From: Phycisphaerales bacterium | GTDB lineage: Bacteria > Planctomycetota > Phycisphaerae > Phycisphaerales > UBA1924 | Direction: 5' to 3' | Assembly (NCBI GenBank): GCA_020849615.1 | Contig: JADLFW010000009.1 | Location: 243,235-307,234, forward strand | DNA: 64,000 bases | Shown: positions 1 through 64,000 of the stretch, in pieces | How positions within the stretch are numbered: position 1 is the first letter of the stretch | Layout: each line of letters starts with the position of its first letter | Translations under genes and position numbers: made by a program | Notes under the pieces: generated by a model | What the model was told of the DNA's origin: nothing | Databases searched by the model: none | What the model saw: only the letters and a program-made list of their open reading frames with translations

Positions 1-143
1 AGGTGAACGATGTTGGTCTTCTGGCTGGTGAAGAGGTTGTCGAGGCAGATGACATCGTGGCCTTGTGCGACGAGGCGCTCGCAGATGTGAGAGCCCAGGA
101 ACCCCGCCCCGCCGGTCACCAGTATTCGCTTGATGCTGCCCAC
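1..143 (-). CDS. NAD-dependent epimerase/dehydratase, N-terminal fragment
   Basis: Only the first 47 codons lie in the window; the gene continues beyond base 1. The reading begins GTG (bases 143-141) and gives [20 protein letters not shown], the GGxGxxGxH dinucleotide-binding loop of extended short-chain dehydrogenases, followed by an acidic second-strand end (CLDNLFT) that binds the adenosine ribose of NAD. The exact wording is close to UDP-glucuronate decarboxylase (UXS) and dTDP-glucose dehydratase-like sugar-nucleotide enzymes, so a role in cell-surface sugar synthesis is likely. The substrate cannot be told from this fragment. A GAGGAA stretch just upstream supports the GTG start. Confidence 0.85.
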
Positions 144-239
144 AATTCCTCGCTTGCCGTTTGATACCGGTCGCTCGGCGCGGGCTCGCGCCCCGCCTCT
201 GCGGGAGGATACTCCGTCGCGGGCCGGGCGGCGCACGGT

Positions 240-1046
240 CTACGCCGGCCGCTCCAGCACGGCCCGGGCCGCTCGGGCGTTGGCGGCCAGGTGCTCCGGG
301 GCGATCGTGCCGACCACCACGCTCGAGACTCCGGGCGTGCATAACGCCAGGCTCAAAGCCGCCCGCACCGGATCCTCTCCGGGGGAAGCCTCCTTCACGG
401 CGGCGTGCCCGCTGGCGAGGGCCTTCTTGATCAGGACGCCGGTCCCGGCACGGGCCGCCTCGGCGATCACGGGCCGATCGCCAAGATACCCGGGGTTCAG
501 GGTGAGCATGAGGCAGTCGCAGCGGCCGATCAGGCGGAGGGCGCCGGGGGGCGTCTTGGTCGAGGCGCCGATCGCCCAGATCTTGCCCGCGGTCTTCAAC
601 CGCAGCAGCTCGCCGATGGCGGCATCCATGGCCGGCGCATCTAGTTCGACCCGTCCATCCGAGTGCAGAAGAACGATATCGATGCGATCGGTACGGAGGC
701 GCTTCAGGCTCCGGTCGATGCTCGCGGTGATCGCCGGCGGCGAGAAGTCGAAGGTCGAGAGGCCGCCTGCGAAGCTCTCGCCGACCTTGGTGCAGAGGAC
801 AACCCGGTCGCGAACGCCCGCCAGGAGCCCCCCCAGCCGCGCTTCGCTCTCGCCGTAAGCGGGCGCGGTGTCGAAGAGCGTGATGCCCAGATCCAGAGCG
901 GTTCGAATGAGATCGGCCGCCTGTTCATCTGAAGGAATCTGAAAGGCGCTCGGGTACTTCACCCCCTCGGCCCGCCCGAGCTTCACGGTGCCCAGGCCCA
1001 GCACGCTGACGTGGATGCCGGTGCGTCCCAGCGGCCGGGTCAGCAT
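240..1046 (-). CDS. Aldo/keto reductase
   Basis: 268-residue NAD(P)H-dependent oxidoreductase of the aldo/keto reductase family, a cytoplasmic TIM barrel that reduces carbonyls or oxidises alcohols. It opens with the typical LGRTGIHVSVLGLGTVKLG strand. The catalytic set is visible: Asp and Tyr in LFDTAPAYGESEARLG, Lys in VVLCTKVG and His in IDIVLLHSDG. It is slightly short for the family (usually about 300) but looks complete. The ATG at 1046 is preferred over an in-frame GTG at 1055 because AAGGTGG lies 8 bases before it. It follows a FAD oxidoreductase gene by about 50 bases on the same strand. The substrate is unknown. Confidence 0.9.
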   Translation of the reverse strand: MLTRPLGRTGIHVSVLGLGTVKLGRAEGVKYPSAFQIPSDEQAADLIRTALDLGITLFDTAPAYGESEARLGGLLAGVRDRVVLCTKVGESFAGGLSTFDFSPPAITASIDRSLKRLRTDRIDIVLLHSDGRVELDAPAMDAAIGELLRLKTAGKIWAIGASTKTPPGALRLIGRCDCLMLTLNPGYLGDRPVIAEAARAGTGVLIKKALASGHAAVKEASPGEDPVRAALSLALCTPGVSSVVVGTIAPEHLAANARAARAVLERPA

Positions 1047-1095
1047 GCGGGCCACCTTGCCGTGATGGCGCTCGGGGCGTGATCAGTGGCGCAGG

Positions 1096-2307
1096 TTACG
1101 TCCACACCAGCTCCGGATCGTTCCACGGCGGCTGCGCGACCGGGGGGCGCGGCCAACCCGCGAGATTCTCGCACGCTCCCACGCCCGGCACAACGCCCAG
1201 CTCACGGAGCTGCTCCTGGATCATCCGGGCCGCAATCGGCGCGAGCGCAAGCTTCGTCGGCCAGACCGCGAGCACCCTGCCGAACCGCCGCACCACGGGC
1301 CCGTCGGGCCGGCGCCCGGCTTCCGTCCTGCCCTCTGCGCGGTCGATGCGGAACGCGGACCAGCGGGCCGGGCTGAGGTCGATCCACCCGAGCGTCTCAG
1401 ACAGCTCGCGCTTGGCGAAGTTGATCTGCTCTTCCCGCGACCGGGCCACGCCGGTCTCGGCCACATCGCCGCCGATGTACCAGCACCAGCCGCGAAAAGT
1501 CCGGGCGCTGGTAATCGTGAGCCGGGGCTTGTCGGATCCGGGCCGGGGCAGGTGCGCGAACAGGGGAACCGGCGCGCCATCGGCGATGACCATGTGCAGC
1601 GGGCGCCGCTGCATGATCCCCTCACCGCCAAGCCCTCCGAGCAGGCCTTCGTTGCCCTCGCCGGCGGCGAGAACCACCGCCGAGGCGGTGATGTCGCAGG
1701 CCCGGCCCCCATCACCGCGGAGGCAGACCGTGTTTGAATGTGTGGAGCCAGCCCAGGTCGGCTGCCCGCCGGTCCGGGCGTGCACAACCGGGCCATCGGC
1801 CGCGTCGGCAAGACGCTCGACGAGCGATGAAGCGCTCACCGACAGCTCATCCACTTCCCAGAGCGCGAGCCCCTGCGGAGATTCGCGGAACGCCGGCGGA
1901 TAGTCGGGACGGGCGAGCCTGCGAACCTCAGATCGCATCGACAGCGATGCGCCAACGCCAGTCGCCTTCTCGAGGAAGCCCGAGGCCCAGAGGTGCATCC
2001 GCCGAGACAGGATCTCCGTGCCGCGGAGGTCGATCATCGGAGCGGTTTCGTGCTCGAGCAACCCAAGCGCACCGCGCCAATCGGCCTGCGCCGACGCGAG
2101 CGAGTTCGAAGCCTCCCGCGCGTCTGCCGACAAAGCGTATTTCACTCCTCGGTGGAGGATGCCCTGGGATGCCGCGGTCTGGCCCGCCCCGAGGGCGCGG
2201 GGTTCGCTGAGGATGACGGACCACCCGGATCGCCGCAGGGCGGCGCGGGCCCACAGGCCGGCGACCCCGCCCCCGATGATGAGGACATCAGCCCGGGCCG
2301 AGGTCAC
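1096..2307 (-). CDS. FAD-dependent oxidoreductase (DAO family)
   Basis: 403 residues. The N terminus DVLIIGGGVAGLWAR is a GxGxxG dinucleotide-binding fold, followed by an acidic residue about 20 positions later. This is the pattern of the D-amino-acid oxidase/glycerol-3-phosphate dehydrogenase superfamily. A later ASAVVLAAGEGNEGLL segment resembles the second flavin-contact strand. The GTG start at 2307 overlaps the stop of the LysM gene (GTGA), so the two are translationally coupled. No signal peptide is seen, so it should be cytoplasmic. I cannot assign a substrate; the link with a LysM protein is not a pairing I recognise. Confidence 0.8.
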   Translation of the reverse strand: MTSARADVLIIGGGVAGLWARAALRRSGWSVILSEPRALGAGQTAASQGILHRGVKYALSADAREASNSLASAQADWRGALGLLEHETAPMIDLRGTEILSRRMHLWASGFLEKATGVGASLSMRSEVRRLARPDYPPAFRESPQGLALWEVDELSVSASSLVERLADAADGPVVHARTGGQPTWAGSTHSNTVCLRGDGGRACDITASAVVLAAGEGNEGLLGGLGGEGIMQRRPLHMVIADGAPVPLFAHLPRPGSDKPRLTITSARTFRGWCWYIGGDVAETGVARSREEQINFAKRELSETLGWIDLSPARWSAFRIDRAEGRTEAGRRPDGPVVRRFGRVLAVWPTKLALAPIAARMIQEQLRELGVVPGVGACENLAGWPRPPVAQPPWNDPELVWT

Positions 2308-2972
2308 GACGGCCCGCCCGCCGGCTTGGGAGGGATGGTGAGCTTCTGGCCCTCGCGGATGTCATCGGGACTCTTCAGGACAGCGCGGTTGGCCTCGAAG
2401 ATGAGTTCCGCGTGCTTGACGGTCCCGTAGAACTGTTTCGAAATGGATGAGAGCGTGTCGCCGGACTCGACCTTGTACTCGCGGCTGCCGGCGGCCCGCG
2501 CGGGCGCCGGGCCGGTATCCCTCCCCTGGATGTTCTCCGGGTCCAGGGGGATCCGGATTTCTTCGCCGGCCCGGAGCCGCTGGGGGTCTTTGAGGGGATT
2601 GGCCTTGGCGATGGCGGTTGCGTGACGGCTGGACCCGAGCATCTTGGCGGCGATCGAGTTCAGGCTGTCGCCGGGCTGAACGCGGTACTTCGTAAACTGG
2701 GGTGCCACGGCCTTGGCATCTCCCGCATCGGCGGGCTCGGGGGCTGGGACGGGAGCCTGGGGCTTTGGCGCCGGGACCGGGGTCTGCACGGGCCGAGAAT
2801 CGGCCGGGTTCACGTGCGCCGGCGTGGCGTCGGGCCCGGCTTCGGAGGCGGGCTCGGGGGATGCCCCGTAGGTGATTGGAGGGGGCGCGGGCTCCCAGGC
2901 CCAGTAGACGCCGATCCACAGGACCGCCAGCGCCGCGGACCCCGCGATGACCCTGCCCCATTGGTCGGCCAT
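2304..2972 (-). CDS. Membrane-anchored protein with two LysM domains
   Basis: 222 residues. A single hydrophobic segment at about residues 9-25 (VIAGSAALAVLWIGVYWAW) probably anchors the protein in the inner membrane with the rest in the periplasm. A Pro/Ala-rich linker (about 28-90) is followed by two LysM repeats. The first begins KYRVQPGDSLNSIAAKML (about 95-145) and the second EYKVESGDTLSSISKQFYG (about 165-215). LysM domains bind N-acetylglucosamine in peptidoglycan. The start is supported by GGAGG six bases upstream. No catalytic domain is present, so it may be a peptidoglycan-tethering or scaffold protein. It lies downstream of secDF on the same strand. Confidence 0.85.
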   Translation of the reverse strand: MADQWGRVIAGSAALAVLWIGVYWAWEPAPPPITYGASPEPASEAGPDATPAHVNPADSRPVQTPVPAPKPQAPVPAPEPADAGDAKAVAPQFTKYRVQPGDSLNSIAAKMLGSSRHATAIAKANPLKDPQRLRAGEEIRIPLDPENIQGRDTGPAPARAAGSREYKVESGDTLSSISKQFYGTVKHAELIFEANRAVLKSPDDIREGQKLTIPPKPAGGPS

Positions 2973-3000
2973 GCGTGACCTCCACCCCGGGCCCGTCCGG

Positions 3001-3028
3001 CCCGCCCCTCATTATCGGCCGGGGCGGG
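3001..3028 (-). terminator. GC-rich hairpin between secDF and the LysM gene
   Basis: CCCGCCCC at 3001-3008 and GGGGCGGG at 3021-3028 form a perfect 8-bp stem with a 12-base loop, in the 70-base gap after secDF. No run of T follows, so it is a candidate rho-independent-like terminator or mRNA-end stabiliser only. Confidence 0.35.
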
Positions 3029-3042
3029 GGGCGGCGTGATTC

Positions 3043-6000
3043 CTAGACGCCCGCGGTGAGCGCAGCGGGCTCCTCCTCGGGCTCCTCGGTCTGCCGGCCG
3101 GTGGGCTTGCCCTTCCAGGACTTGTCGTGCCGGCCCGACCAGACCAGGGGCGCGGAGATGGCGATGGAGGAGTAGCTGCCGAAGAACACGCCCAGGGTGA
3201 ACGCGAAGGCGAACCCGCGGACGGCCTCGCCGCCGAAGATGTAGAGGACGATGGATGAGATGAGCGTGGTGCCGTGGGTAATCACGCTGCGGCTCATGGT
3301 CTGGTTGATGCCGTCGTTCACCGCCTCGTAGGTGGCGTAGGGCAGCTTGCCCTTGTTCTCACGGATGCGGTCCAGAATGATGATGGTGTCGTTGAGCGAG
3401 TAGCCCGCGATGGTGAGCAGCGCGGCGATCATGTTGAGGTCGATCTTGAAGGCGATCAGCCCGATGGCGGTGGCGAAGCCGTTGGTCGCCTTGGTGTCGT
3501 AGAGGATCTGGGCCACGGCGATGCAGCCGATGATCGCGAGCACATCGTGGAACAGCGGCAGCGTGGCGGCCAGGGCCCACCGGGCCGCGCCGAACCGCAC
3601 CCACACGTAGACGGTCAGCAGGAAGACCGAGAGGAACACCGAGACGACGGCCTGGGCCTTGAACGTCGCGGCGATCGTCGGGCTGAAGTTGGTGACGCTG
3701 GCCAGCTGCGTCTTGCTCGCGACGGCATCGACGACCAGCTTCCACTCCGCGCCGGCGACGCTGTTGTTCCAGCGCTCCTCGTCGTCGAAGAAGCTGATGT
3801 TCTCGTCGAGCACGAGCACCACGGCCGAGGTGACCGCGTCCTCCGTTCCGCCGATGACTCGCACGTCCATCGCTCTGGAGACCGTCTCGGCCGAGCCGGA
3901 GGCCCGCCTGATCTGCTGCAGGCGGCTCTGCAGGCTCTCCCGCGGGATGGGGGGCTGCAGGTTATCGAGCACGATCGCGACGCCGCCGAAGAAGCCGGAG
4001 ACATCATCGGAGATCGTGGGCCGGTCGATGCTGTCGCCCAGCTTCTTGCTGCTGATGCGGTAGACGGGCGCCTGCCGCCAGTCGGCGATCTCCTGCCCCG
4101 TGAAGGAGATGGCCTCGCGGGTCTCGATCACATCGCTGAACTTGGCGGCGAGCGCGGCCAGCACCACCTTGTCGTCGGCGGCGGGCATCTTCACGGCGAA
4201 CGTGTCGGAGGTGACGAGGTCCTGCCGCGCGTTGATCACCCCCACCTCGGCGTCGGCGAAGGCCACGCGGGCCTTCTCGTCGGGGGATTCCTTCGCCAGC
4301 TCGCGGACCCGCCCGAGCACCTGCTCGCGGGTCATGGTGATGCGGTCGGAACCGTCAGGCTTATCCTTGAACTGGAGCGTGACCTCGGTGCCGCCGCGGA
4401 ACTCCGTGTCCAGCATGGCCGGGCCGCGGTACCAGGCGAGCCCGATCGATCCGATCGACATCACGACGGCGATGGCGAGGAAGACCCAGCGGGGACGCAG
4501 CCAGTCGATGTGCCAGGTGAGCGCCCGCTGGACGGCCGGAACGGCGAGCGGGAGCATGCTGGTGCGCTTCCACCCCAGGTAATCGACGAAGAGCGTGAAG
4601 ATGACGCGGCTGACCAGCAGCGCGGCGAACAGGGTGCCGGCGACGCCGATGCCCAGCGTGATCGCGAAGCCCTTGATCTCCTGCGTGCCGGTGAAGCCCA
4701 GCACCACGCAGATGATCAGGTTGGAGAGGTTGCCGTCGACGATGCTCGCCATCGCCTTGGAGAAACCGAGGCGAACAGCCGTCCGCAGGTCGCGGCCGCG
4801 CATGAACTCCTCGCGCATGCGCTCGTAGATCAGCACGTTGGCGTCGATGCCCACGCCGAAGGTGAGCACGATGCCCGCGATGCCCGGCATCGTGAACGCC
4901 GCCTTGTTCATCGCCATCACGCCCAGAATCGTCAGGGCGTTGGCCAGCAGCGCGATGACCGAGATGACGCCCAGCTGGAAGTAGTACACGACCATGAAGA
5001 CGCTGACGACGATGAAGCAGATGACGCCGGCCTTCAGACCGTCGCGGAGGCGGTCGGCGCCCAGCTCGGGAGAGAGGTTCTGGCGGCTGATGGGTTCGGG
5101 CGAGAGCTTGGCCTGCAGCGACCCCGCGGACAGCACGCGGATGATGTAGCGGATCTCCTCGGCGGAGAAGCGGCCCTCGATCATGCCGCCCGTCGAGATC
5201 GCGCTGTTGAGCACCGGCGCGGTATAGACCTCGTCATCCAGCAGCACCGCCATCTTGTGCTTGACGTGGTCGGCGGTGAGGGCGCCCAGCAGCACAGCGC
5301 CCCGCGCGTTCATCTGGAAGTTGATGGCGGGTCGGCCCAGCTGGTCGCGGCCCTCGAACGCACCCGAGACCGACCAGTTGCCGTCCGCCTGGGTCAGCCG
5401 CGTCGAGCGCGTGTCCCACAGCAGCATGTAGTACGAGCCGTTGTACTCCTCGACGATCGAGTTGTACCGGCTCTGGAAGTACTGCGCCGGGGCCGCCTGC
5501 AGGAACCGCTGGTCCTGCACCGTCTCGTAGAAACTCTCGAGCCGGTTGATCTTGTACCACCGCGCATCGCCCGACCGCACGTTGCGCGGGCCGCGCTCGC
5601 GGAGCTCCTGGCGCAGGCGGGCTTCCTCGGCGTGCTGCCCCGGGTCCACCGCGATACGGAAGCTCAGGACGCCGGCGCCCTTGAGCAGGCGGATCAGCTC
5701 ATCGGCGTCGTCGAGGGAGGTCTTGGATTTCTCGTACGCCTCGTAGCTCGCGACGACCTTGTCGAGCTGGGCCCGGGTCTCCGGGTGGCTCGCCCGCAGC
5801 TTCTCGAGCCCGGCGTCGCGGGGGCTGGGGATGATCACCTGCTGCTTGAGCTCATCGTCGAAGAGCTGCCGGGATTTCTTGGACAGCTGCACGACGGCCC
5901 GCACGTCGTCGGACGAGAGCGCGGTCCGCATGACGGCATCGCGGGCGTCGGTGTAGGCCCGGTCCACGGCGGCCGCCGCATCGAGCAGTTCCTCCAGCCG

Positions 6001-6534
6001 GTCGGCCGGGGCGGCCTCCGCCTTGGCCTTCTCGTAGGCGGCGCGGGTGGCCTGCACCTGGTCCTGGGCCTGGGAGGCCGTGGCGAGCTTGGCGGCCCGG
6101 TCGGCGTCGCCGGCGGCGATCTCATCGATCCGCTGCTGCCGCTCCGCGGCCGGGGATCGCATCAGCTCGTCGAGGCGTGACGGGCTGATGGCGGCCCGGC
6201 CCAGCTTGGAGAGCTCCTCCTCGAAGGCCTTCTTGAGCTTGGCGACCTCCGGGCCCGGCAGCGGCATCGAGATCTCGATGCGGTCGCGGCCGCGCTTGAT
6301 CATGGAGATCTCGTACAGGCCCTCGGGATCGACGCGCTCCTTGAGCACTTCGATGGTGCGTCCGATGATCTCGTCGGGGTTTTCGCCCGCGCGGATCTGC
6401 ACGGAATACACGAGGCTCACGCCGCCGCGCAGGTCCTTGCCGAGCCGGATCTTCTTCTCCGGCGGCACGATCGACCACGTGAAGAGGATCAGCAGAGCGA
6501 TGCAGAGCGCGGCGTTTCGGATCAGGTGTCGCAT
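3043..6534 (-). CDS. secDF: Fused protein translocase subunit SecDF
   Basis: About 1,163 residues; SecD and SecF are one polypeptide. With SecYEG and YajC it uses proton flow to pull exported proteins across the inner membrane. The SecD half has the first membrane helix, then LGKDLRGGVSLVYSV, then a large periplasmic domain and the block TFGVGIDANVLIYERMREE within the first transmembrane bundle. The SecF half has a second EFRGG motif, GYSLNDTIIILDRIRENKGK and the SRSVITHGTTL helix. The P1 region carries a long charged, probably helical insertion (about residues 90-250). The ATG at 6534 is chosen because it directly precedes the membrane helix; an in-frame GTG at 6570 is possible and neither has a clear ribosome site. 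yajC lies 119 bases upstream. Confidence 0.95.
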   Translation of the reverse strand: MRHLIRNAALCIALLILFTWSIVPPEKKIRLGKDLRGGVSLVYSVQIRAGENPDEIIGRTIEVLKERVDPEGLYEISMIKRGRDRIEISMPLPGPEVAKLKKAFEEELSKLGRAAISPSRLDELMRSPAAERQQRIDEIAAGDADRAAKLATASQAQDQVQATRAAYEKAKAEAAPADRLEELLDAAAAVDRAYTDARDAVMRTALSSDDVRAVVQLSKKSRQLFDDELKQQVIIPSPRDAGLEKLRASHPETRAQLDKVVASYEAYEKSKTSLDDADELIRLLKGAGVLSFRIAVDPGQHAEEARLRQELRERGPRNVRSGDARWYKINRLESFYETVQDQRFLQAAPAQYFQSRYNSIVEEYNGSYYMLLWDTRSTRLTQADGNWSVSGAFEGRDQLGRPAINFQMNARGAVLLGALTADHVKHKMAVLLDDEVYTAPVLNSAISTGGMIEGRFSAEEIRYIIRVLSAGSLQAKLSPEPISRQNLSPELGADRLRDGLKAGVICFIVVSVFMVVYYFQLGVISVIALLANALTILGVMAMNKAAFTMPGIAGIVLTFGVGIDANVLIYERMREEFMRGRDLRTAVRLGFSKAMASIVDGNLSNLIICVVLGFTGTQEIKGFAITLGIGVAGTLFAALLVSRVIFTLFVDYLGWKRTSMLPLAVPAVQRALTWHIDWLRPRWVFLAIAVVMSIGSIGLAWYRGPAMLDTEFRGGTEVTLQFKDKPDGSDRITMTREQVLGRVRELAKESPDEKARVAFADAEVGVINARQDLVTSDTFAVKMPAADDKVVLAALAAKFSDVIETREAISFTGQEIADWRQAPVYRISSKKLGDSIDRPTISDDVSGFFGGVAIVLDNLQPPIPRESLQSRLQQIRRASGSAETVSRAMDVRVIGGTEDAVTSAVVLVLDENISFFDDEERWNNSVAGAEWKLVVDAVASKTQLASVTNFSPTIAATFKAQAVVSVFLSVFLLTVYVWVRFGAARWALAATLPLFHDVLAIIGCIAVAQILYDTKATNGFATAIGLIAFKIDLNMIAALLTIAGYSLNDTIIILDRIRENKGKLPYATYEAVNDGINQTMSRSVITHGTTLISSIVLYIFGGEAVRGFAFAFTLGVFFGSYSSIAISAPLVWSGRHDKSWKGKPTGRQTEEPEEEPAALTAGV

Positions 6535-6652
6535 GATGTCGTGCAGTCCAGGGTGCCCGACGGGGCTCACGCCGAGTCAGGGTGGCAAGTGGGTTGTCGC
6601 TCCGGCCGCGGATCCGCGCGGTGCGCGGCCGCAGCGCCGCCGGCTGAGGCGG

Positions 6653-7177
6653 TCAGACCTCGGCCTTCTCGGTCCGGCGGTCCTTGTCTTCGATGACTCC
6701 GTTGACCCGGCCGGGCCGGGCCTCGCGCAGGACCGTCTGGATCGCGCCGCGGCTCACGCGCATGCGGCCTTCATCGAGCCGCAGAACGACCTCGTCGCCG
6801 TCGATATCGGTGATGGTGCCGATGACGCCCCCCAGCGTCTGCACCTTGTCGTGCTTCTTGATCGCCGAAAGCAGGGCTTCACGCCGCTTCTTTTCCTTGC
6901 GCCCGGACATCGAACTGAGGACGATCATGACCACCAGGACCAGCAGCAGCGGAAGCATCATCGAGAGCATCGATGGAGCGCTCTGGGCCTGGCCCGCGCC
7001 GCCCGGGACGGGCCCGGCCGGAGCCGACCCCGTCTGCCCCGCCGGGGCGCCCGGAGCGCCGAGCGGAACCACCTGCTTGTCGCCCGCGGGAGCGGGCGGG
7101 GGCGCTGCCGAGAGCTCGGGGCTGACCTGGCCCACCACCGCGCTGAGAACCCAACCGCCCGATATGGCGTCGTGCAT
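6653..7177 (-). CDS. yajC: Preprotein translocase subunit YajC
   Basis: 174 residues. YajC is the small accessory subunit of the SecDF complex. One membrane helix (MLPLLLVLVVMIVLSSM) is followed by the family signature RKEKKRREALLSAIKKHDKV and QTLGGVIGTITDIDGDEVVL. The protein is longer than usual (about 100) because of a Pro/Ala/Gly-rich N-terminal extension ahead of the helix. The ATG at 7177 is preferred over an upstream start at 7354 because GGAG sits 7 bases before it and the upstream part is arginine-rich shadow sequence. It lies between tgt and secDF, the tgt-yajC-secDF order common in bacteria. Confidence 0.95.
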   Translation of the reverse strand: MHDAISGGWVLSAVVGQVSPELSAAPPPAPAGDKQVVPLGAPGAPAGQTGSAPAGPVPGGAGQAQSAPSMLSMMLPLLLVLVVMIVLSSMSGRKEKKRREALLSAIKKHDKVQTLGGVIGTITDIDGDEVVLRLDEGRMRVSRGAIQTVLREARPGRVNGVIEDKDRRTEKAEV

Positions 7178-7263
7178 ACCTGCTCCAACCGATGCCGATC
7201 GCCCCCGAACGGGCCCCGGCCTGACCTCCGCGGGCCCCCGCGCGGGAGCCCAAGGTCGGAAGT

Positions 7264-8502
7264 TTAGACCGCTGCGGCCGCCAAACCTCTTCCACCGCCT
7301 GATTCGGGAAACCCGGCCGCGGCTGTCGGCCAGCGGGCCACCAGTCCCTCCCACGCCCCGGCGGCGATGGCGCCCCGCACCTCCGCCATGAACCGCTGGA
7401 AATGCCTCAGGTTGTGCAGAGAAACCAGGATCGGGCCGAGCATCTCCCCCACCATGAACAGGTGGCGGAGGTACGCCCGGCCGAACGGTGCGCCCTCCGG
7501 GCTTGCCCAGCCGTGCCGAGATGGAGCGCAGGCCGGGCAGTCGCAGCCGGGCTCAATAGGACGCATGTCCTCGGCGTACACGGCGTTCCGCAGGCGGATC
7601 TGCCCTGTCGAAGTGAACGCGTTGGCGTTCCGCCCGTTGCGGGTAGGCAGAACGCAGTCGAACATGTCGACCCCCGCCAGGACCGCCGCCAGCAAGTCCC
7701 GCTCGTAGCCCACCCCCATGAGGTAGCGGGGTTTGAGGTCGGGCATCAGGGGCGCGGTGTGCCGGACGACGCGGGCGATGTCGTCACTCGACTCCCCCAC
7801 CGCCACCCCCCCGATGGCGTAGCCCGGTAGTTCGACATTGCAGACTTGCGCAACGGAATGGGCCCGGCGCTCCAGGTCCGTGCCGCCCTGCACGATCCCG
7901 AACAGGGCGCGGTCGGCCGAATGGGTGTGCGAATCGCGGCAACGCTCGAGCCAGCGGATAGTTCGCTCGTTGGCGATGCGCAGGCGCTCGGCGTGATCGA
8001 CGGCCCGCCGCGCCGCGCCGCTCTCCTCGCCGGGTGATTCCGCCGGAGGGCAGTCATCCAGCGCCATGATGATGTCGGCGCCGAGCTGATTCTGAACTTC
8101 CATCGCCCGCTCGGGCGTGAGCCGGACGGTGCTGCCATCCACCACGGACTTGAACGTCACCCCATCATCATCCACCTTGTTGGTGTCGGCGAGAGAGAAG
8201 GCCTGGAACCCGCCGGAATCGGTCAGGATCGGGCCATCCCAGTTCATGAACCGGTGCACACCGCCCAGCCGATGGATCAACTCCGAGCCGGGCCGGAGCA
8301 TCAGGTGGTACGTGTTGTTCAGGACGATCTGAGCGCCGAACTGCCTTACCAGGTGCGGCAACACCCCCTTGATCGACGCCCGCGTCCCGACAGGCATGAA
8401 CGCGGGCGTTTCAAAGTCTCCGTGCGGCGTCCCGACCCGGCCTAGCCGGGCCTGGGTGCGGGGGCAGCGGGCCAGAATGTCAAACTGGATCGGTCCGGGC
8501 AT
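7264..8502 (-). CDS. tgt: Queuine tRNA-ribosyltransferase
   Basis: 412 residues. It swaps guanine-34 in the anticodon of Asp, Asn, His and Tyr tRNAs for the queuosine precursor preQ1. Visible motifs are LTDSGGFQAFSL with the proton-acceptor Asp, FGIVQGGTDLERR in the substrate pocket, GVDMFDCVLPTRNGRNA with the nucleophilic Asp, and the zinc ligands in CDCPAC plus the His of AYLRHL. The start ATG at 8502 gives the usual N terminus (IQFDILARCPRTQARLG); the open frame runs further upstream without family similarity. A QueD-like gene lies far away at 61.8 kb in this window. Confidence 0.95.
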   Translation of the reverse strand: MPGPIQFDILARCPRTQARLGRVGTPHGDFETPAFMPVGTRASIKGVLPHLVRQFGAQIVLNNTYHLMLRPGSELIHRLGGVHRFMNWDGPILTDSGGFQAFSLADTNKVDDDGVTFKSVVDGSTVRLTPERAMEVQNQLGADIIMALDDCPPAESPGEESGAARRAVDHAERLRIANERTIRWLERCRDSHTHSADRALFGIVQGGTDLERRAHSVAQVCNVELPGYAIGGVAVGESSDDIARVVRHTAPLMPDLKPRYLMGVGYERDLLAAVLAGVDMFDCVLPTRNGRNANAFTSTGQIRLRNAVYAEDMRPIEPGCDCPACAPSRHGWASPEGAPFGRAYLRHLFMVGEMLGPILVSLHNLRHFQRFMAEVRGAIAAGAWEGLVARWPTAAAGFPESGGGRGLAAAAV

Positions 8503-8559
8503 CCCGCCAGAAGGGTACCGTGCCGGGCCGGGGTCGCCCGCCGTCCCCAAGCCCTCCGT

Positions 8560-9474
8560 TCAGCCGGCGCTGCGCCTCTGCTCGCTGGCCCGGGCCAGCG
8601 TCTTGCGCTCACGCTCGGTCAGGCTGTGAACGCCCTGCTCGTGGACCTTGGCGAGGATCCGGTCGATCTCGGCGTCATCCGGGCCCGCCGCAGCGATCCG
8701 GGTGGGCCGCGCGGGAGACTTCTTGGGCCGGCGGGAGAAGTCATCGAAGAAGTCGCGCAGGAGGTGCGACCGGCGGATGAAGAAGTACCCCGCGATCGCC
8801 CCGCCGACGTGGGCGGCATCGCCGCCCGCGTTGTTGCCGCCGATCATCAGGTTGAACGCCGCGACCGCCAGGTAGACGTAGGCCAGCGTCCGCATCCGCA
8901 GCGAAACCGGGGGGAAGATGAGCTGGATCTGGCTGTCGGGCGCGATGTACGCGCACGCCATAATGACGCCGAAAACGCCCGCGGAGGCGCCGACCAGCGG
9001 CGTCTGCCAGTTGTTGATCACCACGAACGGCACATCCACGCCCATCGCGTGCGTGGCCGAACCGAGCATGTTCAGAACAAGGTACATCAGGCCGCCGAAG
9101 ATGCCGCAGACCAGGTAGAACGCGGCGTACTTCTTCCGGCCCAGGTACTCCTCGACAATGCTGCCGAAAACCCACAAGCCCAGCATGTTGAAGAAGACGT
9201 GGTTGAGGCTGGCGTGCAGGAACTGGAAGGTCAGAAGCCGCCAGACCTCGAGGTACACGTACCCGCCCTTGTTATGCCCGAAGATGTAGAACGTCGAAAA
9301 GTGGCCCCGCTCGTTGGACCAGACATAGAACTGCGGCCAGGCGGCCTGCAGCAGGAACACCGCGACGTTGATGATGATGATCCAGCTGTTGACCGACAGC
9401 ATCCGGAAGGAGCCGATGCCCCCGCCGCCCCGCGACCGGGGCTCACTCGCGTACGGTCGGTCGTAGATCCCCAT
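8560..9474 (-). CDS. Rhomboid family intramembrane serine protease
   Basis: 304 residues with about six hydrophobic segments between residues 25 and 215. Rhomboids cut transmembrane proteins inside the membrane. The catalytic Ser is in LVGASAGVFGVI and the partner His in AAHVGGAIAGYFF; the conserved NHVFFNMLGLWVFG helix supplies the oxyanion His/Asn. An arginine/alanine-rich soluble C-terminal tail follows (RRPKKSPARPTR onward). The ATG at 9474 gives MGIYDRPYA, a common start in this family; an upstream in-frame ATG at 9501 is possible. Its substrate is unknown. Confidence 0.93.
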   Translation of the reverse strand: MGIYDRPYASEPRSRGGGGIGSFRMLSVNSWIIIINVAVFLLQAAWPQFYVWSNERGHFSTFYIFGHNKGGYVYLEVWRLLTFQFLHASLNHVFFNMLGLWVFGSIVEEYLGRKKYAAFYLVCGIFGGLMYLVLNMLGSATHAMGVDVPFVVINNWQTPLVGASAGVFGVIMACAYIAPDSQIQLIFPPVSLRMRTLAYVYLAVAAFNLMIGGNNAGGDAAHVGGAIAGYFFIRRSHLLRDFFDDFSRRPKKSPARPTRIAAAGPDDAEIDRILAKVHEQGVHSLTERERKTLARASEQRRSAG

Positions 9475-9619
9475 GTCCTTCGGGCTCTCCTTGCCGGGCA
9501 TGAACTCGCGCTGACGCTTCCGTCCGTTCCTGGCCTCGCCGTGCTCAGCCCGGCCGGCCGCATGCTATCCCCGAATACGTCCACGCGCGGGCCCGCGTTC
9601 GCCGCGGGGCGCGGGCCCA

Positions 9620-10177
9620 TCACTCCGGGATCAGCCCCCTGGCCCGGGCCAGAAGCAGCGCCGCGATGGATTTTCCATCGGCCAGTTCGCCGGATTCCAT
9701 CAAGGAAGTCACCCGGCCGGCCGGGATCAGTTCTACGGAAAGGTCCTCATCGGCTTCCAGGCGCTGCCCGACGTGGGTCAGGCCGGTCGCGGTGTAGGCC
9801 CGCATCAGCTCATCGGAAAGCCCCGGGCTGGTGAAGAAGTTGGCCAGGCTCGTCATCCTGTCCGCCCGGTACCCGGTTTCCTCGATGAGTTCCCGGCCCG
9901 CGCACGCCTCGGGCGGCTCCCCGGGTTCGAGCGTGCCGGCGGGAAGCTCGAGCAGGTAGCGCCCGACCGCCCAGCGGGCGTTGCGGACGAAGGCGATACG
10001 CGGCTCGCGGCCCGGCTCTTCGAGCAGGGGCACGATGACCACCGCGCCCGGGTGGCGGATGAACTCGCGATGGAACTCCATCCCGTCCGGCTTCCGGACG
10101 GTGATGCGCTCGAAGTCGAACTTGGCGCCCCGGATGAGCACCGTGCGGGAGACGGGTGGGGTAAGGTTGGTGTCCAT
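9620..10177 (-). CDS. NUDIX hydrolase, ADP-ribose pyrophosphatase-like
   Basis: 185 residues. The Nudix box is complete: GTLEPGEPPEACAGRELIEE followed by TGY, matching G-x5-E-x7-REUxEExGU, which binds metal and the diphosphate of nucleoside-diphosphate-linked substrates. The preceding LPAGTLEPGE wording and the overall layout fit ADP-ribose/ADP-sugar pyrophosphatases. The ATG at 10177 leaves a normal-length protein. It is divergent from mlaF with only 37 bases between, so the two promoters must overlap or share elements. Confidence 0.88.
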   Translation of the reverse strand: MDTNLTPPVSRTVLIRGAKFDFERITVRKPDGMEFHREFIRHPGAVVIVPLLEEPGREPRIAFVRNARWAVGRYLLELPAGTLEPGEPPEACAGRELIEETGYRADRMTSLANFFTSPGLSDELMRAYTATGLTHVGQRLEADEDLSVELIPAGRVTSLMESGELADGKSIAALLLARARGLIPE

Positions 10178-10214
10178 GCGCGGGCCGATCCTAGTTCGCC
10201 CGGGCGGATGAACG

Positions 10215-11069
10215 ATGCACACCCCCGCCGCCATCCAGACCTCGGCCCCACCGCAAGTCGCCGGGCCGCCCCCCGAATCACGGCCCATCATCCGCCTCGT
10301 GAACGTGTGCAAGTCCTTCGGCCCGCAGGTGGTGCTCGATCACTTCAGCCTGGAGCTGCCGACATCGAAGACCACCGTGCTGCTGGGCCCGTCGGGCTCC
10401 GGCAAATCGGTGATGCTCAAGCACATCGTCGGGCTCCTTCGGCCCGATTCGGGCGAGGTGTACTTCGAGGATCAGCGGGTCGATCTGCTGACCGAGAAGC
10501 AGCTCCGCGATGTGCGCCTCCAGGTGGGGCTGGTCTTCCAGATGGGCGCGCTGTTTGATTCGATGACCGTCGAAGAAAACCTGGCCTTCCCGATGATCGA
10601 GCACACCCGGCTCACCCCCGCGGAGCGCCGGGCCCGGATCTCCGAATCCCTGGCGACCGTCGATCTCACCGGCGTCGAGGGCAAACTCCCATCACAGCTG
10701 TCGGGCGGGCAGCGCAAACGCGTCGCCCTCGCGCGGGCCATCGTTCTGAAGCCCAAGGTGATGCTGTACGATGAGCCGACCACCGGGCTGGACCCGATTC
10801 GGGCCGACGGCATCAATGAGCTGATCATCAAGCTGCAACGGACGCTCGGGGTCACCGGGGTGGTGGTGACGCACGACCTGGCCTCGGCCAGAAAGGTGGC
10901 CGACCGCGTCGTCATGCTGTACGGCGGTCGCATCATCGCCGAAGGCACCTACGATGAGCTCGAGCACTCGGAAAACCCCCACGTCAGTCACTTTTTCGCG
11001 GGCCAGTACGAGCAAGAGGATGAGCCGGCGGCGCCGGGAGGCGGGCACGGCGGGGATGAGGGGCCATGA
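10215..11069 (+). CDS. mlaF: ABC transporter ATP-binding protein, Mla/MCE type
   Basis: 284 residues. ATPase of the MCE lipid-transport complex that moves phospholipids between inner and outer membranes. It shows Walker A GPSGSGKS, the ABC signature LSGGQRKRVALARAI, Walker B VMLYDEPTTGLDP and a switch His in VVVTHDLASARKV. The region LVFQMGALFDSMTVEENLAF is typical of MlaF/Ttg2A. Its stop overlaps the start of the MCE gene by 4 bases (ATGA), so they are made together. No MlaE permease gene is next to it, which is unusual because mlaE normally lies between or beside these genes. Confidence 0.93.
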   Translation: MHTPAAIQTSAPPQVAGPPPESRPIIRLVNVCKSFGPQVVLDHFSLELPTSKTTVLLGPSGSGKSVMLKHIVGLLRPDSGEVYFEDQRVDLLTEKQLRDVRLQVGLVFQMGALFDSMTVEENLAFPMIEHTRLTPAERRARISESLATVDLTGVEGKLPSQLSGGQRKRVALARAIVLKPKVMLYDEPTTGLDPIRADGINELIIKLQRTLGVTGVVVTHDLASARKVADRVVMLYGGRIIAEGTYDELEHSENPHVSHFFAGQYEQEDEPAAPGGGHGGDEGP

Positions 11070-12085
11070 AGGGCAAGTTCGCGCGCGATTTCTTCACGGG
11101 GCTCACGGCGCTGGGCGGGGTTGCGGGCCTGGTGGTCATGCTCGCGCTGTTCGGCGAGCTTCGCGAAGTGGGCCAGCGGTTCTACGCGTTCACCCTCCGC
11201 ATGGACACCGCGGGAGGCTTGTCCAGCACCTCGCACGTGACGCTCAACGGCGTCCGCGTGGGGACGATCAGCGAGCTGGCCAACGACGCCGACCCCACCC
11301 GCGGCGTGGCCCTCACGGTGCGGGTCAAGGAGGGGACCAGGATCCCCGCCTCCTTCGAGGTCTACATCGACAAGTCCCTCGTCGGCGATGCCACCCTCGA
11401 CCTCATCGCCCGGGCGGGGGCGGCGCCGGAAGTCAACTTCATCAACCCGGGCGACGTCGTCGAGCGCCGGGCCAAGGGCCTCTTCGACCTGCTCTCGGCC
11501 TCCATCCGCGAGCCGCTCGAACGCTTCTCCAAGACCGCCGACAGCATCGATCAGCTGGCCGCGACGTACAACTCGGTCGGCCAGAATCTCAATGACCTGC
11601 TGGGCCCGCGCACGCCCGCCGATGTCGACGCGGGACAGCCCCCCAATCTCCGCTCGGCGGTGGCCCGGGTCGATTCAGCCCTGGACGGCGCGAACCGCTG
11701 GCTTGGCGATGAGCAGATGCGCGAGGATGTACGGTCGGCGGCGGCCCGGGCGTCGGCCCTGATGGACGACGCCACCAGGACCGCGGAAGCCTGGCGGCAG
11801 ACCGCCGCCTCGGTGGATGAACGCGTCGCCAGCGCCGGCGCCAAGATCGAGGCGACCGCCGACCAGGCCGCGGCGACGCTGCGGAGCATCGACGAAGCAG
11901 CCGGCGAGGTCCGGCAGCTCTCCCGTTCCATCAATGCCGGCGAGGGGACGCTGGGTCAGCTCGCCCGCAACCCGGACCTGTACAACTCGATGCGGGACGC
12001 CGCCAAACGGCTGGAGCGGGCCCTCACCGAGTTCCAGCTCATGATCGAGAAGTACAAGGCAGAGGGGATCCCGCTCAAGCTGTAG
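11066..12085 (+). CDS. mlaD: MCE-domain lipid-transport protein (MlaD-like)
   Basis: 339 residues. An N-terminal membrane helix (ALGGVAGLVVMLALFGEL) is followed by one MCE domain (about 35-120) with AGGLSSTSHVTLNGVRVGTI, the region that forms the substrate-binding hexamer ring. The remaining 200 residues are Ala-rich and predicted helical (AARASALMDDATRTAEAWRQ), like the long helical tails of PqiB/YebT or Mce proteins that can form a tunnel. It is therefore longer than E. coli MlaD (about 180). It probably sits in the periplasm bound to MlaEF. The 3' end overlaps the convergent ligase gene by 11 bases. Confidence 0.9.
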   Translation: MKGKFARDFFTGLTALGGVAGLVVMLALFGELREVGQRFYAFTLRMDTAGGLSSTSHVTLNGVRVGTISELANDADPTRGVALTVRVKEGTRIPASFEVYIDKSLVGDATLDLIARAGAAPEVNFINPGDVVERRAKGLFDLLSASIREPLERFSKTADSIDQLAATYNSVGQNLNDLLGPRTPADVDAGQPPNLRSAVARVDSALDGANRWLGDEQMREDVRSAAARASALMDDATRTAEAWRQTAASVDERVASAGAKIEATADQAAATLRSIDEAAGEVRQLSRSINAGEGTLGQLARNPDLYNSMRDAAKRLERALTEFQLMIEKYKAEGIPLKL

Positions 12086-13607
12086 CGGCCGGGCCGGCCA
12101 GCATCGACTTGAGCGACCGGCGCATGATCTTCCCGGTTGGATTGCGCGGCAACGCCTCGACCCTGCGGATCTCGCGGGGGACCTTGTAGCCCGCGAGATG
12201 ATCGCGGCACCAGTTCAGGATGGACTGGGCATCAAACTCCGCGCCCTCCTTGAGCTCGATGAAGGCCACCGGCAGTTCGCCCCGGATGGGATCGTGCAGC
12301 CCGACGACCCCCGAGTCCTTCACGGAAGGATGCCGGTTCAGGACTTCCTCGATCTCGCGGGGAAAGACGTTCTCCCCGCCCACGATCAGCATCTCCTTCA
12401 GCCGGCCCGTGATGAACAGATGACCATCGTCATCCAGGCGACCGATGTCGCCCGTGCGGAGAAAACGGTCCGGGGTCAGGGCCGCGGCGGTTTCCGCCGG
12501 CAGCTTGTAATACCCGGCCATCACGTTGGGCCCGCCGATCCAGATCTCGCCGTCCTGTCCCGGGCCCAGGTCCGCCCCCGAGTTGATGTCGATGATCCGT
12601 TCCACCACGCCCGGCAGCGGCCTGCCGACCGAGTGGGGCCGCCATTCCTCGGGCCGGCACCAGTTCGTGATCGGCGAGGTCTCGGTCAGCCCGTAGCCTT
12701 CGTTGAGCGTGACACCGAATCGCTCGCGGAACCTGCGGAAGACCGCATCGGGGAGCGGCTCGCCGCCCGAAACGGTGAACCGCAGCGAGGAGAAGTCCTC
12801 CGGGCCGCCGTCCTTGACGTGGAGCAGCGCGTTGTACATCGAGGGGATCGCGACCATAAGCGTGGGCCGGTGCTCCCGGAGCAGCTTGACGATCCGCTGG
12901 GGGACGAACCGGGCCGTGTACACCACCTTCACACCCAGCGCCAGCGGGAGCAGCGTCAGCACCGTCAGGCCGAAGCTGTGGAACTGCGGCAGGACCCCCA
13001 GCAGCGTGTCGCGCGAGGTCAGCTCGACCCAGGACTGGACCTGGCGGATATTGGACTCGATGTTGCCGTGCGTGAGCATCACGCCCTTGGGCTTGCCGCT
13101 CGTGCCGGAGGTGTACAGCAGGACCGCCAGGTCCTCATCGCGCGCGGGCTCGGGCCAGAACGGCTCGGGGAACCCGCTGAAGTCAAGCTCCTCCAGCCGG
13201 ATCAGGTTGCCGGCCCGCGGCGAGAAGCCCATGAACTCGAGCAAAGGCCCGGCTGTGATGATGGTGTCGGTCTCGCAGTCGTCGATGACGTACTGCAGCT
13301 CATCCCGGGCGAGCAGGTAGTTGAGCGGCACCACCGCCCGGCCCGTCATCCATCCCGCCAGCGCCGCGATGGGGAACGCCGTTCCGGTCGGCAGCAGGAC
13401 GGCGACGGTCCTGGTCCGGCACCGGGCCTCGATGACGGACGCGAGGTGCAGCGCGCCGACAACCAGTTCGATCGCCCGGCGCGGGCCGCGGTCGTCGATC
13501 GCCGCCACCCGTCCCGGCGACATGAGGCACCGCTTGATGATGGGCCAGTGAACGCTCACCGGTCGCTTGGTCTCCCGAGTGCTGAACGCCGGACCCGCAT
13601 CGCACAC
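12075..13607 (-). CDS. AMP-dependent acyl-CoA synthetase/ligase
   Basis: 510 residues of the ANL adenylating-enzyme superfamily, which activates a carboxylate as acyl-AMP and passes it to CoA or another thiol. Motifs in order are the phosphate loop LLYTSGTSGKPKGVMLTHGN, the GYGLTETSP adenine-binding motif, RTGDIGRLDDDGHLFITGR with the hinge, and the C-terminal lysine loop PRNPTGKIMRR. The layout fits long-chain fatty acyl-CoA ligase. Its precise acyl substrate cannot be read. The start is GTG at 13607; GTG at 13559 is an alternative. It is convergent with mlaD, overlapping it by 11 bases; a role in lipid supply is possible but not shown. Confidence 0.9.
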   Translation of the reverse strand: MCDAGPAFSTRETKRPVSVHWPIIKRCLMSPGRVAAIDDRGPRRAIELVVGALHLASVIEARCRTRTVAVLLPTGTAFPIAALAGWMTGRAVVPLNYLLARDELQYVIDDCETDTIITAGPLLEFMGFSPRAGNLIRLEELDFSGFPEPFWPEPARDEDLAVLLYTSGTSGKPKGVMLTHGNIESNIRQVQSWVELTSRDTLLGVLPQFHSFGLTVLTLLPLALGVKVVYTARFVPQRIVKLLREHRPTLMVAIPSMYNALLHVKDGGPEDFSSLRFTVSGGEPLPDAVFRRFRERFGVTLNEGYGLTETSPITNWCRPEEWRPHSVGRPLPGVVERIIDINSGADLGPGQDGEIWIGGPNVMAGYYKLPAETAAALTPDRFLRTGDIGRLDDDGHLFITGRLKEMLIVGGENVFPREIEEVLNRHPSVKDSGVVGLHDPIRGELPVAFIELKEGAEFDAQSILNWCRDHLAGYKVPREIRRVEALPRNPTGKIMRRSLKSMLAGPAATA

Positions 13608-13706
13608 CGACTCCGCGAGGGCGGTATGCTAATCCATCTTGCCGCCGCCGTGTGACGGGTAGTTCGCGGGGCGGCGGGCCACACCCCAGTCAGGAAGACA
13701 CCGGCC

Positions 13707-14549
13707 ATGAAGCACCCGTCGGCAGGAAGCCCGCTTTCCCGTTCCGCCCGCTCCCGGCTCGCCGTGGCGGGCCTGACCATTCTCGCGAGTTCCTGGCTCG
13801 CGGTCTTGATCGGCTGCGGCTCCGCCGGTAAGGGCGCGGCCTCGAACCCCAACTACATCCAGGATTATGAGGCCCGGCGGTATCAGCAGGCCTACGAGGG
13901 GGCCAAGGGCGCCGCGCCGAATCTCAAGGGCGCCGCCAAGGAGCAGGCGCTGCTGATCCAGGGTGAGTCCGCCCACGCGCTGAACAAGAACCCCGAATCG
14001 AAGCTGATCCTCCGGCCGCTGACCGATTCGACCGATGCGCGGATCTCGGGCCAGGCCGCCGCGACGCTCGGGCTGATCTACCAGGAGGAGGGCGACTTCG
14101 ACGACGGCGCCAAGTTCCTGCAACTCGCCTCCACCAAGCTCGACGGCGATGCGTCCGCCCGCGCCGCTCTTTACGCGGGCGATTGCCTGAAAGCGCAGGG
14201 CCAGACGGCGGAAGCCCGAAAGATGTACGAGCAGGCGCAGTCGCAGGTCCGCACCGACAGCTCCCTGCGCGGCATGATCGCCGATCGGCTGTCGGGCGGG
14301 TCCACGGCGGGCGTCGGGAAGTTCTCGCTCCAGGTCGGTGCTTACTCAACGCGCCAAAGGGCCCAGGCGCAGGCCGACCGCCTCCGCCAGACCGCGGCCA
14401 ACCTCGACCTTGGCTCACCGACGATCGTCGAAACCGTTTCCAAGGGTAAGTCCCTGTACACCGTCCGGATCGGCAAGTTCACCTCCCGAGAAGCGGCCCA
14501 GAAGGCCGCCAAGGGCCTCGGAGTGGAAGCCACGATCAAGTCCGACTGA
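13707..14549 (+). CDS. SPOR-domain lipoprotein with TPR-like repeats
   Basis: 280 residues. A lipoprotein signal ends LAVLIGC with the modified Cys at residue 37. Residues 50-195 are helical and alanine-rich with TPR-like spacing (AAATLGLIYQEEGDFDDGAK; RAALYAGDCLKAQGQTAEAR). The C terminus (about 208-280, KFSLQVGAYSTRQRAQAQAD and LYTVRIGKFTSREAAQKAA) is a SPOR domain, which binds denuded peptidoglycan strands at division sites. A role as an envelope protein that senses or supports septal wall processing is inferred. It begins a two-gene plus-strand group with the exported HEAT-like protein. Confidence 0.85.
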   Translation: MKHPSAGSPLSRSARSRLAVAGLTILASSWLAVLIGCGSAGKGAASNPNYIQDYEARRYQQAYEGAKGAAPNLKGAAKEQALLIQGESAHALNKNPESKLILRPLTDSTDARISGQAAATLGLIYQEEGDFDDGAKFLQLASTKLDGDASARAALYAGDCLKAQGQTAEARKMYEQAQSQVRTDSSLRGMIADRLSGGSTAGVGKFSLQVGAYSTRQRAQAQADRLRQTAANLDLGSPTIVETVSKGKSLYTVRIGKFTSREAAQKAAKGLGVEATIKSD

Positions 14550-14645
14550 CGGCGGCGCGGGCCCGGCCCCGCAACTTGCCCCCCGGCCGTGCGTATACCC
14601 CTTGTGACCGCCCGCCGCGCACCAGCCGGGCCTGGGGATACATCG

Positions 14646-15698
14646 ATGATGAGCCGTTGTGAACAGGGACGTTCGGCCGCGCTGCGGCCTTTGGCGCTCG
14701 CGGTCCTCATGGGCGCCATGGGCACCGCGGGCCCGGCGCTGGCTCAGCCACCCGAAAAGCCCGAGCAATCCCGGCCGGAGGGCGATGTCCCTGAATGGCT
14801 GCGCCGCGCTGTTCCCAATCCCGACGACCCGGCCCGGCAGCAGTACTCCCAACACCAGAAGCAGCGGGTGGTGGCCGAGAAAGAGCTTCGCAAGCTCCGG
14901 GCCACGTACTTCAAGGCCATCCGCAACCCCAAGATCCGGGCCGAGGGCATCGTCAAGCTGCACGACTACAACTCCCCGGCGCTGTTCCCCAGCCTTATCG
15001 AGATCTTCCAGCACGAGCAGGATGATGTCCGCACCGCCGTGGTCGACATCCTCTACCTCAGCGCCTCCGACGAGGGCGACGCCTCGCTGACGTGGATCGC
15101 CATCGAGGGTGAGGATCCCGAGTTCCGGGCCATGGCCAAGTCGCGGCTGCTGGAACGGATCTCCGCCGGCAACGGCGCCTCCAACCGCGTTCGGCTGGTG
15201 ATCCTCCAGGGCCTCAAGTCGCAGAATGACGCCCGGATCGGCGCGGCAGCGCAGCTCGCCGGGCAGCTGGGTCTGTTCGAGACGATCCCCTGGTTGATCA
15301 ACGCCCAGCTGGGCGGATCCACGGCGAGCACCGGCGGCGCGGGCGGCGATGGCCAGGGCGCGCTGGCCTGGATCCTGGTCGGCCAGCAACAGGCGTTCGT
15401 CAGCGACCTGACCCCCGTCGTCGGCGAGAGCGCTGTCGCGTTCGACCCGCAGCTCAGCACCCTGACGACCGGCACCATCCTCCGCGTGTTCGACGCCCAC
15501 GTCGTCACCTACCGCACCGAGGTCAACGCGGCCCTCATCGGCCTCTCCAGCCGCCTCACGGGCCGCGACATGAGCGGGCTGGGCTGGAACCAGCCGGCGT
15601 GGGGCCAGTGGTACAGGGACGAAGGCAAGGCCATGATCGCCGCGAAGCGCGATGAGGCCCAGGCGCCGGCGCAGTCGCCGGCCGAAGCACCGAAATAG
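14646..15698 (+). CDS. Exported HEAT-repeat-like protein of unknown function
   Basis: About 350 residues. A signal peptide (LAVLMGAMGTAGPALAQ) is probably cut after ALAQ. The mature part is rich in paired helices with HEAT-like spacing (IRAEGIVKLHDYNSPALFPS; DDVRTAVVDILYLSASDEGD; SNRVRLVILQGLKSQNDARI). I do not recognise a named family. The ATG at 14646 is chosen because it starts the signal peptide; the open frame continues to a GTG at 14589. It lies 96 bases after the SPOR lipoprotein on the same strand, so a shared envelope role is plausible. Confidence 0.75.
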   Translation: MMSRCEQGRSAALRPLALAVLMGAMGTAGPALAQPPEKPEQSRPEGDVPEWLRRAVPNPDDPARQQYSQHQKQRVVAEKELRKLRATYFKAIRNPKIRAEGIVKLHDYNSPALFPSLIEIFQHEQDDVRTAVVDILYLSASDEGDASLTWIAIEGEDPEFRAMAKSRLLERISAGNGASNRVRLVILQGLKSQNDARIGAAAQLAGQLGLFETIPWLINAQLGGSTASTGGAGGDGQGALAWILVGQQQAFVSDLTPVVGESAVAFDPQLSTLTTGTILRVFDAHVVTYRTEVNAALIGLSSRLTGRDMSGLGWNQPAWGQWYRDEGKAMIAAKRDEAQAPAQSPAEAPK

Positions 15699-15706
15699 CC
15701 GTCGGA

Positions 15707-16090
15707 TCAGCCGCCGGTGGCGATGACCGAGGCCACGGCGAACTCAGCGGTGTGGCTGAGCGAGATCGACCAGGCGGTGATCCCCAGCACCGTCGCGGTC
15801 TCCGCTGCCTTGCCCCGCAGCTGAATCGTCGGCGCGCCCGACGGCAGCAGAACAACCTCGATGTCGCTCCACGCGATGCCATCGCGCCACCCCGTGCCCA
15901 GCGCCTTCATCACCGCTTCCTTGGCCGCGAACCGGGCCGCCAGGTGCTCGGTCTGGCGCCCGCGGCCGCGCGCATAGGCGAGTTCACCCTGGCAGAACAC
16001 GCGGGCGAGGAAAGACTCACCGCCGTTCTCGATGGATGCGGCGATCCGAGGCACGGAAATGATGTCGACACCGTGCCCGATGATCCGCAT
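15707..16090 (-). CDS. acpS: Holo-[acyl-carrier-protein] synthase
   Basis: 127 residues. It transfers the 4'-phosphopantetheine group of CoA to the serine of acyl carrier protein, switching on fatty acid synthesis. The metal-binding Asp is in IIGHGVDIISVPRI and the Glu in LAARFAAKEAVMKALGTG, the two family signatures. SISLSHTAEFAVASVIA is the conserved C-terminal strand pair. The ATG at 16090 has GGAG 7 bases upstream; a TTG at 16102 is in frame but less likely. It is last in an fmdB-acpS pair and is convergent with the preceding HEAT-like gene, 8 bases apart. Confidence 0.95.
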   Translation of the reverse strand: MRIIGHGVDIISVPRIAASIENGGESFLARVFCQGELAYARGRGRQTEHLAARFAAKEAVMKALGTGWRDGIAWSDIEVVLLPSGAPTIQLRGKAAETATVLGITAWSISLSHTAEFAVASVIATGG

Positions 16091-16105
16091 CGCACGCTCC
16101 AACGC

Positions 16106-16501
16106 CTACCGCGACCTGCGCTTCGCCGCCTTGGCCGGCTTGATCGGCGGGGCCGCCGGGACGCGGATTGCCGGCTTGGAGGCCGCCTTCTCGGCGTGCT
16201 TGGGAGACTCGGCCGCCTTCTCGGTCTTGGCGGGCTTGTCCACCGCCTTGTCAGCGACCTTGTCGGTCTTGGTCTCCGCCGGCTTGCTTTCGGCTTCCGC
16301 GGCCTTCTTGTACGACTCCGAGCGATAATCAGTCTGGTAGAAGCCGGAGCCCTTGAACACGATCGCTGCGCCCGTGCCGATCAGCCGCTCCAGGGTGTTC
16401 TTCCCGCAGTCGGGGCACTTGCGCTTGGGCGCATCGCTCATCGACTGGAAGAGCTCCATCTCGTGGCCGCAGGACCTGCACCGATACTCGTAGGTGGGCA
16501 T
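16106..16501 (-). CDS. FmdB-type zinc-ribbon protein
   Basis: 131 residues. The N terminus MPTYEYRCRSCGHEMELFQS and then KCPDCGKNTLERLIGTGA is the FmdB/CxxC_CxxC_SSSS zinc ribbon: two CxxC pairs that bind one zinc. The second half is a low-complexity Lys/Ala/Pro tail (about residues 60-131), probably disordered and basic. FmdB-like proteins are thought to be regulators or chaperone-associated factors, but the function is not settled. It sits 7 bases downstream of grpE and 15 upstream of acpS, so it is probably co-expressed with the chaperone genes. Confidence 0.88.
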   Translation of the reverse strand: MPTYEYRCRSCGHEMELFQSMSDAPKRKCPDCGKNTLERLIGTGAAIVFKGSGFYQTDYRSESYKKAAEAESKPAETKTDKVADKAVDKPAKTEKAAESPKHAEKAASKPAIRVPAAPPIKPAKAAKRRSR

Positions 16502-16508
16502 GGCGGGC

Positions 16509-17081
16509 TTAACCCTCGGATGGCGCGACGCTGACCTTGGCCGGGCGGATGACCCGCTCGAGCCCCGCGCTGGTCAGCGTGTAGCCGGGCTGGAAGGTGG
16601 CGACAATGCGGCCCGGCCTGGTGTCCGGGTCGGCCTGCTGCATGATCGCCTCGTGGCGGCCCGGCTCGAACTCGTCGTTCTTGGCCGGGCTGATGAGCCC
16701 GACGCCGTGCGACAGCAGCACCTTCATCAGCTCCTCGCGGATGACCCGGAGCCCGTCGAGCACCGGGGCGGCTCCCGCGCCGAGCTTGGAAAGGTCCTGG
16801 CCCAGCGCCAGGTCGAAGTGATCGATGACGCCGACGACATCCTTGGCGACCCGGCCCGTGCCCTCGGCCCGCGCCACCTGCTCGTTCTGCACGGCCCGGC
16901 GCTGGTAGTTCTGAAAATCGGCGAGCGAGCGCAGGTACCGCTGCTGGGCCTCATCGCGCTCGGCGGTCAGCCTGTCGACCTGCTCGCGCAGGATCGCGAC
17001 TTCCTCGGATCCGTGCGCATCGACACCCCCGGCTTCCGGCCCGTCGCTGTGCTTGTCCTTCTTCTTGAACATGTCATCCAT
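16509..17081 (-). CDS. grpE: Nucleotide exchange factor GrpE
   Basis: 190 residues. GrpE releases ADP from DnaK in the DnaK-DnaJ-GrpE folding cycle. A charged, disordered N terminus leads into a coiled coil (VAILREQVDRLTAERDEAQQ) and the beta domain, with conserved FQNYQRRAVQNEQ, GVIDHFDLALGQ and the end motif GRIVATFQPGYTL. The ATG at 17081 is preferred; an in-frame GTG at 17123 abuts the dnaJ stop. It is directly downstream of dnaJ on the same strand. No dnaK lies in the window, so the DnaK partner must be encoded elsewhere. Confidence 0.95.
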   Translation of the reverse strand: MDDMFKKKDKHSDGPEAGGVDAHGSEEVAILREQVDRLTAERDEAQQRYLRSLADFQNYQRRAVQNEQVARAEGTGRVAKDVVGVIDHFDLALGQDLSKLGAGAAPVLDGLRVIREELMKVLLSHGVGLISPAKNDEFEPGRHEAIMQQADPDTRPGRIVATFQPGYTLTSAGLERVIRPAKVSVAPSEG

Positions 17082-17123
17082 GCCTGTCTGTCCCGGCCCC
17101 GGGCCCCGATCAGTTCCGCACAC

Positions 17124-18272
17124 TCAGCTCAGCAGGTCCTTCATCTTCTTCCAGAACCCGGAGCTCTCGGGGAGCACGCTGTGGTCCTCGGTCTCCGCGA
17201 AGTCGCGGAGCAGCTTTTCCTGCTTGGAGGATAGCTTCTTGGGGATCTCGACCTTGGCGACGACGATCAGATCCCCGGGCCGCCCCGTGCGGAGATTGGG
17301 CAGCCCCTTGCCGCTCAGCCGGAACGTCGCGCCGTACTGCGTGCCCTTGGCGACGGTCAGCTGCGCCGACCCGCCGATGGTGGGCACTTCGAGCTCGGCC
17401 CCCAGGGCCGCCTGTGTGAAGCTGATGGGCATCTCCATGAGCAGGTGGTCGCCCTCGCGCTGGTAGAGGTCGTGGTCCTCGACGCGGACGACGACGTGCA
17501 GGTCACCGCGCGTGCCCTCGCCGCCCGCCGAGACTTCAGGAGGCGGGGGCTCTCCCTCCCCCGGCACGCGAACGGCCTGGCCATCGGAGATGCCGGGCGG
17601 GATCCGCACCGAGAGCTTGCGTTTCTTGGGGACGCGCCCCTTGCCGCGGCAGGATTCGCAGACTTCCTTGATCATCATCCCGCGGCCGTGGCACGTCGGG
17701 CACGCCACGACCATGCGGAACATGCCGCCCAGCCCCGACTGCTGGACCTTGCCGTGCCCGCCGCAGGTGCCGCACTTGATCGGCTTGCTGCCCGGCTTGG
17801 CGCCGGTGCCGGTGCAGGTGTCGCAGATGTCGAGCCGCTGGAACTCCACATCGCGCTCGGCGCCGCTGTAGACATCCTCGAGCGTGAGGGACACCTCGGT
17901 CTCGAGGTCGTATCCGCGCGCGGGCCCGCGCCCTCGCCCGCCGCCGCGGCCCCCGCCCATCCCCGAGAAGATCTCCTCGAACATCGAGAAGATGTCAGAG
18001 GCATCCATCCGCGAGAAGTCGTGCGTGGCCGGGCCTCCGCCGCGCCGCAGCCCCTCGTGCCCGAACTGGTCGTAGATCTTCCGCTTTCCCTCATCCGCGA
18101 GAACCTCGTAGGCCTCAGCGCATTCCTTGAACCGGGCCTCGGCCTCGGCATCCCCCGGGTTGCGGTCGGGGTGATACTTCATCGCCATGCGGCGGTAGGC
18201 GCGCTTGATCTCCTCGCCGTCGGCGGTGCGCTCGACGCTGAGGATCTCGTAATAGTCGCGGGTGGTGGGCAT
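17124..18272 (-). CDS. dnaJ: Chaperone protein DnaJ
   Basis: 382 residues, full length. The J domain (1-70) contains the HPD motif in [15 protein letters not shown] that stimulates DnaK. A Gly-rich linker ([13 protein letters not shown]) follows. The zinc-finger domain has four CxxCxGxG units: [24 protein letters not shown] and CESCRGKG. The C-terminal substrate-binding domains end with [20 protein letters not shown]. It is the upstream gene of dnaJ-grpE-fmdB-acpS. groEL1 stops 127 bases upstream on the same strand; no CIRCE-type inverted repeat is seen in that gap. Confidence 0.97.
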
Positions 18273-18399
18273 GGATGTCGCCGGGGACGCGATCGTCGAC
18301 GTCAGCTGGTGCCTCCTTACATCAATCGGGCCCGCTGGCTTTCACCATCGGGCCCGGTGGATCGTTCGCTCAACCCGATCGCTGGCGCGATCGGCTCTT

Positions 18400-20022
18400 T
18401 CACGCCACCGCGCCGGTCTCGGCCTTGGTGTCTTCCTTCAGCTCGGTGATCAGCACATCCGTCGTCAGCATCAGGCCCGCGACGCTGGCGGCGTTGATCA
18501 GAGCGGTCTTCACGACCAGGGCCGCATCGATGATGCCCGCCTTGACGAGGTCGGTGTACTCTCCGGTCGAGGCGTCGAAGCCGTAGCTGTTGCCGCCCTT
18601 GCCGCCTTCCTTCACCTTCTCGACGACGATGTCGCCATCGTACCCGGCGTTCTCGGCGATCTGCTTGGCGCAGCTCTCGACCGCGTGGGTCACGATCTCG
18701 AAGCCCAGCTTCTCATCGCCCTTGGCCTTTCTGGCCGCGGCCATGATGGCATCCTGGGTGCCCAGCAGGGCGACGCCGCCGCCCGGCACGTAGCCCTCCT
18801 TGGCGGCCGCGCGGGTCGCCTTGAGGGCATCATCCACGAGGTCCTTGGTGGCCTTCATGGCGATCTCGGTGGCCCCGCCGACGTGGACCATCGCCACGCC
18901 GCTGGTGAGCTTGGCGAGGCGCTCCATCAGCTTCTCGCGGTCGTAATCGCTGGTGGACTTGTCGTGCTGGGCCTTGATCTGGGCGGCCCGGCCGTTGATC
19001 TCGGACTTCTTGCCGGCGCCCTCGATGATGGTGGTGTCATCCTTGGTGATGATGATCTTCTTGGCCCGGCCCAGTTCGGTGAGCTCGACCGACTCGAGGG
19101 TGCGGCCCAGGTCCTCGGCGATGAAGGTGCCTCCGGTGAGGACGGCGATGTCGCCCATCATGGCCTTGCGGCGGTCGCCGAAGCCGGGGGCCTTGACCGC
19201 GCAGATCTTGAGCGTGCCGCGGAGGCGGTTGACGACCAGGGTCGCGAGGGCCTCGTTCTCGACCTCCTCGGCGATGAGGAGGATCGGCTTGCTGGTCATG
19301 ACGACCTTGTTGAGCAGCGGGAGCAGGTCGGGGAGATTGGCGATCTTCTTCTCGTAGATGAGGATGTAGGCATCCTCGAGCACGCACTCGGCGGTCTTGG
19401 GGTCGGTCATGAAGTAGGGAGAGAGGTAGCCCTTGTCGAACTGCATGCCCTCGACGTAGTCGAGGGTGGTATCGGCGGTCTTGCCATCCTCGATCTCGAC
19501 GACGCCATCGGCCCCGACCTTGGAGATGGCCTCGGCGATCAGCTCCCCCACCACCGTGTCGTGATTGGCGGAGACCGTCGCGACCTTCTTGTAGTCCTCC
19601 TTGCCCTTGCACTTCACGGCCATCTTGTCGATGGCCTCGGCGGCGGCGCTGGCGGCGGCGTTTATGCCGCGCTGCAGCTGCACCGGGTTGGCGCCGGCGG
19701 TGACGTGGCGGAGGCCCTCGGTGAAGATGGCCTGGGCCAGCACGGTCGCCGCGGTGGTGCCGTCGCCCGCCTTGTCGGCGGTCTTCTTGGCGACCTCGTT
19801 GACCATCTTGGCGCCCATGGACTGGAAGGGCTCGGGGAGGCTGACCTCCTTGGAGACCGACACGCCGTCCTTGGTGACGCTGGGCCCGCCGTAGGACTTC
19901 TCGATCACGACGTGGCGCCCGGACGGGCCCATCGTGCATTTCACCGCGTCGGCCAGGCGGTCGACGCCCCGCTTCATCTCGAGCAGGGCCGCATCGTCGA
20001 ACATGATCTGCTTGGTCGCCAT
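18400..20022 (-). CDS. groEL: Chaperonin GroEL, copy 1 (no Gly-Met tail)
   Basis: 540 residues forming the tetradecameric folding chamber with GroES. The ATP-binding segments [14 protein letters not shown] and GGGVALLG are present, with the apical region [20 protein letters not shown]. The C terminus ends [13 protein letters not shown] and lacks the usual Gly-Gly-Met tail. Residues such as [20 protein letters not shown] differ from the standard LGPKGRNVVL wording, so this copy is somewhat divergent. It is 134 bases downstream of groES in the usual groES-groEL order. A second groEL lies 1.7 kb upstream. Confidence 0.97.
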
Positions 20023-20105
20023 GTCTTCAATATCCTTTCAGGAGAACATGGAGGTCGTGGAGCGGGCGGGGTCACGCGGGGCGATAAGCCACCCGCACCG
20101 ATCTG

Positions 20106-20155
20106 TTCTTCTCCGCGTCACTCCGCACACTCTGCGCTCTCTGTGTTCTCTTCAA
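20106..20155. repeat. CTCT-rich dispersed-repeat-like element in the groES-groEL spacer
   Basis: The plus strand reads as phased CTCCGCG/CTCTGCG/CTCTGTG units, for example CTCTGCGCTCTCTGTGTTCT. It resembles a short CTCTG-type intergenic repeat that I recall from several environmental bacteria. The transcript of groES-groEL would carry the purine-rich complement between the two genes. A related CT-rich tract precedes gspE at 62,640-62,708. Function unknown. Confidence 0.4.
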
Positions 20156-20156
20156 C

Positions 20157-20447
20157 TCAGCCGTCGATCACACCCAGGAGCTCCGACTCCCGGAGGATCA
20201 GGTGCTTCTGGCCCTTGATCTCGACCTCGGTGCCCGCGTACTTCCCGTAGACGACCGTGTCGCCCTTGCTGACCGACATCTCGGCCCGCTTGCCGTTGTC
20301 GAGCCGCTTGCCGGGCCCGGTGGCGACCACCTCGCCGCGCACGGGCTTCTCCTTGGCGGTGTCAGGGAGGTAGATGCCCGAGGCCGTCTTGGACTCGGTC
20401 TCGATGGGCTTGACCAGGACGCGATCTTCAAGGGGCTTGATGGCCAT
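20157..20447 (-). CDS. groES: Co-chaperonin GroES
   Basis: 96 residues, normal length; heptameric lid for GroEL. Starts [14 protein letters not shown], has the mobile loop ([19 protein letters not shown]) that docks on GroEL, and [24 protein letters not shown] lies 8 bases before the ATG. It is followed by groEL1 after a 134-base spacer, longer than usual, which holds a CTCT-type element. No CIRCE operator or other recognised heat-shock site was found in the 79-base upstream gap. Confidence 0.97.
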
Positions 20448-20526
20448 GAATCAATCTCCGGACTCTTCGGTGTTCCTTCTTCCAACGCACGCGGCCCGGG
20501 CCTTTCGCCCGCGCCGATTCAGGCGG

Positions 20527-21210
20527 TCACGACTCCGCGGCCCGCTCCGCCACCGGGGACGCCCGGCGGGCCTGGATGAAGCCGATCACGGCGGGGATCA
20601 GCGACACGGCGATGATCCCCAGCACGACCAGCTCGAAGTTCTTCTTGACAAACGGGATGTTGCCGAACAGGTAGCCCGCGCCCACGCACAGGCCGACCCA
20701 CGCGATGACGCCGACCAGGTTGAAGAGCGTGAAGCTGGCGTAGGTCATCCGGCCCGCGCCGGCGACGAAGGGCACGAACGTCCGCACGATCGGCACGAAG
20801 TGCCCGAGGATCACCGCCTTGGCGCCGTGACGCTCGAAGAAGCGGTGGGTGCGATCGAGATGCCCGCGGTTGAGGAAACGCGACTTCCACGTGCGCGGGC
20901 CCGGCGCCGGCCCGGCCGTGAAGACTCGCTTTCCGATGAACCGGCCGATGAAGTAGTTGGACTGATCGCCCATGAACGCGGCCGCGAAGAGCACCGCGAC
21001 GGCGAGCCACGGGTTCAGCATGGTCCGGGCCGCGAGCGCCCCCACCGCGAACAGGAGCGAATCGCCCGGCAGGAAGGGCGTGACGACCAGGCCCGTCTCG
21101 CAGAAGACGATGGCGAACAGCAGCCCGTAGACCCACGGCCCGTGATCCCGGATGAACAGCTCCAGGTTCTGGTCGAGGTTGAAGAAGATGTCGATGAGCT
21201 GCTGGAGCAA
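20527..21210 (-). CDS. DedA family membrane protein
   Basis: 227 residues with about four to five membrane segments. DedA/VTT proteins are linked to flipping of undecaprenyl phosphate or phospholipids and to envelope homeostasis. The family signature is seen in FCETGLVVTPFLPGDSLLF, with Glu and the P-x-PGD turn, and in GHFVPIVRTFVPFVAGAGRM with the conserved Arg. An in-frame TGA lies directly before the TTG at 21210, and the first internal Met is deep in the protein, so TTG is the likely start; GGAA lies 6 bases upstream. It precedes groES on the same strand by 79 bases. Confidence 0.9.
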   Translation of the reverse strand: MLQQLIDIFFNLDQNLELFIRDHGPWVYGLLFAIVFCETGLVVTPFLPGDSLLFAVGALAARTMLNPWLAVAVLFAAAFMGDQSNYFIGRFIGKRVFTAGPAPGPRTWKSRFLNRGHLDRTHRFFERHGAKAVILGHFVPIVRTFVPFVAGAGRMTYASFTLFNLVGVIAWVGLCVGAGYLFGNIPFVKKNFELVVLGIIAVSLIPAVIGFIQARRASPVAERAAES

Positions 21211-21240
21211 TCATGGTTCCGCGTGGCCGATCGCTGTGAG

Positions 21241-21444
21241 TCAGACCTTCGGGCGGCGAGAGACGGGCGACTTGCCGCCGCCGCTGCTCTGCGATCCGCC
21301 GCTGCTGGAGGGGTTCTTGGTCTTGGGGCCCGTCACGGGCTTGTGCTCCTCGGCGGGTTGCTGCATCGGCTTCGGGGCCGGTGTGAGCGAACTGCCTAGC
21401 CCGATGGCGCCGCTCCTTCCCATCAGGTCCTTGGCTTTGGCCAT
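21241..21444 (-). CDS. Small basic low-complexity protein (67 aa)
   Basis: 67 residues beginning MAKAKDLMGRSGAIGLGSSL, then a Pro/Lys/Ser/Gly-rich, probably disordered tail (KNPSSSGGSQSSGGGKSPVS). AAGGAG lies 7 bases before the ATG, which strongly supports a real start. No signal peptide or known domain is visible. It lies between the Cys-rich lipoprotein gene and dedA on the same strand. I do not recognise it and assign no function. Confidence 0.65.
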   Translation of the reverse strand: MAKAKDLMGRSGAIGLGSSLTPAPKPMQQPAEEHKPVTGPKTKNPSSSGGSQSSGGGKSPVSRRPKV

Positions 21445-21467
21445 GACGATCTCCTTCACGAACGGGT

Positions 21468-21701
21468 TTACTGGGCGGGGGACTTCTGCCGGCCCGCGCA
21501 GCACGGTTTGCCGGGGGTTTCGGGGTTGTTCGCGCAGCAGTCCTTGGCCTCGCCCGAACAGCAGGCCTTTTTCTCGCCGAGTTCGGCGGGGGAAGCCTCG
21601 GACTTCTGCGCGGAGCATCCCGCGAGGGCGGCGAGGCACAAGATCGCCATCGAGGCGGTGATGACGAAGACGACGGTGAGGAAGGCGGATTTCAGCGACA
21701 T
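21468..21701 (-). CDS. Small cysteine-rich lipoprotein (77 aa)
   Basis: 77 residues. A lipoprotein signal (TASMAILCLAALAGC) places the lipidated Cys at residue 29. The 48-residue mature protein has three Cys-Cys pairs (KKACCSGE, KDCCANN, KPCCAG) at a spacing of about 8-14 residues, with Lys, Glu and Pro between. GAAGGGAA is well placed before the ATG at 21701. The paired cysteines suggest metal or disulphide chemistry at the membrane, but no family is recognised. It sits just downstream of groEL2. Confidence 0.7.
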   Translation of the reverse strand: MSLKSAFLTVVFVITASMAILCLAALAGCSAQKSEASPAELGEKKACCSGEAKDCCANNPETPGKPCCAGRQKSPAQ

Positions 21702-21752
21702 GCCTGGTTCCCTTCGACGCGGATCTGGGCCATCCACGCGTTGATCAACGAC

Positions 21753-23955
<2,203 letters not shown>

Positions 23956-24357
23956 ATGGACAGCCCGATCCTGGCCACGACGGACCTCTCTTCGTACCTG
24001 CCGATCGTCCTTGTCGTCTTGATGGCAGTCGGGTTCGCCATGGCGAACATCGTGCTGACCATGCTGCTCGGGCCGCGGCGCGCGGGCCGCACCAAGGGCA
24101 TGACCTACGAGGCCGGCATGAACCCGGTGGGCACGGCCCGCAAGCGGTTCAACGTCCGTTTCTACCTGATCGCCATGGTCTTCCTCGTCTTCGATGTCGA
24201 GATCATTTTCCTCTACCCGTGGGCTTCCACGTTCGCGAACCTGGCCCCGGGCTCGGATCAGAGCCTGGTGTGGCTGGTGCGGATCCTCTTCTTCCTCTTC
24301 ACCACGGTCGTCGCGTACCTCTACGGGTTCCGCAAGGGCGTGTTCAAGTTCGACTGA
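23956..24357 (+). CDS. nuoA: NADH-quinone oxidoreductase subunit A
   Basis: 133 residues, three membrane helices (SYLPIVLVVLMAVGFAMANI; FYLIAMVFLVFDVEIIFLYP; LVWLVRILFFLFTTVVAYLY). NuoA is a small membrane subunit of respiratory complex I. The signature KGMTYEAGMNPVGTARKRF then NVRFYLIAMVFLVFDVEIIFLYPW, with conserved Glu/Asp residues in the quinone-channel loop, is intact. Complex I genes usually run nuoA to nuoN in one operon, but no nuoB or other subunit is next to it here. The ribosome site is weak (GAAG). Confidence 0.95.
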   Translation: MDSPILATTDLSSYLPIVLVVLMAVGFAMANIVLTMLLGPRRAGRTKGMTYEAGMNPVGTARKRFNVRFYLIAMVFLVFDVEIIFLYPWASTFANLAPGSDQSLVWLVRILFFLFTTVVAYLYGFRKGVFKFD

Positions 24358-24585
24358 CCCCATCGGGCCGGTGGTTACCGCCCCCGGGCCTGCCGCGATC
24401 AGGGCACAGCCGTCGCCGCTGTCCCCATAACGCGCCCGCACACGCATCCGTGTTTACGTAAGCCTCGCCGTGGGCGGCTCATGCGGCCCCCCGGCGCAAG
24501 TCTTGCCTTGACGGGGTCGATTCAATCCCGCGAGCGGGCGGAGGTCGGCCCTCGGGGGGCTTGTCTTCGCGCTGCGGAGCGACGA

Positions 24586-26430
24586 ATGAGTCAACTCAAG
24601 ACCAGCACGCCCTGCCGGCCCGCGCTGGAGCGGCTGATCGCCGCCGGCGATGTCCAGGCCCGGTTCCAGCCGATCGTGGACCTCCAGCGCTCGGCGATCG
24701 CCGGGTTCGAGGCCTTGTCCGTCCCCTCGCCGGGCCACGGGTTCGATGATGTGACCTCCCTCTTTGATTCCGCCCACCACAACGGGCTGCTGTGGGATCT
24801 GGAGCGGTTGACCCGGGGCATGGCGATCGCGGGCGCGGACGGCTGGCCCGCCGGGACACTGCTCTTCCTGAACTGCACACCTGACGTCTTTGCGAACCCC
24901 GACTTCGCGGCGACCGTCCTGCGCGAGGTGCGCGAGGTTCCGGGGCTGAACCCGGGACGGATTGTGCTCGAACTGACGGAGAAGTCCGACAACCAGCACG
25001 TCGAGGGCCTGGAAGACCAGGTGGCCCGGGTGAAGGCCGAGGGCTTCCAGGTGGCGATCGACGATGTCGGCGCCGGCGCGAGCGGCCTCAACCGCATCAT
25101 GGCGCTGCGGCCCCACTGGCTGAAGCTCGACCGCGAACTGGTCCAGGCGATCGATTCGGACCATGTCCGCCAGAACCTCATCCGGTTCCTGATCCACTTC
25201 GCGAAGCTCAGCGGCGTCCGGCTGATCGCCGAGGGCATCGAGACACAGCAGGAGCTGGCGACGCTCGTGGACATGGGGGTCGCCTTCGGCCAAGGGTACT
25301 ACCTCGGCAAGCCCGCCGGCCGTGACCAGACGCTCGCCGAGCCGGTGGCCCGGTGGCTGCGCGAGCGATGGACCCGGGCCGAGTCCATCCGCTTCCACGA
25401 CCCCCGGCACGCGCGCATCGCCCGCTTCATGCGCCCGGTGGTCAAGACGGATGCCCGCCGCACGGTCGGCGAGATCGCCGCCGAACTGATGCGCGACCTG
25501 TCGGTGCCGGGCGTGGCCGTGATCGACGGCGAGCGGTGCGCGGGCTGGTGCGACCGCGACACGGTCCTTCGCGCCGCCGGCACCATCCGCGTCGCCCAGC
25601 CGATCGGCTTCCTGATCGGCGCGGACACCCCGCCCGCGACCGCGCAGACCACGATCGCCGAAGCCCTCGAGCTGGCGGCCTCGCGCGAGGAGCGCAGCGC
25701 CGGGCAGCCGCTGCTGGTCGAAGAGGCCGGCGAGGTGGTCGGACTGATCGCCATACGCGACCTGCTGCACGCCGCCGCCGAGACTTCGCGCGAGTTGCAC
25801 CTGCGCACCGCGCCGCTGACAGGGCTGCCCGGGCGCGTCCGGGCCGAGCAGCACATCCGCGCGCTGATCGCGGCCGCCAAGGACCCCGGCCAGGCCGCCG
25901 TGCCCCGAGAGGCCGCCCTGATCGACATCCGCAACCTCGGCCACTACAACGGCGTCTACGGCTATGACCTCGGCGATCAGTTGCTCAAGCGGCTGGTCGC
26001 GATGCTGCAGGCCGAGATCGTCGCGGACGATGACCAGCTGTTCCTGGCCCACCTGGGCGATGACCGGTTCCTCATCACAGCGCCCCGGAACCGGCTGGAG
26101 CCCCGCCTGCGCCAGGTGATCCGTCACTTCGACGCCTCGCTCATGGCGGTCTCGAGCGAGGAGGCGGGCCCGGCCCGGTCGCTGACCGAGAGCGAGCAGG
26201 AGCGGCTCGAATCACTGGCCGCCTCGTTCGTGCGCAGGCCCGGCGGCGTAAGCCTGCGGGTGGTTCTCCTTCAGGACCCCTTCTCTACCCTGGCTTCACC
26301 GCGGGACCTGTACCGCATGGGCGACACGCTTCGCAGCCGCATGGATAGCCCGGCCACGCCCGCCACGGCCCCGGAATGCCTTCTGGTGTTCGACTCCTCC
26401 CAGTTCAGCAACGCCCGTCGAACGGCCTGA
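24586..26430 (+). CDS. EAL-CBS-degenerate GGDEF signalling protein
   Basis: 614 residues. The N-terminal EAL domain (about 15-260) breaks down cyclic di-GMP. It keeps the FEAL motif (42-44), LFLNCTPD, IVLELTEKS, the AIDDVGAGASGL loop with the double Asp, WLKLDREL, LIAEGIET and FGQGYYLGKP, so catalysis looks possible. The middle (about 275-405) resembles a CBS pair (TVGEIAAELMRDLSVPGVAV). The C-terminal GGDEF-like domain (about 415-565) has LGDDRFL in place of GGDEF, so it should not make c-di-GMP and may bind a nucleotide as a sensor. GGAG lies 7 bases before the ATG. No signal or membrane segment is seen; cytoplasmic. Confidence 0.9.
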   Translation: MSQLKTSTPCRPALERLIAAGDVQARFQPIVDLQRSAIAGFEALSVPSPGHGFDDVTSLFDSAHHNGLLWDLERLTRGMAIAGADGWPAGTLLFLNCTPDVFANPDFAATVLREVREVPGLNPGRIVLELTEKSDNQHVEGLEDQVARVKAEGFQVAIDDVGAGASGLNRIMALRPHWLKLDRELVQAIDSDHVRQNLIRFLIHFAKLSGVRLIAEGIETQQELATLVDMGVAFGQGYYLGKPAGRDQTLAEPVARWLRERWTRAESIRFHDPRHARIARFMRPVVKTDARRTVGEIAAELMRDLSVPGVAVIDGERCAGWCDRDTVLRAAGTIRVAQPIGFLIGADTPPATAQTTIAEALELAASREERSAGQPLLVEEAGEVVGLIAIRDLLHAAAETSRELHLRTAPLTGLPGRVRAEQHIRALIAAAKDPGQAAVPREAALIDIRNLGHYNGVYGYDLGDQLLKRLVAMLQAEIVADDDQLFLAHLGDDRFLITAPRNRLEPRLRQVIRHFDASLMAVSSEEAGPARSLTESEQERLESLAASFVRRPGGVSLRVVLLQDPFSTLASPRDLYRMGDTLRSRMDSPATPATAPECLLVFDSSQFSNARRTA

Positions 26431-26487
26431 GCAAGCCGGGCCGGCGCTGACGCCGCCCGAACCCCCGGTTCGGCTATGCTTGGCGGC

Positions 26488-26925
26488 ATGGCGGAAACCG
26501 CGACACGCCGGGTCGGACCGGGAGCCCGCTGGGGGGCGACCGCGGTGGCGGCTGCGCTGCTCGGCGTGCTGACCCTCTCCGCGTGGCTGACGCCGGCGCC
26601 GGAAGGCCACGCGACCCATACTCAGCTGGGGCTTCCCCAGTGCGGCTGGGTCGCCCGGTTCAACAAGCCATGCCCGACGTGCGGCATGACCACGGCGTTT
26701 GCGCTGGCCGCGCATGGTGACATCTCCGGCTCGCTGCGGGCCCAGCCCTTCGCGGCCGCCGCGTCGCTGACCACCGCCATCGGCTTCTGGGCCGCCGCGC
26801 ACGTCGCGTTCACCGGCTCGCGGCTGGGCGGGCTGGCGGCGTCGGCCCTGACTCCCAGGATACTCTGGGGCGTGGCGGCAACCGCCGTGGCCGCGTGGGC
26901 GTACAAGCTGTTCACTTGGAACTGA
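26488..26925 (+). CDS. DUF2752 family membrane protein
   Basis: 145 residues. The core KPCPTCGMTTAFALAAHGDI is the DUF2752 signature (CPxCGxTTAF). There are about three hydrophobic segments: WGATAVAAALLGVLTLSAWL, the segment around FAAAASLTTAIGFWAAAHVA, and a final helix near ILWGVAATAVAAWAYKL. The function of the family is unknown. The ATG at 26488 has GGCGG upstream; an ATG at 26476 is in frame and equally possible. It is 57 bases after the EAL gene and 28 before the next lipoprotein gene. Confidence 0.85.
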   Translation: MAETATRRVGPGARWGATAVAAALLGVLTLSAWLTPAPEGHATHTQLGLPQCGWVARFNKPCPTCGMTTAFALAAHGDISGSLRAQPFAAAASLTTAIGFWAAAHVAFTGSRLGGLAASALTPRILWGVAATAVAAWAYKLFTWN

Positions 26926-26953
26926 AGCGCCGCGAGCGCCGGACACCCCTTCG

Positions 26954-27649
26954 ATGCTGAGGCGATCACACACCAGTTCACGCCCCGCTTCCCCGGCCCT
27001 GCGCCTGACCGCGGCCGCCGCCGCTTCGATTGCGCTCCTTGCGCTCCCCGGGTGCGTCATCGGCACGCTCATCGGCGGGGCGGTCGAGAATTACAAGAAG
27101 GACTCGACGCACGCGGTTGAGGGCCAGTACACCGGGCTCTCCCAGCAGTCCTTTGCCGTCGTCGTCTCTGGCGACCGCAGCATCGAGGCCGATCATCCGG
27201 GCCTGCTGGCCACGCTGACCGATCGGATCAGCGAACGGCTGCACGAGCACGCCGGCGCCACCGGGTACATCCCGGCCCGGCCGCTCCTGGCCTATCTCTA
27301 CGACAATCCGCGCTGGTCCTCCCGGCCCCCCGCGGAGCTGGCCAATGAGCTGGGGGTTCAGCGGCTGATCCTCGTCGAGGTGCAGGAGTACCGGCTGAAC
27401 GACCCGGGCAACCAGTATCTCTGGGACGGCGTCGCGGCCGCCAGCGTCAACGTCATCGAGACCGACGGGGTGCTGCCCGACGAGTACGCGTTCTCGAGCC
27501 TGGTGCAGGTGAAGTTCCCCAACAAGCAGGGCATCGGCCCGGCGGAGATGGGCCGGGAGGTGGTCACTTCTGCGCTGGTGGCCCGGCTCGTCGATCGTGT
27601 CACCTGGCTGTTCTACACCCACCAGGAGCCCTACTACCCCGAGTACTAG
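26954..27649 (+). CDS. Putative lipoprotein of unknown function, 231 aa
   Basis: 231 residues with a lipoprotein signal ending IALLALPGC (Cys 34). The mature protein begins VIGTLIGGAVENYKKDSTHA, a small Gly-rich stretch, then a mixed alpha/beta domain with ELGVQRLILVEVQEYRLNDP and a conserved-looking end FYTHQEPYYPEY. The segment resembles proteins that compute a value of a named 'system' (lipoproteins of the LptE/YajG-like fold), but I cannot name a family. It is the first of a set of four tightly packed plus-strand genes. Confidence 0.7.
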   Translation: MLRRSHTSSRPASPALRLTAAAAASIALLALPGCVIGTLIGGAVENYKKDSTHAVEGQYTGLSQQSFAVVVSGDRSIEADHPGLLATLTDRISERLHEHAGATGYIPARPLLAYLYDNPRWSSRPPAELANELGVQRLILVEVQEYRLNDPGNQYLWDGVAAASVNVIETDGVLPDEYAFSSLVQVKFPNKQGIGPAEMGREVVTSALVARLVDRVTWLFYTHQEPYYPEY

Positions 27650-27665
27650 CGGGACCGCCAGCGCC

Positions 27666-28337
27666 ATGAAACGAATCCACGTGAACTCCGGGTCCCTGCG
27701 GGTATGGCTCGCCGCCATCGTGTCGGTGGGCGTCGCCGCCGCGGCCGGCTGCAACATCATCGGGCCGGCGTTCGTGATGTTCTCACCACCGCCGACGATC
27801 AAGGCGGAGTACACACTGGACCCCAAACGTCCGACAATCGTCTTCATCGACGACCGCTCGAACCGGCTGCCGCGCCGCTCGCTCCGGCAGGTGATCGCGG
27901 ATGAGGCCCAGCGCGTTCTGCTCGACAAGAAATGCGTCGAGACGCTCATCGATTCCAAGGCGGGTGTCGCGGCGGCCAGCGCGGACCGGTCCGGTGAGCC
28001 GCTGCCCATCGTTGAGATCGGACGGGCGGCCAAGGCCGACATCGTGATTTACGTCACGATCGACTCGTTCACCCTTTCACCTGACGGCGCGACCTACTCG
28101 CCCACCTCGGCGTTCCGGGCCAAGGTCCTCGACGCCCGCGATGAGCAGCGGCTCTGGCCCGACGACGCCGCCGGCCACGCGGTGGCCCTCCAGCCAGTGC
28201 AAAGGCCCGACTTCACCCCGCGCAACAACTCGGAGATGCTTAAGGCGGAGGTCGAGCTCGCGAAGCGGACGGGCATGGCGGTCGGCCAGCTCTTCACCAA
28301 GCACCTCGTGGAACGCTCCGCGGTAGAAGGAAAATGA
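27666..28337 (+). CDS. Putative lipoprotein of unknown function, 223 aa
   Basis: 223 residues. The lipobox AAAAGC places the lipidated Cys at residue 29. The mature part starts NIIGPAFVMFSPPPTIKAEY and then a Rossmann-like or YajG-like domain (PTIVFIDDRSNRLPRRSLRQ; KADIVIYVTIDSFTLSPDGA). Its layout parallels the preceding lipoprotein: both carry one domain with a strand-rich 'ADIVIYV'/'RLILVEV' core, so the two may form a pair. The start ATG at 27666 begins the signal peptide. Its stop overlaps the next gene by 4 bases (ATGA). Confidence 0.7.
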   Translation: MKRIHVNSGSLRVWLAAIVSVGVAAAAGCNIIGPAFVMFSPPPTIKAEYTLDPKRPTIVFIDDRSNRLPRRSLRQVIADEAQRVLLDKKCVETLIDSKAGVAAASADRSGEPLPIVEIGRAAKADIVIYVTIDSFTLSPDGATYSPTSAFRAKVLDARDEQRLWPDDAAGHAVALQPVQRPDFTPRNNSEMLKAEVELAKRTGMAVGQLFTKHLVERSAVEGK

Positions 28338-29404
28338 GCTTCCCACCGGGCACTCGCGTGCTCCACGTGATCGAGCCTTGGGCCGGGCCTGCGAAATCCT
28401 GGCTCGCCGGCGGCACGGGCAGCGATGCGCTGACCGTCGCGTGCGGATTGGTCTGCGCTTCGGACCCCGCCAGCCGAGTCCTGCTGCTGGGACCGACCCG
28501 CGCCGAATCGCGTGCCGCCGCGATCGGTGTCATGACGACCGACTCCGTTTGCCCACCGGCGGCACGCCCCGAACTGGCCCGGGCGGCGGCGCGGAGGTTC
28601 ATTCGCTCGTCAGGCCCGTTCGACGCGGCCGTCTGCTGGGGCCGCCGGGCCGGGCGCCTGGCCCGCGCGATCGCCCGCGACATCCCCGCTGTTTCCGTAG
28701 CGACGCTGGGCACAGCGCACTCCGGCCGATCGAACCAGCCCGACCTGCCGGGCTTTGGCTCTCCTCGCTCCACCGATCTCGGCGACGATCGCCGCCTCTG
28801 GCGGCAGGAGCACCGCCTTGGAGAGTATGATGTCCTCATCGCCCTCCTCGATGAACCGTCCCACGCGCCGAATGCCCGCCGGTTCATGTTCATCCTGGGA
28901 ACCCTCGAGGTCGCCGGCCGCGTGGCCGTCGGCATGCTGCCCACCGGGACATTCGAATCGGCGCGGGCCCGCCGCTTCCGCCGCGCGGTCGGGCTCCGCA
29001 CGCGCGTGATTATCGCCGACAGGCCCGTGCCGTCGCTGCTGAGCGTGTGCGACATCGGCGTGCTGCTGGGCCCGTTCGATGACTCGCCCCGACCCGAGGG
29101 CTCATCCGCCGGCGTGGCGCGCTTCAACGCGATGCTGGCGATGTCGGCGGGCCTGCCCGTCGTCACGGCGGAAGTTCCGGGGATCACCGACGGGCTGCCC
29201 GAGCCGGCCCGGGCCCACCTCACCCGCAGCCACCACAGCACTGACATCGGCCGCTCTCTCTTCGAGCTTGTCGAAAACCCCACCCGCCGGGCCCACGTGC
29301 GGGCCGCGCTGCTCGACCACTCGCGGCGAACGGGCCTGGCCTGGGTCAACCAGCTGCGCCTCGAGCCGCTGCCCATGGCCGGGCCAAGGAGTGAACCGCG
29401 GTGA
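28334..29404 (+). CDS. Glycosyltransferase-like protein
   Basis: 356 residues. The layout resembles GT-B (family 4-like) glycosyltransferases: RVLHVIEPWAGPAKSWLAGG at the start, a middle strand-helix series, and a C-terminal part with PRPEGSSAGVARFNAMLAMS followed by AGLPVVTAEVPGI, similar to the 'EGFGLPxLEAMAxGxPVV' sugar-nucleotide-binding region. The usual acceptor-side Gly-rich loop is weak, so activity is uncertain. ATGA overlap with the lipoprotein gene before it and GTGA overlap with the phosphatase gene after it show a coupled operon. A role in surface polysaccharide work is inferred. Confidence 0.6.
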   Translation: MSFPPGTRVLHVIEPWAGPAKSWLAGGTGSDALTVACGLVCASDPASRVLLLGPTRAESRAAAIGVMTTDSVCPPAARPELARAAARRFIRSSGPFDAAVCWGRRAGRLARAIARDIPAVSVATLGTAHSGRSNQPDLPGFGSPRSTDLGDDRRLWRQEHRLGEYDVLIALLDEPSHAPNARRFMFILGTLEVAGRVAVGMLPTGTFESARARRFRRAVGLRTRVIIADRPVPSLLSVCDIGVLLGPFDDSPRPEGSSAGVARFNAMLAMSAGLPVVTAEVPGITDGLPEPARAHLTRSHHSTDIGRSLFELVENPTRRAHVRAALLDHSRRTGLAWVNQLRLEPLPMAGPRSEPR

Positions 29405-29919
29405 CGGGCCTCGAACCGGCCGGGCCGGCGACAACCGGCGTTCTCTTCGTATGCCTCGGGAACATCTGCCGCTCCCCGCTGGCCGAAGCCATATTCCGCG
29501 ACCTGGCGGCCCGCCGCAGCGTGCTGCACCTGCTCGACATCGACTCGTGCGGCACCGGAGGATGGCACGTGGGAAAGGGAGCGGACCCGCGGTCGCTGCA
29601 GATCGCGGCCGTGCACGGGCTGCGGCTGGACCACACCGCGCGGCAGCTCGACCCGCCGACCGACTTCTCCCGGTTTCATCTGCTGGTGCCGATGGACCGC
29701 GACAACCGGCAGGCGCTGCTGCACCACGGAGCCGCGGCGGCGAAGGTGCGCCTGGCCCGGGAGTTTGACCCGCTGGCCGCGGGCGAGCCCGAATGGAGGC
29801 TCGATATCCCGGATCCGTACTACGGCGGCGATGATGGTTTCAGGCAGGTCTTCGAGATGCTGACTCGCGCCTGTGATGGCCTGCTGAATCACGTCCTGAA
29901 TCAGCGGTCGCTCGGATGA
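29401..29919 (+). CDS. Low-molecular-weight protein-tyrosine phosphatase
   Basis: 172 residues. The phosphate loop VLFVCLGNICRSPLAEAIF has the CX5R signature: nucleophile Cys 18 and Arg 24. The general-acid Asp is in DIPDPYYGGDDGFRQVFEML. The N-terminal 12 residues precede the usual start of the family; the GTG at 29401 overlaps the stop of the glycosyltransferase-like gene. In other bacteria such enzymes remove phosphate from polysaccharide-export tyrosine kinases, which would suit the neighbour, but no such kinase is in the window. It is convergent with odhB, 15 bases away. Confidence 0.93.
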   Translation: MTGLEPAGPATTGVLFVCLGNICRSPLAEAIFRDLAARRSVLHLLDIDSCGTGGWHVGKGADPRSLQIAAVHGLRLDHTARQLDPPTDFSRFHLLVPMDRDNRQALLHHGAAAAKVRLAREFDPLAAGEPEWRLDIPDPYYGGDDGFRQVFEMLTRACDGLLNHVLNQRSLG

Positions 29920-29934
29920 TGCGGCCCTGCGCCG

Positions 29935-31212
29935 TCAGATGTCCAGCACCAGCCGGGCCGGGTCCTCGATCGCCTGCTTGATGCGCACCAGGAACTGGAC
30001 CGCCTGCGCGCCGTCGATGATGCGGTGGTCGTAGCTCAGGGCGAGGTACATCATCGGCCGCAGCACGATCTGACCCGGGTTGGCCGGGTCCTCGACCGGG
30101 CGGTTCTTGATCGTGTGCATGCCCAGGATGCCCGACTGCGGCGGATTGAGGATGGGGGTGCTCATCAGCGAGCCGAACACGCCGCCGTTGGTGATCGTGA
30201 ACGTCCCGCCCTGCATCTCCTCCAGCGAGAGCTTCCCATCGCGGGCCCGGGTCGCCAGGTCCTTGATCCCGTTCTCGATCTGGGCGACCGACAGCGATTC
30301 GCAGCCGCGCAGCACCGGGACGACGAGCCCCTTGGGCGTGGAGACGGCGACGGCGATGTCGCAGTATTCGTGGCTCTCGATCATCAGCTGGCCGTCGGCA
30401 TCCTGCACGATGTACGAGTTCACGGCGGGGAAGGCCCGCAGCGCCGAGACCACGGCCTTGACGAAGAAGCCCATGAATCCCAGGCCGATTCCATGCTTCT
30501 TCTCGAACTCCTCCTTGTACGACTTGCGCAGGCCCATCACCCCCGACATGTCGCACTCGTTGAACGTCGTGAGCATCGCCGCGGTGTGCTGGGCCTCGAC
30601 CAGGCGGCTGGCGACGCGCTGGCGGAGGGGTGTCATCCGCTCCCGCTTCACGCCGCGTTCGCCCGCCGCGACGGCGCCGCCGCCGCTCACCACCGGCGGA
30701 CGCTGCGACTCGACGTAGCCGACGACATCCTGCTCGCGGACCCGATGGCCCGCGCCCGTGGCAGGGACCTTCGAGAGATCGACGTTGTGCTCGGCCGCGA
30801 CCTTGCGGGCCAGCGGCGTGGCCCGGACTTCGCCGTTGATCGGCTTGGGCTCCGCGGCCTTGATCGCGGGTGCGGCGGTCGCCACGGCGGCCGCGGTGGC
30901 CGCACCCGGCTCCGGACGTGACTCGGCCTTGGCGGCGGCCGGCGCTGCTTTCGCCGCGGGCGCGGCGGCGGCTGCGGCCGACGGGTCGATCGAACCGACA
31001 ACGCCGCCGACGGGAACGGTGTCGCCCTCCTTGGCCCGGCGCGTCAGCACCCCGGCCTCGGGAGCGCGGACCTCGAGGGTGACCTTGTCGGTCTCCAGTT
31101 CGAGCACGATGTCGTCCTTGGCGACCGCATCTCCGCTGGCCTTGAGCCAACGGGACAGGACGCCGCTGGTGACGGATTCGCCGACGCTCGGGATGACGAT
31201 GTCGATAGCCAT
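29935..31212 (-). CDS. odhB: Dihydrolipoyllysine-residue succinyltransferase (E2)
   Basis: 425 residues. E2 core of the 2-oxoglutarate dehydrogenase complex; it passes the succinyl group from E1 to CoA. The lipoyl domain (1-77) contains [19 protein letters not shown] with the lipoylated Lys. An Ala/Pro linker follows, then the E3/E1-binding domain [20 protein letters not shown] (about 128-165). The acyltransferase domain (about 190-425) ends [20 protein letters not shown] with the catalytic His and Asp. It lies 33 bases downstream of the E1 gene on the same strand. No E3 (lpd) is in the window. Confidence 0.96.
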
Positions 31213-31245
31213 GTCGGTCTGCCCTTTACCGGGAACGTAGGCCCG

Positions 31246-34146
31246 TCACGCCGAGGCCCGGGTGGCCCGGGGGTCCTTGCGGGCTGGGGTCTGAGGCTTG
31301 GCTTCCTTGTCGGCCTCGGCGGCCGGCTTGGCATCCTTGGGCTTGGGCCCGATCGCCGCGGTGATGACGGCCTCCTGCTGGTGCTTGTCGGCCTTCTTGG
31401 AGCCGACAGCGGGCGTGGCGCTGGGCTCGCGGCCCATGTACTTCAGCTCGATGCCCAAGTCGGTGCGGAACTGGTCGGCGACGAACAGGAATGCGCCGGC
31501 GTTGCGGGGCTCCTCCTGGGCGTACACCATCTCGGCGTTCCGCGGATACCTGGCCAGCAGCGCCTTGATCGCGGCGTGGTGCATCGGGTAGAGCTGCTCG
31601 ATGCGGACGATCGCCACATCGCGCCGTGACAGCACCCGACGGCGCTCCGCCAACTCGAAGTAGACCTTGCCCGAGCAGAACACAACCCGCTTGACGGCCT
31701 TTCGGTCGGAGGCGTCGGGCCCGTCAAACGCGGGGTCGTCAATGACCTCGCGGAAGTGCCCGGTCGCCAGTTCGTCGATCGTGCTGGTCGGCGTGCGCAG
31801 CAGGCTCTTGGGGGTCATGACGACGAGCGGCTTGCGGAACGCCCGCTTCATCTGGCGGCGCAGGAGGTGGAAGATCTGCGCCCCCGTCGTGGGGTACACG
31901 ATCTCCAGGTTCTGGTCGGCGCACAGCGTCAGGAACCGCTCGAGCCGCGCCGACGAGTGCTCCGGGCCCGCACCCTCGTACCCGTGCGGCAGCAGCAGCA
32001 CCAGCCCCGACCAGCGGTCCCACTTGATCTCGGAAGAGGCGATGTACTGGTCGATGATGACCTGGGCGCCGTTGGCGAAGTCGCCGAACTGGGCCTCCCA
32101 CATCACGAGCATGTTCGGGTCGGCAAGGCTGTACCCGTAATCGAAGCCCAGCACCGAGACCTCCGAGAGCGGGCTGTCGTACACGCAGAACCGGGCCTGC
32201 AGCAGCCGGCCGTCGGGCCCGTACTGCTTGTCCGGGCCCGCGGGGTCGCCGATCCCCCGCATCATGTTCAGCGGGATGTAGGGCTCGCCGGTCTCGAAGT
32301 CGCGCAGCACGGCGTGGCGCTGGGTGAACGTGCCGCGGCGGCTGTCCTGCCCGCTGAGCCGCACGGCGATGCCCTCGAGCAGCAGCGTGCCGATCGCCAG
32401 CATCTCGCCCTCCGCGTAGCTCACCTTGCGGCTCGCGGGAAGGCCGGCCCGGGCCTCGAGCAGGCCCGTCAGCTTGGGGTTCACGCGGAAGCCCCGCGGA
32501 GCGCGGCCCATCGCCTCGCACACTTCCTGGATCGCCTCCATCGGCGCGCCGGTGGGGACCGGCTCGTGCGAGTACTCGCTCTTGAGCCCCTCCCACTGCG
32601 CGCTCCCCGGATCGATGGTCGGGTCGTGCGGCTCGAGCTTCGCCGCGGTCTGGGCCGCGTCAAGCGCCGCGTTCAGCCGCTCGCCGATCTGCCGGGATTC
32701 CTCGGCGCTGATGACCCCCAGCTCGAGCAGCCGGGCCGCGTACACATCCAGCGTCGCCTGCTTCTGCTTGATCAGCGCGGCCAGCAGCGGCTGCGTGAAG
32801 CTCTGCTCATCGCCCTCGTTGTGCCCGTACTTGCGGTAGCACACCATGTCGATGAACACATCCTTGTGGAACTTCTGGCGGTACTCGGCCGCGAGCCGCG
32901 CGACCGACACGCACGCCTCCGGGTCCTCTCCGCTGACGTGGAACACCGGGGCATCCACGAACTTCGCGATGTCGGTGCAGTAGGTGGTGCTGCGGGCATC
33001 CTCGGGGATCGTCGTGAAGCCGATCAGGTTGTTGATCACAACGTGGATGGAACCCCCGACGGTGTACCCCTCCAGCTGCGACATGTTCAGGCATTCGGCG
33101 ACGATGCCCTGGCCCGCGATCGCCGCATCGCCGTGGATGAGCACGGGAACGACCCGCTCCCTCGCGGTGTCGTTGCGGAGCCGCTGCTTGGCCCGGCACC
33201 GCCCCAGCACCACGGCGTTCACCGACTCGAGATGGCTGGGGTTGCTGGACATCGCCAGGTGGACGCGGCGGCCGTTCGAAAGCACCCGCTCGCCGGAATA
33301 GCCGCGGTGGTACTTCACATCCCCGCCGCCGTCGGCGAAGCCGGCCTCCCAGTTGTCCTCGAACTCGGTGAAGATCTGCTCGTAGGACTTGCCCATGATG
33401 TTGTTGAGCACGTTCAGGCGGCCGCGGTGGGCCATGCCCAGGACGATCTCCTCAACACCCAGGTCCGATGATCGCTCGATCGCCTGCTCCAGCAGCGGGA
33501 TCAGCGAGATGCCGCCCTCGAGGCTGAACCGCTTCTCCGTGCCGTACCGCTTGCCCAGGAATGTCTCGAACGTCTCGGCCCGGGTGAGCTGCTCGAGCAC
33601 CGCGCGGCGCTGCTCCGGCCGCGGCGTGACGGGCCCGCGCGTCCCTTCGAAGTTCTTGATGAACCAGTCGCGCTCCTCAACGCCGGGGATGTGCGTGAAC
33701 TCGAGGCCCACCGAACCGCAGTACGTGTCCTCGACGTGCGCGATGAGCTGGCGCAGCGTCGTGATCTCCCCCGGGACGCCGAGCTGAACGATGTCAACCT
33801 CACGGTCGAGATCCCCCTGGCCCAGGCCGTGGAACTCCAGCGACAACTCCGCCGGGCGCGGCCGCTCGCGGCCGAAGGGGTCGATCCGCGCCGCGAGATG
33901 CCCCAGCTGCCGGTAGGCCGAGATCAGGTCGTCAACCGCGCTCTGGAAACGCGATGCAGCGCCGCCGGCCGCCGCCTCGATCCCGCCCGGGCCCGGCACA
34001 CGGCCGAGCTCGAACCCCTGGAAGAACGATCGCAGATCCGGAGAAACCGCCCCGGGATCGCGCTGGTAGACGGCGTACTGGGAATCGATGTACTCGGCGT
34101 TCCACCCGTTGAGCGAGGGCGGGATGGCGCGGGGAGCGGAGGTCAT
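31246..34146 (-). CDS. odhA: 2-oxoglutarate dehydrogenase E1 component
   Basis: 966 residues. Thiamine diphosphate enzyme that decarboxylates 2-oxoglutarate in the citric acid cycle. Conserved segments include VLGMAHRGRLNVLNNIMGKS, the HGDAAIAGQGIVAECLNMS loop, the ThDP-binding stretch VCYRKYGHNEGDEQSFTQP, and the C-terminal AGPEHSSARLERFL. A Lys/Ala-rich tail (about 30 residues) ends the protein. The ATG at 34146 is preferred because AGGAA lies upstream and MTSAPRAIPPSLNGWNAEYI is the usual start region; the open frame extends to 34200. It is followed by odhB. Confidence 0.96.
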   Translation of the reverse strand: MTSAPRAIPPSLNGWNAEYIDSQYAVYQRDPGAVSPDLRSFFQGFELGRVPGPGGIEAAAGGAASRFQSAVDDLISAYRQLGHLAARIDPFGRERPRPAELSLEFHGLGQGDLDREVDIVQLGVPGEITTLRQLIAHVEDTYCGSVGLEFTHIPGVEERDWFIKNFEGTRGPVTPRPEQRRAVLEQLTRAETFETFLGKRYGTEKRFSLEGGISLIPLLEQAIERSSDLGVEEIVLGMAHRGRLNVLNNIMGKSYEQIFTEFEDNWEAGFADGGGDVKYHRGYSGERVLSNGRRVHLAMSSNPSHLESVNAVVLGRCRAKQRLRNDTARERVVPVLIHGDAAIAGQGIVAECLNMSQLEGYTVGGSIHVVINNLIGFTTIPEDARSTTYCTDIAKFVDAPVFHVSGEDPEACVSVARLAAEYRQKFHKDVFIDMVCYRKYGHNEGDEQSFTQPLLAALIKQKQATLDVYAARLLELGVISAEESRQIGERLNAALDAAQTAAKLEPHDPTIDPGSAQWEGLKSEYSHEPVPTGAPMEAIQEVCEAMGRAPRGFRVNPKLTGLLEARAGLPASRKVSYAEGEMLAIGTLLLEGIAVRLSGQDSRRGTFTQRHAVLRDFETGEPYIPLNMMRGIGDPAGPDKQYGPDGRLLQARFCVYDSPLSEVSVLGFDYGYSLADPNMLVMWEAQFGDFANGAQVIIDQYIASSEIKWDRWSGLVLLLPHGYEGAGPEHSSARLERFLTLCADQNLEIVYPTTGAQIFHLLRRQMKRAFRKPLVVMTPKSLLRTPTSTIDELATGHFREVIDDPAFDGPDASDRKAVKRVVFCSGKVYFELAERRRVLSRRDVAIVRIEQLYPMHHAAIKALLARYPRNAEMVYAQEEPRNAGAFLFVADQFRTDLGIELKYMGREPSATPAVGSKKADKHQQEAVITAAIGPKPKDAKPAAEADKEAKPQTPARKDPRATRASA

Positions 34147-34506
34147 AGCGTTTCCTGCGTGTCGCGAGGTCTGAACGTTATCCTGACAAAGCATGAACAA
34201 CGGTGGCCGGGCCGCCGTTTCCGATGGTAGGCAGAACTATCGGCCCGCTTGGGCCTGGAGTCTGGCAAATCCCCCCGCCGCCCAGGGTCCGCGGGGCGGA
34301 AGGTGCGTTGCTCGCTCGAGATCGCCGCCGAGCCCTCCCGCCGCGGTGCCGCGGCAATCTTCACGCAACCCTAACCCCTGAACAGGCCTCAGCGCCGCGG
34401 CGCGAGGATATCTTCCCGCGGCGCGATGCCGGAGGGCCGTGCACACACGGGCCGGCCCCGCCGGGCGGCCCACTCCCGACCCGTAACCGCCTTCCAAGGA
34501 GCGAAT
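34147..34506. promoter_or_regulatory. Divergent odhA/pstS intergenic region with hairpin
   Basis: This 360-base gap separates the divergent odhA and pstS genes and should contain both promoters. At 34393-34401 and 34417-34425 a perfect 9-bp GC stem (GCGCCGCGG / CCGCGGCGC) with a 15-base loop lies about 80 bases before pstS and may be part of its leader. I could not find a clear Pho-box pair or sigma-70 boxes. No gene is evident; the open frames here are shadows. Confidence 0.45.
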
Positions 34507-35535
34507 ATGACGCGGATGAGCAGCGGCCCCCGGACCTGGTTGACCTCTCTGGCATTGCTCGCCGGCGTGATGGCCGGGCCGGCCCACGCCGTGGCGCAGG
34601 ACAAGGTCGTGAAGATCGACGGCTCGAGCACGGTCTACCCGATCACCGAGGCCGTGGCCGAGGAGTTCCAGTCCGAGAGCAAGGGCTCCATCAAGGTCAC
34701 CGTGGGGATCTCCGGCACGGGCGGGGGCTTCAAGAAGTTCTGCCGCGGCGAGCTCGATATCTCCAACGCCTCGCGGCCGATCAAGAAAGAGGAAATCGAA
34801 GAGTGCGCGAAGAACGGCATCGAGTACATCGAGCTGCCGATCGCGTTCGACGCCCTGACGGTCGTGATCAACAAGCAGAACACGTGGGCCGCGAACATGA
34901 CCGTCGCGGAGCTCAAGAAGCTCTGGGAGCCCGAGGCCCAGGGCAAGATCACCAAGTGGAATCAGATCAACCCCGCCTGGCCCGACGCCAAGATCGACCT
35001 GTTCGGCGCCGGCACCGACTCGGGCACCTTCGAGTACTTCACGGAAGCCGTGGTCGGCAAGGCCAAGTCCTCCCGGGGCGACTACACGGCCTCGGAGGAT
35101 GACAACACCCTGGTCAAGGGGGTGGAGGGCAGCCGCAACGCGCTCGGCTATTTCGGCATGGCCTACTACCTGACCCACAAGGACAAGCTCGCCGCCGTCA
35201 GCGTGGCCTGGGATAAGAACAAGGCGACCAAGGACCCGGTCGCTCCCAATGCCGAGAATGTCATCAACGGCAGCTACGCCCCCCTCTCGCGACCGCTGTT
35301 CATCTATGTCAACAAGAAGTCCTTGGAGACCCGCCCCGAGGTGAAGCAGTTCGCCAAGTTCTATCTCGACAACATCAAGTCGCTGGTCGAGGAGGTCAAC
35401 TACGTTCCCCTGCCCGACGAAGCGTACACCGCGGTTCGGGCCCGGTTCGAGAAGCAGCAGACCGGCTCGGTATTCGGCGGCGAGGGCGCGATCGGCGTCA
35501 AGATCGAAGATATCCTCAAGCGCGAGACCAAGTGA
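34507..35535 (+). CDS. pstS: Phosphate-binding periplasmic protein PstS
   Basis: 342 residues. High-affinity phosphate receptor of the PstSCAB importer. A signal peptide ([20 protein letters not shown]) is cut near residue 27. The binding-site loops [14 protein letters not shown] and [20 protein letters not shown] then SNASRPI match the PstS family, as does [12 protein letters not shown]. The ATG at 34507 has AAGGAG 7 bases before it. It is followed, after a 136-base gap with a strong hairpin, by pstC, pstA and pstB. Expression under phosphate limitation is expected from the family but not proved here. Confidence 0.96.
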
Positions 35536-35564
35536 CAGCCCGCCCTTCCAGATACGAATCCACG

Positions 35565-35590
35565 AGGCGCGGGCTCACGGGCCCGCGCCT
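35565..35590 (+). terminator. Hairpin between pstS and pstC
   Basis: AGGCGCGGGC (35565-35574) pairs perfectly with GCCCGCGCCT (35581-35590) over a 6-base loop. A 10-bp GC stem just after pstS, without a long T-run, may act as a partial terminator or 3'-stabilising hairpin. That would let pstS be made in excess over the permease genes. Confidence 0.55.
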
Positions 35591-35671
35591 TGCTTGATCG
35601 GGGGGCCCGACGGGGAGGCCGGTTGAAGGACGTCAGCGCGATGGAGCCTTGAAGCAGATGGAGCACCGCCA

Positions 35672-36595
35672 ATGAGCCAGGCCCTCGCCGCCGCCCGGCC
35701 GATGGCGGCGGCGCGCCTCCGCCCGCTCGAGAAGCTGGCGGAGGCCGGGTTGCTCCTGGCGGCGGTCTTCTCCGTGTGCGTGACAGCCGGGATCGTCTAC
35801 GTGCTGGTCTCCGAGGCGGTGCCGTTCTTCGCGCACCCCGACGTGACGGTATGGAAGTTCCTTACCGACACGCAGTGGACCCCCCTTTTCGCGGACAAGC
35901 ACTTCGGCATCCTGCCGCTGGTCTCGGGCACCCTCATGACCACCGCGATCGCCCTCCTGGTCGCCATGCCGGTGGGCACCGTCATCGCGATCTGGCTGAG
36001 CGAGTTCGCGTCTCCGCGCCTCCGCGACACCCTCAAGCCCGTGCTCGAGCTTCTCAGCGCCGTGCCGACGGTGGTGTACGGCTATTTCGCGATCACCGCC
36101 GTGGCCCCCGCCATGCAGCGGCTCTACCCGGGACTGCCGCTCTTCAACATGCTATCCGCCGGGCTGGTCATGGGGCTCATGATCATCCCCTACGTGTCAT
36201 CCCTCTCCGAGGACGCCATGCGGGCCGTCCCCATGCTCCTCCGCGAAGGCTCCTACGGGCTGGGCGCCAACCGCCTGACGACCGCCGTCCGCGTCGTCTT
36301 CCCCGCCGCCCTCTCCGGCATCGCCGCCTCGTACGTGCTCGCCATCTCCCGCGCGGTCGGCGAGACCATGATCGTCGCGATCGCCGCCGGCAACCAGCCC
36401 AAGCTCACCCTCGACCCCACGGAAGGCGCCGCCACCATCACGGCCTACATCGTCCAGGTCTCTCTCGGCGATCTCCCCCACGGAAGCCTGGAGTACCAGT
36501 CGATCTTCGCCGCGGGCATCGCCCTGTTCATCATGACCCTCGGGTTCAATGTCATCGGCGCCGGGCTGCGGCGCCGCTACCGGCAGGCCTACTGA
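35672..36595 (+). CDS. pstC: Phosphate ABC transporter permease PstC
   Basis: 307 residues, about six membrane helices. It forms the inner-membrane channel with PstA. The conserved loop (EGSYGLGANRLTTAVRVVFP) with the nearby GIAASYVLAISRAVGETMIV is the cytoplasmic coupling helix that contacts PstB (EAA-type motif). The start ATG (35672) begins with a short hydrophilic leader of about 25 residues. pstA starts 3 bases after its stop, so the two are translated together. Confidence 0.95.
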   Translation: MSQALAAARPMAAARLRPLEKLAEAGLLLAAVFSVCVTAGIVYVLVSEAVPFFAHPDVTVWKFLTDTQWTPLFADKHFGILPLVSGTLMTTAIALLVAMPVGTVIAIWLSEFASPRLRDTLKPVLELLSAVPTVVYGYFAITAVAPAMQRLYPGLPLFNMLSAGLVMGLMIIPYVSSLSEDAMRAVPMLLREGSYGLGANRLTTAVRVVFPAALSGIAASYVLAISRAVGETMIVAIAAGNQPKLTLDPTEGAATITAYIVQVSLGDLPHGSLEYQSIFAAGIALFIMTLGFNVIGAGLRRRYRQAY

Positions 36596-36598
36596 CCC

Positions 36599-37543
36599 AT
36601 GCACGACCTCGACCGCATCATCCGCCGCGGCCGCCGCAACGACCGGCTGTTCAACGTGCTGGGGGCGACGCTCGCCGTCGTTTGCCTGACCGTCCTGGGC
36701 GTGCTGGTCGCCCAGCTGCTCATCGCCGGCATCCCCCGCATCGACTGGCAGTTCCTCACCTCGTTCCCCTCCCGCAAGGCGGCCCGGGCCGGCGCCCTCT
36801 CGGCCTGGGTGGGATCCCTGCTGGTCATGCTCATCACCGCATCGACCGCGATCCCCCTGGGCATCGCCGCCGGGATCTACCTCGAGGAATACGCCAGGAA
36901 GAACTGGTTCACGAACCTGATCGAGATCAACATCGCCAACCTCGCCGGTGTCCCATCGATCATCTACGGGCTCATGGCCCTCGGGCTGCTGGTCTACCAG
37001 TTCAGGCTCGGCCAGTCGATCCTGACCGCCGGACTCACCCTGGGCTTCCTCATCCTCCCTGTCGTCATCGTCGCGACCCGCGAGTCGCTCCGCGCGATCC
37101 CTCAGTACATGCGCGAGGCCGCCTACGCGCTGGGGGCCACCCGCCTCCAGGTCGTCCGCCACCACCTTCTCCCCTATTCCGCCGGCGGCATCGCCACCGG
37201 CGTCATCATCGCCATGTCCCGGGCCATCGGCGAGACCGCCCCGCTTGTCACGATCGGCGCTCTCACCTACATCGCGTTCCTTCCCCCCGCGCCCTTCTCC
37301 CCCCTGCCGGCCGGGCCCGACGGGGCCTCCCCCGGCATGTACGGGCCGTTCGCCTGGATCATGTCGCCGTTCACGGTGCTCCCGATTCAGATGTTCGCCT
37401 GGGTCTCCCGGCCCAGCTCTCCGGGCAATGATTTCGCCCCCAACGCGGCCGCCGCGGGCGTGATCCTGATAGTGTTCACGCTCGGCCTGAACGCCGCCGC
37501 GATCTTTGTCCGCCAGCGTGTGCGGAGGAGGGTCAAGTGGTAG
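36599..37543 (+). CDS. pstA: Phosphate ABC transporter permease PstA
   Basis: 314 residues, about six membrane helices, partner of PstC. The coupling loop [20 protein letters not shown] then [20 protein letters not shown] is present, as is [14 protein letters not shown]. The segment [20 protein letters not shown] is typical of PstA. It starts with [14 protein letters not shown], a short basic cytoplasmic N terminus. Its last codons overlap the GTG start of pstB. The whole operon is co-directional. Confidence 0.95.
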
Positions 37544-38436
37544 CCGGGAAAGCCCTGATGACCCCCGACCGCTCTTCACCGTACAGACCCAGCGCGGACC
37601 CGCCCTCCGGCGGACCGATTTCCCTCGATCTCCCGGGGCTGCCCGATGCCCCGAGGCCCGCCGCGCCGGAAGCCGCCCGCATCAAGGCCGACGTGCGCGG
37701 GCTCAGCTTCTACTACGGCAAGAACCAGGCCGTCAAGAACGTCAGCCTCGCCTTCCGCGAGCGGAGCGTGACCGCCCTGATCGGCCCATCCGGCTGCGGC
37801 AAGACCACGCTGCTCCGCTGCTTCAACCGCATGCACGACCTCTACCCGGCCAACCGCTACGAGGGCCAGATCCTTCTCCAGCCCAGCGGCATCAATATCA
37901 TCGACCGCCACGTCAGCCCCATCGAGATGCGCATGCGGATCTCGATGGTCTTTCAGAAGCCCAACCCCTTCCCTAAGTCGATCTTCGAGAACGTCGCGTA
38001 CGGGCCTCGCCTCCGCGGCGTCCGCAGCCGCTCCGAGCTCGAGGGCCGTGTCGAGCGGGCCCTCAAGTCCGCGGCCCTCTGGGAAGAGGTCAGGGACCGC
38101 CTCCGCAAGCCGGGCTACGACCTGTCGGGCGGCCAGCAGCAGCGGCTGTGCATCGCCCGCGCCCTGGCGGTCGATCCCGAGATCGTCCTCTTCGATGAGC
38201 CGACCTCGGCCCTTGACCCGATCGCGACCAGCCGCATCGAGGAGCTGGTGCACGAGCTCAAGTCCAAGGTGACGATCATCATCGTCACCCACAACATGCA
38301 GCAGGCGGCCCGGGTCTCCGACTACACCGCCTTCATGTACCTGGGCGAGCTCATCGAGTACGACTCCACGGCGACGGTCTTCCAGAACCCGTCGAAGCCG
38401 CTCACCGAGCAGTACATCAGCGGCCACTTCGGCTGA
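37537..38436 (+). CDS. pstB: Phosphate import ATP-binding protein PstB
   Basis: 299 residues. ATPase of the phosphate importer. Walker A is GPSGCGKTT, the signature [20 protein letters not shown], Walker [16 protein letters not shown], and the switch His is in [36 protein letters not shown] is diagnostic of PstB. It has an N-terminal extension of about 45 Pro-rich residues. The GTG at 37537 has AGGAGGG just upstream and overlaps the pstA stop; an ATG at 37558 is an alternative. It is convergent with the secretin-operon lipoprotein gene, 9 bases away. No phoU follows. Confidence 0.95.
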
Positions 38437-38445
38437 TCAGCACGC

Positions 38446-39015
38446 TCAGGGCGATCCCGCCGGGCGCAGACCGCTGCGGCCGATCGTCACCGTCAGCGAC
38501 TTGGCCCGCACCGCCTTGCCGGAGACCGGTGTGAAGGTCGTGTGGAGCTCGGCGCTGCGGAAGTCCGTCCGGTCGGTGCCCTTCTCCAGCAGCGACAGCC
38601 GGACGACATAGCCGGGCCCGGGCGGCATCACCCGCACGATCGCCTCAGTTTCCTGCGGCGTCAGGTCCCACGCCGCGAGCGGGGCGCCGTCCGGCGCGTT
38701 GAGGGCGAAGTTGAACGCCCCCGGCACCTGGATCGACGCGCCGGGGAACTGATCGTCGAAGATGTACGCCGTCAGGCCGATCGTGTCGAGGTACCCGTTG
38801 CCGTCCGTATCCTCGGGAAAACTCGTCGAGACCAGGAGCGCTGATGCCTTGGCCCACTCCGGCTGCTTGGGCGGCGGCCTGTCGCGCGGCTCCGCCGAGA
38901 CGCAGCCCGCGGCGACGACGCCCGCCGTCGCGATGCACCCCGCCAGGCGCAGACCTCGCCAGCCGAATCGAATAGCGGTCATCAACGCCTTTCGGGGCCG
39001 CCGGGCCCGGTTCAT
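38446..39015 (-). CDS. Putative lipoprotein with calcium-loop-like motif, coupled to the giant secretin
   Basis: 189 residues. A lipobox AAGC ends at Cys 38 (another, LAGC, at 27). The mature part contains FPEDTDGNGYLDTIGLTAYI, where DTDGNGYLD matches a DxDxNGxxD calcium-binding loop of the EF-hand/dockerin type, followed by beta-rich sequence (IQVPGAFNFALNAPDGAPLA). The ATG at 39015 overlaps the stop of the giant secretin gene (ATGA), so the two are translationally coupled. Secretins often need a pilotin lipoprotein; that role is a guess from position and lipid anchor only, and no pilotin family is recognised. Confidence 0.75.
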   Translation of the reverse strand: MNRARRPRKALMTAIRFGWRGLRLAGCIATAGVVAAGCVSAEPRDRPPPKQPEWAKASALLVSTSFPEDTDGNGYLDTIGLTAYIFDDQFPGASIQVPGAFNFALNAPDGAPLAAWDLTPQETEAIVRVMPPGPGYVVRLSLLEKGTDRTDFRSAELHTTFTPVSGKAVRAKSLTVTIGRSGLRPAGSP

Positions 39016-42000
39016 GGTTTGCGCGGTGGCGCCGTCGCCGGTTCGATCACCGGCGTCTCGTCGGGCGCCCACGGGCCCGGCTGATCCGGCTGCGGAACCG
39101 GCTCGGCCTCCCGCTTGCGTTCGTCATCCAGCATCCGCTTGTAGGCCTTCAGCTTGGTCGGGTCCTCCATCCGCTCGATCAGCTGGCGGCTGAGCGCTTC
39201 CGCCCGCTCGATCCCGGCCGGGCCTTCGCCCGGCACCACCCGCGGGGTCAGGATTACCAGAAGCTCCGTCTTCCTGTTGGTCATCTGGGACGTCTGGAAC
39301 GGCAACCCCAGGATCGGGATATCGCCGAGGATCGGCACTTTCGTGCGCCGCTTCTCCTCCACGTTCTGAATCAGCCCGCCGATCACGACGCTCTGCCCGT
39401 CCTTGATCGTGACCGTGGTGTCGACGGTCCGCTTGTTGATCACCGGCGCCGAGAACGTCTCGGTGATCTGCGTGGTCCGGGCGCTGAGAGTCGAGATCTC
39501 CGGGCTGATCTCCATCCGGACGAACCCCTCATCGCTGATCGTCGGCGTGACGTTGAGGATGATGCCCACATCCTGCCGCACCACCGCAGACAGCGTGCCG
39601 CCCTGCGGTGTCCGTTCGACGCCGTCCGCCAGGGCGATGTTGTCGCCCACCTGGATCGACGCCTTCTGGTTGTTGTTGACCATCACCTGCGGGTTGCTCA
39701 GCACCTCGAGCTTGCCCTGCGCCGACAGGGCCCGGATCAGCAGCCCGAAGTCCGCGGACGAGATGGAGAAGTTGGGCACGCCGATCGCCGTGCCGACGCC
39801 GGGCCCGGTGGCCGTGTGGGCGATCTGGTACGCGTCGCCCCCGAAGGGTCCGACCTTGAAGTCCATGCCCCAGCTCTCATCGGCGTCGAGCGTCACCTCC
39901 GCCAGCAGCACCTGGATCATCACCTGCGGCGGCGCGGAATCGAGCTCCTTGATGATCTTGAGCACCCGCTCCATGTACCGCGGCGATGTGGAGACGACGA
40001 GCTTGTTGCTCTTCTCATCACCGACGACCGTGACCTCTTCCTCCAGCTGCTTCTGCAGCGACCCCGCCTGGGCGGCGCCGAGTGTCTGACGCTCGGTGGT
40101 GCTCTCATCCCTGAAGTACTTCTGGAGCGTGAGCTCGATGTCCTTGGCCTTGGCGTTGCGGAGCGGGTAGACGATCCGCTGTCGCTCGTTGGCCTCGATG
40201 TTGTCGATCTCGTTTACCACCCGGCGGACCAGCTCGAGGTACTCCTCCGTGCCCGACACGATCAGCGTGTTCGTGCGGGCGTCGATCGCCACCGAAAGCT
40301 GCTGCCGCTCATCCGGCACGGCCGTCACCGTCGTCCCCGACAGCCCCTGGCTCTCCGGCGCGGGCTCGCCCGTGCCGTCCTCGGCCGCCGGGCCCGGCCC
40401 GCGCGAGGGCACCAGCACGTACATGTTCCCCTGCTGGCGAAGGTTGAAGACATCCCTCAGCAGGTCGGCCATGATCCGGGCGTCGGCGTTCTGAAGCTGG
40501 AACGTCTCGATCTTGCGGCTGCCCGCCGACGTGGTGTCCAGGTCCACGATGAGCTCGGAGATCAGCTCGACCATCTTGGGGGGCGCGGCGATGACGATCG
40601 AGTTGGTCCGCAGGTCCGGCGTCAGCGTGACCTGGTCGCGGATCGCGCCGTCGACGTCGGCCTCCTTGGGCTGCTGGCCCAGCCGGCCCTCGAGCTGGCC
40701 CGCGACCTCATCGCGCATGAACCGCAGCTTCGTCGCCTGTCGCGAACCCAGGGCCCGGCCGCTGATCGGCCGCCCGGCCAGCACGTTCTCCAGAAGGTTC
40801 ACGAGCTCCAGGGCGTTGGCCGTGCGCAGCTCGATCCGCTTGACCTCCCGCACCGCCTGGACCTCCGCGCCGTCGAGCCGCGCGACCAGGCCGCGGATCG
40901 CCTGCACATCCGCGTCCGTCCCGCTCACAACGATCGCGTTGAGGCGGTCGTTGGCGATCACGCTGACGGAGTTGGCCCCGCGCCTGGCGTTCTCCTTGTC
41001 GACGTACAGATCCCGCAGCGACGCCGCCACCTCGGCGGCGGGCGTCTGGGAAAGCGTGATCAGCTCGGCCCGCTCCGCCCCGCTCATCCGCGCGGCGTCC
41101 GAGTTGAGGGCGTCCAGCAGCTCCTTGACCATCTGGAAGTTCTCATCGCTGGCCGCGACGATCAGGAGGCTGTTGGCGGGCTCGGCCTCGATGCTGAAGG
41201 CGTCGGCCGGGTTGCGCACCGCCCCCGACCTCGTCGCCGCGTCGATCCGCTCCCGCATGAGTTTCTCGATCTTGGGCGCCAGCTGCCGGACATCCGCGTT
41301 GCTGACGGAGATCACGTGCAGCCCCACCGCCGGGTTGGCCTGCTCCGCATCCAGCGTCTTCACCAGGCTGTCCAGGATCGCGAAACTCCGGACGCTCGTG
41401 CTCGCGACCAGCGCGTTGGTCCGGGCATCCGCGGTGATGACCAGCCGGTCCTCCGTCCGCAGCGACCCCGCCTGCTCCCGTTGGCGGAAGACATCGCGGA
41501 TCATCGTGGACACGCGGTCGGCGGCCGCGAACTTCAGCGGGAACACCCGGACCTCGTTCGAGGCCGCCGCGGCCTCGATGTCGAGCATCCCGACCAGTTC
41601 ACGCACCACCGCGATGTTGGCCGGCGTCCCCACCACGATGAGGCTGTTGCCCGCGTCGTCGGCGTTGATGACCAGTCCCGTCAGCGGCGCGAACAGGTCC
41701 GCCTCGATCTTCGCCGACGGGTCGGAGATGTCCTTGCCCGCCGCCATCATGCGCAGCCGCCCGTACTGCTTCTGCAGCCCGATCGCCTCGGGCGTCGTGG
41801 ACAGCCCGCGCACCAGCGTCTCGCGGAGGCGGTCCGCCAGCACCCGCGCATCGGCGAACTTCAGCTGGATGATCGCCGGCTCGATCCACTTCGACACCTC
41901 CGACGAGTCCAGGTCCTTGACCAGCACGTCGACCAGCGCCACCGCCTCCTCGCGGCCCGCCACGATCAGCGTGTTGGTCCGCTCGTCGACCGAGACCGCG

Positions 42001-45000
42001 ATCTCGCCCGCCAGCGCCTGGCCCGTCGCCGTGCTCGGAAGCCCCTGCCGCCGTGTACCCGGCAGGCGCCGCAGCGCCTCGCCCTGGCTGAAGAGCTGAT
42101 CGATCACGCTCTTCACCCGCACGCTGGAGGCGTTCTCCAGCGGGAACATGCGGATCACCACCGCATCGCCGATCGGCAGCGTGTCCAGCACCCGGATGAC
42201 TTCCTGCAGCGCCGCCACGTTGGCCGGCGTCGAGGCCACGATCACCGAGTTGGTTTCGGTATCCGCGATCAGCCGGATCGGCCGCGTCAGGTCGACCTTC
42301 AGGTCGCTCTGGTCGATGCCCGTCCGGGCCAGGCCCAGCCGCCGGATCTGCTCCGCCAGGGCCCGCGCCGGGCCCGTCTGGCTGTCCTGCGTCCCCGGCG
42401 TCAGCATCGACTGCACCGTCTTCACCAGCGGCGCCGCCGTAGCCAGCTTCAGCGGCACCACCGCCACCTTCTGATCGGCCTCGGTCGGCTCGGCGTCGAT
42501 CGCCCTGATCAGCTCCGTCACCGCCTTGCCGTCCGCCGGGCTCGCAAGGATCGCCACCGAGCGCCGCGTCGACAGCGGCACCACCACGATGGGCTCGCTC
42601 ACCACGCCGGGCCGGTCCGGCGGCTGGGGCTGGTTCAGCCCCATCTGGTCCAGGATCTTCTTGATGTCCTCGGGCGCGTTGTTCTGCACATCCACGATGA
42701 AGATGTTCTGGCCCAGCCGTCCCGAGCCCTTCAGTTCCTCATCGCCGGGCCCGCCCACCGCCGCCGCGTCCAGCTCTTCCACCACCTTCTCGATCTGCTC
42801 CTTCAGCCGCGGGCTGCACGCGATCACCAGCGAGTTACTCGTCCGGTCGATCTCGACCGCGATCGTCTCCCCCATCTGCTGGGCCGCGGGCGTGAACGTC
42901 GTCAGGATCGTCTGCCGCAGCCGGGCCGCCGGCACGTTCTTCAGCCGCAGCACGTGCGTCGTCATCCGGCCCGCCTCGCCCTGCTGCTGCAGGCTGTCGG
43001 CCAGGGCCTTGATCTGCGCGAACTCCTGCTCGGCCGCCCGCACCACCAGCGCCCCGCTGGTGTCGTCGCCGATGATCACCACGGCCCGCGGGCCCGTGGT
43101 CTGCCCCGCCGCTCCTCGCGGGCCCGCCGGGCCCAGGAACATGTCACGGATCGTCTGGGCGATCGTCGAGGCCTTCCCCGTCTTCAACGGGATCACCCGC
43201 GGCTCTGGCAGCTTCGCGAACCCAGGAACATCAATCTGCTTCACCACCGACTCGATCCTCACGAGGTCCTCGCGCGACGCGAAAACCACCAGCGAGTTGG
43301 TCAGGGCTTCCGCCGTGACGGTCGTCCCCGCCTCCCTCGCCAGGACCCGCGTCGATGGCTGCTCGTTGCGGTTCTGCCGCGCCCGCAGCTGGTCCAGCCT
43401 GATCTGCTCGGCCCGCGCCTGGTCCTCGGCGGGCGAGCGGAACCCCTCCGTCAGCGCCCGGGCCACGCTCTGCGCATCCGCGTGCATGAGGGGGATCACC
43501 GCCAGCTGGCGGGAGGTGTCGAACTCCTCCGTGTCCAGCTTGGACAGCAGCGAGCGGATCCCCTCCCACTCCTTCTCATCGGCGCTGATCACCAGCGCGT
43601 TGGAAGCCGGGTTGCTGACGATCGACACGTTGCGGGCGCCCGGGGTAGCCGCCTCCGGCGCATAGCGCCCGTAGAACACCTCCAGGGCCTTGGCGGTCTG
43701 CTCGGCGCTGGCGAACTGCAGCTTCAGGAACTCGGTCTTGCGGCCCACCACGGCCGGCACATCCAGCTCCTTCACCATCGCCGCGATCTCTTCGATCTGG
43801 TCCCCCGGCGCGGACACCACGAGCGTGTTGTCGGCCCGCGAGTAGTCGACCCCCGGCGAGGGCTCGCCCTGCGACCGCGGCCGGGCCCGCAGCATCAGGT
43901 CGATTGTGGACGCCACGTCCTCGGCCGCGGCGTCCTCCAGCTTGAAGCGGCGGAACACCAGCAGGCTCCGCACCGGCTCGGTGTCGATCTTCTGGATCTG
44001 GCCCATCACGAGATCGATCGCCTCCGCCGACCCCGTGAGCAGCAGCGTGTTGCTCCGCACGACCGGCGTGATCGTGACCTTCACGTTCGGCGGCAGCGCC
44101 GCGCGCAGCGCCGTGGCGACGTCCTGCGCCCGCGATTTCGTCAGCGCCACCGTCGCGATGTTGGCGGCCTCGGCGTCGGGCGCGGAGTCCAGCTCCTTCA
44201 GCAGCGCATCCACCTGGTCGAACATCGCCCCCGGCGCCGAGATCACCAGCGCGTTGGTGCTGGGCTGGGGCGTGATGATCACCTGCTCCTCGGAGCGGCT
44301 GGGCCTCGGGAACATGGACCGCAGCGTCGACGCGATGTCGGCCGCCACCGCGTTCTTCAGGGCGTACACCTCGATGCGGCGATCCGGGCTCAGCTCCGGC
44401 TGGTCGATCTGCGCGATCAGGTCCTTCAGAACCTTCATGCTCTCCTCGTCCGCCGAGGCGATCAGCACGTTGCCGTCCGGCGAACCGATCAGCGACACCG
44501 GCTGGTCGGGCAGACCCTGCGACCGGGCCCGCTCGACGAAGAACTGCCGCAGGCTCTGCGCTGCGCGGTCGGCCCGGGCGTGCTGCAAAACGATCGATTC
44601 GACCTTCCGCTCGCCGGCGGCCGCGCCGCTGTCGAGTTCCACGATGTACTTGGCGGCCTGCTCGATCCGCTCCGCCTTGCCCACCAGCACCAGGGCCCGC
44701 CTGAACTTGTCGAGCTCAACCGTCACCGAATCCGGATCCGCCCCGCGCCACGGCCGCCACCCCGGCGTCGCCATGGCCCGCTCGATGACCGCCTTGACGG
44801 CCTGCAGGTCGGCCCGCTCCACCTTGATCGCCCTCACGCCCACCTGGGCTCGGTCCGAGGCGGGCTGATCAAGCGCCGCGATCACCCGCTCCGCGGTCGC
44901 GAGCGCATCACCCTGCCCCATCAGCACGAGGCTGTTGGACCGCTCGTTGGACTCCACGATCACCCGCTCGGGGCCCTCATCCTGGCCCCGGCGCGACCAC

Positions 45001-48000
45001 TGCGTCTGGATCCGCTCCCACTGGAACTGGTCCGCCAGGTTGCGGATCGTCGGCTCCACATCCGCCACCCGCGCGTTCTTCAGCGGGATGATCTTGAACT
45101 GCATCGCCTGCGCCGAGTTGGGCGCATCGAACATCGCCACCAAGGACTCGATCTGCGCAAAGTCCTCATCCGAGGCCGCGATCACCAGCGTCCCGCTCCG
45201 CTTGTCGCCGACAATCGCGACGCGGTTGGAGCTCTTCTGGCCGGGCCTGGACGACACGGCCGCCCGGTCCTTGAAGAACGTCTGCAGCGCCGCCGCGACC
45301 GCCTGCGCATCGCCACGCTCCAGCTTCACCGAGCGCAGCGGCAGCCCCGTCGTCTCCGCCGAGTCGACCTGGGCCACCAGCTCCCGGATCTGCGCGATGT
45401 CCTCCTTCGAGGCCCGGACCACGAACACGCTCGACGCGTCATCCGCCGAGATCCGCACCTTGTCCTTCCTCGCGGGGTCCTTGCCGACGACCACCTGCTC
45501 CACCACCCGCTGAACCGTCGTGGGTGTCGCCTGCTGCAGCGAAATGATCGCCAGCTCCAGGCCCTTGTCCTCCGTGCTCGCATCCGCGGTCTTCAGGATC
45601 CGCTCGATCTCGCCGTGCTGCGGGTCCGAAGCCGTCACCAGCAGCGAGTTGGTCCGCTCATCCGCGATGAACCGCGCTTGCGGCAACTCCTGCGCCGCCG
45701 GGCCCTGCCGCTGCGCATCCAGCAGCTGCTGCAGCGTCTTGGAAAGCTCGTCGGCCCGCGCGTTGGTGAGGGCGTACCGCCGGATCGACAATCGGTCGGT
45801 CACCGGGCTCTGGTCGATCAGCGCCACGAACCGGTCGATCAGCGCGATGGCCTGCGGCGGCGCGGCCACGATCAGCGAAGCCCCGCCCGGGTCCGCCGTC
45901 ACCCGGATCGTCGCCGGATCGAGCCGCCCCGCCACGGCCCCGCCCTCGCCCTCGATCGTCACATCCAACGCCCGCACCCGCCGGGCCTGACGCCCCTGCG
46001 GCGCGGCGCTCACCAGGTCCGTCACCGCCTGCCGGGCCCGCGCCGCCGTGATGGAGCTCAGCGGGTAGATCTTCACCGTCAGCGGCGTCGCCTTGTCCAC
46101 CTGAGTCACCGCGGTGATCAGCTGGCCCACCGTCTCAAAGTCCGTCGGGTTCGCCAGCACGATCAGCGCCGCGCCCGCCGGATCGGCCATCACGCTGACC
46201 GGGCCCGTGAACCCGCCCGAGTTGATCGCCGACACCCGTCCGATCTGCTGCGTCGTCTGCTGCACCAGCTGCGCGATCTGCTGGGCATCCGCCGCCTGCG
46301 GCAGCGTGACCACGCGGACGCTCACCGGCTCGCGCGGCATCTGCTTCTCGAGCTCCGCCGCCAGCGCCGCCAACCGGTCGGTCATCCTCGGCGAACCCAC
46401 GATCAGCAGCGAGTTGCTCGCCGGATCAACGGCGATCGTCACCCCGCCCTCATCATCGTCCGGCTCCAGCACCGCCATCGCCGCCCCGGCCCGCCACTCC
46501 ACGATCTGGAACATCACACCGCCCGCGGCGGGGCGAAATCGAAACGGATCGCGCGGGTCCCCCGCGTCGCTCCTCGGCTTGCCGTCGGGCTTGCCGTCGG
46601 GCTTGTCGCCGGTCTTGTCGCCGGTCTTGTCATCCGCCTTGTCCGTTGGTCCCTTCTGCGACCGCAGCAGCTCCTCCGTCGAGATGACATCGACCTTCAC
46701 CCCGCCCTGCTGCTCCAGCAGCCGCTTGAGCGTCCGGGCCAGCAGCTCGGCGTCCACCCTCGACTTGTCCACCGGCACCATGCGCAGCTGCCGGCTCGTC
46801 GACAGTGTCGCCGAGTCGAGCTTCGAGGTCAGCTCCTCGATCGTGCTCATCTGCGCAGCGCTGGCCCGAACGATCAGCGAGTTGCTCGATCGGTCCACCC
46901 GCACCGTCGGCGCGATGTCCTGCGACTTGTCCTCGTCAAAGACCGCCTGGACGCTCGCCGCCAGCTCCGTCGCATCGGCGTTCTTCAGCGTGATGATCCG
47001 CACGGGCCGGTCGGCGCCCCGCCCCTTGATGGCCGGATCGACATCCAGCTCGGTGATGACCTGCTCGGCGATCTCCAGCACCGCCTTGGGCCCGCTCACC
47101 ACCACCGCGTTCAGCCGGTTCTCCGCCGCCACGCGGACCTTGGGCGTCCGGTCCTGCTCACCCCGCGCGTACGCCTGCGCCTTGGCCCACTCCGGCAGCT
47201 TGTCGATGATCGACTCGCGCGCCAGCACGGTCTCCAGCACCGGCGCGATCGCCTCCGCACGGGCGAACTTCAGGTAGACCGTCCGCACGCCCAGCCCGTC
47301 GGGTTCGACCGCCTCATCCATCGAGCGGATCAGCTCCATCGACTGCTCGATCGCCGCCGCCGATCCCGAGACCACCACCGAGTTGCTCCCCGGCTCGGGC
47401 GTGACGTTCACCGACGGATCGCCGGGCTTGGCCGACGCCGTCAGCGCCGTCTTCATCGCCGTCGCGACCGACGCCGCCTGCCCCTTCTTGAGCTGGAACA
47501 CCCGCACATCCACCGCCCGCTGGCCCACCGGCTGGTCCAGCGTCGCCACCAGCTGCTTCGCCAGCGGCATCATGATCGTCGGCACGCTGACCAGCAGCCT
47601 GTTCGAGGCCCGGTCCGCGTTCACCGCCGGCTGCGGCACCGACAGCCCGGCCTTCTCGGCGTGCTTGAGTTCCTCGGGCCAGCGCGAGCGGTCCGTGAGC
47701 ATCGCCTGCACCGTCGGCGCCACCGCCGCCGCGTCCGCATTGACAAGCGTCAGGACCTGCAGCTCCACCGCCGGCGTCGCCGGCGTCCGCTCATCCAGCT
47801 CGCCGAGGATCTTCACGGCGCCGGCCACCTGCTCCGCGGTCCCCAGGATCACGATGCTCCCGGTCTTCGGCTCCGCCGCCAGCTCGACCGGCACCCGCCC
47901 CTGCGGCAGCGTGGCGTTCCCGATCCTCGTGGCCGCCGCCGCCAGCGCCGCCGGGTCACCCCTCGACGGCGTGAACGTCAGCACCGTTCGGTCCGGCGTC

Positions 48001-51000
48001 TGCGATGGCTGGTCCAGCCGCTCGATCACCGACTTGGCCAGCTCCAGGCTCGCCGCCGGCGCCGAGATGATCAGGCAGTTCGTCCGCGTCTCGGCCTGCA
48101 CCCGGATCGCCGGCTTCTTGAACAGCTCCTGACGCGCCTGCCGCGCGTACTGCAGCTGCAGCGACAGGATCCTCGGGTCGGTCTCCTGCTGATCCACCAG
48201 CAGGCTCTCAACCGTCTTGGCGATCGTCGCCGCATCGGCGTGCTTCAGCGCGAAGGTCTCGACCGCGGGCGTCTCCGCCCCCACGGGCCGCACATCCAGC
48301 GGCCTGATCAGCTCCTCCACCTTCTTCAGGTCCGCCTCCGCGCCCGACAGCAGCAGCGCGTTCGATCCCGGCGCGGCCGTGATGCCGGGCCGGCCGCCGC
48401 TGGGCAGCTCGATCGTCGGCAGCGCCTGGTTCAGCGTCGTCGCCACCTGCCCCGCCTCCGCGTAGCTCAGTGGGATCACCCGGATCACGTTCCGCCCGAT
48501 CTCCGCCGTCTCCGCATCCAGCGTCTTGAGCAGCTCCTCCGCGATCCTCTGGATCGACTCCGGGGCCGAGATGATCAGCGTGTTCGAGGCGCTGTCCGCC
48601 GCCACATCCAGCAGCGACTGCACATCCATCACCGCCTTGCCATCCAGATCCTGCTGCTCCCGCAGCCGCGTCATCAATAGCTTGGTCATCAGCGGCGCCA
48701 GCCGCTCCGCCCGCGCGTGCTTCAGCGGGTACATCTTCAGCCCCGTGCCGGGCCCGTCCGGCGCCCCGTCCAGCCGCTGCAGCACGCTCTCAACCGCCGC
48801 GAACACCTCCGTCGGGCCGCTGACGATCAGGCTCCGCGTCGCCGGCTCCGTGTTGATCGTGATCGGCGCGTTCAGCGCCGCCGCCTGCCCCCCCGGGCCC
48901 GACAGCAGCGCGTTGGATGTCGCCAGATCCCGCAGCGTCGACGCCACCGCATCCAGGTTGGCCCGCCGCACGCGGTACGTCCGCAGCTCCACGTTGGCCG
49001 CCAGCTTCTGCTGGTCCAGGCTCTTGACAATCTGCTCGAACCCCGCCAGACGCTTGGCCGGCGCATCCACGATCAGCGAGTTGGTCGCCCGGTCGGCCCG
49101 GACCACGATCTCCCTCGGCTGCCTGAGGTCGGGCCGCGGCGCCCGCGTCCGCGGGTCCAGCGGGATCGGCGGCTCGGGGTACATCTGGTCGATCGTCTGG
49201 GCCAGCTCCTCGGCCCGCGCGATCTTCAGCGGGAAGATCCGGATCTCGCGCCCCTGCGCATCAGCCGCCTGCGTCTCGTTGAGCTCGGCGACGATCGCCT
49301 CGATTTCCTTCATCGCGTCCGGGTGCGCCGACACAATCAGCGTGTTGGTCGCCGCATCGGCCTGGATGTCGACAGGTTGCTTGCTCCGCTGCTCGACCGG
49401 CCGCTGGTCGAAGCTCCGCTGCAGCACCGCCGCCAGGTTCGCCGCATCGCTCGTCCTGATCTTCAGGATCCGCATCGGCGGCCGGTCCGCCGCCTGCCGG
49501 GAATCCAGCCCCTTCACCAGCCCCTCGATAACCGCGAACTGCGAAGGCTCCGCCGCCACCAGGATCGAGTTGGTGCTCTCGATCGGCTCGAACACCGGCT
49601 CCGGGCCGCCCCGGATCATCATCGACTCGCTGCTCTTGGCCATGTCGCCCAGGAACGCCACCACCTCCGCCGCCTTGGCCATCTTCAGCTCGATCAGCCG
49701 GATCTCGCGCGCCGGGCCCGTCTGCCGCTGCAGCTCCTCCATCACCTTCATGAACCGCTGCATGTCCTCCTGCGCGGCCACCACCATCAGCGAGTTGGTC
49801 TTCTCGTCGACCGAAACCTCGATCGGCTGTGCCCCCGGGATCTGCGCCACCTGCGCGTTGTAGATCTCCAGCGCCCGCCCCTTCACTTCCTCCGCCTTCA
49901 CGTTCGCGACCGGCACCACCCGCAGGCCCTTCTCGACCGGCACCGCCTGCAGGTCCTTCAGCACCGACTCCACCCGCTGGAACGTCACCTCATCGCCCGC
50001 CACGATCAGCGTCGAGCTCTTCGGCTCCGTCTCGATCACCACCTGCACCGGCGGCTTGCCGGGCTGCGCCGGGCCCGACAGGTTCCCCTGCCGATTCAGC
50101 GACTGCAGCGTCTGCGCGATCGCCTTCAGATCCGCCCCCACCACGCGGTAGGTCTTGAGCTCCGCGATCGGCGGCAGCTCCACGCGGTCCAGCTGCTGCG
50201 CCAGCGCCTGCAGCGACTCCAGCCGCCCCGCCGGGGCATCGATGATCAGCGAGTTGCTGCTCGCATCCGCCGAAACCGTGACCTCCTTGGGCTGCTGCAG
50301 CCACGGCATCGGCCGGTTCTGCCGGTCGACCGGCACCGGCGGCTGCGGGTACAGCTTGTCCATCGCCGCCGCCACATCGACCGCCTTGGCGACCTTCAGC
50401 GGGAACAGCTGCGTCACCCGCTCCGGCCCGTCCTTCTTCTCCCTGTTCAGGTCATCGACGAAGCTCTTGATGGCCTCGAACAGGTCGGGGTGCGCCGACA
50501 CGATCAGCGTGTTGGTCGCCGCGTCGGCCCGCACCTCCACCGGCTTGGCGGCCCGCTCGGTCTGCGCGCGCTGCCCGTACTGCTGGTTGAGCATCGCCGC
50601 GATCCCCGCCGCGTCCGCCGCCCGCAGCTGCAGCAGCTTCATCGGCGGAAGATCAGCCTGCAGCTTGTCCAGACGCAGCACCAGCTCCGCGATCAGTTTC
50701 TGCTGCGCATCCTCCGCCGTCACCAGCAGAGAGTTGGTCCGCTCCACCACCTGGATCGACGGATCGGGCAGCCGTCTCGACGGATCGATCGGGTCGGCGC
50801 TCTTCAGCAGCTCCGTCAGCGGGACCACGATGTCCGCCGCCTTCACGTTCTGAACATCGATGACCCGCGTCACCCGCTCCGGCGGCAGCAGCTGCTGCGC
50901 CTGGTTCAGCAGGTCCGTGAAGATCCGCATCCCCGCCGGCCGGGCCGAGATCAGCACGCTCCCCGATTTCTCGTCGTACTCCGCGGTGACGGGCCCGGCC

Positions 51001-53042
51001 TGGTCCTCGCTCATCCCCGCCGTCCGGTCGGCGTACAGCTTCTGCGTCCGCTCGAGCAGCGGCTTGGCGTCGGTCATCGGCACACGCACGATCCGCAGTT
51101 CGCGCCCGCCCGGCTCATCCGCATCCAGCCGCTTGAACAGCTCCTCCAGCGTCGCCATCTGCGCCGGCTGGGCCCGCACGATCAGCCGGTTCAGCTCATC
51201 CACCGCCTCCGCCACCGGCTCCACATACGCCGTCCCGTCCACCGGCGTGAGCAGCGGCTTGGCCAGGCGCGTGAGCTTCGGCGCAATCACGCTGGGCCGC
51301 ACCTTCGTCGTGGTGAACGACCTGGTCTCCAGGTCAACCTTCAGGTTCGCCTGCGCCGAGTTCAGCGCCAGTTCAAGCCTCGCGATGCCGGCCCGTGAGC
51401 CCACCAGAGTCACTGTGCGCGATTCGGGCTCGAGCGTCGCCGTCACCGGATCGATCGCGTTCTGCCCGGTCTGCTGGTCCAGCACGACCGCCCGCTGCAG
51501 CACCACCGCCGGGTCGCCCGAGGCGATCCTCACCAGCCTCACTTCCTTGTCCACCCGCGGCGCGATATCAACCCCCGCGACCAGCAATTCGACCGCCGCG
51601 ACATCCGCATCCGGGCCGCTGATGATCAGCCCCCGCCCATCCGGCGTCGCCGCCGTCCTGATCACGCCCTGCTGCCGCTGGCTCAGCAGCTTCCCGAGCA
51701 GCTGCTCGCACGCCTGCGGCGTCGTGTACGTCAGCTTCAGGACCGCCGTCCGCCGTTCCGGCGCCGCCGCCCGCGCCTGCCCCCCCGCCGCCGCGGCCGA
51801 TCCCGGATCGATCTCGCCCAGCAGCGCCGCCGCCTGCGTCAGCAGCGACACCGGCCCGACCACCGTCACCTTCCCCGCCTCCGGCAGCGGGATGATCACG
51901 GGCCGGCGATTCGCCGGCAGGTGCGCGAACAGCCCCGACACCTGCGCCGCCGCCTTCTCCGCGCTCAGCGACTGCAGCGCGAACGTCATCAGCTGCGTCT
52001 CCCCCGACGCCCCGTCCGGAGCATCCAGCAGCGTCACAAGTTCCTGCACCGTCTGGATCCGCGACGCCGGGCCCACGGCGACGATCGAGTTGGTCCTCGC
52101 ATCCGCGGCCAGGTTCAGCCCCTGCACCACCTGCTGGTCCACCGTCGTCTGCTTGCCGTCCTTGTCGACAAACGTGATCCGCTCACGCTGCCCCACCAGC
52201 CCCTTGAGCGCCCCCAGCACCGCATCCGCCTGCGCGAACTTGAGCGGGAACAGCTTGAACGCCGAGTCAACGGGCCGCACCGCGTCGATCGACTGCACGA
52301 TGTCCCGGATCCGCCGGCACTGCGCCGCCGTCTCCGTCACGATCAGCATGTTCTGCTGCGGCACCGCCACCACGCCGCCGAACGCGCCCACCAGCACCTT
52401 CACCTGCTCCGCCACCACCTCCGCCTTCGCGTTGTTCAGCGGCATCGTCACCGTCAGGATCTGGTCGGGCGTGATGCCGGGCGGAATCTCCTTCCCTTCG
52501 ACCTGGCCCGCCTTCTTCATCGAGTCCTGCAGCGACGCCAGGTACAGGTACTGCTCCTGCCTGCGCAGGTGCACCCCCCTCATCGCCAGGTTCAGGTTCA
52601 GGATGCTCAGGGCCTCGTCAAACGTGTACGGCGCAGCGCCGACAAACGTCAGCCCGCCCGCCGGGCACGGCGTCTCGAAGATCACCGGCAGCCCGCTCTC
52701 CCGCGCAAAGAAATCAATCACCTGGTCGAGCGGCGCCTCCTTGAAGTTGAACCGGATCGTCGCGCCGGGCCGGGCCGCGGGCTGCGCCGGAGCCGGAGCC
52801 GGGGCCGGGGCCGGGGGCTCCGCCTGCGCCGGCGCAGGCGCCTGGGCGGGGGGCTGAACCGGAGGCTGGGCCGGCGCCTCCGCCGGAGGCGGAGCGGGCG
52901 GCTGAGGTTGCGGTTGCGACTGGGGCTGAACGGGCGCCGCGGCCCCCGGCGCCGCCTCCTGGGCGAGCACCGACACCGGCAGCCCGGACGCTCCTACCAA
53001 CGACGCCGCGAGAATAGCCCTCGCCGTCCGTGGACGTGCCAT
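39012..53042 (-). CDS. Giant secretin (GspD/PilQ-like) with about 50 N-type domains
   Basis: About 4,676 residues. A signal peptide (ARAILAASLVGASGLPVSVL) is followed by a Pro/Ala/Gln linker (about 29-92) and an N0-like domain (about 95-172, IRFNFKEAPLDQVIDFFARE). Then come about 50 copies of a secretin N-type (NolW-like) domain of some 75-95 residues; each ends in a version of ADxxTNSLIVxAxP plus a helix closing on LD. The C-terminal secretin barrel domain (bases about 39,234-39,922) has VMIQVLLAEVTLD, VLSNPQVMVNNNQKASIQVG and KRRTKVPILGDIPILGLPF, all standard. A Glu/Lys/Pro tail of about 73 residues follows. AAGGAGG lies 6 bases before the ATG at 53042 (an upstream start at 53072 has none). 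Known GspD/PilQ/PulD proteins are about 650-750 residues. It is the last large gene of the gsp operon and forms the outer-membrane pore. Confidence 0.93.
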   Translation of the reverse strand: MARPRTARAILAASLVGASGLPVSVLAQEAAPGAAAPVQPQSQPQPQPPAPPPAEAPAQPPVQPPAQAPAPAQAEPPAPAPAPAPAQPAARPGATIRFNFKEAPLDQVIDFFARESGLPVIFETPCPAGGLTFVGAAPYTFDEALSILNLNLAMRGVHLRRQEQYLYLASLQDSMKKAGQVEGKEIPPGITPDQILTVTMPLNNAKAEVVAEQVKVLVGAFGGVVAVPQQNMLIVTETAAQCRRIRDIVQSIDAVRPVDSAFKLFPLKFAQADAVLGALKGLVGQRERITFVDKDGKQTTVDQQVVQGLNLAADARTNSIVAVGPASRIQTVQELVTLLDAPDGASGETQLMTFALQSLSAEKAAAQVSGLFAHLPANRRPVIIPLPEAGKVTVVGPVSLLTQAAALLGEIDPGSAAAAGGQARAAAPERRTAVLKLTYTTPQACEQLLGKLLSQRQQGVIRTAATPDGRGLIISGPDADVAAVELLVAGVDIAPRVDKEVRLVRIASGDPAVVLQRAVVLDQQTGQNAIDPVTATLEPESRTVTLVGSRAGIARLELALNSAQANLKVDLETRSFTTTKVRPSVIAPKLTRLAKPLLTPVDGTAYVEPVAEAVDELNRLIVRAQPAQMATLEELFKRLDADEPGGRELRIVRVPMTDAKPLLERTQKLYADRTAGMSEDQAGPVTAEYDEKSGSVLISARPAGMRIFTDLLNQAQQLLPPERVTRVIDVQNVKAADIVVPLTELLKSADPIDPSRRLPDPSIQVVERTNSLLVTAEDAQQKLIAELVLRLDKLQADLPPMKLLQLRAADAAGIAAMLNQQYGQRAQTERAAKPVEVRADAATNTLIVSAHPDLFEAIKSFVDDLNREKKDGPERVTQLFPLKVAKAVDVAAAMDKLYPQPPVPVDRQNRPMPWLQQPKEVTVSADASSNSLIIDAPAGRLESLQALAQQLDRVELPPIAELKTYRVVGADLKAIAQTLQSLNRQGNLSGPAQPGKPPVQVVIETEPKSSTLIVAGDEVTFQRVESVLKDLQAVPVEKGLRVVPVANVKAEEVKGRALEIYNAQVAQIPGAQPIEVSVDEKTNSLMVVAAQEDMQRFMKVMEELQRQTGPAREIRLIELKMAKAAEVVAFLGDMAKSSESMMIRGGPEPVFEPIESTNSILVAAEPSQFAVIEGLVKGLDSRQAADRPPMRILKIRTSDAANLAAVLQRSFDQRPVEQRSKQPVDIQADAATNTLIVSAHPDAMKEIEAIVAELNETQAADAQGREIRIFPLKIARAEELAQTIDQMYPEPPIPLDPRTRAPRPDLRQPREIVVRADRATNSLIVDAPAKRLAGFEQIVKSLDQQKLAANVELRTYRVRRANLDAVASTLRDLATSNALLSGPGGQAAALNAPITINTEPATRSLIVSGPTEVFAAVESVLQRLDGAPDGPGTGLKMYPLKHARAERLAPLMTKLLMTRLREQQDLDGKAVMDVQSLLDVAADSASNTLIISAPESIQRIAEELLKTLDAETAEIGRNVIRVIPLSYAEAGQVATTLNQALPTIELPSGGRPGITAAPGSNALLLSGAEADLKKVEELIRPLDVRPVGAETPAVETFALKHADAATIAKTVESLLVDQQETDPRILSLQLQYARQARQELFKKPAIRVQAETRTNCLIISAPAASLELAKSVIERLDQPSQTPDRTVLTFTPSRGDPAALAAAATRIGNATLPQGRVPVELAAEPKTGSIVILGTAEQVAGAVKILGELDERTPATPAVELQVLTLVNADAAAVAPTVQAMLTDRSRWPEELKHAEKAGLSVPQPAVNADRASNRLLVSVPTIMMPLAKQLVATLDQPVGQRAVDVRVFQLKKGQAASVATAMKTALTASAKPGDPSVNVTPEPGSNSVVVSGSAAAIEQSMELIRSMDEAVEPDGLGVRTVYLKFARAEAIAPVLETVLARESIIDKLPEWAKAQAYARGEQDRTPKVRVAAENRLNAVVVSGPKAVLEIAEQVITELDVDPAIKGRGADRPVRIITLKNADATELAASVQAVFDEDKSQDIAPTVRVDRSSNSLIVRASAAQMSTIEELTSKLDSATLSTSRQLRMVPVDKSRVDAELLARTLKRLLEQQGGVKVDVISTEELLRSQKGPTDKADDKTGDKTGDKPDGKPDGKPRSDAGDPRDPFRFRPAAGGVMFQIVEWRAGAAMAVLEPDDDEGGVTIAVDPASNSLLIVGSPRMTDRLAALAAELEKQMPREPVSVRVVTLPQAADAQQIAQLVQQTTQQIGRVSAINSGGFTGPVSVMADPAGAALIVLANPTDFETVGQLITAVTQVDKATPLTVKIYPLSSITAARARQAVTDLVSAAPQGRQARRVRALDVTIEGEGGAVAGRLDPATIRVTADPGGASLIVAAPPQAIALIDRFVALIDQSPVTDRLSIRRYALTNARADELSKTLQQLLDAQRQGPAAQELPQARFIADERTNSLLVTASDPQHGEIERILKTADASTEDKGLELAIISLQQATPTTVQRVVEQVVVGKDPARKDKVRISADDASSVFVVRASKEDIAQIRELVAQVDSAETTGLPLRSVKLERGDAQAVAAALQTFFKDRAAVSSRPGQKSSNRVAIVGDKRSGTLVIAASDEDFAQIESLVAMFDAPNSAQAMQFKIIPLKNARVADVEPTIRNLADQFQWERIQTQWSRRGQDEGPERVIVESNERSNSLVLMGQGDALATAERVIAALDQPASDRAQVGVRAIKVERADLQAVKAVIERAMATPGWRPWRGADPDSVTVELDKFRRALVLVGKAERIEQAAKYIVELDSGAAAGERKVESIVLQHARADRAAQSLRQFFVERARSQGLPDQPVSLIGSPDGNVLIASADEESMKVLKDLIAQIDQPELSPDRRIEVYALKNAVAADIASTLRSMFPRPSRSEEQVIITPQPSTNALVISAPGAMFDQVDALLKELDSAPDAEAANIATVALTKSRAQDVATALRAALPPNVKVTITPVVRSNTLLLTGSAEAIDLVMGQIQKIDTEPVRSLLVFRRFKLEDAAAEDVASTIDLMLRARPRSQGEPSPGVDYSRADNTLVVSAPGDQIEEIAAMVKELDVPAVVGRKTEFLKLQFASAEQTAKALEVFYGRYAPEAATPGARNVSIVSNPASNALVISADEKEWEGIRSLLSKLDTEEFDTSRQLAVIPLMHADAQSVARALTEGFRSPAEDQARAEQIRLDQLRARQNRNEQPSTRVLAREAGTTVTAEALTNSLVVFASREDLVRIESVVKQIDVPGFAKLPEPRVIPLKTGKASTIAQTIRDMFLGPAGPRGAAGQTTGPRAVVIIGDDTSGALVVRAAEQEFAQIKALADSLQQQGEAGRMTTHVLRLKNVPAARLRQTILTTFTPAAQQMGETIAVEIDRTSNSLVIACSPRLKEQIEKVVEELDAAAVGGPGDEELKGSGRLGQNIFIVDVQNNAPEDIKKILDQMGLNQPQPPDRPGVVSEPIVVVPLSTRRSVAILASPADGKAVTELIRAIDAEPTEADQKVAVVPLKLATAAPLVKTVQSMLTPGTQDSQTGPARALAEQIRRLGLARTGIDQSDLKVDLTRPIRLIADTETNSVIVASTPANVAALQEVIRVLDTLPIGDAVVIRMFPLENASSVRVKSVIDQLFSQGEALRRLPGTRRQGLPSTATGQALAGEIAVSVDERTNTLIVAGREEAVALVDVLVKDLDSSEVSKWIEPAIIQLKFADARVLADRLRETLVRGLSTTPEAIGLQKQYGRLRMMAAGKDISDPSAKIEADLFAPLTGLVINADDAGNSLIVVGTPANIAVVRELVGMLDIEAAAASNEVRVFPLKFAAADRVSTMIRDVFRQREQAGSLRTEDRLVITADARTNALVASTSVRSFAILDSLVKTLDAEQANPAVGLHVISVSNADVRQLAPKIEKLMRERIDAATRSGAVRNPADAFSIEAEPANSLLIVAASDENFQMVKELLDALNSDAARMSGAERAELITLSQTPAAEVAASLRDLYVDKENARRGANSVSVIANDRLNAIVVSGTDADVQAIRGLVARLDGAEVQAVREVKRIELRTANALELVNLLENVLAGRPISGRALGSRQATKLRFMRDEVAGQLEGRLGQQPKEADVDGAIRDQVTLTPDLRTNSIVIAAPPKMVELISELIVDLDTTSAGSRKIETFQLQNADARIMADLLRDVFNLRQQGNMYVLVPSRGPGPAAEDGTGEPAPESQGLSGTTVTAVPDERQQLSVAIDARTNTLIVSGTEEYLELVRRVVNEIDNIEANERQRIVYPLRNAKAKDIELTLQKYFRDESTTERQTLGAAQAGSLQKQLEEEVTVVGDEKSNKLVVSTSPRYMERVLKIIKELDSAPPQVMIQVLLAEVTLDADESWGMDFKVGPFGGDAYQIAHTATGPGVGTAIGVPNFSISSADFGLLIRALSAQGKLEVLSNPQVMVNNNQKASIQVGDNIALADGVERTPQGGTLSAVVRQDVGIILNVTPTISDEGFVRMEISPEISTLSARTTQITETFSAPVINKRTVDTTVTIKDGQSVVIGGLIQNVEEKRRTKVPILGDIPILGLPFQTSQMTNRKTELLVILTPRVVPGEGPAGIERAEALSRQLIERMEDPTKLKAYKRMLDDERKREAEPVPQPDQPGPWAPDETPVIEPATAPPRKP
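46581..46640 (-). repeat. 12-base tandem repeats inside the giant secretin gene
   Basis: GCCGTCGGGCTT occurs twice (46581-46604), then GTCGCCGGTCTT twice (46605-46628), then a variant GTCATCCGCCTT (46629-46640). They encode a charged KTGDKTGDKPDGKPDGKP-type linker between two N-type domains. Such perfect tandem units can change copy number. Confidence 0.85.
48760..51110 (-). repeat. Five-domain super-repeat, duplicated in tandem within the secretin
   Basis: Two adjacent blocks of about 1,160-1,175 bases (about 51,110-49,945 and 49,940-48,760) each encode five N-type domains in the same order. Matching landmarks are PPMKLLQLRAADAAGIAAML and PPMRILKIRTSDAANLAAVL, ADAATNTLIVSAHPD in both, LFPLKVAKAVDVAAAMDKLY and IFPLKIARAEELAQTIDQMY, and ELKTYRVVGADLKAIAQTLQ and ELRTYRVRRANLDAVASTLR. 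The array therefore grew at least partly by block duplication. Confidence 0.88.
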
Positions 53043-53095
53043 GCCCGTACCTCCTTGCCGACCCCGGATCACCGGGCCGCCGCGAGTCTACCGGA

Positions 53096-54082
53096 TCAGT
53101 TCAGCTGGCGTCGGGACGCCAGGGTTTCCCCGTTCCGGATTTCAAACCGCTTGCCGGCGATTTCGAACACCGCCCGGTCCACATCACCCGCGAGAAACCT
53201 CGCATCCAACACCGCCGCGCCGATCGCGACCGTTACCTTCTCGCTCGTCTTCGTATTCCGCATGAACGCCTCGGTCCCCGTCCGCCCCGTCACCACCCCC
53301 GTCAGCAGCCAATCCCCGTACGCGGGCGGCGAAGTCAGCGCCGCCGGCGCCGCTCCCACCTGCGGTGCCGCCGCGACCGTCACCGGACTCGCCGCCCCGG
53401 GCGCGGGCTCGCGGAACACGTTCTTGGCAACCACCGGGCCCCACAGCCGGTCCGCACCCCGGTCCGCCGCCACAATCGGCGGCGGCGACTTGGTCTCAAC
53501 AGCAAGGTCCGGCGTCATGATCGTCGCCACCTCGAGCTTCAGCGTAAACCGGTCCCGCTCCTTCCCCGCCGGCGTGATCGAGAACCCTTCGAAACGATGC
53601 ACCCACGACTGGGCCTGCACCGCGGCCACCGTCCGCATCACCTGCTCCAGCGTGCCCACACCCTTCACCTGGCCCAGCACCTGCTGGAAGTCGGGCCGCC
53701 CGGCCAGCTGCCGCTTGGTCGACGTCGGCAGGCTCTTGGACCGCCACGCCGGGTTACGCACCCCCTGCGGCGCCCCGGTATCGACCACGACCTGCCCCAG
53801 CCCGTTGCCCTCGGCGATGGTGCTCAGGCTCGTCCGGAACCAGTGCTCCACCTCATCCCGCTTCTGGCCCAGCGTCGTCACCCCGAACGCCTTCAGCCGC
53901 TTGCGTACCTCGAACTGGTCACGCATCCCCTCATCCAGCCGGTTGATATCCGCGTTGATCTCCGCCAGGCTCGCCAGCAGCTTCTCCCGCGGGCCGGCGT
54001 ACTGCGTCCGGTACGCGTAATACCCCGCGCCCCCGATGAGCAGCACCACGCCCGCGATCTTGAGCCGCCGGGCCAGGCTCAT
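53096..54082 (-). CDS. GspM/PilO-like protein fused to a GspC/PilP-like C-terminal domain
   Basis: 328 residues. One N-terminal membrane helix (IAGVVLLIGGAGYYAYRTQY) and a coiled-coil stretch (KLLASLAEINADINRLDEGM) resemble GspM/PilO. After a mixed domain (about 110-215) the C terminus (about 232-325) has VVAKNVFREPAP, then YGDWLLTGVVTGRTGTEAFM and KVTVAIGAAVLDARFLAGDV. This is the layout of the GspC homology region/PilP domain, which touches the secretin N0 domain. It appears to combine two subunits in one chain. Its start overlaps the preceding gene (ATGA) and the secretin starts 53 bases after its stop. Assignment is by architecture and position, not by strong family motifs. Confidence 0.7.
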   Translation of the reverse strand: MSLARRLKIAGVVLLIGGAGYYAYRTQYAGPREKLLASLAEINADINRLDEGMRDQFEVRKRLKAFGVTTLGQKRDEVEHWFRTSLSTIAEGNGLGQVVVDTGAPQGVRNPAWRSKSLPTSTKRQLAGRPDFQQVLGQVKGVGTLEQVMRTVAAVQAQSWVHRFEGFSITPAGKERDRFTLKLEVATIMTPDLAVETKSPPPIVAADRGADRLWGPVVAKNVFREPAPGAASPVTVAAAPQVGAAPAALTSPPAYGDWLLTGVVTGRTGTEAFMRNTKTSEKVTVAIGAAVLDARFLAGDVDRAVFEIAGKRFEIRNGETLASRRQLN

Positions 54083-55677
54083 TTAGCCTTCTCCTTGCCC
54101 GCCGGCGCCGGCGCGGCGGGCGGCGGCGCCGCCGGCTTGGGCTCGGGCTTCTCGACCTTCTCCGCTGGCGTCGCCTGCGTCGTCAGCAGCGACAGGCTGA
54201 ACTTGTCGGGCACATCAGGACCCTTGTTCTCCACGGTGTACAGCTTGCTGTTCATCAGCCGGCCCCGCAGGTCGGCCGCCACATCCCGGTGGTTCACCCG
54301 CCCCCGCACCACGAACTCCAGCAGCTGCTGGGCCGTCCAGTCATCATCCACGAACTCGCTCTTCTTCGGCGAGAACGACACCTCCGCGCTCGCCACGCGA
54401 CCGCTGATCTCATCCGCCGTCGCCTGCCGCGGGTCCGGAAGCTGCTCGTTGATGGCGCTCAGGTGCGCCAGCCAGTCCACCTTCACCGACCGCCACCGCT
54501 CCAGGTGATTCACCCGCAGGAACTCGATCTGGTACCGCTCGTACTCATCCCGCCGCTCGGTTTGAGTCTGCTTCGCCGCCGCCACCCGCCGCGCCAGCGC
54601 ATCGAGGCTCTGCTGCGCCAGCACCCACGATGTGCCCGAAACCAGGATCGCCCCCAGCACGCCCAGCAGCACCCGCTGACGACGGATCGCCGACGGATCC
54701 ACCGCCTTCTTCGTGTTGGCAAAGTCCAGCCGCGGACGGTCCAGCGCCTCCTCCAGCACCATCCCGATCAGCGCCGTCGCCGCCGCCCGCTCCCGCGGGT
54801 CGATCGACGAGGCAAACTCCGTCCCGGCCGGCGCCGCCACCGGCTCCCACGGCACTTCCAGGGCCTGCTCCGCACGCACCCCCACCGCCGATGCCAGCTC
54901 AGGCTCCACCACCACCGCGATCATCTGCACCGGCGAGGAGCCCCGCGCCCCCTGGTAGCTCATCCACGTCCGCTTCGCCTCCACCGCGATCCGCTCCGCA
55001 TACGCAGAAACGTCCTCATCCGCCCCGGGCCGCACGATGTCCACCGCCCGCGCGAACACCATCTGCCCATCCCGCACCACCACAAACTCCGCCGATGCCC
55101 ACCCCGGAGCGATCCCCAGCACCGGGCCATCCCGACGCTGCGAAATCTCACCCAGCAGCGCAGCCACACCGCAGCAGCGCAGGCCGATCCGGTGCAGATT
55201 CAGCCCGGCCGCGCGGGCCATGGCCCGGCACCAGTTCACCCGGTCGGCCGGCATCGCGCCCGCCAGCACCGCCACCGTCGCCAGCTGCCCGCCCTCCGCC
55301 GGCTTCTCCGACAGCTTCGCGTAATCGATCGCCGTCCCCTCGAGCGGCATCGTCAGCTGCCGGGACATCTGCAGCCTGACCGCCCCCGCCAGCTCCGCAT
55401 CCGACATCCCCGCCGCAACCGGAAAGTCCATCGATTTCAGAACGACATCGCTCCGCGACACCGCCAGCAGCGCCCGGTGCCGGTGCAGCCCCGCCTTCCG
55501 AAGCTCCTCACCCACCCACCGGCCCACTGCCTCGGCGTCATCCGCCGCCACACCCTCCGGCCGGGCCGCCGCCAACCACGTCCGCGCCGCGATCTTCGAC
55601 CCCGCCACCGAGGCCGACAGCACCGACAGGCGCGGGCCGTCCAGATCGATCACGTTCAGCGGCTGCCTCGAACCCAT
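54079..55677 (-). CDS. GspL-like protein: PilM-like domain plus PilN-like domain
   Basis: 532 residues. Residues 1-320 look like an actin-fold PilM/GspL cytoplasmic domain (LNVIDLDGPRLSVLSASVAG; GPVLGIAPGWASAEFVVVRD). A membrane helix follows (VLLGVLGAILVSGTSWVLA), then a coiled coil (LDALARRVAAAKQTQTERRD) and a PilN-like periplasmic part with a Pro/Ala/Lys tail. In type II systems GspL links the ATPase GspE in the cytoplasm to the membrane complex. It starts 10 bases after gspK and overlaps the GspM/C-like gene by ATGA. Family motifs are loose but the layout and position are consistent. Confidence 0.75.
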   Translation of the reverse strand: MGSRQPLNVIDLDGPRLSVLSASVAGSKIAARTWLAAARPEGVAADDAEAVGRWVGEELRKAGLHRHRALLAVSRSDVVLKSMDFPVAAGMSDAELAGAVRLQMSRQLTMPLEGTAIDYAKLSEKPAEGGQLATVAVLAGAMPADRVNWCRAMARAAGLNLHRIGLRCCGVAALLGEISQRRDGPVLGIAPGWASAEFVVVRDGQMVFARAVDIVRPGADEDVSAYAERIAVEAKRTWMSYQGARGSSPVQMIAVVVEPELASAVGVRAEQALEVPWEPVAAPAGTEFASSIDPRERAAATALIGMVLEEALDRPRLDFANTKKAVDPSAIRRQRVLLGVLGAILVSGTSWVLAQQSLDALARRVAAAKQTQTERRDEYERYQIEFLRVNHLERWRSVKVDWLAHLSAINEQLPDPRQATADEISGRVASAEVSFSPKKSEFVDDDWTAQQLLEFVVRGRVNHRDVAADLRGRLMNSKLYTVENKGPDVPDKFSLSLLTTQATPAEKVEKPEPKPAAPPPAAPAPAGKEKAK

Positions 55678-55686
55678 CCCGTACTC

Positions 55687-57255
55687 CTACCGACCCGATC
55701 CCGCGGGCTTCGAAGGTATCTTCCATCTCCCGACCCGCCGGTCAACGGCGGAAAGGCCCTCTTTCGCGGCCGGGCCGGGCCCGGCCTCCGATCCCGATTC
55801 GCGGTCGCCGCCCAGATCGAGCCCGCCTCCGAGGTCAAGTCCTCTCTCCATCTCCATCGGCGAAAGCTCCAGCTCGCCGCCACCATCGGCATCCAGCGAT
55901 GCATCCATGTCCAGCCCGATGTCCTCCATGCCGGTATCCAGTTTCAGGTCCGCCGCCCGTTCCAGGGCGCTCTCCGCCGCCCTCTCCCGCTCTCCCGATT
56001 CCGCCCGCAGTTGCTCAATCAGCTCCGCGCTCTCCATGTGCGTCACATCGCGCAGGTACGCCAGCCTCGGCCGCTCCCCAGAGAGATCGACCACCGCCTC
56101 CAGCACCACCCGGTCGCGCACCGCCGCCGCCTCCCCATCCGGCCCGGACACCGGCCGCCCGAACCCGCCCTCCACCCGCACCCGCCACTGCAGGCACCGG
56201 CTCGTCACGTGGGCCACCACCCCCTCGAACTGCGCCGGCGTCAGCACACCCTGCTGCACCAGCCACACCACCGACAGCCGGGCCTCCGCATCGATCCGGT
56301 CCCGCAACCGCTCGATCTGCTCCGCCAACGCATCGTTCAACCCGGGCACCGCCCGCAGCACCTCCCGCGGCGCCGTGTGCACATCCACCCGTCCCGTCAG
56401 AAAGCCATCCGGCGAAACACTCAACGCATCCAGCACCGCCGCCCAGTCCTTCACCGGCACCTGCTCCCGCCGCAGCCCCGCGACGATCGCTCCCATCGAC
56501 TTCGGCGCTCCAGCCCGCAGCGTCTTTTCGATCGCCCCCGCCGCCTTCTCTCCCAGCCGCTCCTCCAACGTCGCCTTGAGATCGTCGCTCCAACCATCCC
56601 CCACGAACAGGCGGGGATCGCCCGCCGCTCCGCCCCCCACGCCCAGCTGCGTATTGGGCTCGAACGAGAACACCGTCAGCCGGCGCTCACCCGGCTCCGC
56701 GCCATCCCCCTCGCCATCCGATGTCGCGCTGAGCGTCCCCTGCATCTCCGTCGTCATTGCCTGCCGCTCAGGAACAACCGCCAAGGCCTCCGCGACGCTT
56801 CCGAACGGCGCCTCGGCCCGCGCAGCGACCACCGCTTCCGCTGCGCCGCCATCCATGGCGTCCGACGCCGTCAGCACCTCCGCCGACACGCTGTTCAGAT
56901 CAAGCTTCCCCGCCTCGGGAACCACGGTTCGGCCCGGCTCCAGTTCCAGAAGCCGCACCACCCCCTGCTGCCCCGATGCTTCGCCGAACAGCGACCACGA
57001 AGCCGTCAACTGCGGCGCCTGCCCCGTCATGATCGCATCCCGCTGCTGCCCGAGCTCCGCCATCACCGCCTGCACCCCCGACCACGCGATCGCCCGCGAC
57101 TGCTCCCGACGCAGCGCCCCTTGCGCTGCCGATACCTCCGCATCCGCCACCACCAGCGCGGTGGCCGCCAGCAGCGCCAGCACCACCACGACGATCAGCA
57201 CGCCGACCAGGACGACCCCCCGCGCCGCGACTGGCTCCCCCGAGGCTCGCCTCAT
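55687..57255 (-). CDS. gspK: Type II secretion minor pseudopilin GspK
   Basis: 522 residues. A short basic leader (MRRASGEPVAARG) is cut before VVLVGVLIVVVVLALLAA. The hydrophobic helix lacks the usual Glu at +5, a known mark of GspK. A large GspK-like domain follows, including AGKLDLNSVSAEVL and a helix-hairpin-helix-like region (LRAVPGLNDALAEQIERLRD). The last 80 residues are acidic and Gly-rich (LDMDASLDADGGGELELSPM) and extend past the usual length of about 330. GspK caps the pseudopilus tip with GspI and GspJ. Its start overlaps the gspJ stop (ATGA). Confidence 0.88.
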   Translation of the reverse strand: MRRASGEPVAARGVVLVGVLIVVVVLALLAATALVVADAEVSAAQGALRREQSRAIAWSGVQAVMAELGQQRDAIMTGQAPQLTASWSLFGEASGQQGVVRLLELEPGRTVVPEAGKLDLNSVSAEVLTASDAMDGGAAEAVVAARAEAPFGSVAEALAVVPERQAMTTEMQGTLSATSDGEGDGAEPGERRLTVFSFEPNTQLGVGGGAAGDPRLFVGDGWSDDLKATLEERLGEKAAGAIEKTLRAGAPKSMGAIVAGLRREQVPVKDWAAVLDALSVSPDGFLTGRVDVHTAPREVLRAVPGLNDALAEQIERLRDRIDAEARLSVVWLVQQGVLTPAQFEGVVAHVTSRCLQWRVRVEGGFGRPVSGPDGEAAAVRDRVVLEAVVDLSGERPRLAYLRDVTHMESAELIEQLRAESGERERAAESALERAADLKLDTGMEDIGLDMDASLDADGGGELELSPMEMERGLDLGGGLDLGGDRESGSEAGPGPAAKEGLSAVDRRVGRWKIPSKPAGSGR

Positions 57256-57872
57256 TGCTCACCCTCCAACCCGCCCCGGCTGTCCGGGATCGCGATCTGC
57301 CGGACCCGGTCGGGCCGGGTCGTATCCGCCGCCGCGGACCCCGTCGCCACCCCCGCGCCGGGGTTCGCGTACCACAGCAGCACCTCGACCGCCACCGGCA
57401 GCCCATCACGCTCGCTGCTGTCGAACTCCTGCCTCCACCCGTTCCCATCAAAGTACCGCAGCTCCATCCTGCGGATCCCTTCCGCCACCACCTCCGCCGC
57501 GGCGCCATCCCGCGACAGCGTGATCACCCCCTCGCCGGCGTCGAACCGGTAGTCCGAACGGACCAGGTCCCCCCGCGCCGCGGTGCCATCATGCTCAAGC
57601 ACAACCCCCCGGGATGCGATGCGCAGCCCCGTCGATGTCCCCACGACCCCCCCGCCGCCCTCTCTGTCGGATGCCACCGAGCAAATCAGGTCCGCTTCAA
57701 GAAGCTCAAACAGCGTCCCGGTCTGCGACTGCCGCGCCGACAGCTCCACCAGCCGGTCACGCCGACCGCCCAGGTCCGTCACCACGCTGAACATCGCCCA
57801 CGACAGCAGCAGCACCAGCGCGATCGCCACCAGCACCTCCAGCAGCGTGAATCCGCGCCGGGCCGCCCTCAT
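57252..57872 (-). CDS. gspJ: Type II secretion minor pseudopilin GspJ
   Basis: 206 residues. Class III prepilin signal MRAARRG^FTLLEVLVAIAL with the Glu at +5, then the membrane helix and a GspJ-type domain (SQTGTLFELLEADLICSVAS; LRYFDGNGWRQEF). LRYFDGNGW is a hallmark of GspJ. It is placed from the ATG at 57872; the open frame upstream is shadow sequence. ATGA overlaps link it to gspI before and gspK after. Confidence 0.9.
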   Translation of the reverse strand: MRAARRGFTLLEVLVAIALVLLLSWAMFSVVTDLGGRRDRLVELSARQSQTGTLFELLEADLICSVASDREGGGGVVGTSTGLRIASRGVVLEHDGTAARGDLVRSDYRFDAGEGVITLSRDGAAAEVVAEGIRRMELRYFDGNGWRQEFDSSERDGLPVAVEVLLWYANPGAGVATGSAAADTTRPDRVRQIAIPDSRGGLEGEQ

Positions 57873-58342
57873 CGCCCCACCGCCCCCGCCGACGCCCCGG
57901 CCCGCCCGCCCAGCCGGACCAGCTGCGTCAACGTGTAGGAATACACCACGGACCCCGACTCCTGCCGCCGCCGCACCGCCGTGATCGTCACCTTCGTCAG
58001 CGACCCGAACTCCGACGGCTCCGTCTGCACCTCCAGCTCCCACCCCGATTCCCCATCCCCCGATGCCCCGCCCGAATACGGCACGCCGGGCCCATCGCTC
58101 CCCTCGAACGCCGGCACCGGGCCGTTCAGCGTCACCACCGAGGCCAGCCCCGCCTCGAGCTGCGACATCGCCGATCTCGCCAGGTCCGCCGCCCGCTGCA
58201 TCCCACGCGTCCGCTCCAGCGCCCCCGCGGCCCGGTCCACGCACGCCATCACCGCCAGCGCGGCCCCGACGAAGATCGCGATCGCCACCAGCACCTCCAG
58301 CAGCACACCACCGCGCCGCCGCGCTGGCCCCGTGCGCATCAT
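57869..58342 (-). CDS. gspI: Type II secretion minor pseudopilin GspI
   Basis: 157 residues. Leader MMRTGPARRRG then GVLLEVLVAIAIFVGAALAV, a pilin helix with Glu at +5 but Gly rather than Phe or Met at +1. The rest is a small pseudopilin domain with the segment SGWELEVQTEPSEFGSLTKV. ATGA overlaps at both ends tie it to gspH and gspJ. The usual GspI is about 125 residues, so this one is slightly long. Confidence 0.88.
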   Translation of the reverse strand: MMRTGPARRRGGVLLEVLVAIAIFVGAALAVMACVDRAAGALERTRGMQRAADLARSAMSQLEAGLASVVTLNGPVPAFEGSDGPGVPYSGGASGDGESGWELEVQTEPSEFGSLTKVTITAVRRRQESGSVVYSYTLTQLVRLGGRAGASAGAVGR

Positions 58343-58968
58343 GGCGCCCCCTCCCCCGCGGGCTCGGGCGCCGCGCCGTCGCCGGCGGGCGCCGCCTCGC
58401 GTGCCGGTGCGCCCATGCCGCCGACATGCAGCCGCCCCGTCACCCGGTCAAACCGCAGCGCCGCCTCGCGCCCGCCGGGCCCGCGCAGCACCGTCCCCGT
58501 CGCCGCTACCGCCCCGCCATCCGCCAGATACACGACCACCGTGACGGGCCCGCCGTCGCTCCCCGGCTCTCCCTTCGCCGGCTCCCCTTCCGGATCCGCT
58601 GCGGCCCGCACCTCGCACCCGGGCGGCAACTCCATCACACGCACGCCCCGCCGCGCAGGAACCGCATCGGACGACGAGCCCGCAGGCGCCCCCCGCCCCG
58701 CGACGGGCCGGGCCTCGATCAACTCCGCCGTGATGATGCACACCCCGTCGGCCGATCGCGACGCCACCACCCGCCGGGCCACGCCGTCGCGCCTCGCGTC
58801 GGCCCGCACCGTGGCGAACACCCCCGGCAGCTGTCGCTCCACCTCGTCAAGCCGCGCACGGGCGATCCACTCGTGCATCGCCGGAAGCACCAGCCCCGTT
58901 AGCGCGGCCAGGATCGCAATGACAACCAGCAGCTCCAGCAGGCTGAAACCCGCCCGCCGCGCACGCAC
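58339..58968 (-). CDS. gspH: Type II secretion minor pseudopilin GspH
   Basis: 209 residues from the GTG at 58968 (leader VRARRAG^FSLLELLVVIAI, Glu at +5). Longer starts (GTG at 59037) are possible but would give an unusually long leader. The domain after the helix has HEWIARARLDEVERQLPGVF and then GspH-like strands (VRRVVASRSADGVCIITAEL in approximate form), ending in an Ala/Pro/Gly-rich tail. Its stop overlaps gspI (ATGA). It lies 82 bases after gspG. Confidence 0.8.
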   Translation of the reverse strand: MRARRAGFSLLELLVVIAILAALTGLVLPAMHEWIARARLDEVERQLPGVFATVRADARRDGVARRVVASRSADGVCIITAELIEARPVAGRGAPAGSSSDAVPARRGVRVMELPPGCEVRAAADPEGEPAKGEPGSDGGPVTVVVYLADGGAVAATGTVLRGPGGREAALRFDRVTGRLHVGGMGAPAREAAPAGDGAAPEPAGEGAP

Positions 58969-59050
58969 CGCCCGTGATTCACATCCCCGATGGCGCACGG
59001 GTGTCACCCTCCGTGCGGCCCGCGACGACGCCCCCACGCCCCGGCGCAGG

Positions 59051-59557
59051 TCAGCCGCCCGACGACTTGCCGTCGCCCGAGGGTGTCGTGCCGGTCCCGC
59101 CCTCTTCGCCTTCCGTGCTCCACGACACGATGTCGTCGTCGTTGCCTTCCTGGCCGTCCGGGCCGAAAGACCACAGGTCGTAGATGTCCTCGTCCCCGTG
59201 CTCGCTCACCTGCTTGTAGCCCCACGGCTTGCCCCACCGGTCATTGGCCAGGGGCTCTTCCAGGTACTTGTGCCACTTGGCCTCATCGGCATCCGTATCC
59301 ACCACCAGCGCCGACTTGTCCCACAGAACCTTGATCCCCTCCTCATCCTTCGGATACCGGTCAAAGTCGAGGCGGAACTGCTTCATCGCCCCCTTCAGCG
59401 TGTTCATGTCAATCCGGCACAGGTCGGCCTTGGCCTGCTTCTGACGCCCCAGCACGTTGTACGCCACCAGCCCGGTCAGCGCCAGGATGATCGTGATGAC
59501 GATCATCACCTCGATCAGCGTAAAACCGGCGCCCCTCCGTGCGATCCGTGTCCTCAT
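59051..59557 (-). CDS. gspG: Type II secretion major pseudopilin GspG
   Basis: 168 residues. Leader MRTRIARRGAG^FTLIEVMIVI with Glu at +5. The GspG signature is complete: MKQFRLDFDRYPKDEEGIKV, EEPLANDRWGKPWGYKQ and YDLWSFGPDGQEGNDDDIVS, the last holding the calcium-binding Asp residues. AAAGGATG lies about 8 bases before the ATG at 59557. It is the main building block of the pseudopilus. A short Gly/Ser/Glu tail follows the domain. The 170-base gap to gspF contains a weak hairpin. Confidence 0.95.
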   Translation of the reverse strand: MRTRIARRGAGFTLIEVMIVITIILALTGLVAYNVLGRQKQAKADLCRIDMNTLKGAMKQFRLDFDRYPKDEEGIKVLWDKSALVVDTDADEAKWHKYLEEPLANDRWGKPWGYKQVSEHGDEDIYDLWSFGPDGQEGNDDDIVSWSTEGEEGGTGTTPSGDGKSSGG

Positions 59558-59727
59558 CACAGCATCCTTTCTGCCATCCCCGCCCCTCTCGAACCGGCCG
59601 GGCGGGGATCCGGACAAAACCCCGGCGCTCGCGGGCGCCGAACTCATTCAGGCGCCCGAGACTAGCACAGCTCTTCCGTCGCGACAAGCCTTTGCCCGGG
59701 CCGGTCTTGCGCCGCGCCCGCCCGCCG

Positions 59728-60918
59728 TCACATCCCCGAACTCAGCTTGGTCAGCGGCAGCACCAGCGCCATCGCCACCAGCACCACCACCCCCGCCAGC
59801 ACCATCAGCAGCAGCGGCTCGATCAGCCGCACCACGATCCCCAGCTGCCGGTCGATCCTCGCCTCCACCGTCTCGGCGATCTTGATCAGCACCGCATCCA
59901 GGTTGTTCGCCGACTCCCCCACCGCGATCATCTCGACCACATCATCCTCGAACAGCCCGCTCGCCTGCAGCGGCGGCGCCAGCGGCTGCCCCGCCCGCAC
60001 CGCCTCCGATGCCTGCTCGATCGCCTCCTCCATCAGCACGTTCCCCGCGGCCTCCTTCGAAATCTGCATCGCCGCCAGCATCGGCACCCCGTTGCCCATC
60101 ATCGTGCCCAGCATCCGGCAGAACCGCGCCGACGCCAGCGACCTCACCAGCGGCCCGATCACCGGCGACCGCGTCTTCCACTCCGTGATCCGCCTCCGCA
60201 CATCCGCCCGCCCCGAGGCCCGCCACAGCACCACCCCCGCGACCACCAGCACCACCAGCGTCACCGGCCCGTACTTCCCCACCGCATCGCTCATCGCGAA
60301 CACCAGCCGCGTCACCGGCGGCAACCCCCCCTGCACCCTCGCGAACACCGTCTTGAACATCGGCACAAACACGCCGAACACCACCCCCAGCACGCAAACC
60401 CCGAAGAACACCAGCACCCCGGGGTAGATCAGATTGCCGATCACCTTCCCCCGCAGTTCCGCCTGCGCCGACACCAGCTGCCCCAGCCGGGCCAGCACCG
60501 CCTCCAGGAACCCCCCTTTCTCCCCGGCCCGCACCATCGCCGTGTGCACGCGCGGGAACACCTCGGGCCGGCGCGTCATCGCCTCCGCCAGCTCTTCGCC
60601 CGCCGACACCGCTTCCGACAGCTCCCGGAACACCATCGCCAGCCGCGAGCTGGACTTCCGCCCCGCCAGCAGCTTCAGCGATTTCAGCAGCGGCACACCC
60701 GCGTGAAGCAGGTCCGCCAGCTGCGTGTACGACATCGCCAGCTTCCGCGATGACACCCCGCGGCGGCGGGCCGCCGCCTCCGCCCGCGCTTCGATCGCCA
60801 CCGGCGTCAGCTGGCGCGACTCCAGCTCGGCCAGCACCGCCTGCTCCGTCGCGCCCGCCAGCACGCCCTCGACACGCTGGCCGCCCGCGCTCAACGCCGT
60901 GTATTCAAACGTGGGCAC
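59728..60918 (-). CDS. gspF: Type II secretion/type IV pilus platform protein GspF
   Basis: 396 residues. Inner-membrane platform that converts ATPase motion into pilus extension. N-terminal FEYTALSAGGQRVEGVLAG and then LPVSYTQLADLLHAGVPLLK-type first domain, with the repeated GSPII_F domain in the second half (RMLGTMMGNGVPMLAAMQIS). Three membrane helices are seen near VFFGVCVLGVVFGVFVPMF, VTLVVLVVAGVVLW and LLLMVLAGVVVLVAMALVLP. It is the first gene of the minus-strand gsp operon that runs to the giant secretin. Confidence 0.94.
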   Translation of the reverse strand: MPTFEYTALSAGGQRVEGVLAGATEQAVLAELESRQLTPVAIEARAEAAARRRGVSSRKLAMSYTQLADLLHAGVPLLKSLKLLAGRKSSSRLAMVFRELSEAVSAGEELAEAMTRRPEVFPRVHTAMVRAGEKGGFLEAVLARLGQLVSAQAELRGKVIGNLIYPGVLVFFGVCVLGVVFGVFVPMFKTVFARVQGGLPPVTRLVFAMSDAVGKYGPVTLVVLVVAGVVLWRASGRADVRRRITEWKTRSPVIGPLVRSLASARFCRMLGTMMGNGVPMLAAMQISKEAAGNVLMEEAIEQASEAVRAGQPLAPPLQASGLFEDDVVEMIAVGESANNLDAVLIKIAETVEARIDRQLGIVVRLIEPLLLMVLAGVVVLVAMALVLPLTKLSSGM

Positions 60919-60958
60919 GTCCGGCGATCACTCCCATCGGCCCGCGCGGGCCAGGCCC

Positions 60959-61552
60959 CTACTTCACCGCCAGCAGCTCATCGATCTTCTTCACCACCGC
61001 TTCCGAGTCCGGGCCCGCCTTCGACGGGAATCTCGCCACCACCCGCCCCTGGCGGTCCACCAGGAACTTGGCGAAGTTCCACTCCGGCTCCCCGCCGATC
61101 GGCGCGGGCTGCGCGCCGAGCTTCCGGTACAGCGGATGCCGGTCCTCGCCCTTCACGCTGATCTTCGAGAACATCGGGAACGTGACATCGTACTTCGATG
61201 TGCAGAACGACTTGATCTCCTCGTTCGTCCCCGGCTCCTGCCCGTTGAAGTTGTTGGCCGGGAACCCCAGGATCACCAGCCCCGCTTCCTTCTTCTGCTC
61301 GTACAGCTTCTCGAGCTTCTCGTACTGCGGCGTCAGCCCGCACTTGCTCGCCACGTTCACGATCAGCACGACCTTGCCCTTGTACTGGGCCAGGTCCTGC
61401 TCCTTCCCGTCGATGTCCAGCATCTTGAAGCCCAGCACATACGCCGGGTCCTCGGCCGCCGCCGACGGCGGCTCGCTCCCGGGCGGGCCGCCCGCCCGCG
61501 CACCGACCGCCCCAAGACCCAACACCAGCGCCGCCAGGAGGTGCTTCTTCAT
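60959..61552 (-). CDS. Glutathione peroxidase family protein, exported
   Basis: 197 residues with a signal peptide (HLLAALVLGLGAVGARA). The thioredoxin-like fold has NVASKCGLTPQYEKLEKLYE with the peroxidatic Cys, GFPANNFNGQEPGTNEEIKS (the usual second Cys of GFPCNQF is Ala), a later Cys in SFCTSKYDVTFPMF that could be the resolving Cys, and EWNFAKFLVDRQGRVV. It probably reduces peroxides outside the cytoplasm using a thiol partner. The ATG at 61552 begins the signal peptide; the open frame upstream is arginine-rich shadow. Confidence 0.9.
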   Translation of the reverse strand: MKKHLLAALVLGLGAVGARAGGPPGSEPPSAAAEDPAYVLGFKMLDIDGKEQDLAQYKGKVVLIVNVASKCGLTPQYEKLEKLYEQKKEAGLVILGFPANNFNGQEPGTNEEIKSFCTSKYDVTFPMFSKISVKGEDRHPLYRKLGAQPAPIGGEPEWNFAKFLVDRQGRVVARFPSKAGPDSEAVVKKIDELLAVK

Positions 61553-61613
61553 AAACGAGGCGGCCGCCCGCCGGCAGCCGCCACGTTCGGGACTCAACTC
61601 TAGGCCGCGACCG

Positions 61614-61742
61614 CTACTTCTTGTCCGTCTGCGCCGGCGCCGCCGGCGGCTTGGATGCCTCAGGCTTCTTCTCGCACCCCGAGAGCACCGCCGCAGCAAT
61701 CGCGCAAACAAGCAGCGAACCGGCCACAACTCGCTTCGACAT
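61614..61742 (-). CDS. Tiny lipoprotein (42 aa)
   Basis: 42 residues: signal VVAGSLLVCAIAAAVLSGC with the lipidated Cys at 23, then only about 19 residues (EKKPEASKPPAAPAQTDKK), a Lys/Pro/Ala tail. AAGGAG lies 9 bases before the ATG, supporting a real gene. It lies 61 bases upstream of the glutathione peroxidase gene. Too short for a fold; perhaps an outer-membrane tether or an entericidin-like peptide. Function unknown. Confidence 0.65.
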   Translation of the reverse strand: MSKRVVAGSLLVCAIAAAVLSGCEKKPEASKPPAAPAQTDKK

Positions 61743-61830
61743 GGCAACTTCTCCTTGAAAGTCCCCGATCACCACACAACCCTCACAACGGCACGAACTC
61801 CTCGGCCAAGCCCCCCACGGCCCGCCGCAC

Positions 61831-62634
61831 ATGCTCGACCTCAAGAGAACCGTCCGGTTCTCCATCAACCCCGCCCGCGACATCCCGGGCCGCAGCCCAA
61901 ACGGCTTCGCGGGCTCTCCGTCCATGTCGGGCCTGGCCCGTCACTACGAGATCGACGCCGTCTGCCGCGGCATTCCCGACCCCGCAACCGGCTACCTCAT
62001 CGACATCAAGGATATCGACCAGGCCGTCCGCGATGAAGCCCTCCCGCTGATCAACCAGGCCTGCCGCACCGCCCCCGAACGCGACCCCGCCCTTCTCCTC
62101 CCCTCCCTCTTCGCCGCCGTCTCCGCGCGGCTGCCCATGCCCCTCCACGCCCTGACCTGGCGCCTGAGCCCGTACTATTCCATCCAGATGCACGCCGACT
62201 CCCCCTCCACAGCCTCCATCCGCCAGCGGTTCGACTTCGCCGCCTCCCACCGCCTCCACGTCCCCGCCCTCTCCGATGAGGAGAACCGCCGCCGCTTCGG
62301 CAAGTGCAACAACCCGTCGGGCCACGGCCACAACTACCAGATCGAGCCCTGCATCGATGTCTCCCTCGCCCCCGGTGCTGGGCCGCCCCTCCCCCTCGAC
62401 CGCCTCGAACGCATCACCTTCGACACCGTCATCCAGCGCTTCGATCACAAGAACCTCAACATCGACACCCGCGAGTTCGCCGACGGCGCGGGCCTCAACC
62501 CCACCGTCGAGAACATCGCCCGCGTCTGCTTCGAACTCCTCGCCCCGGCGGTCGCCGCCGCCTCCCCCTCCGCCCGGCTCCGGTCCGTTACTGTTTGGGA
62601 GACCGACCGGACCTCTTGCACCTACCCCGCCTAG
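61831..62634 (+). CDS. Tandem 6-pyruvoyl-tetrahydropterin synthase/QueD-like protein
   Basis: 267 residues. The C-terminal half (about 127-267) is a full 6-pyruvoyl-tetrahydropterin synthase/QueD domain: FDFAASHRLHVPALSDEENR, then GKCNNPSGHGHNYQIE with zinc-binding His residues and the catalytic Cys, FDHKNLN, and NPTVENIARVCFE. The N-terminal half (about 1-115) has the same strand plan with a few matching words (SGLARHYEIDAVCRGIPDPA; GYLIDIKDIDQAVRDE) but lacks the zinc His set, so it looks like a degenerate second copy. Pterin or queuosine-precursor chemistry is likely. It is divergent from the tiny lipoprotein gene. Confidence 0.85.
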   Translation: MLDLKRTVRFSINPARDIPGRSPNGFAGSPSMSGLARHYEIDAVCRGIPDPATGYLIDIKDIDQAVRDEALPLINQACRTAPERDPALLLPSLFAAVSARLPMPLHALTWRLSPYYSIQMHADSPSTASIRQRFDFAASHRLHVPALSDEENRRRFGKCNNPSGHGHNYQIEPCIDVSLAPGAGPPLPLDRLERITFDTVIQRFDHKNLNIDTREFADGAGLNPTVENIARVCFELLAPAVAAASPSARLRSVTVWETDRTSCTYPA

Positions 62635-62639
62635 TACCC

Positions 62640-62708
62640 GGCCCATCGCATCACTCCGTCTCTTCCTCCCTTCCACTCTTCCTGTCTTCCTCACTCCGTC
62701 GCTTCCCC
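62640..62708 (+). promoter_or_regulatory. Pyrimidine-rich leader of gspE without a Shine-Dalgarno
   Basis: The 69 bases before the gspE ATG are almost all C and T (for example TCTCTTCCTCCCTTCCACTC) and contain no GGAG-like site. The phased CTCCGTC units resemble the CTCT-type element in the groES-groEL spacer. Translation of gspE must start without a classical ribosome site if the ATG at 62,709 is right. Confidence 0.55.
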
Positions 62709-64000
62709 ATGGCCATCGGCACCCTCCTCCTCGAACGCGGCCAGATCACCAGGGAACAGCTGGAGGTGGCCCTCGCCGACACCGGCGGCGACCGCCTCGA
62801 CCAGGTGCTCCTGCGCCTCGGCTTCGTCACGCGGGAGCAGGTCCTCGCCGCCATCGCCGACCAGTTCCACATGTCCGTCGTCGATCTCGCCACCGCCACC
62901 GTCGACCCCGCGGTGCTGGCTATGCTCCCCTCCAAGCTCGTCTACAAGCAGTCCTGCGTCCCCATCGCCCGCGAGAACGGCCACCTCACCGTCGCCACCA
63001 GCGACCCCTTCGACCTCTCCATCATCGATGAGCTCCGCCTCCTCACCGGCTGCGCGATCGACCTCGTCCTCGCCGATGAGCAGGAGCTCCACAAGTTCAT
63101 CCGCGCGCACTACGGCGTCGGCGGCGACACCCTCGACGCCATGTCCGCCGGCCTCTCCGCCGCATCCCCCGCCGACGCCGCCTCCGCCGACGAGATCGAG
63201 CAGGCCCAGGAAGCCTCCGTCATCAAGCTCGTCAACGATGTCCTCGTCGAGGCCGTCTCCGAACGCGCCACCGACGTCCATATCGAACCCTACGAGCACG
63301 AACTGATCGTCCGCTACCGCATCGACGGCGTCCTTCAACGGGCCAACGTCCCCTCCACCATCCACCGCTTCGGCGCCGCCATCATCTCACGCCTCAAGAT
63401 CATGGCGAACCTCAACATCGCCGAGAAACGCCGCCCCCAGGACGGACGCATCACCTTCAAGCACCGCTCGCCGGGCCGCGCCCAGGAGGAGTTCGACCTC
63501 CGCGTCTCCATCATCCCCATGCTCTTCGGCGAGGGCGTCGTCCTCCGTATCCTCAACAAGACTGCCGTCCTCATGACCCTCGACCAGCTGGGAATGCCCG
63601 ACAACATCCTCACCCGCTGGGACCTCCTCATCAACCGCCCCCACGGCATCCTCCTCGTCACCGGGCCCACCGGCTCCGGCAAGTCCACCACCCTCTACGC
63701 CTCCCTCAACCGCATCGTCTCCGACGAGATCAAGGTCATCACCGTCGAAGACCCCGTCGAGTACCACGTCAGCGGCGTCAACCAGATCCAGGTCAACCAC
63801 AAGGTCGGCCTCGACTTCGCCGCCGGGCTGCGCTCCATCCTCCGCCACGACCCCGATGTCGTCATGATCGGCGAGATCCGCGACAAGGAAACCGCCGAGA
63901 CCGCCATCCAGGCCTCCCTCACCGGCCACCTCGTCTTCTCCACCCTCCACACCAACGACGCCCCAGGCGCCACCACCCGCCTCCTCGACATGGGCGTCGA
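62709..64000 (+). CDS. gspE: Type II secretion/type IV pilus ATPase GspE/PilB, N-terminal 430 codons
   Basis: Partial; it runs off the window. The N-terminal MshEN/T2SSE_N domain (about 1-130: TLLLERGQITREQLEVALAD; LRLGFVTREQVLAAIADQFH) is followed by a linker and the ATPase domain. Residues 170-300 include ATDVHIEPYEHELIVRYRID and NIAEKRRPQDGRI. Walker A is GPTGSGKST near residue 319, the Asp box VITVEDPVEYHVSGVNQIQV, Walker B DVVMIGEIRDKETAE near 380, and the His box LVFSTLHTNDAPGATTRLLD. It powers the gsp apparatus encoded on the other strand from 60,918 downwards, divided from it by three unrelated genes. Confidence 0.96.
   Translation, partial: MAIGTLLLERGQITREQLEVALADTGGDRLDQVLLRLGFVTREQVLAAIADQFHMSVVDLATATVDPAVLAMLPSKLVYKQSCVPIARENGHLTVATSDPFDLSIIDELRLLTGCAIDLVLADEQELHKFIRAHYGVGGDTLDAMSAGLSAASPADAASADEIEQAQEASVIKLVNDVLVEAVSERATDVHIEPYEHELIVRYRIDGVLQRANVPSTIHRFGAAIISRLKIMANLNIAEKRRPQDGRITFKHRSPGRAQEEFDLRVSIIPMLFGEGVVLRILNKTAVLMTLDQLGMPDNILTRWDLLINRPHGILLVTGPTGSGKSTTLYASLNRIVSDEIKVITVEDPVEYHVSGVNQIQVNHKVGLDFAAGLRSILRHDPDVVMIGEIRDKETAETAIQASLTGHLVFSTLHTNDAPGATTRLLDMGV

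Follow-up and report, generated by a model that had tools for sequence, protein, structure and literature searches.

The window, a stretch of 64,000 nucleotides from a Phycisphaerales bacterium, carries on its minus strand one giant open frame (39012..53042) which runs from an ATG at 53042, preceded by AAGGAGG, to a stop at 39012 and encodes a GspD-type secretin of 4,676 amino acids and 500.6 kDa. A first-pass annotation, made from the letters of the DNA alone, had described a single frame of about 4,676 codons with a ribosome site, a signal peptide, an N0-like domain, about 50 N-type domains and one ordinary secretin C-terminal domain in a planctomycete host, and each of these parts was found again. 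The assignment of the frame draws on Pfam and on NCBIfam, of which the best-scoring model is type_II_gspD. A putative signal peptide, recognised by eye from a basic start, a hydrophobic core and VLA-Q, covers approximately residues 1-29 (52956..53042), and it is followed by the N0 domain at about residues 105-185 (52488..52730), placed with a profile (A6) against the solved N0-N1 region of GspD. Residues 199-4373 (39924..52448) form an array of N1-type (Secretin_N) domains, which is interrupted mid-array, within domain 25, by an insert of about 68 residues with a hydrophobic stretch (approximately residues 2131-2198; 46449..46652). The secretin barrel at residues 4438-4603 (39234..39731) matches PF00263 with 161.5 bits (E 1.9e-47), and its nearest solved chains are those of GspD.

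The number of N domains was obtained with a domain model iterated on the repeats of the giant protein itself, which counts 50 contiguous domains with all 49 junctions being of 13 residues or fewer. This number exceeds the usual secretin architecture of N0 plus one to five. The Pfam check proposed in the first-pass annotation came out in part: the scan returned 47 Secretin_N stretches and one Secretin domain in the giant, while STN (PF07660) gave no match at E ≤ 1, and the AMIN domain likewise gave none at that threshold.

The giant gene stands at the end of a run of genes with the order F-G-H-I-J-K-L-M-D, all in one direction and with gaps of -4 to 155 bases, and E is divergent. The inner-membrane platform GspF (59728..60918, minus strand) matches T2SSF at E 1e-50, and the NCBIfam GspF model is its best but stays below the cut-off. 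The major pseudopilin GspG (59051..59557, minus) is recognised by T2SSG at E 7e-22 and by the NCBIfam gspG model with 106 bits, above the cut-off of 88.85. Next to it lie, on the same strand, the GspH-position minor pseudopilin (58339..59037), assigned from its N-methylation motif, and the GspI-position gene (57869..58342), which has a pilin-like start and is placed from sequence and position only, without a Pfam match at 0.01. The GspJ-like minor pseudopilin (57252..57872, minus) has the N-methylation motif and matches T2SSJ at E 5.6e-5, below the cut-off of that model. The minor pseudopilin GspK of 522 amino acids (55687..57255, minus) reaches 26.6 bits with T2SSK, for which the cut-off is 24.2, and the GspL-like protein of 532 amino acids (54079..55677, minus), of the PilM_2 fold family, reaches 33.9 bits against a cut-off of 27. 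The divergent GspE ATPase (62709..63998, plus strand; T2SSE E 1e-99, MshEN) is truncated by the contig end, which is also the end of the window.

The gene in the GspM position (53096..54082, minus strand; 328 amino acids) is assigned from its place and its conservation beside the giant, and the protein has no significant Pfam match. No GspC was found. The C-terminus of the GspM-position protein looks like an HR domain by eye, and an HR/GspC domain was considered there but not retained, as the profile scans gave no significant match (the best was T2SSB with E 0.017, for a single row of the 24). On the other side, a lipoprotein gene (38446..39015, minus strand), whose ATG overlaps the stop of the giant as ATGA, is conserved and adjoins the giant in 26 of 56 stretches in which it was looked for. 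In the alignment of these lipoproteins (A5, 18 rows) one Cys is invariant and there is a D.DGNGYPDT-like motif. The protein matches nothing in Pfam or the PDB, and by its position it is a candidate assembly factor.

The association of the giant with type II secretion genes recurs in other genomes. At least one such gene adjoins the giant in 16 of 20 further giant loci; the four loci where none does are L015, L018, L021 and L023, and the upstream DNA is short in L018 and L023. In the genome of L015 (G046), GspL (contig C15, 53301-54800) is separated by about 17 kb from the giant downstream of it, so that the gene cluster is interrupted there. Among 38 hand-picked genomes the GspL of the cluster was present in all 24 with the giant and in none of the 14 without it (E ≤ 1e-5). 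Around the cluster in the window, a glutathione-peroxidase gene (60959-61747) adjoins GspF and is also found near GspF in L031, L032 and L033. Beyond the lipoprotein gene lies a phosphate-transport-like set on the plus strand (34426-38436; substrate-binding protein and permease by Pfam, the rest by eye), and the minus strand encodes 2-oxoglutarate dehydrogenase subunits at 29935-34200.

Both ends of the giant resemble solved GspD chains. The N0-N1 profile (A6, 28 rows) is co-linear with solved GspD, the best being 5wq7_A at E 1.8e-24; the Pfam model of the GspD N0 domain matches 16 of these 28 rows at E ≤ 0.1, the row of the window not among them. The C-terminus is matched by GspD 5wln at E 1.4e-41, ahead of PilQ at E 3.6e-22, and a mid-array profile over domains 24-27 also matches N domains of solved GspD chains (best E 5.8e-10). 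The NCBIfam GspD model TIGR02517 gives 1,239 bits against a cut-off of 351, a score summed over 23 repeat stretches, of which the best single one aligns residues 4176-4606 of the giant with model positions 160-593 of 600. Solved GspD (5wq7, 5wln, 6hcg, 5zdh) and the giant are alike in having N0, N1-type domains and a barrel, in the co-linearity of both ends and in the type II secretion neighbourhood. They differ in scale, as the giant has 50 N1-type domains in 4,676 amino acids whereas the solved type II secretion chains listed have 657 or fewer. An ordinary GspD has N1-N3.

The giant sits at the end of a run of type II secretion genes, and therefore it is, as judged from sequence and gene order, the GspD of that cluster. 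Its parts belong to this known kind. Hence the proposal of the first-pass annotation that the locus holds an undescribed system does not stand, and a new secretion system was rejected in favour of GspD given the type II secretion neighbours and the GspD-like N0-N1 and C-terminus. The filament that had been suggested likewise finds no support, since the barrel and N0 lie at their usual two ends. It is decidedly improbable that the giant instead serves a type IV pilus or an uptake machine as its secretin, with a tube that would guide a pilus or import macromolecules. The NCBIfam PilQ and SctC models do exceed their cut-offs on the giant, because their scores are summed over many repeats. The GspL carries a PilM-type domain, and crateriform structures with fibres and the uptake of macromolecules are described for other planctomycetes (PMC5394234). 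Against such a role stand the GspG above its equivalog cut-off, the GspK, the gene order and the closeness of N0-N1 and the C-terminus to solved GspD. The marks of PilQ, namely AMIN domains and a type IV pilus gene context, are absent, and the context is that of type II secretion. Databases name the giants 'type II secretion system protein D', 'secretin N-terminal domain-containing protein' or hypothetical. The own genome of the giant has 10 secretin matches, and its ordinary secretins share the Secretin domain with the giant; the other frames have about 650-1,200 amino acids, except for a fragment of 99 at a contig edge.

Long repeats misassemble easily, so that a frame of this kind might be an artefact of assembly or annotation, or a decaying repeat gene. 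We give this reading next to no credence. Tandem Repeats Finder, run with periods up to 500, found no tandem DNA repeat of a period above 36 in the giant gene, and hence none of domain length; a 12-base tandem repeat at 46576-46631 falls inside the insert of domain 25. The identity between domains within the giant is low, with a mean of 25% and a maximum of 45%, whereas the same positions compared with four homologues of 50 domains (P0003, P0025, P0036, P0060) have median identities of 53-65%, and in these four the own counterpart is the best match at 50 of 50 array positions. The order of the domains is also kept in the other seven of the 11 homologues compared, which have either parses shifted by one or two (P0058, P0109, P0121) or missing blocks: P0023 and P0027 lack approximately domains 18-21, and P0037 and P0105 lack some five to seven in the region of domains 5-17. 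Over the whole frame, dN/dS (Nei-Gojobori) is 0.19, 0.15 and 0.10 in three same-genus pairs of relatives, and every window of 400 codons in these pairs stays below 0.5. Similar frame lengths occur in many independent genomes, some of which consist of a single contig. The array positions of the giant are old and conserved, and the misassembly that the first-pass annotation had named as a danger to its reading was rejected along with a recent repeat expansion on the lack of long-period repeats, the low inter-domain identity and the purifying selection.

Two loci could be held in favour of an artefact. At 2168-18250 of L058 (G051), three frames of 1,519, 1,710 and 2,199 amino acids overlap one another and would jointly form an array, which may reflect assembly frameshifts or decay; a natural three-gene split was rejected because the frames overlap, which makes frameshifts the likelier cause. 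In L030 (G058) a single in-frame stop near 9457 cuts the array at the insert of domain 25, and a basic and then a hydrophobic stretch follow; this locus, too, was left out of the natural splits.

When 1,368 candidates from a protein search were scored, 488 proved to be homologues at E ≤ 1e-3. The 120 matches listed, the giant of the window included, have 4,050-4,897 amino acids, and the similar length in related genomes that the first-pass annotation had proposed as a check was therefore obtained, with one frame in these relatives. The domain count among these 120 is 50 in 59 proteins, 46 in 21 and 43-53 in the rest, and the counts of 49 and 51 may partly reflect parsing. The model of the window undercounts in distant families, since it misses divergent domains, and family-specific iteration was used for those. 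Secretins were found in all 61 genomes searched from the own genome, family and order, many of them, among the matches listed, with a frame of 2,400-5,018 amino acids. In a sample of the class, the C-terminal query finds a match at E ≤ 1e-45 in 107 of 198 genomes, and 50 have a frame of at least 2,000 amino acids (range 2,381-6,169). In a sample of the phylum, in which scoring was limited to the best eight candidates per genome, 40 of 294 genomes match at E ≤ 1e-38, and none of the 28 outside the class has a frame longer than 1,341 amino acids. Across these samples, frames above 2,000 amino acids are confined to the class of the window, which we take to be Phycisphaerae, as the MAGs of the named relatives bear the names Phycisphaerales, Phycisphaerae or Planctomycetota. 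Its occurrence within the class is patchy: among the genomes of the class sample that lack a C-terminal match, 22 picked by hand have secretin frames of at most 1,544 amino acids. Two giants, P0233 of 3,846 and P0237 of 4,068 amino acids, carry the source names Methylomirabilota and Pedosphaera, either from misnamed bins or from transfer, and these names count against a strict confinement of giants to one class. Also, L088 (QWIH01000003.1), titled Leptolyngbya sp. PLA1, has 64% identity to the C-terminus of the window's giant, and its name looks wrong.

It is likely, on the analysis as a whole, that the giant is a type II secretion GspD whose 50 N1-type domains stack as rings into a very long periplasmic conduit. 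About 15 copies would assemble, as in solved GspD, with N0 remaining at the platform of the inner membrane and the barrel lodged in the outer one. By analogy with known secretins, the rings of N domains would stack between both membranes without gaps, since neighbouring domains are joined by so few residues. Rings of GspD are spaced by 2.5-3 nm. With 50 rings at 2.5-4 nm each, the conduit would measure approximately 0.12-0.2 micrometre, the upper value of about 4 nm per ring being an estimate from the 35 nm channel of the six-ring PilQ of Thermus. Such a conduit would let the platform and the pseudopilus formed by GspG work across the enlarged periplasm of planctomycetes, and the number of N domains would act as a length setting that is altered by blocks of about four to five domains. 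In the array of the window, the clearest internal duplication is that of domains 8-11 and 13-16, with an offset of 5.

The closest precedent for the proposed mechanism is PilQ of Thermus thermophilus, in which extra N rings are stacked across a wide periplasm. In two structural studies, this protein has 757 amino acids and assembles from 13 protomers into six stacked rings, N0-N5, with a channel of about 35 nm, and the rings span most of the wide Thermus periplasm according to the authors (PMC5745081, PMC4463427). The difference is that PilQ is a type IV pilus and DNA-uptake secretin of six rings, whereas the giant has 50 N1-type domains and lies in a type II secretion cluster. An enlarged periplasm is described for planctomycetes studied by tomography, in a paper whose text makes no mention of Phycisphaera (PMC5394234). 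A periplasm width for the organisms of the present loci was not found in the open-licence literature searched.

Instead of stacking throughout, the extra N domains could form a long flexible or folded-back periplasmic tether or scaffold, for example one that anchors the outer-membrane barrel to the inner membrane or binds cargo, with only the first and last few domains forming rings. Known secretin structures have few rings, several N domains of the giant have long loops, and in Thermus PilQ the spacings of the rings vary and the cap rocks (PMC5745081). This reading is nevertheless unlikely. The junctions stay at 13 residues or fewer throughout the 50 domains, low-complexity tethers are missing except for a few inserts, and every array position is conserved separately, which counts against a plain spacer, for which no such conservation is needed.

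The array is modular and is not always encoded in one frame. At all 13 loci of two families, f17 and f19 (L024, L047-L056, L063, L064), the array is encoded by two adjacent genes. The upstream protein has N domains but no barrel and has 2,600-3,084 amino acids where complete; it is incomplete in L051, L055 and L063, and a masked stretch interrupts it in L064. The downstream protein of 1,511-1,843 amino acids begins with a signal-like stretch of its own and continues with 12-17 N domains to the barrel. With the family model, the last match of the upstream protein is the first half of an N domain only at 13 of 13 loci, and the first match of the downstream protein is the second half only at 10 of 13, starting from model position 16-18 in the other three (L049, L050, L051). 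These half-domain matches are weak singly (between -1.8 and 19.9 bits for the upstream proteins, between 3.0 and 18.3 for the downstream ones), and half-only matches occur elsewhere in the proteins of the two families (four first-half and at least 13 second-half, among 496 matches), so that the claim of a cut within one domain rests on the regular place rather than on the scores. A single N domain thus appears to be divided between the two proteins. Related genomes with a split frame, which the first-pass annotation had listed against its own reading, do therefore exist, in both of these families; yet all 13 loci have the regular two-gene form with its cut within one N domain, which speaks for a continuous array. 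The division of this domain between two proteins also speaks for the two halves of the array remaining together as one object.

A corresponding place is marked in relatives with a single frame, of which 60 found with an f8 protein were taken (P0123-P0182). These f8-type proteins have an insert 14-15 domains before the barrel. In the 46 that could be parsed, [AVSTG]-x-[AG]-Q follows the hydrophobic core in 45 (shuffles 11%), the 13-residue core reaches a mean Kyte-Doolittle value of 1.5 in 43 (shuffles 12%), and the residues before the core carry a mean net charge of +2.3; one of these inserts, that of P0182, is probably the other of the two insert sites in these proteins, assigned wrongly. The other 14 all have a similar stretch by a looser best-of-region scan, and in 13 of them the model ran through the insert as one long domain. 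A second insert of the f8-type proteins, after domain 9, has the Q motif in 32 of 58 (shuffles 5%), but 31 of 58 reach hydrophobicity 1.5 against 44% of shuffles and the net charge before it is negative. Hence, as a signal peptide, this site was judged weak. In a tree of 37 barrel sequences, the one-frame families f8 and f22 group with the two-gene families f17 and f19, apart from the group of the window (f1, f2, f4; 100/100). In this, relatives of the giant differ from solved GspD: their array is spread over two genes or bears internal signal-like stretches.

In the family of the window the corresponding signal is fainter. The insert of domain 25 has a mean best hydrophobic window of 1.73 against 0.16-0.84 in six other long loops, a comparison in which 30 of 59 proteins were parsed. 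Of the 120 listed, 89 inserts were parsed and 31 were not; 75% of the parsed ones beat shuffles at 0.05, and in 79 of the 89 the charge is higher before than after. The cleavage-like motif has a frequency of 0.40 in this insert and of 0.00-0.64 in control loops, the highest being that of domain 48. As the motif is no commoner than in the controls, the motif test does not support a cleavage of the window's own protein, and the motif was set aside for this family. In the window 25 domains follow the insert-bearing domain, and an equal number does so in L025, which has 41 domains; this suggests that the insert site is one old site. The chain of the window looks like a fused form with a weakened hydrophobic stretch.

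The split two-gene form and the signal-peptide-like stretch at that place indicate that, in the two-gene families and in relatives with a strong internal stretch, more than one chain probably goes into the conduit. A wider reading is that in all families, including that of the window, signal peptidase cuts the internal stretches after export and the resulting two or three chains pair through split N domains into a modular tube. This is a possibility of some weight, although we lean away from it. It draws on the matching place of the cut in the two-gene families, whose downstream gene begins with a signal peptide, and on the basic stretch, the core and the A-x-A/G-Q motif of the f8-type inserts, as well as on the Q motif of the insert after domain 9. 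It is weakened by the core of that second insert, which barely differs from shuffles, by the negative charge before it, and by the weak stretch of the window's own family. As one model, a modular polyprotein secretin in which one frame or two genes yield two or three chains that are exported, rebuild the split N domains and form a tunnel of some 50 stacked rings and more than 100 nm, with the ring number setting the distance between the membranes, is rather doubtful. The best reading remains a long stacked-ring conduit made of one to three chains, for which we infer stacking, length and cleavage.

No description of a giant secretin was found in the open-licence literature searched, nor were its size, the conserved ring number, the two-gene cut within a domain or the internal signal-like stretches found there. 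If the domains stack, it would exceed every known secretion conduit in length by a wide margin and redefine the reach of double-membrane machines. With the giant one can test directly what determines how wide the planctomycete periplasm is, a matter of debate in the cell biology of these organisms. A gene boundary that falls naturally within an N domain provides an experiment, already set up, on the assembly of secretin rings, and the internal signal-like stretches prompt one to ask whether bacterial envelopes contain polyproteins. Since the domain number is conserved in one family (mode 50), the length idea can be tested across species with 22 to 63 domains. The longest frame, in L022 (G101, contig C18), has 6,169 amino acids, or 6,150 in the stretch analysed, and 63 N domains. 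A second class of long secretins, of approximately 1,534-1,728 amino acids, was seen in G009, G038, G039, G040, G043, G047, G055, G059 and G147, and where both are listed it lies on different contigs from the giant.
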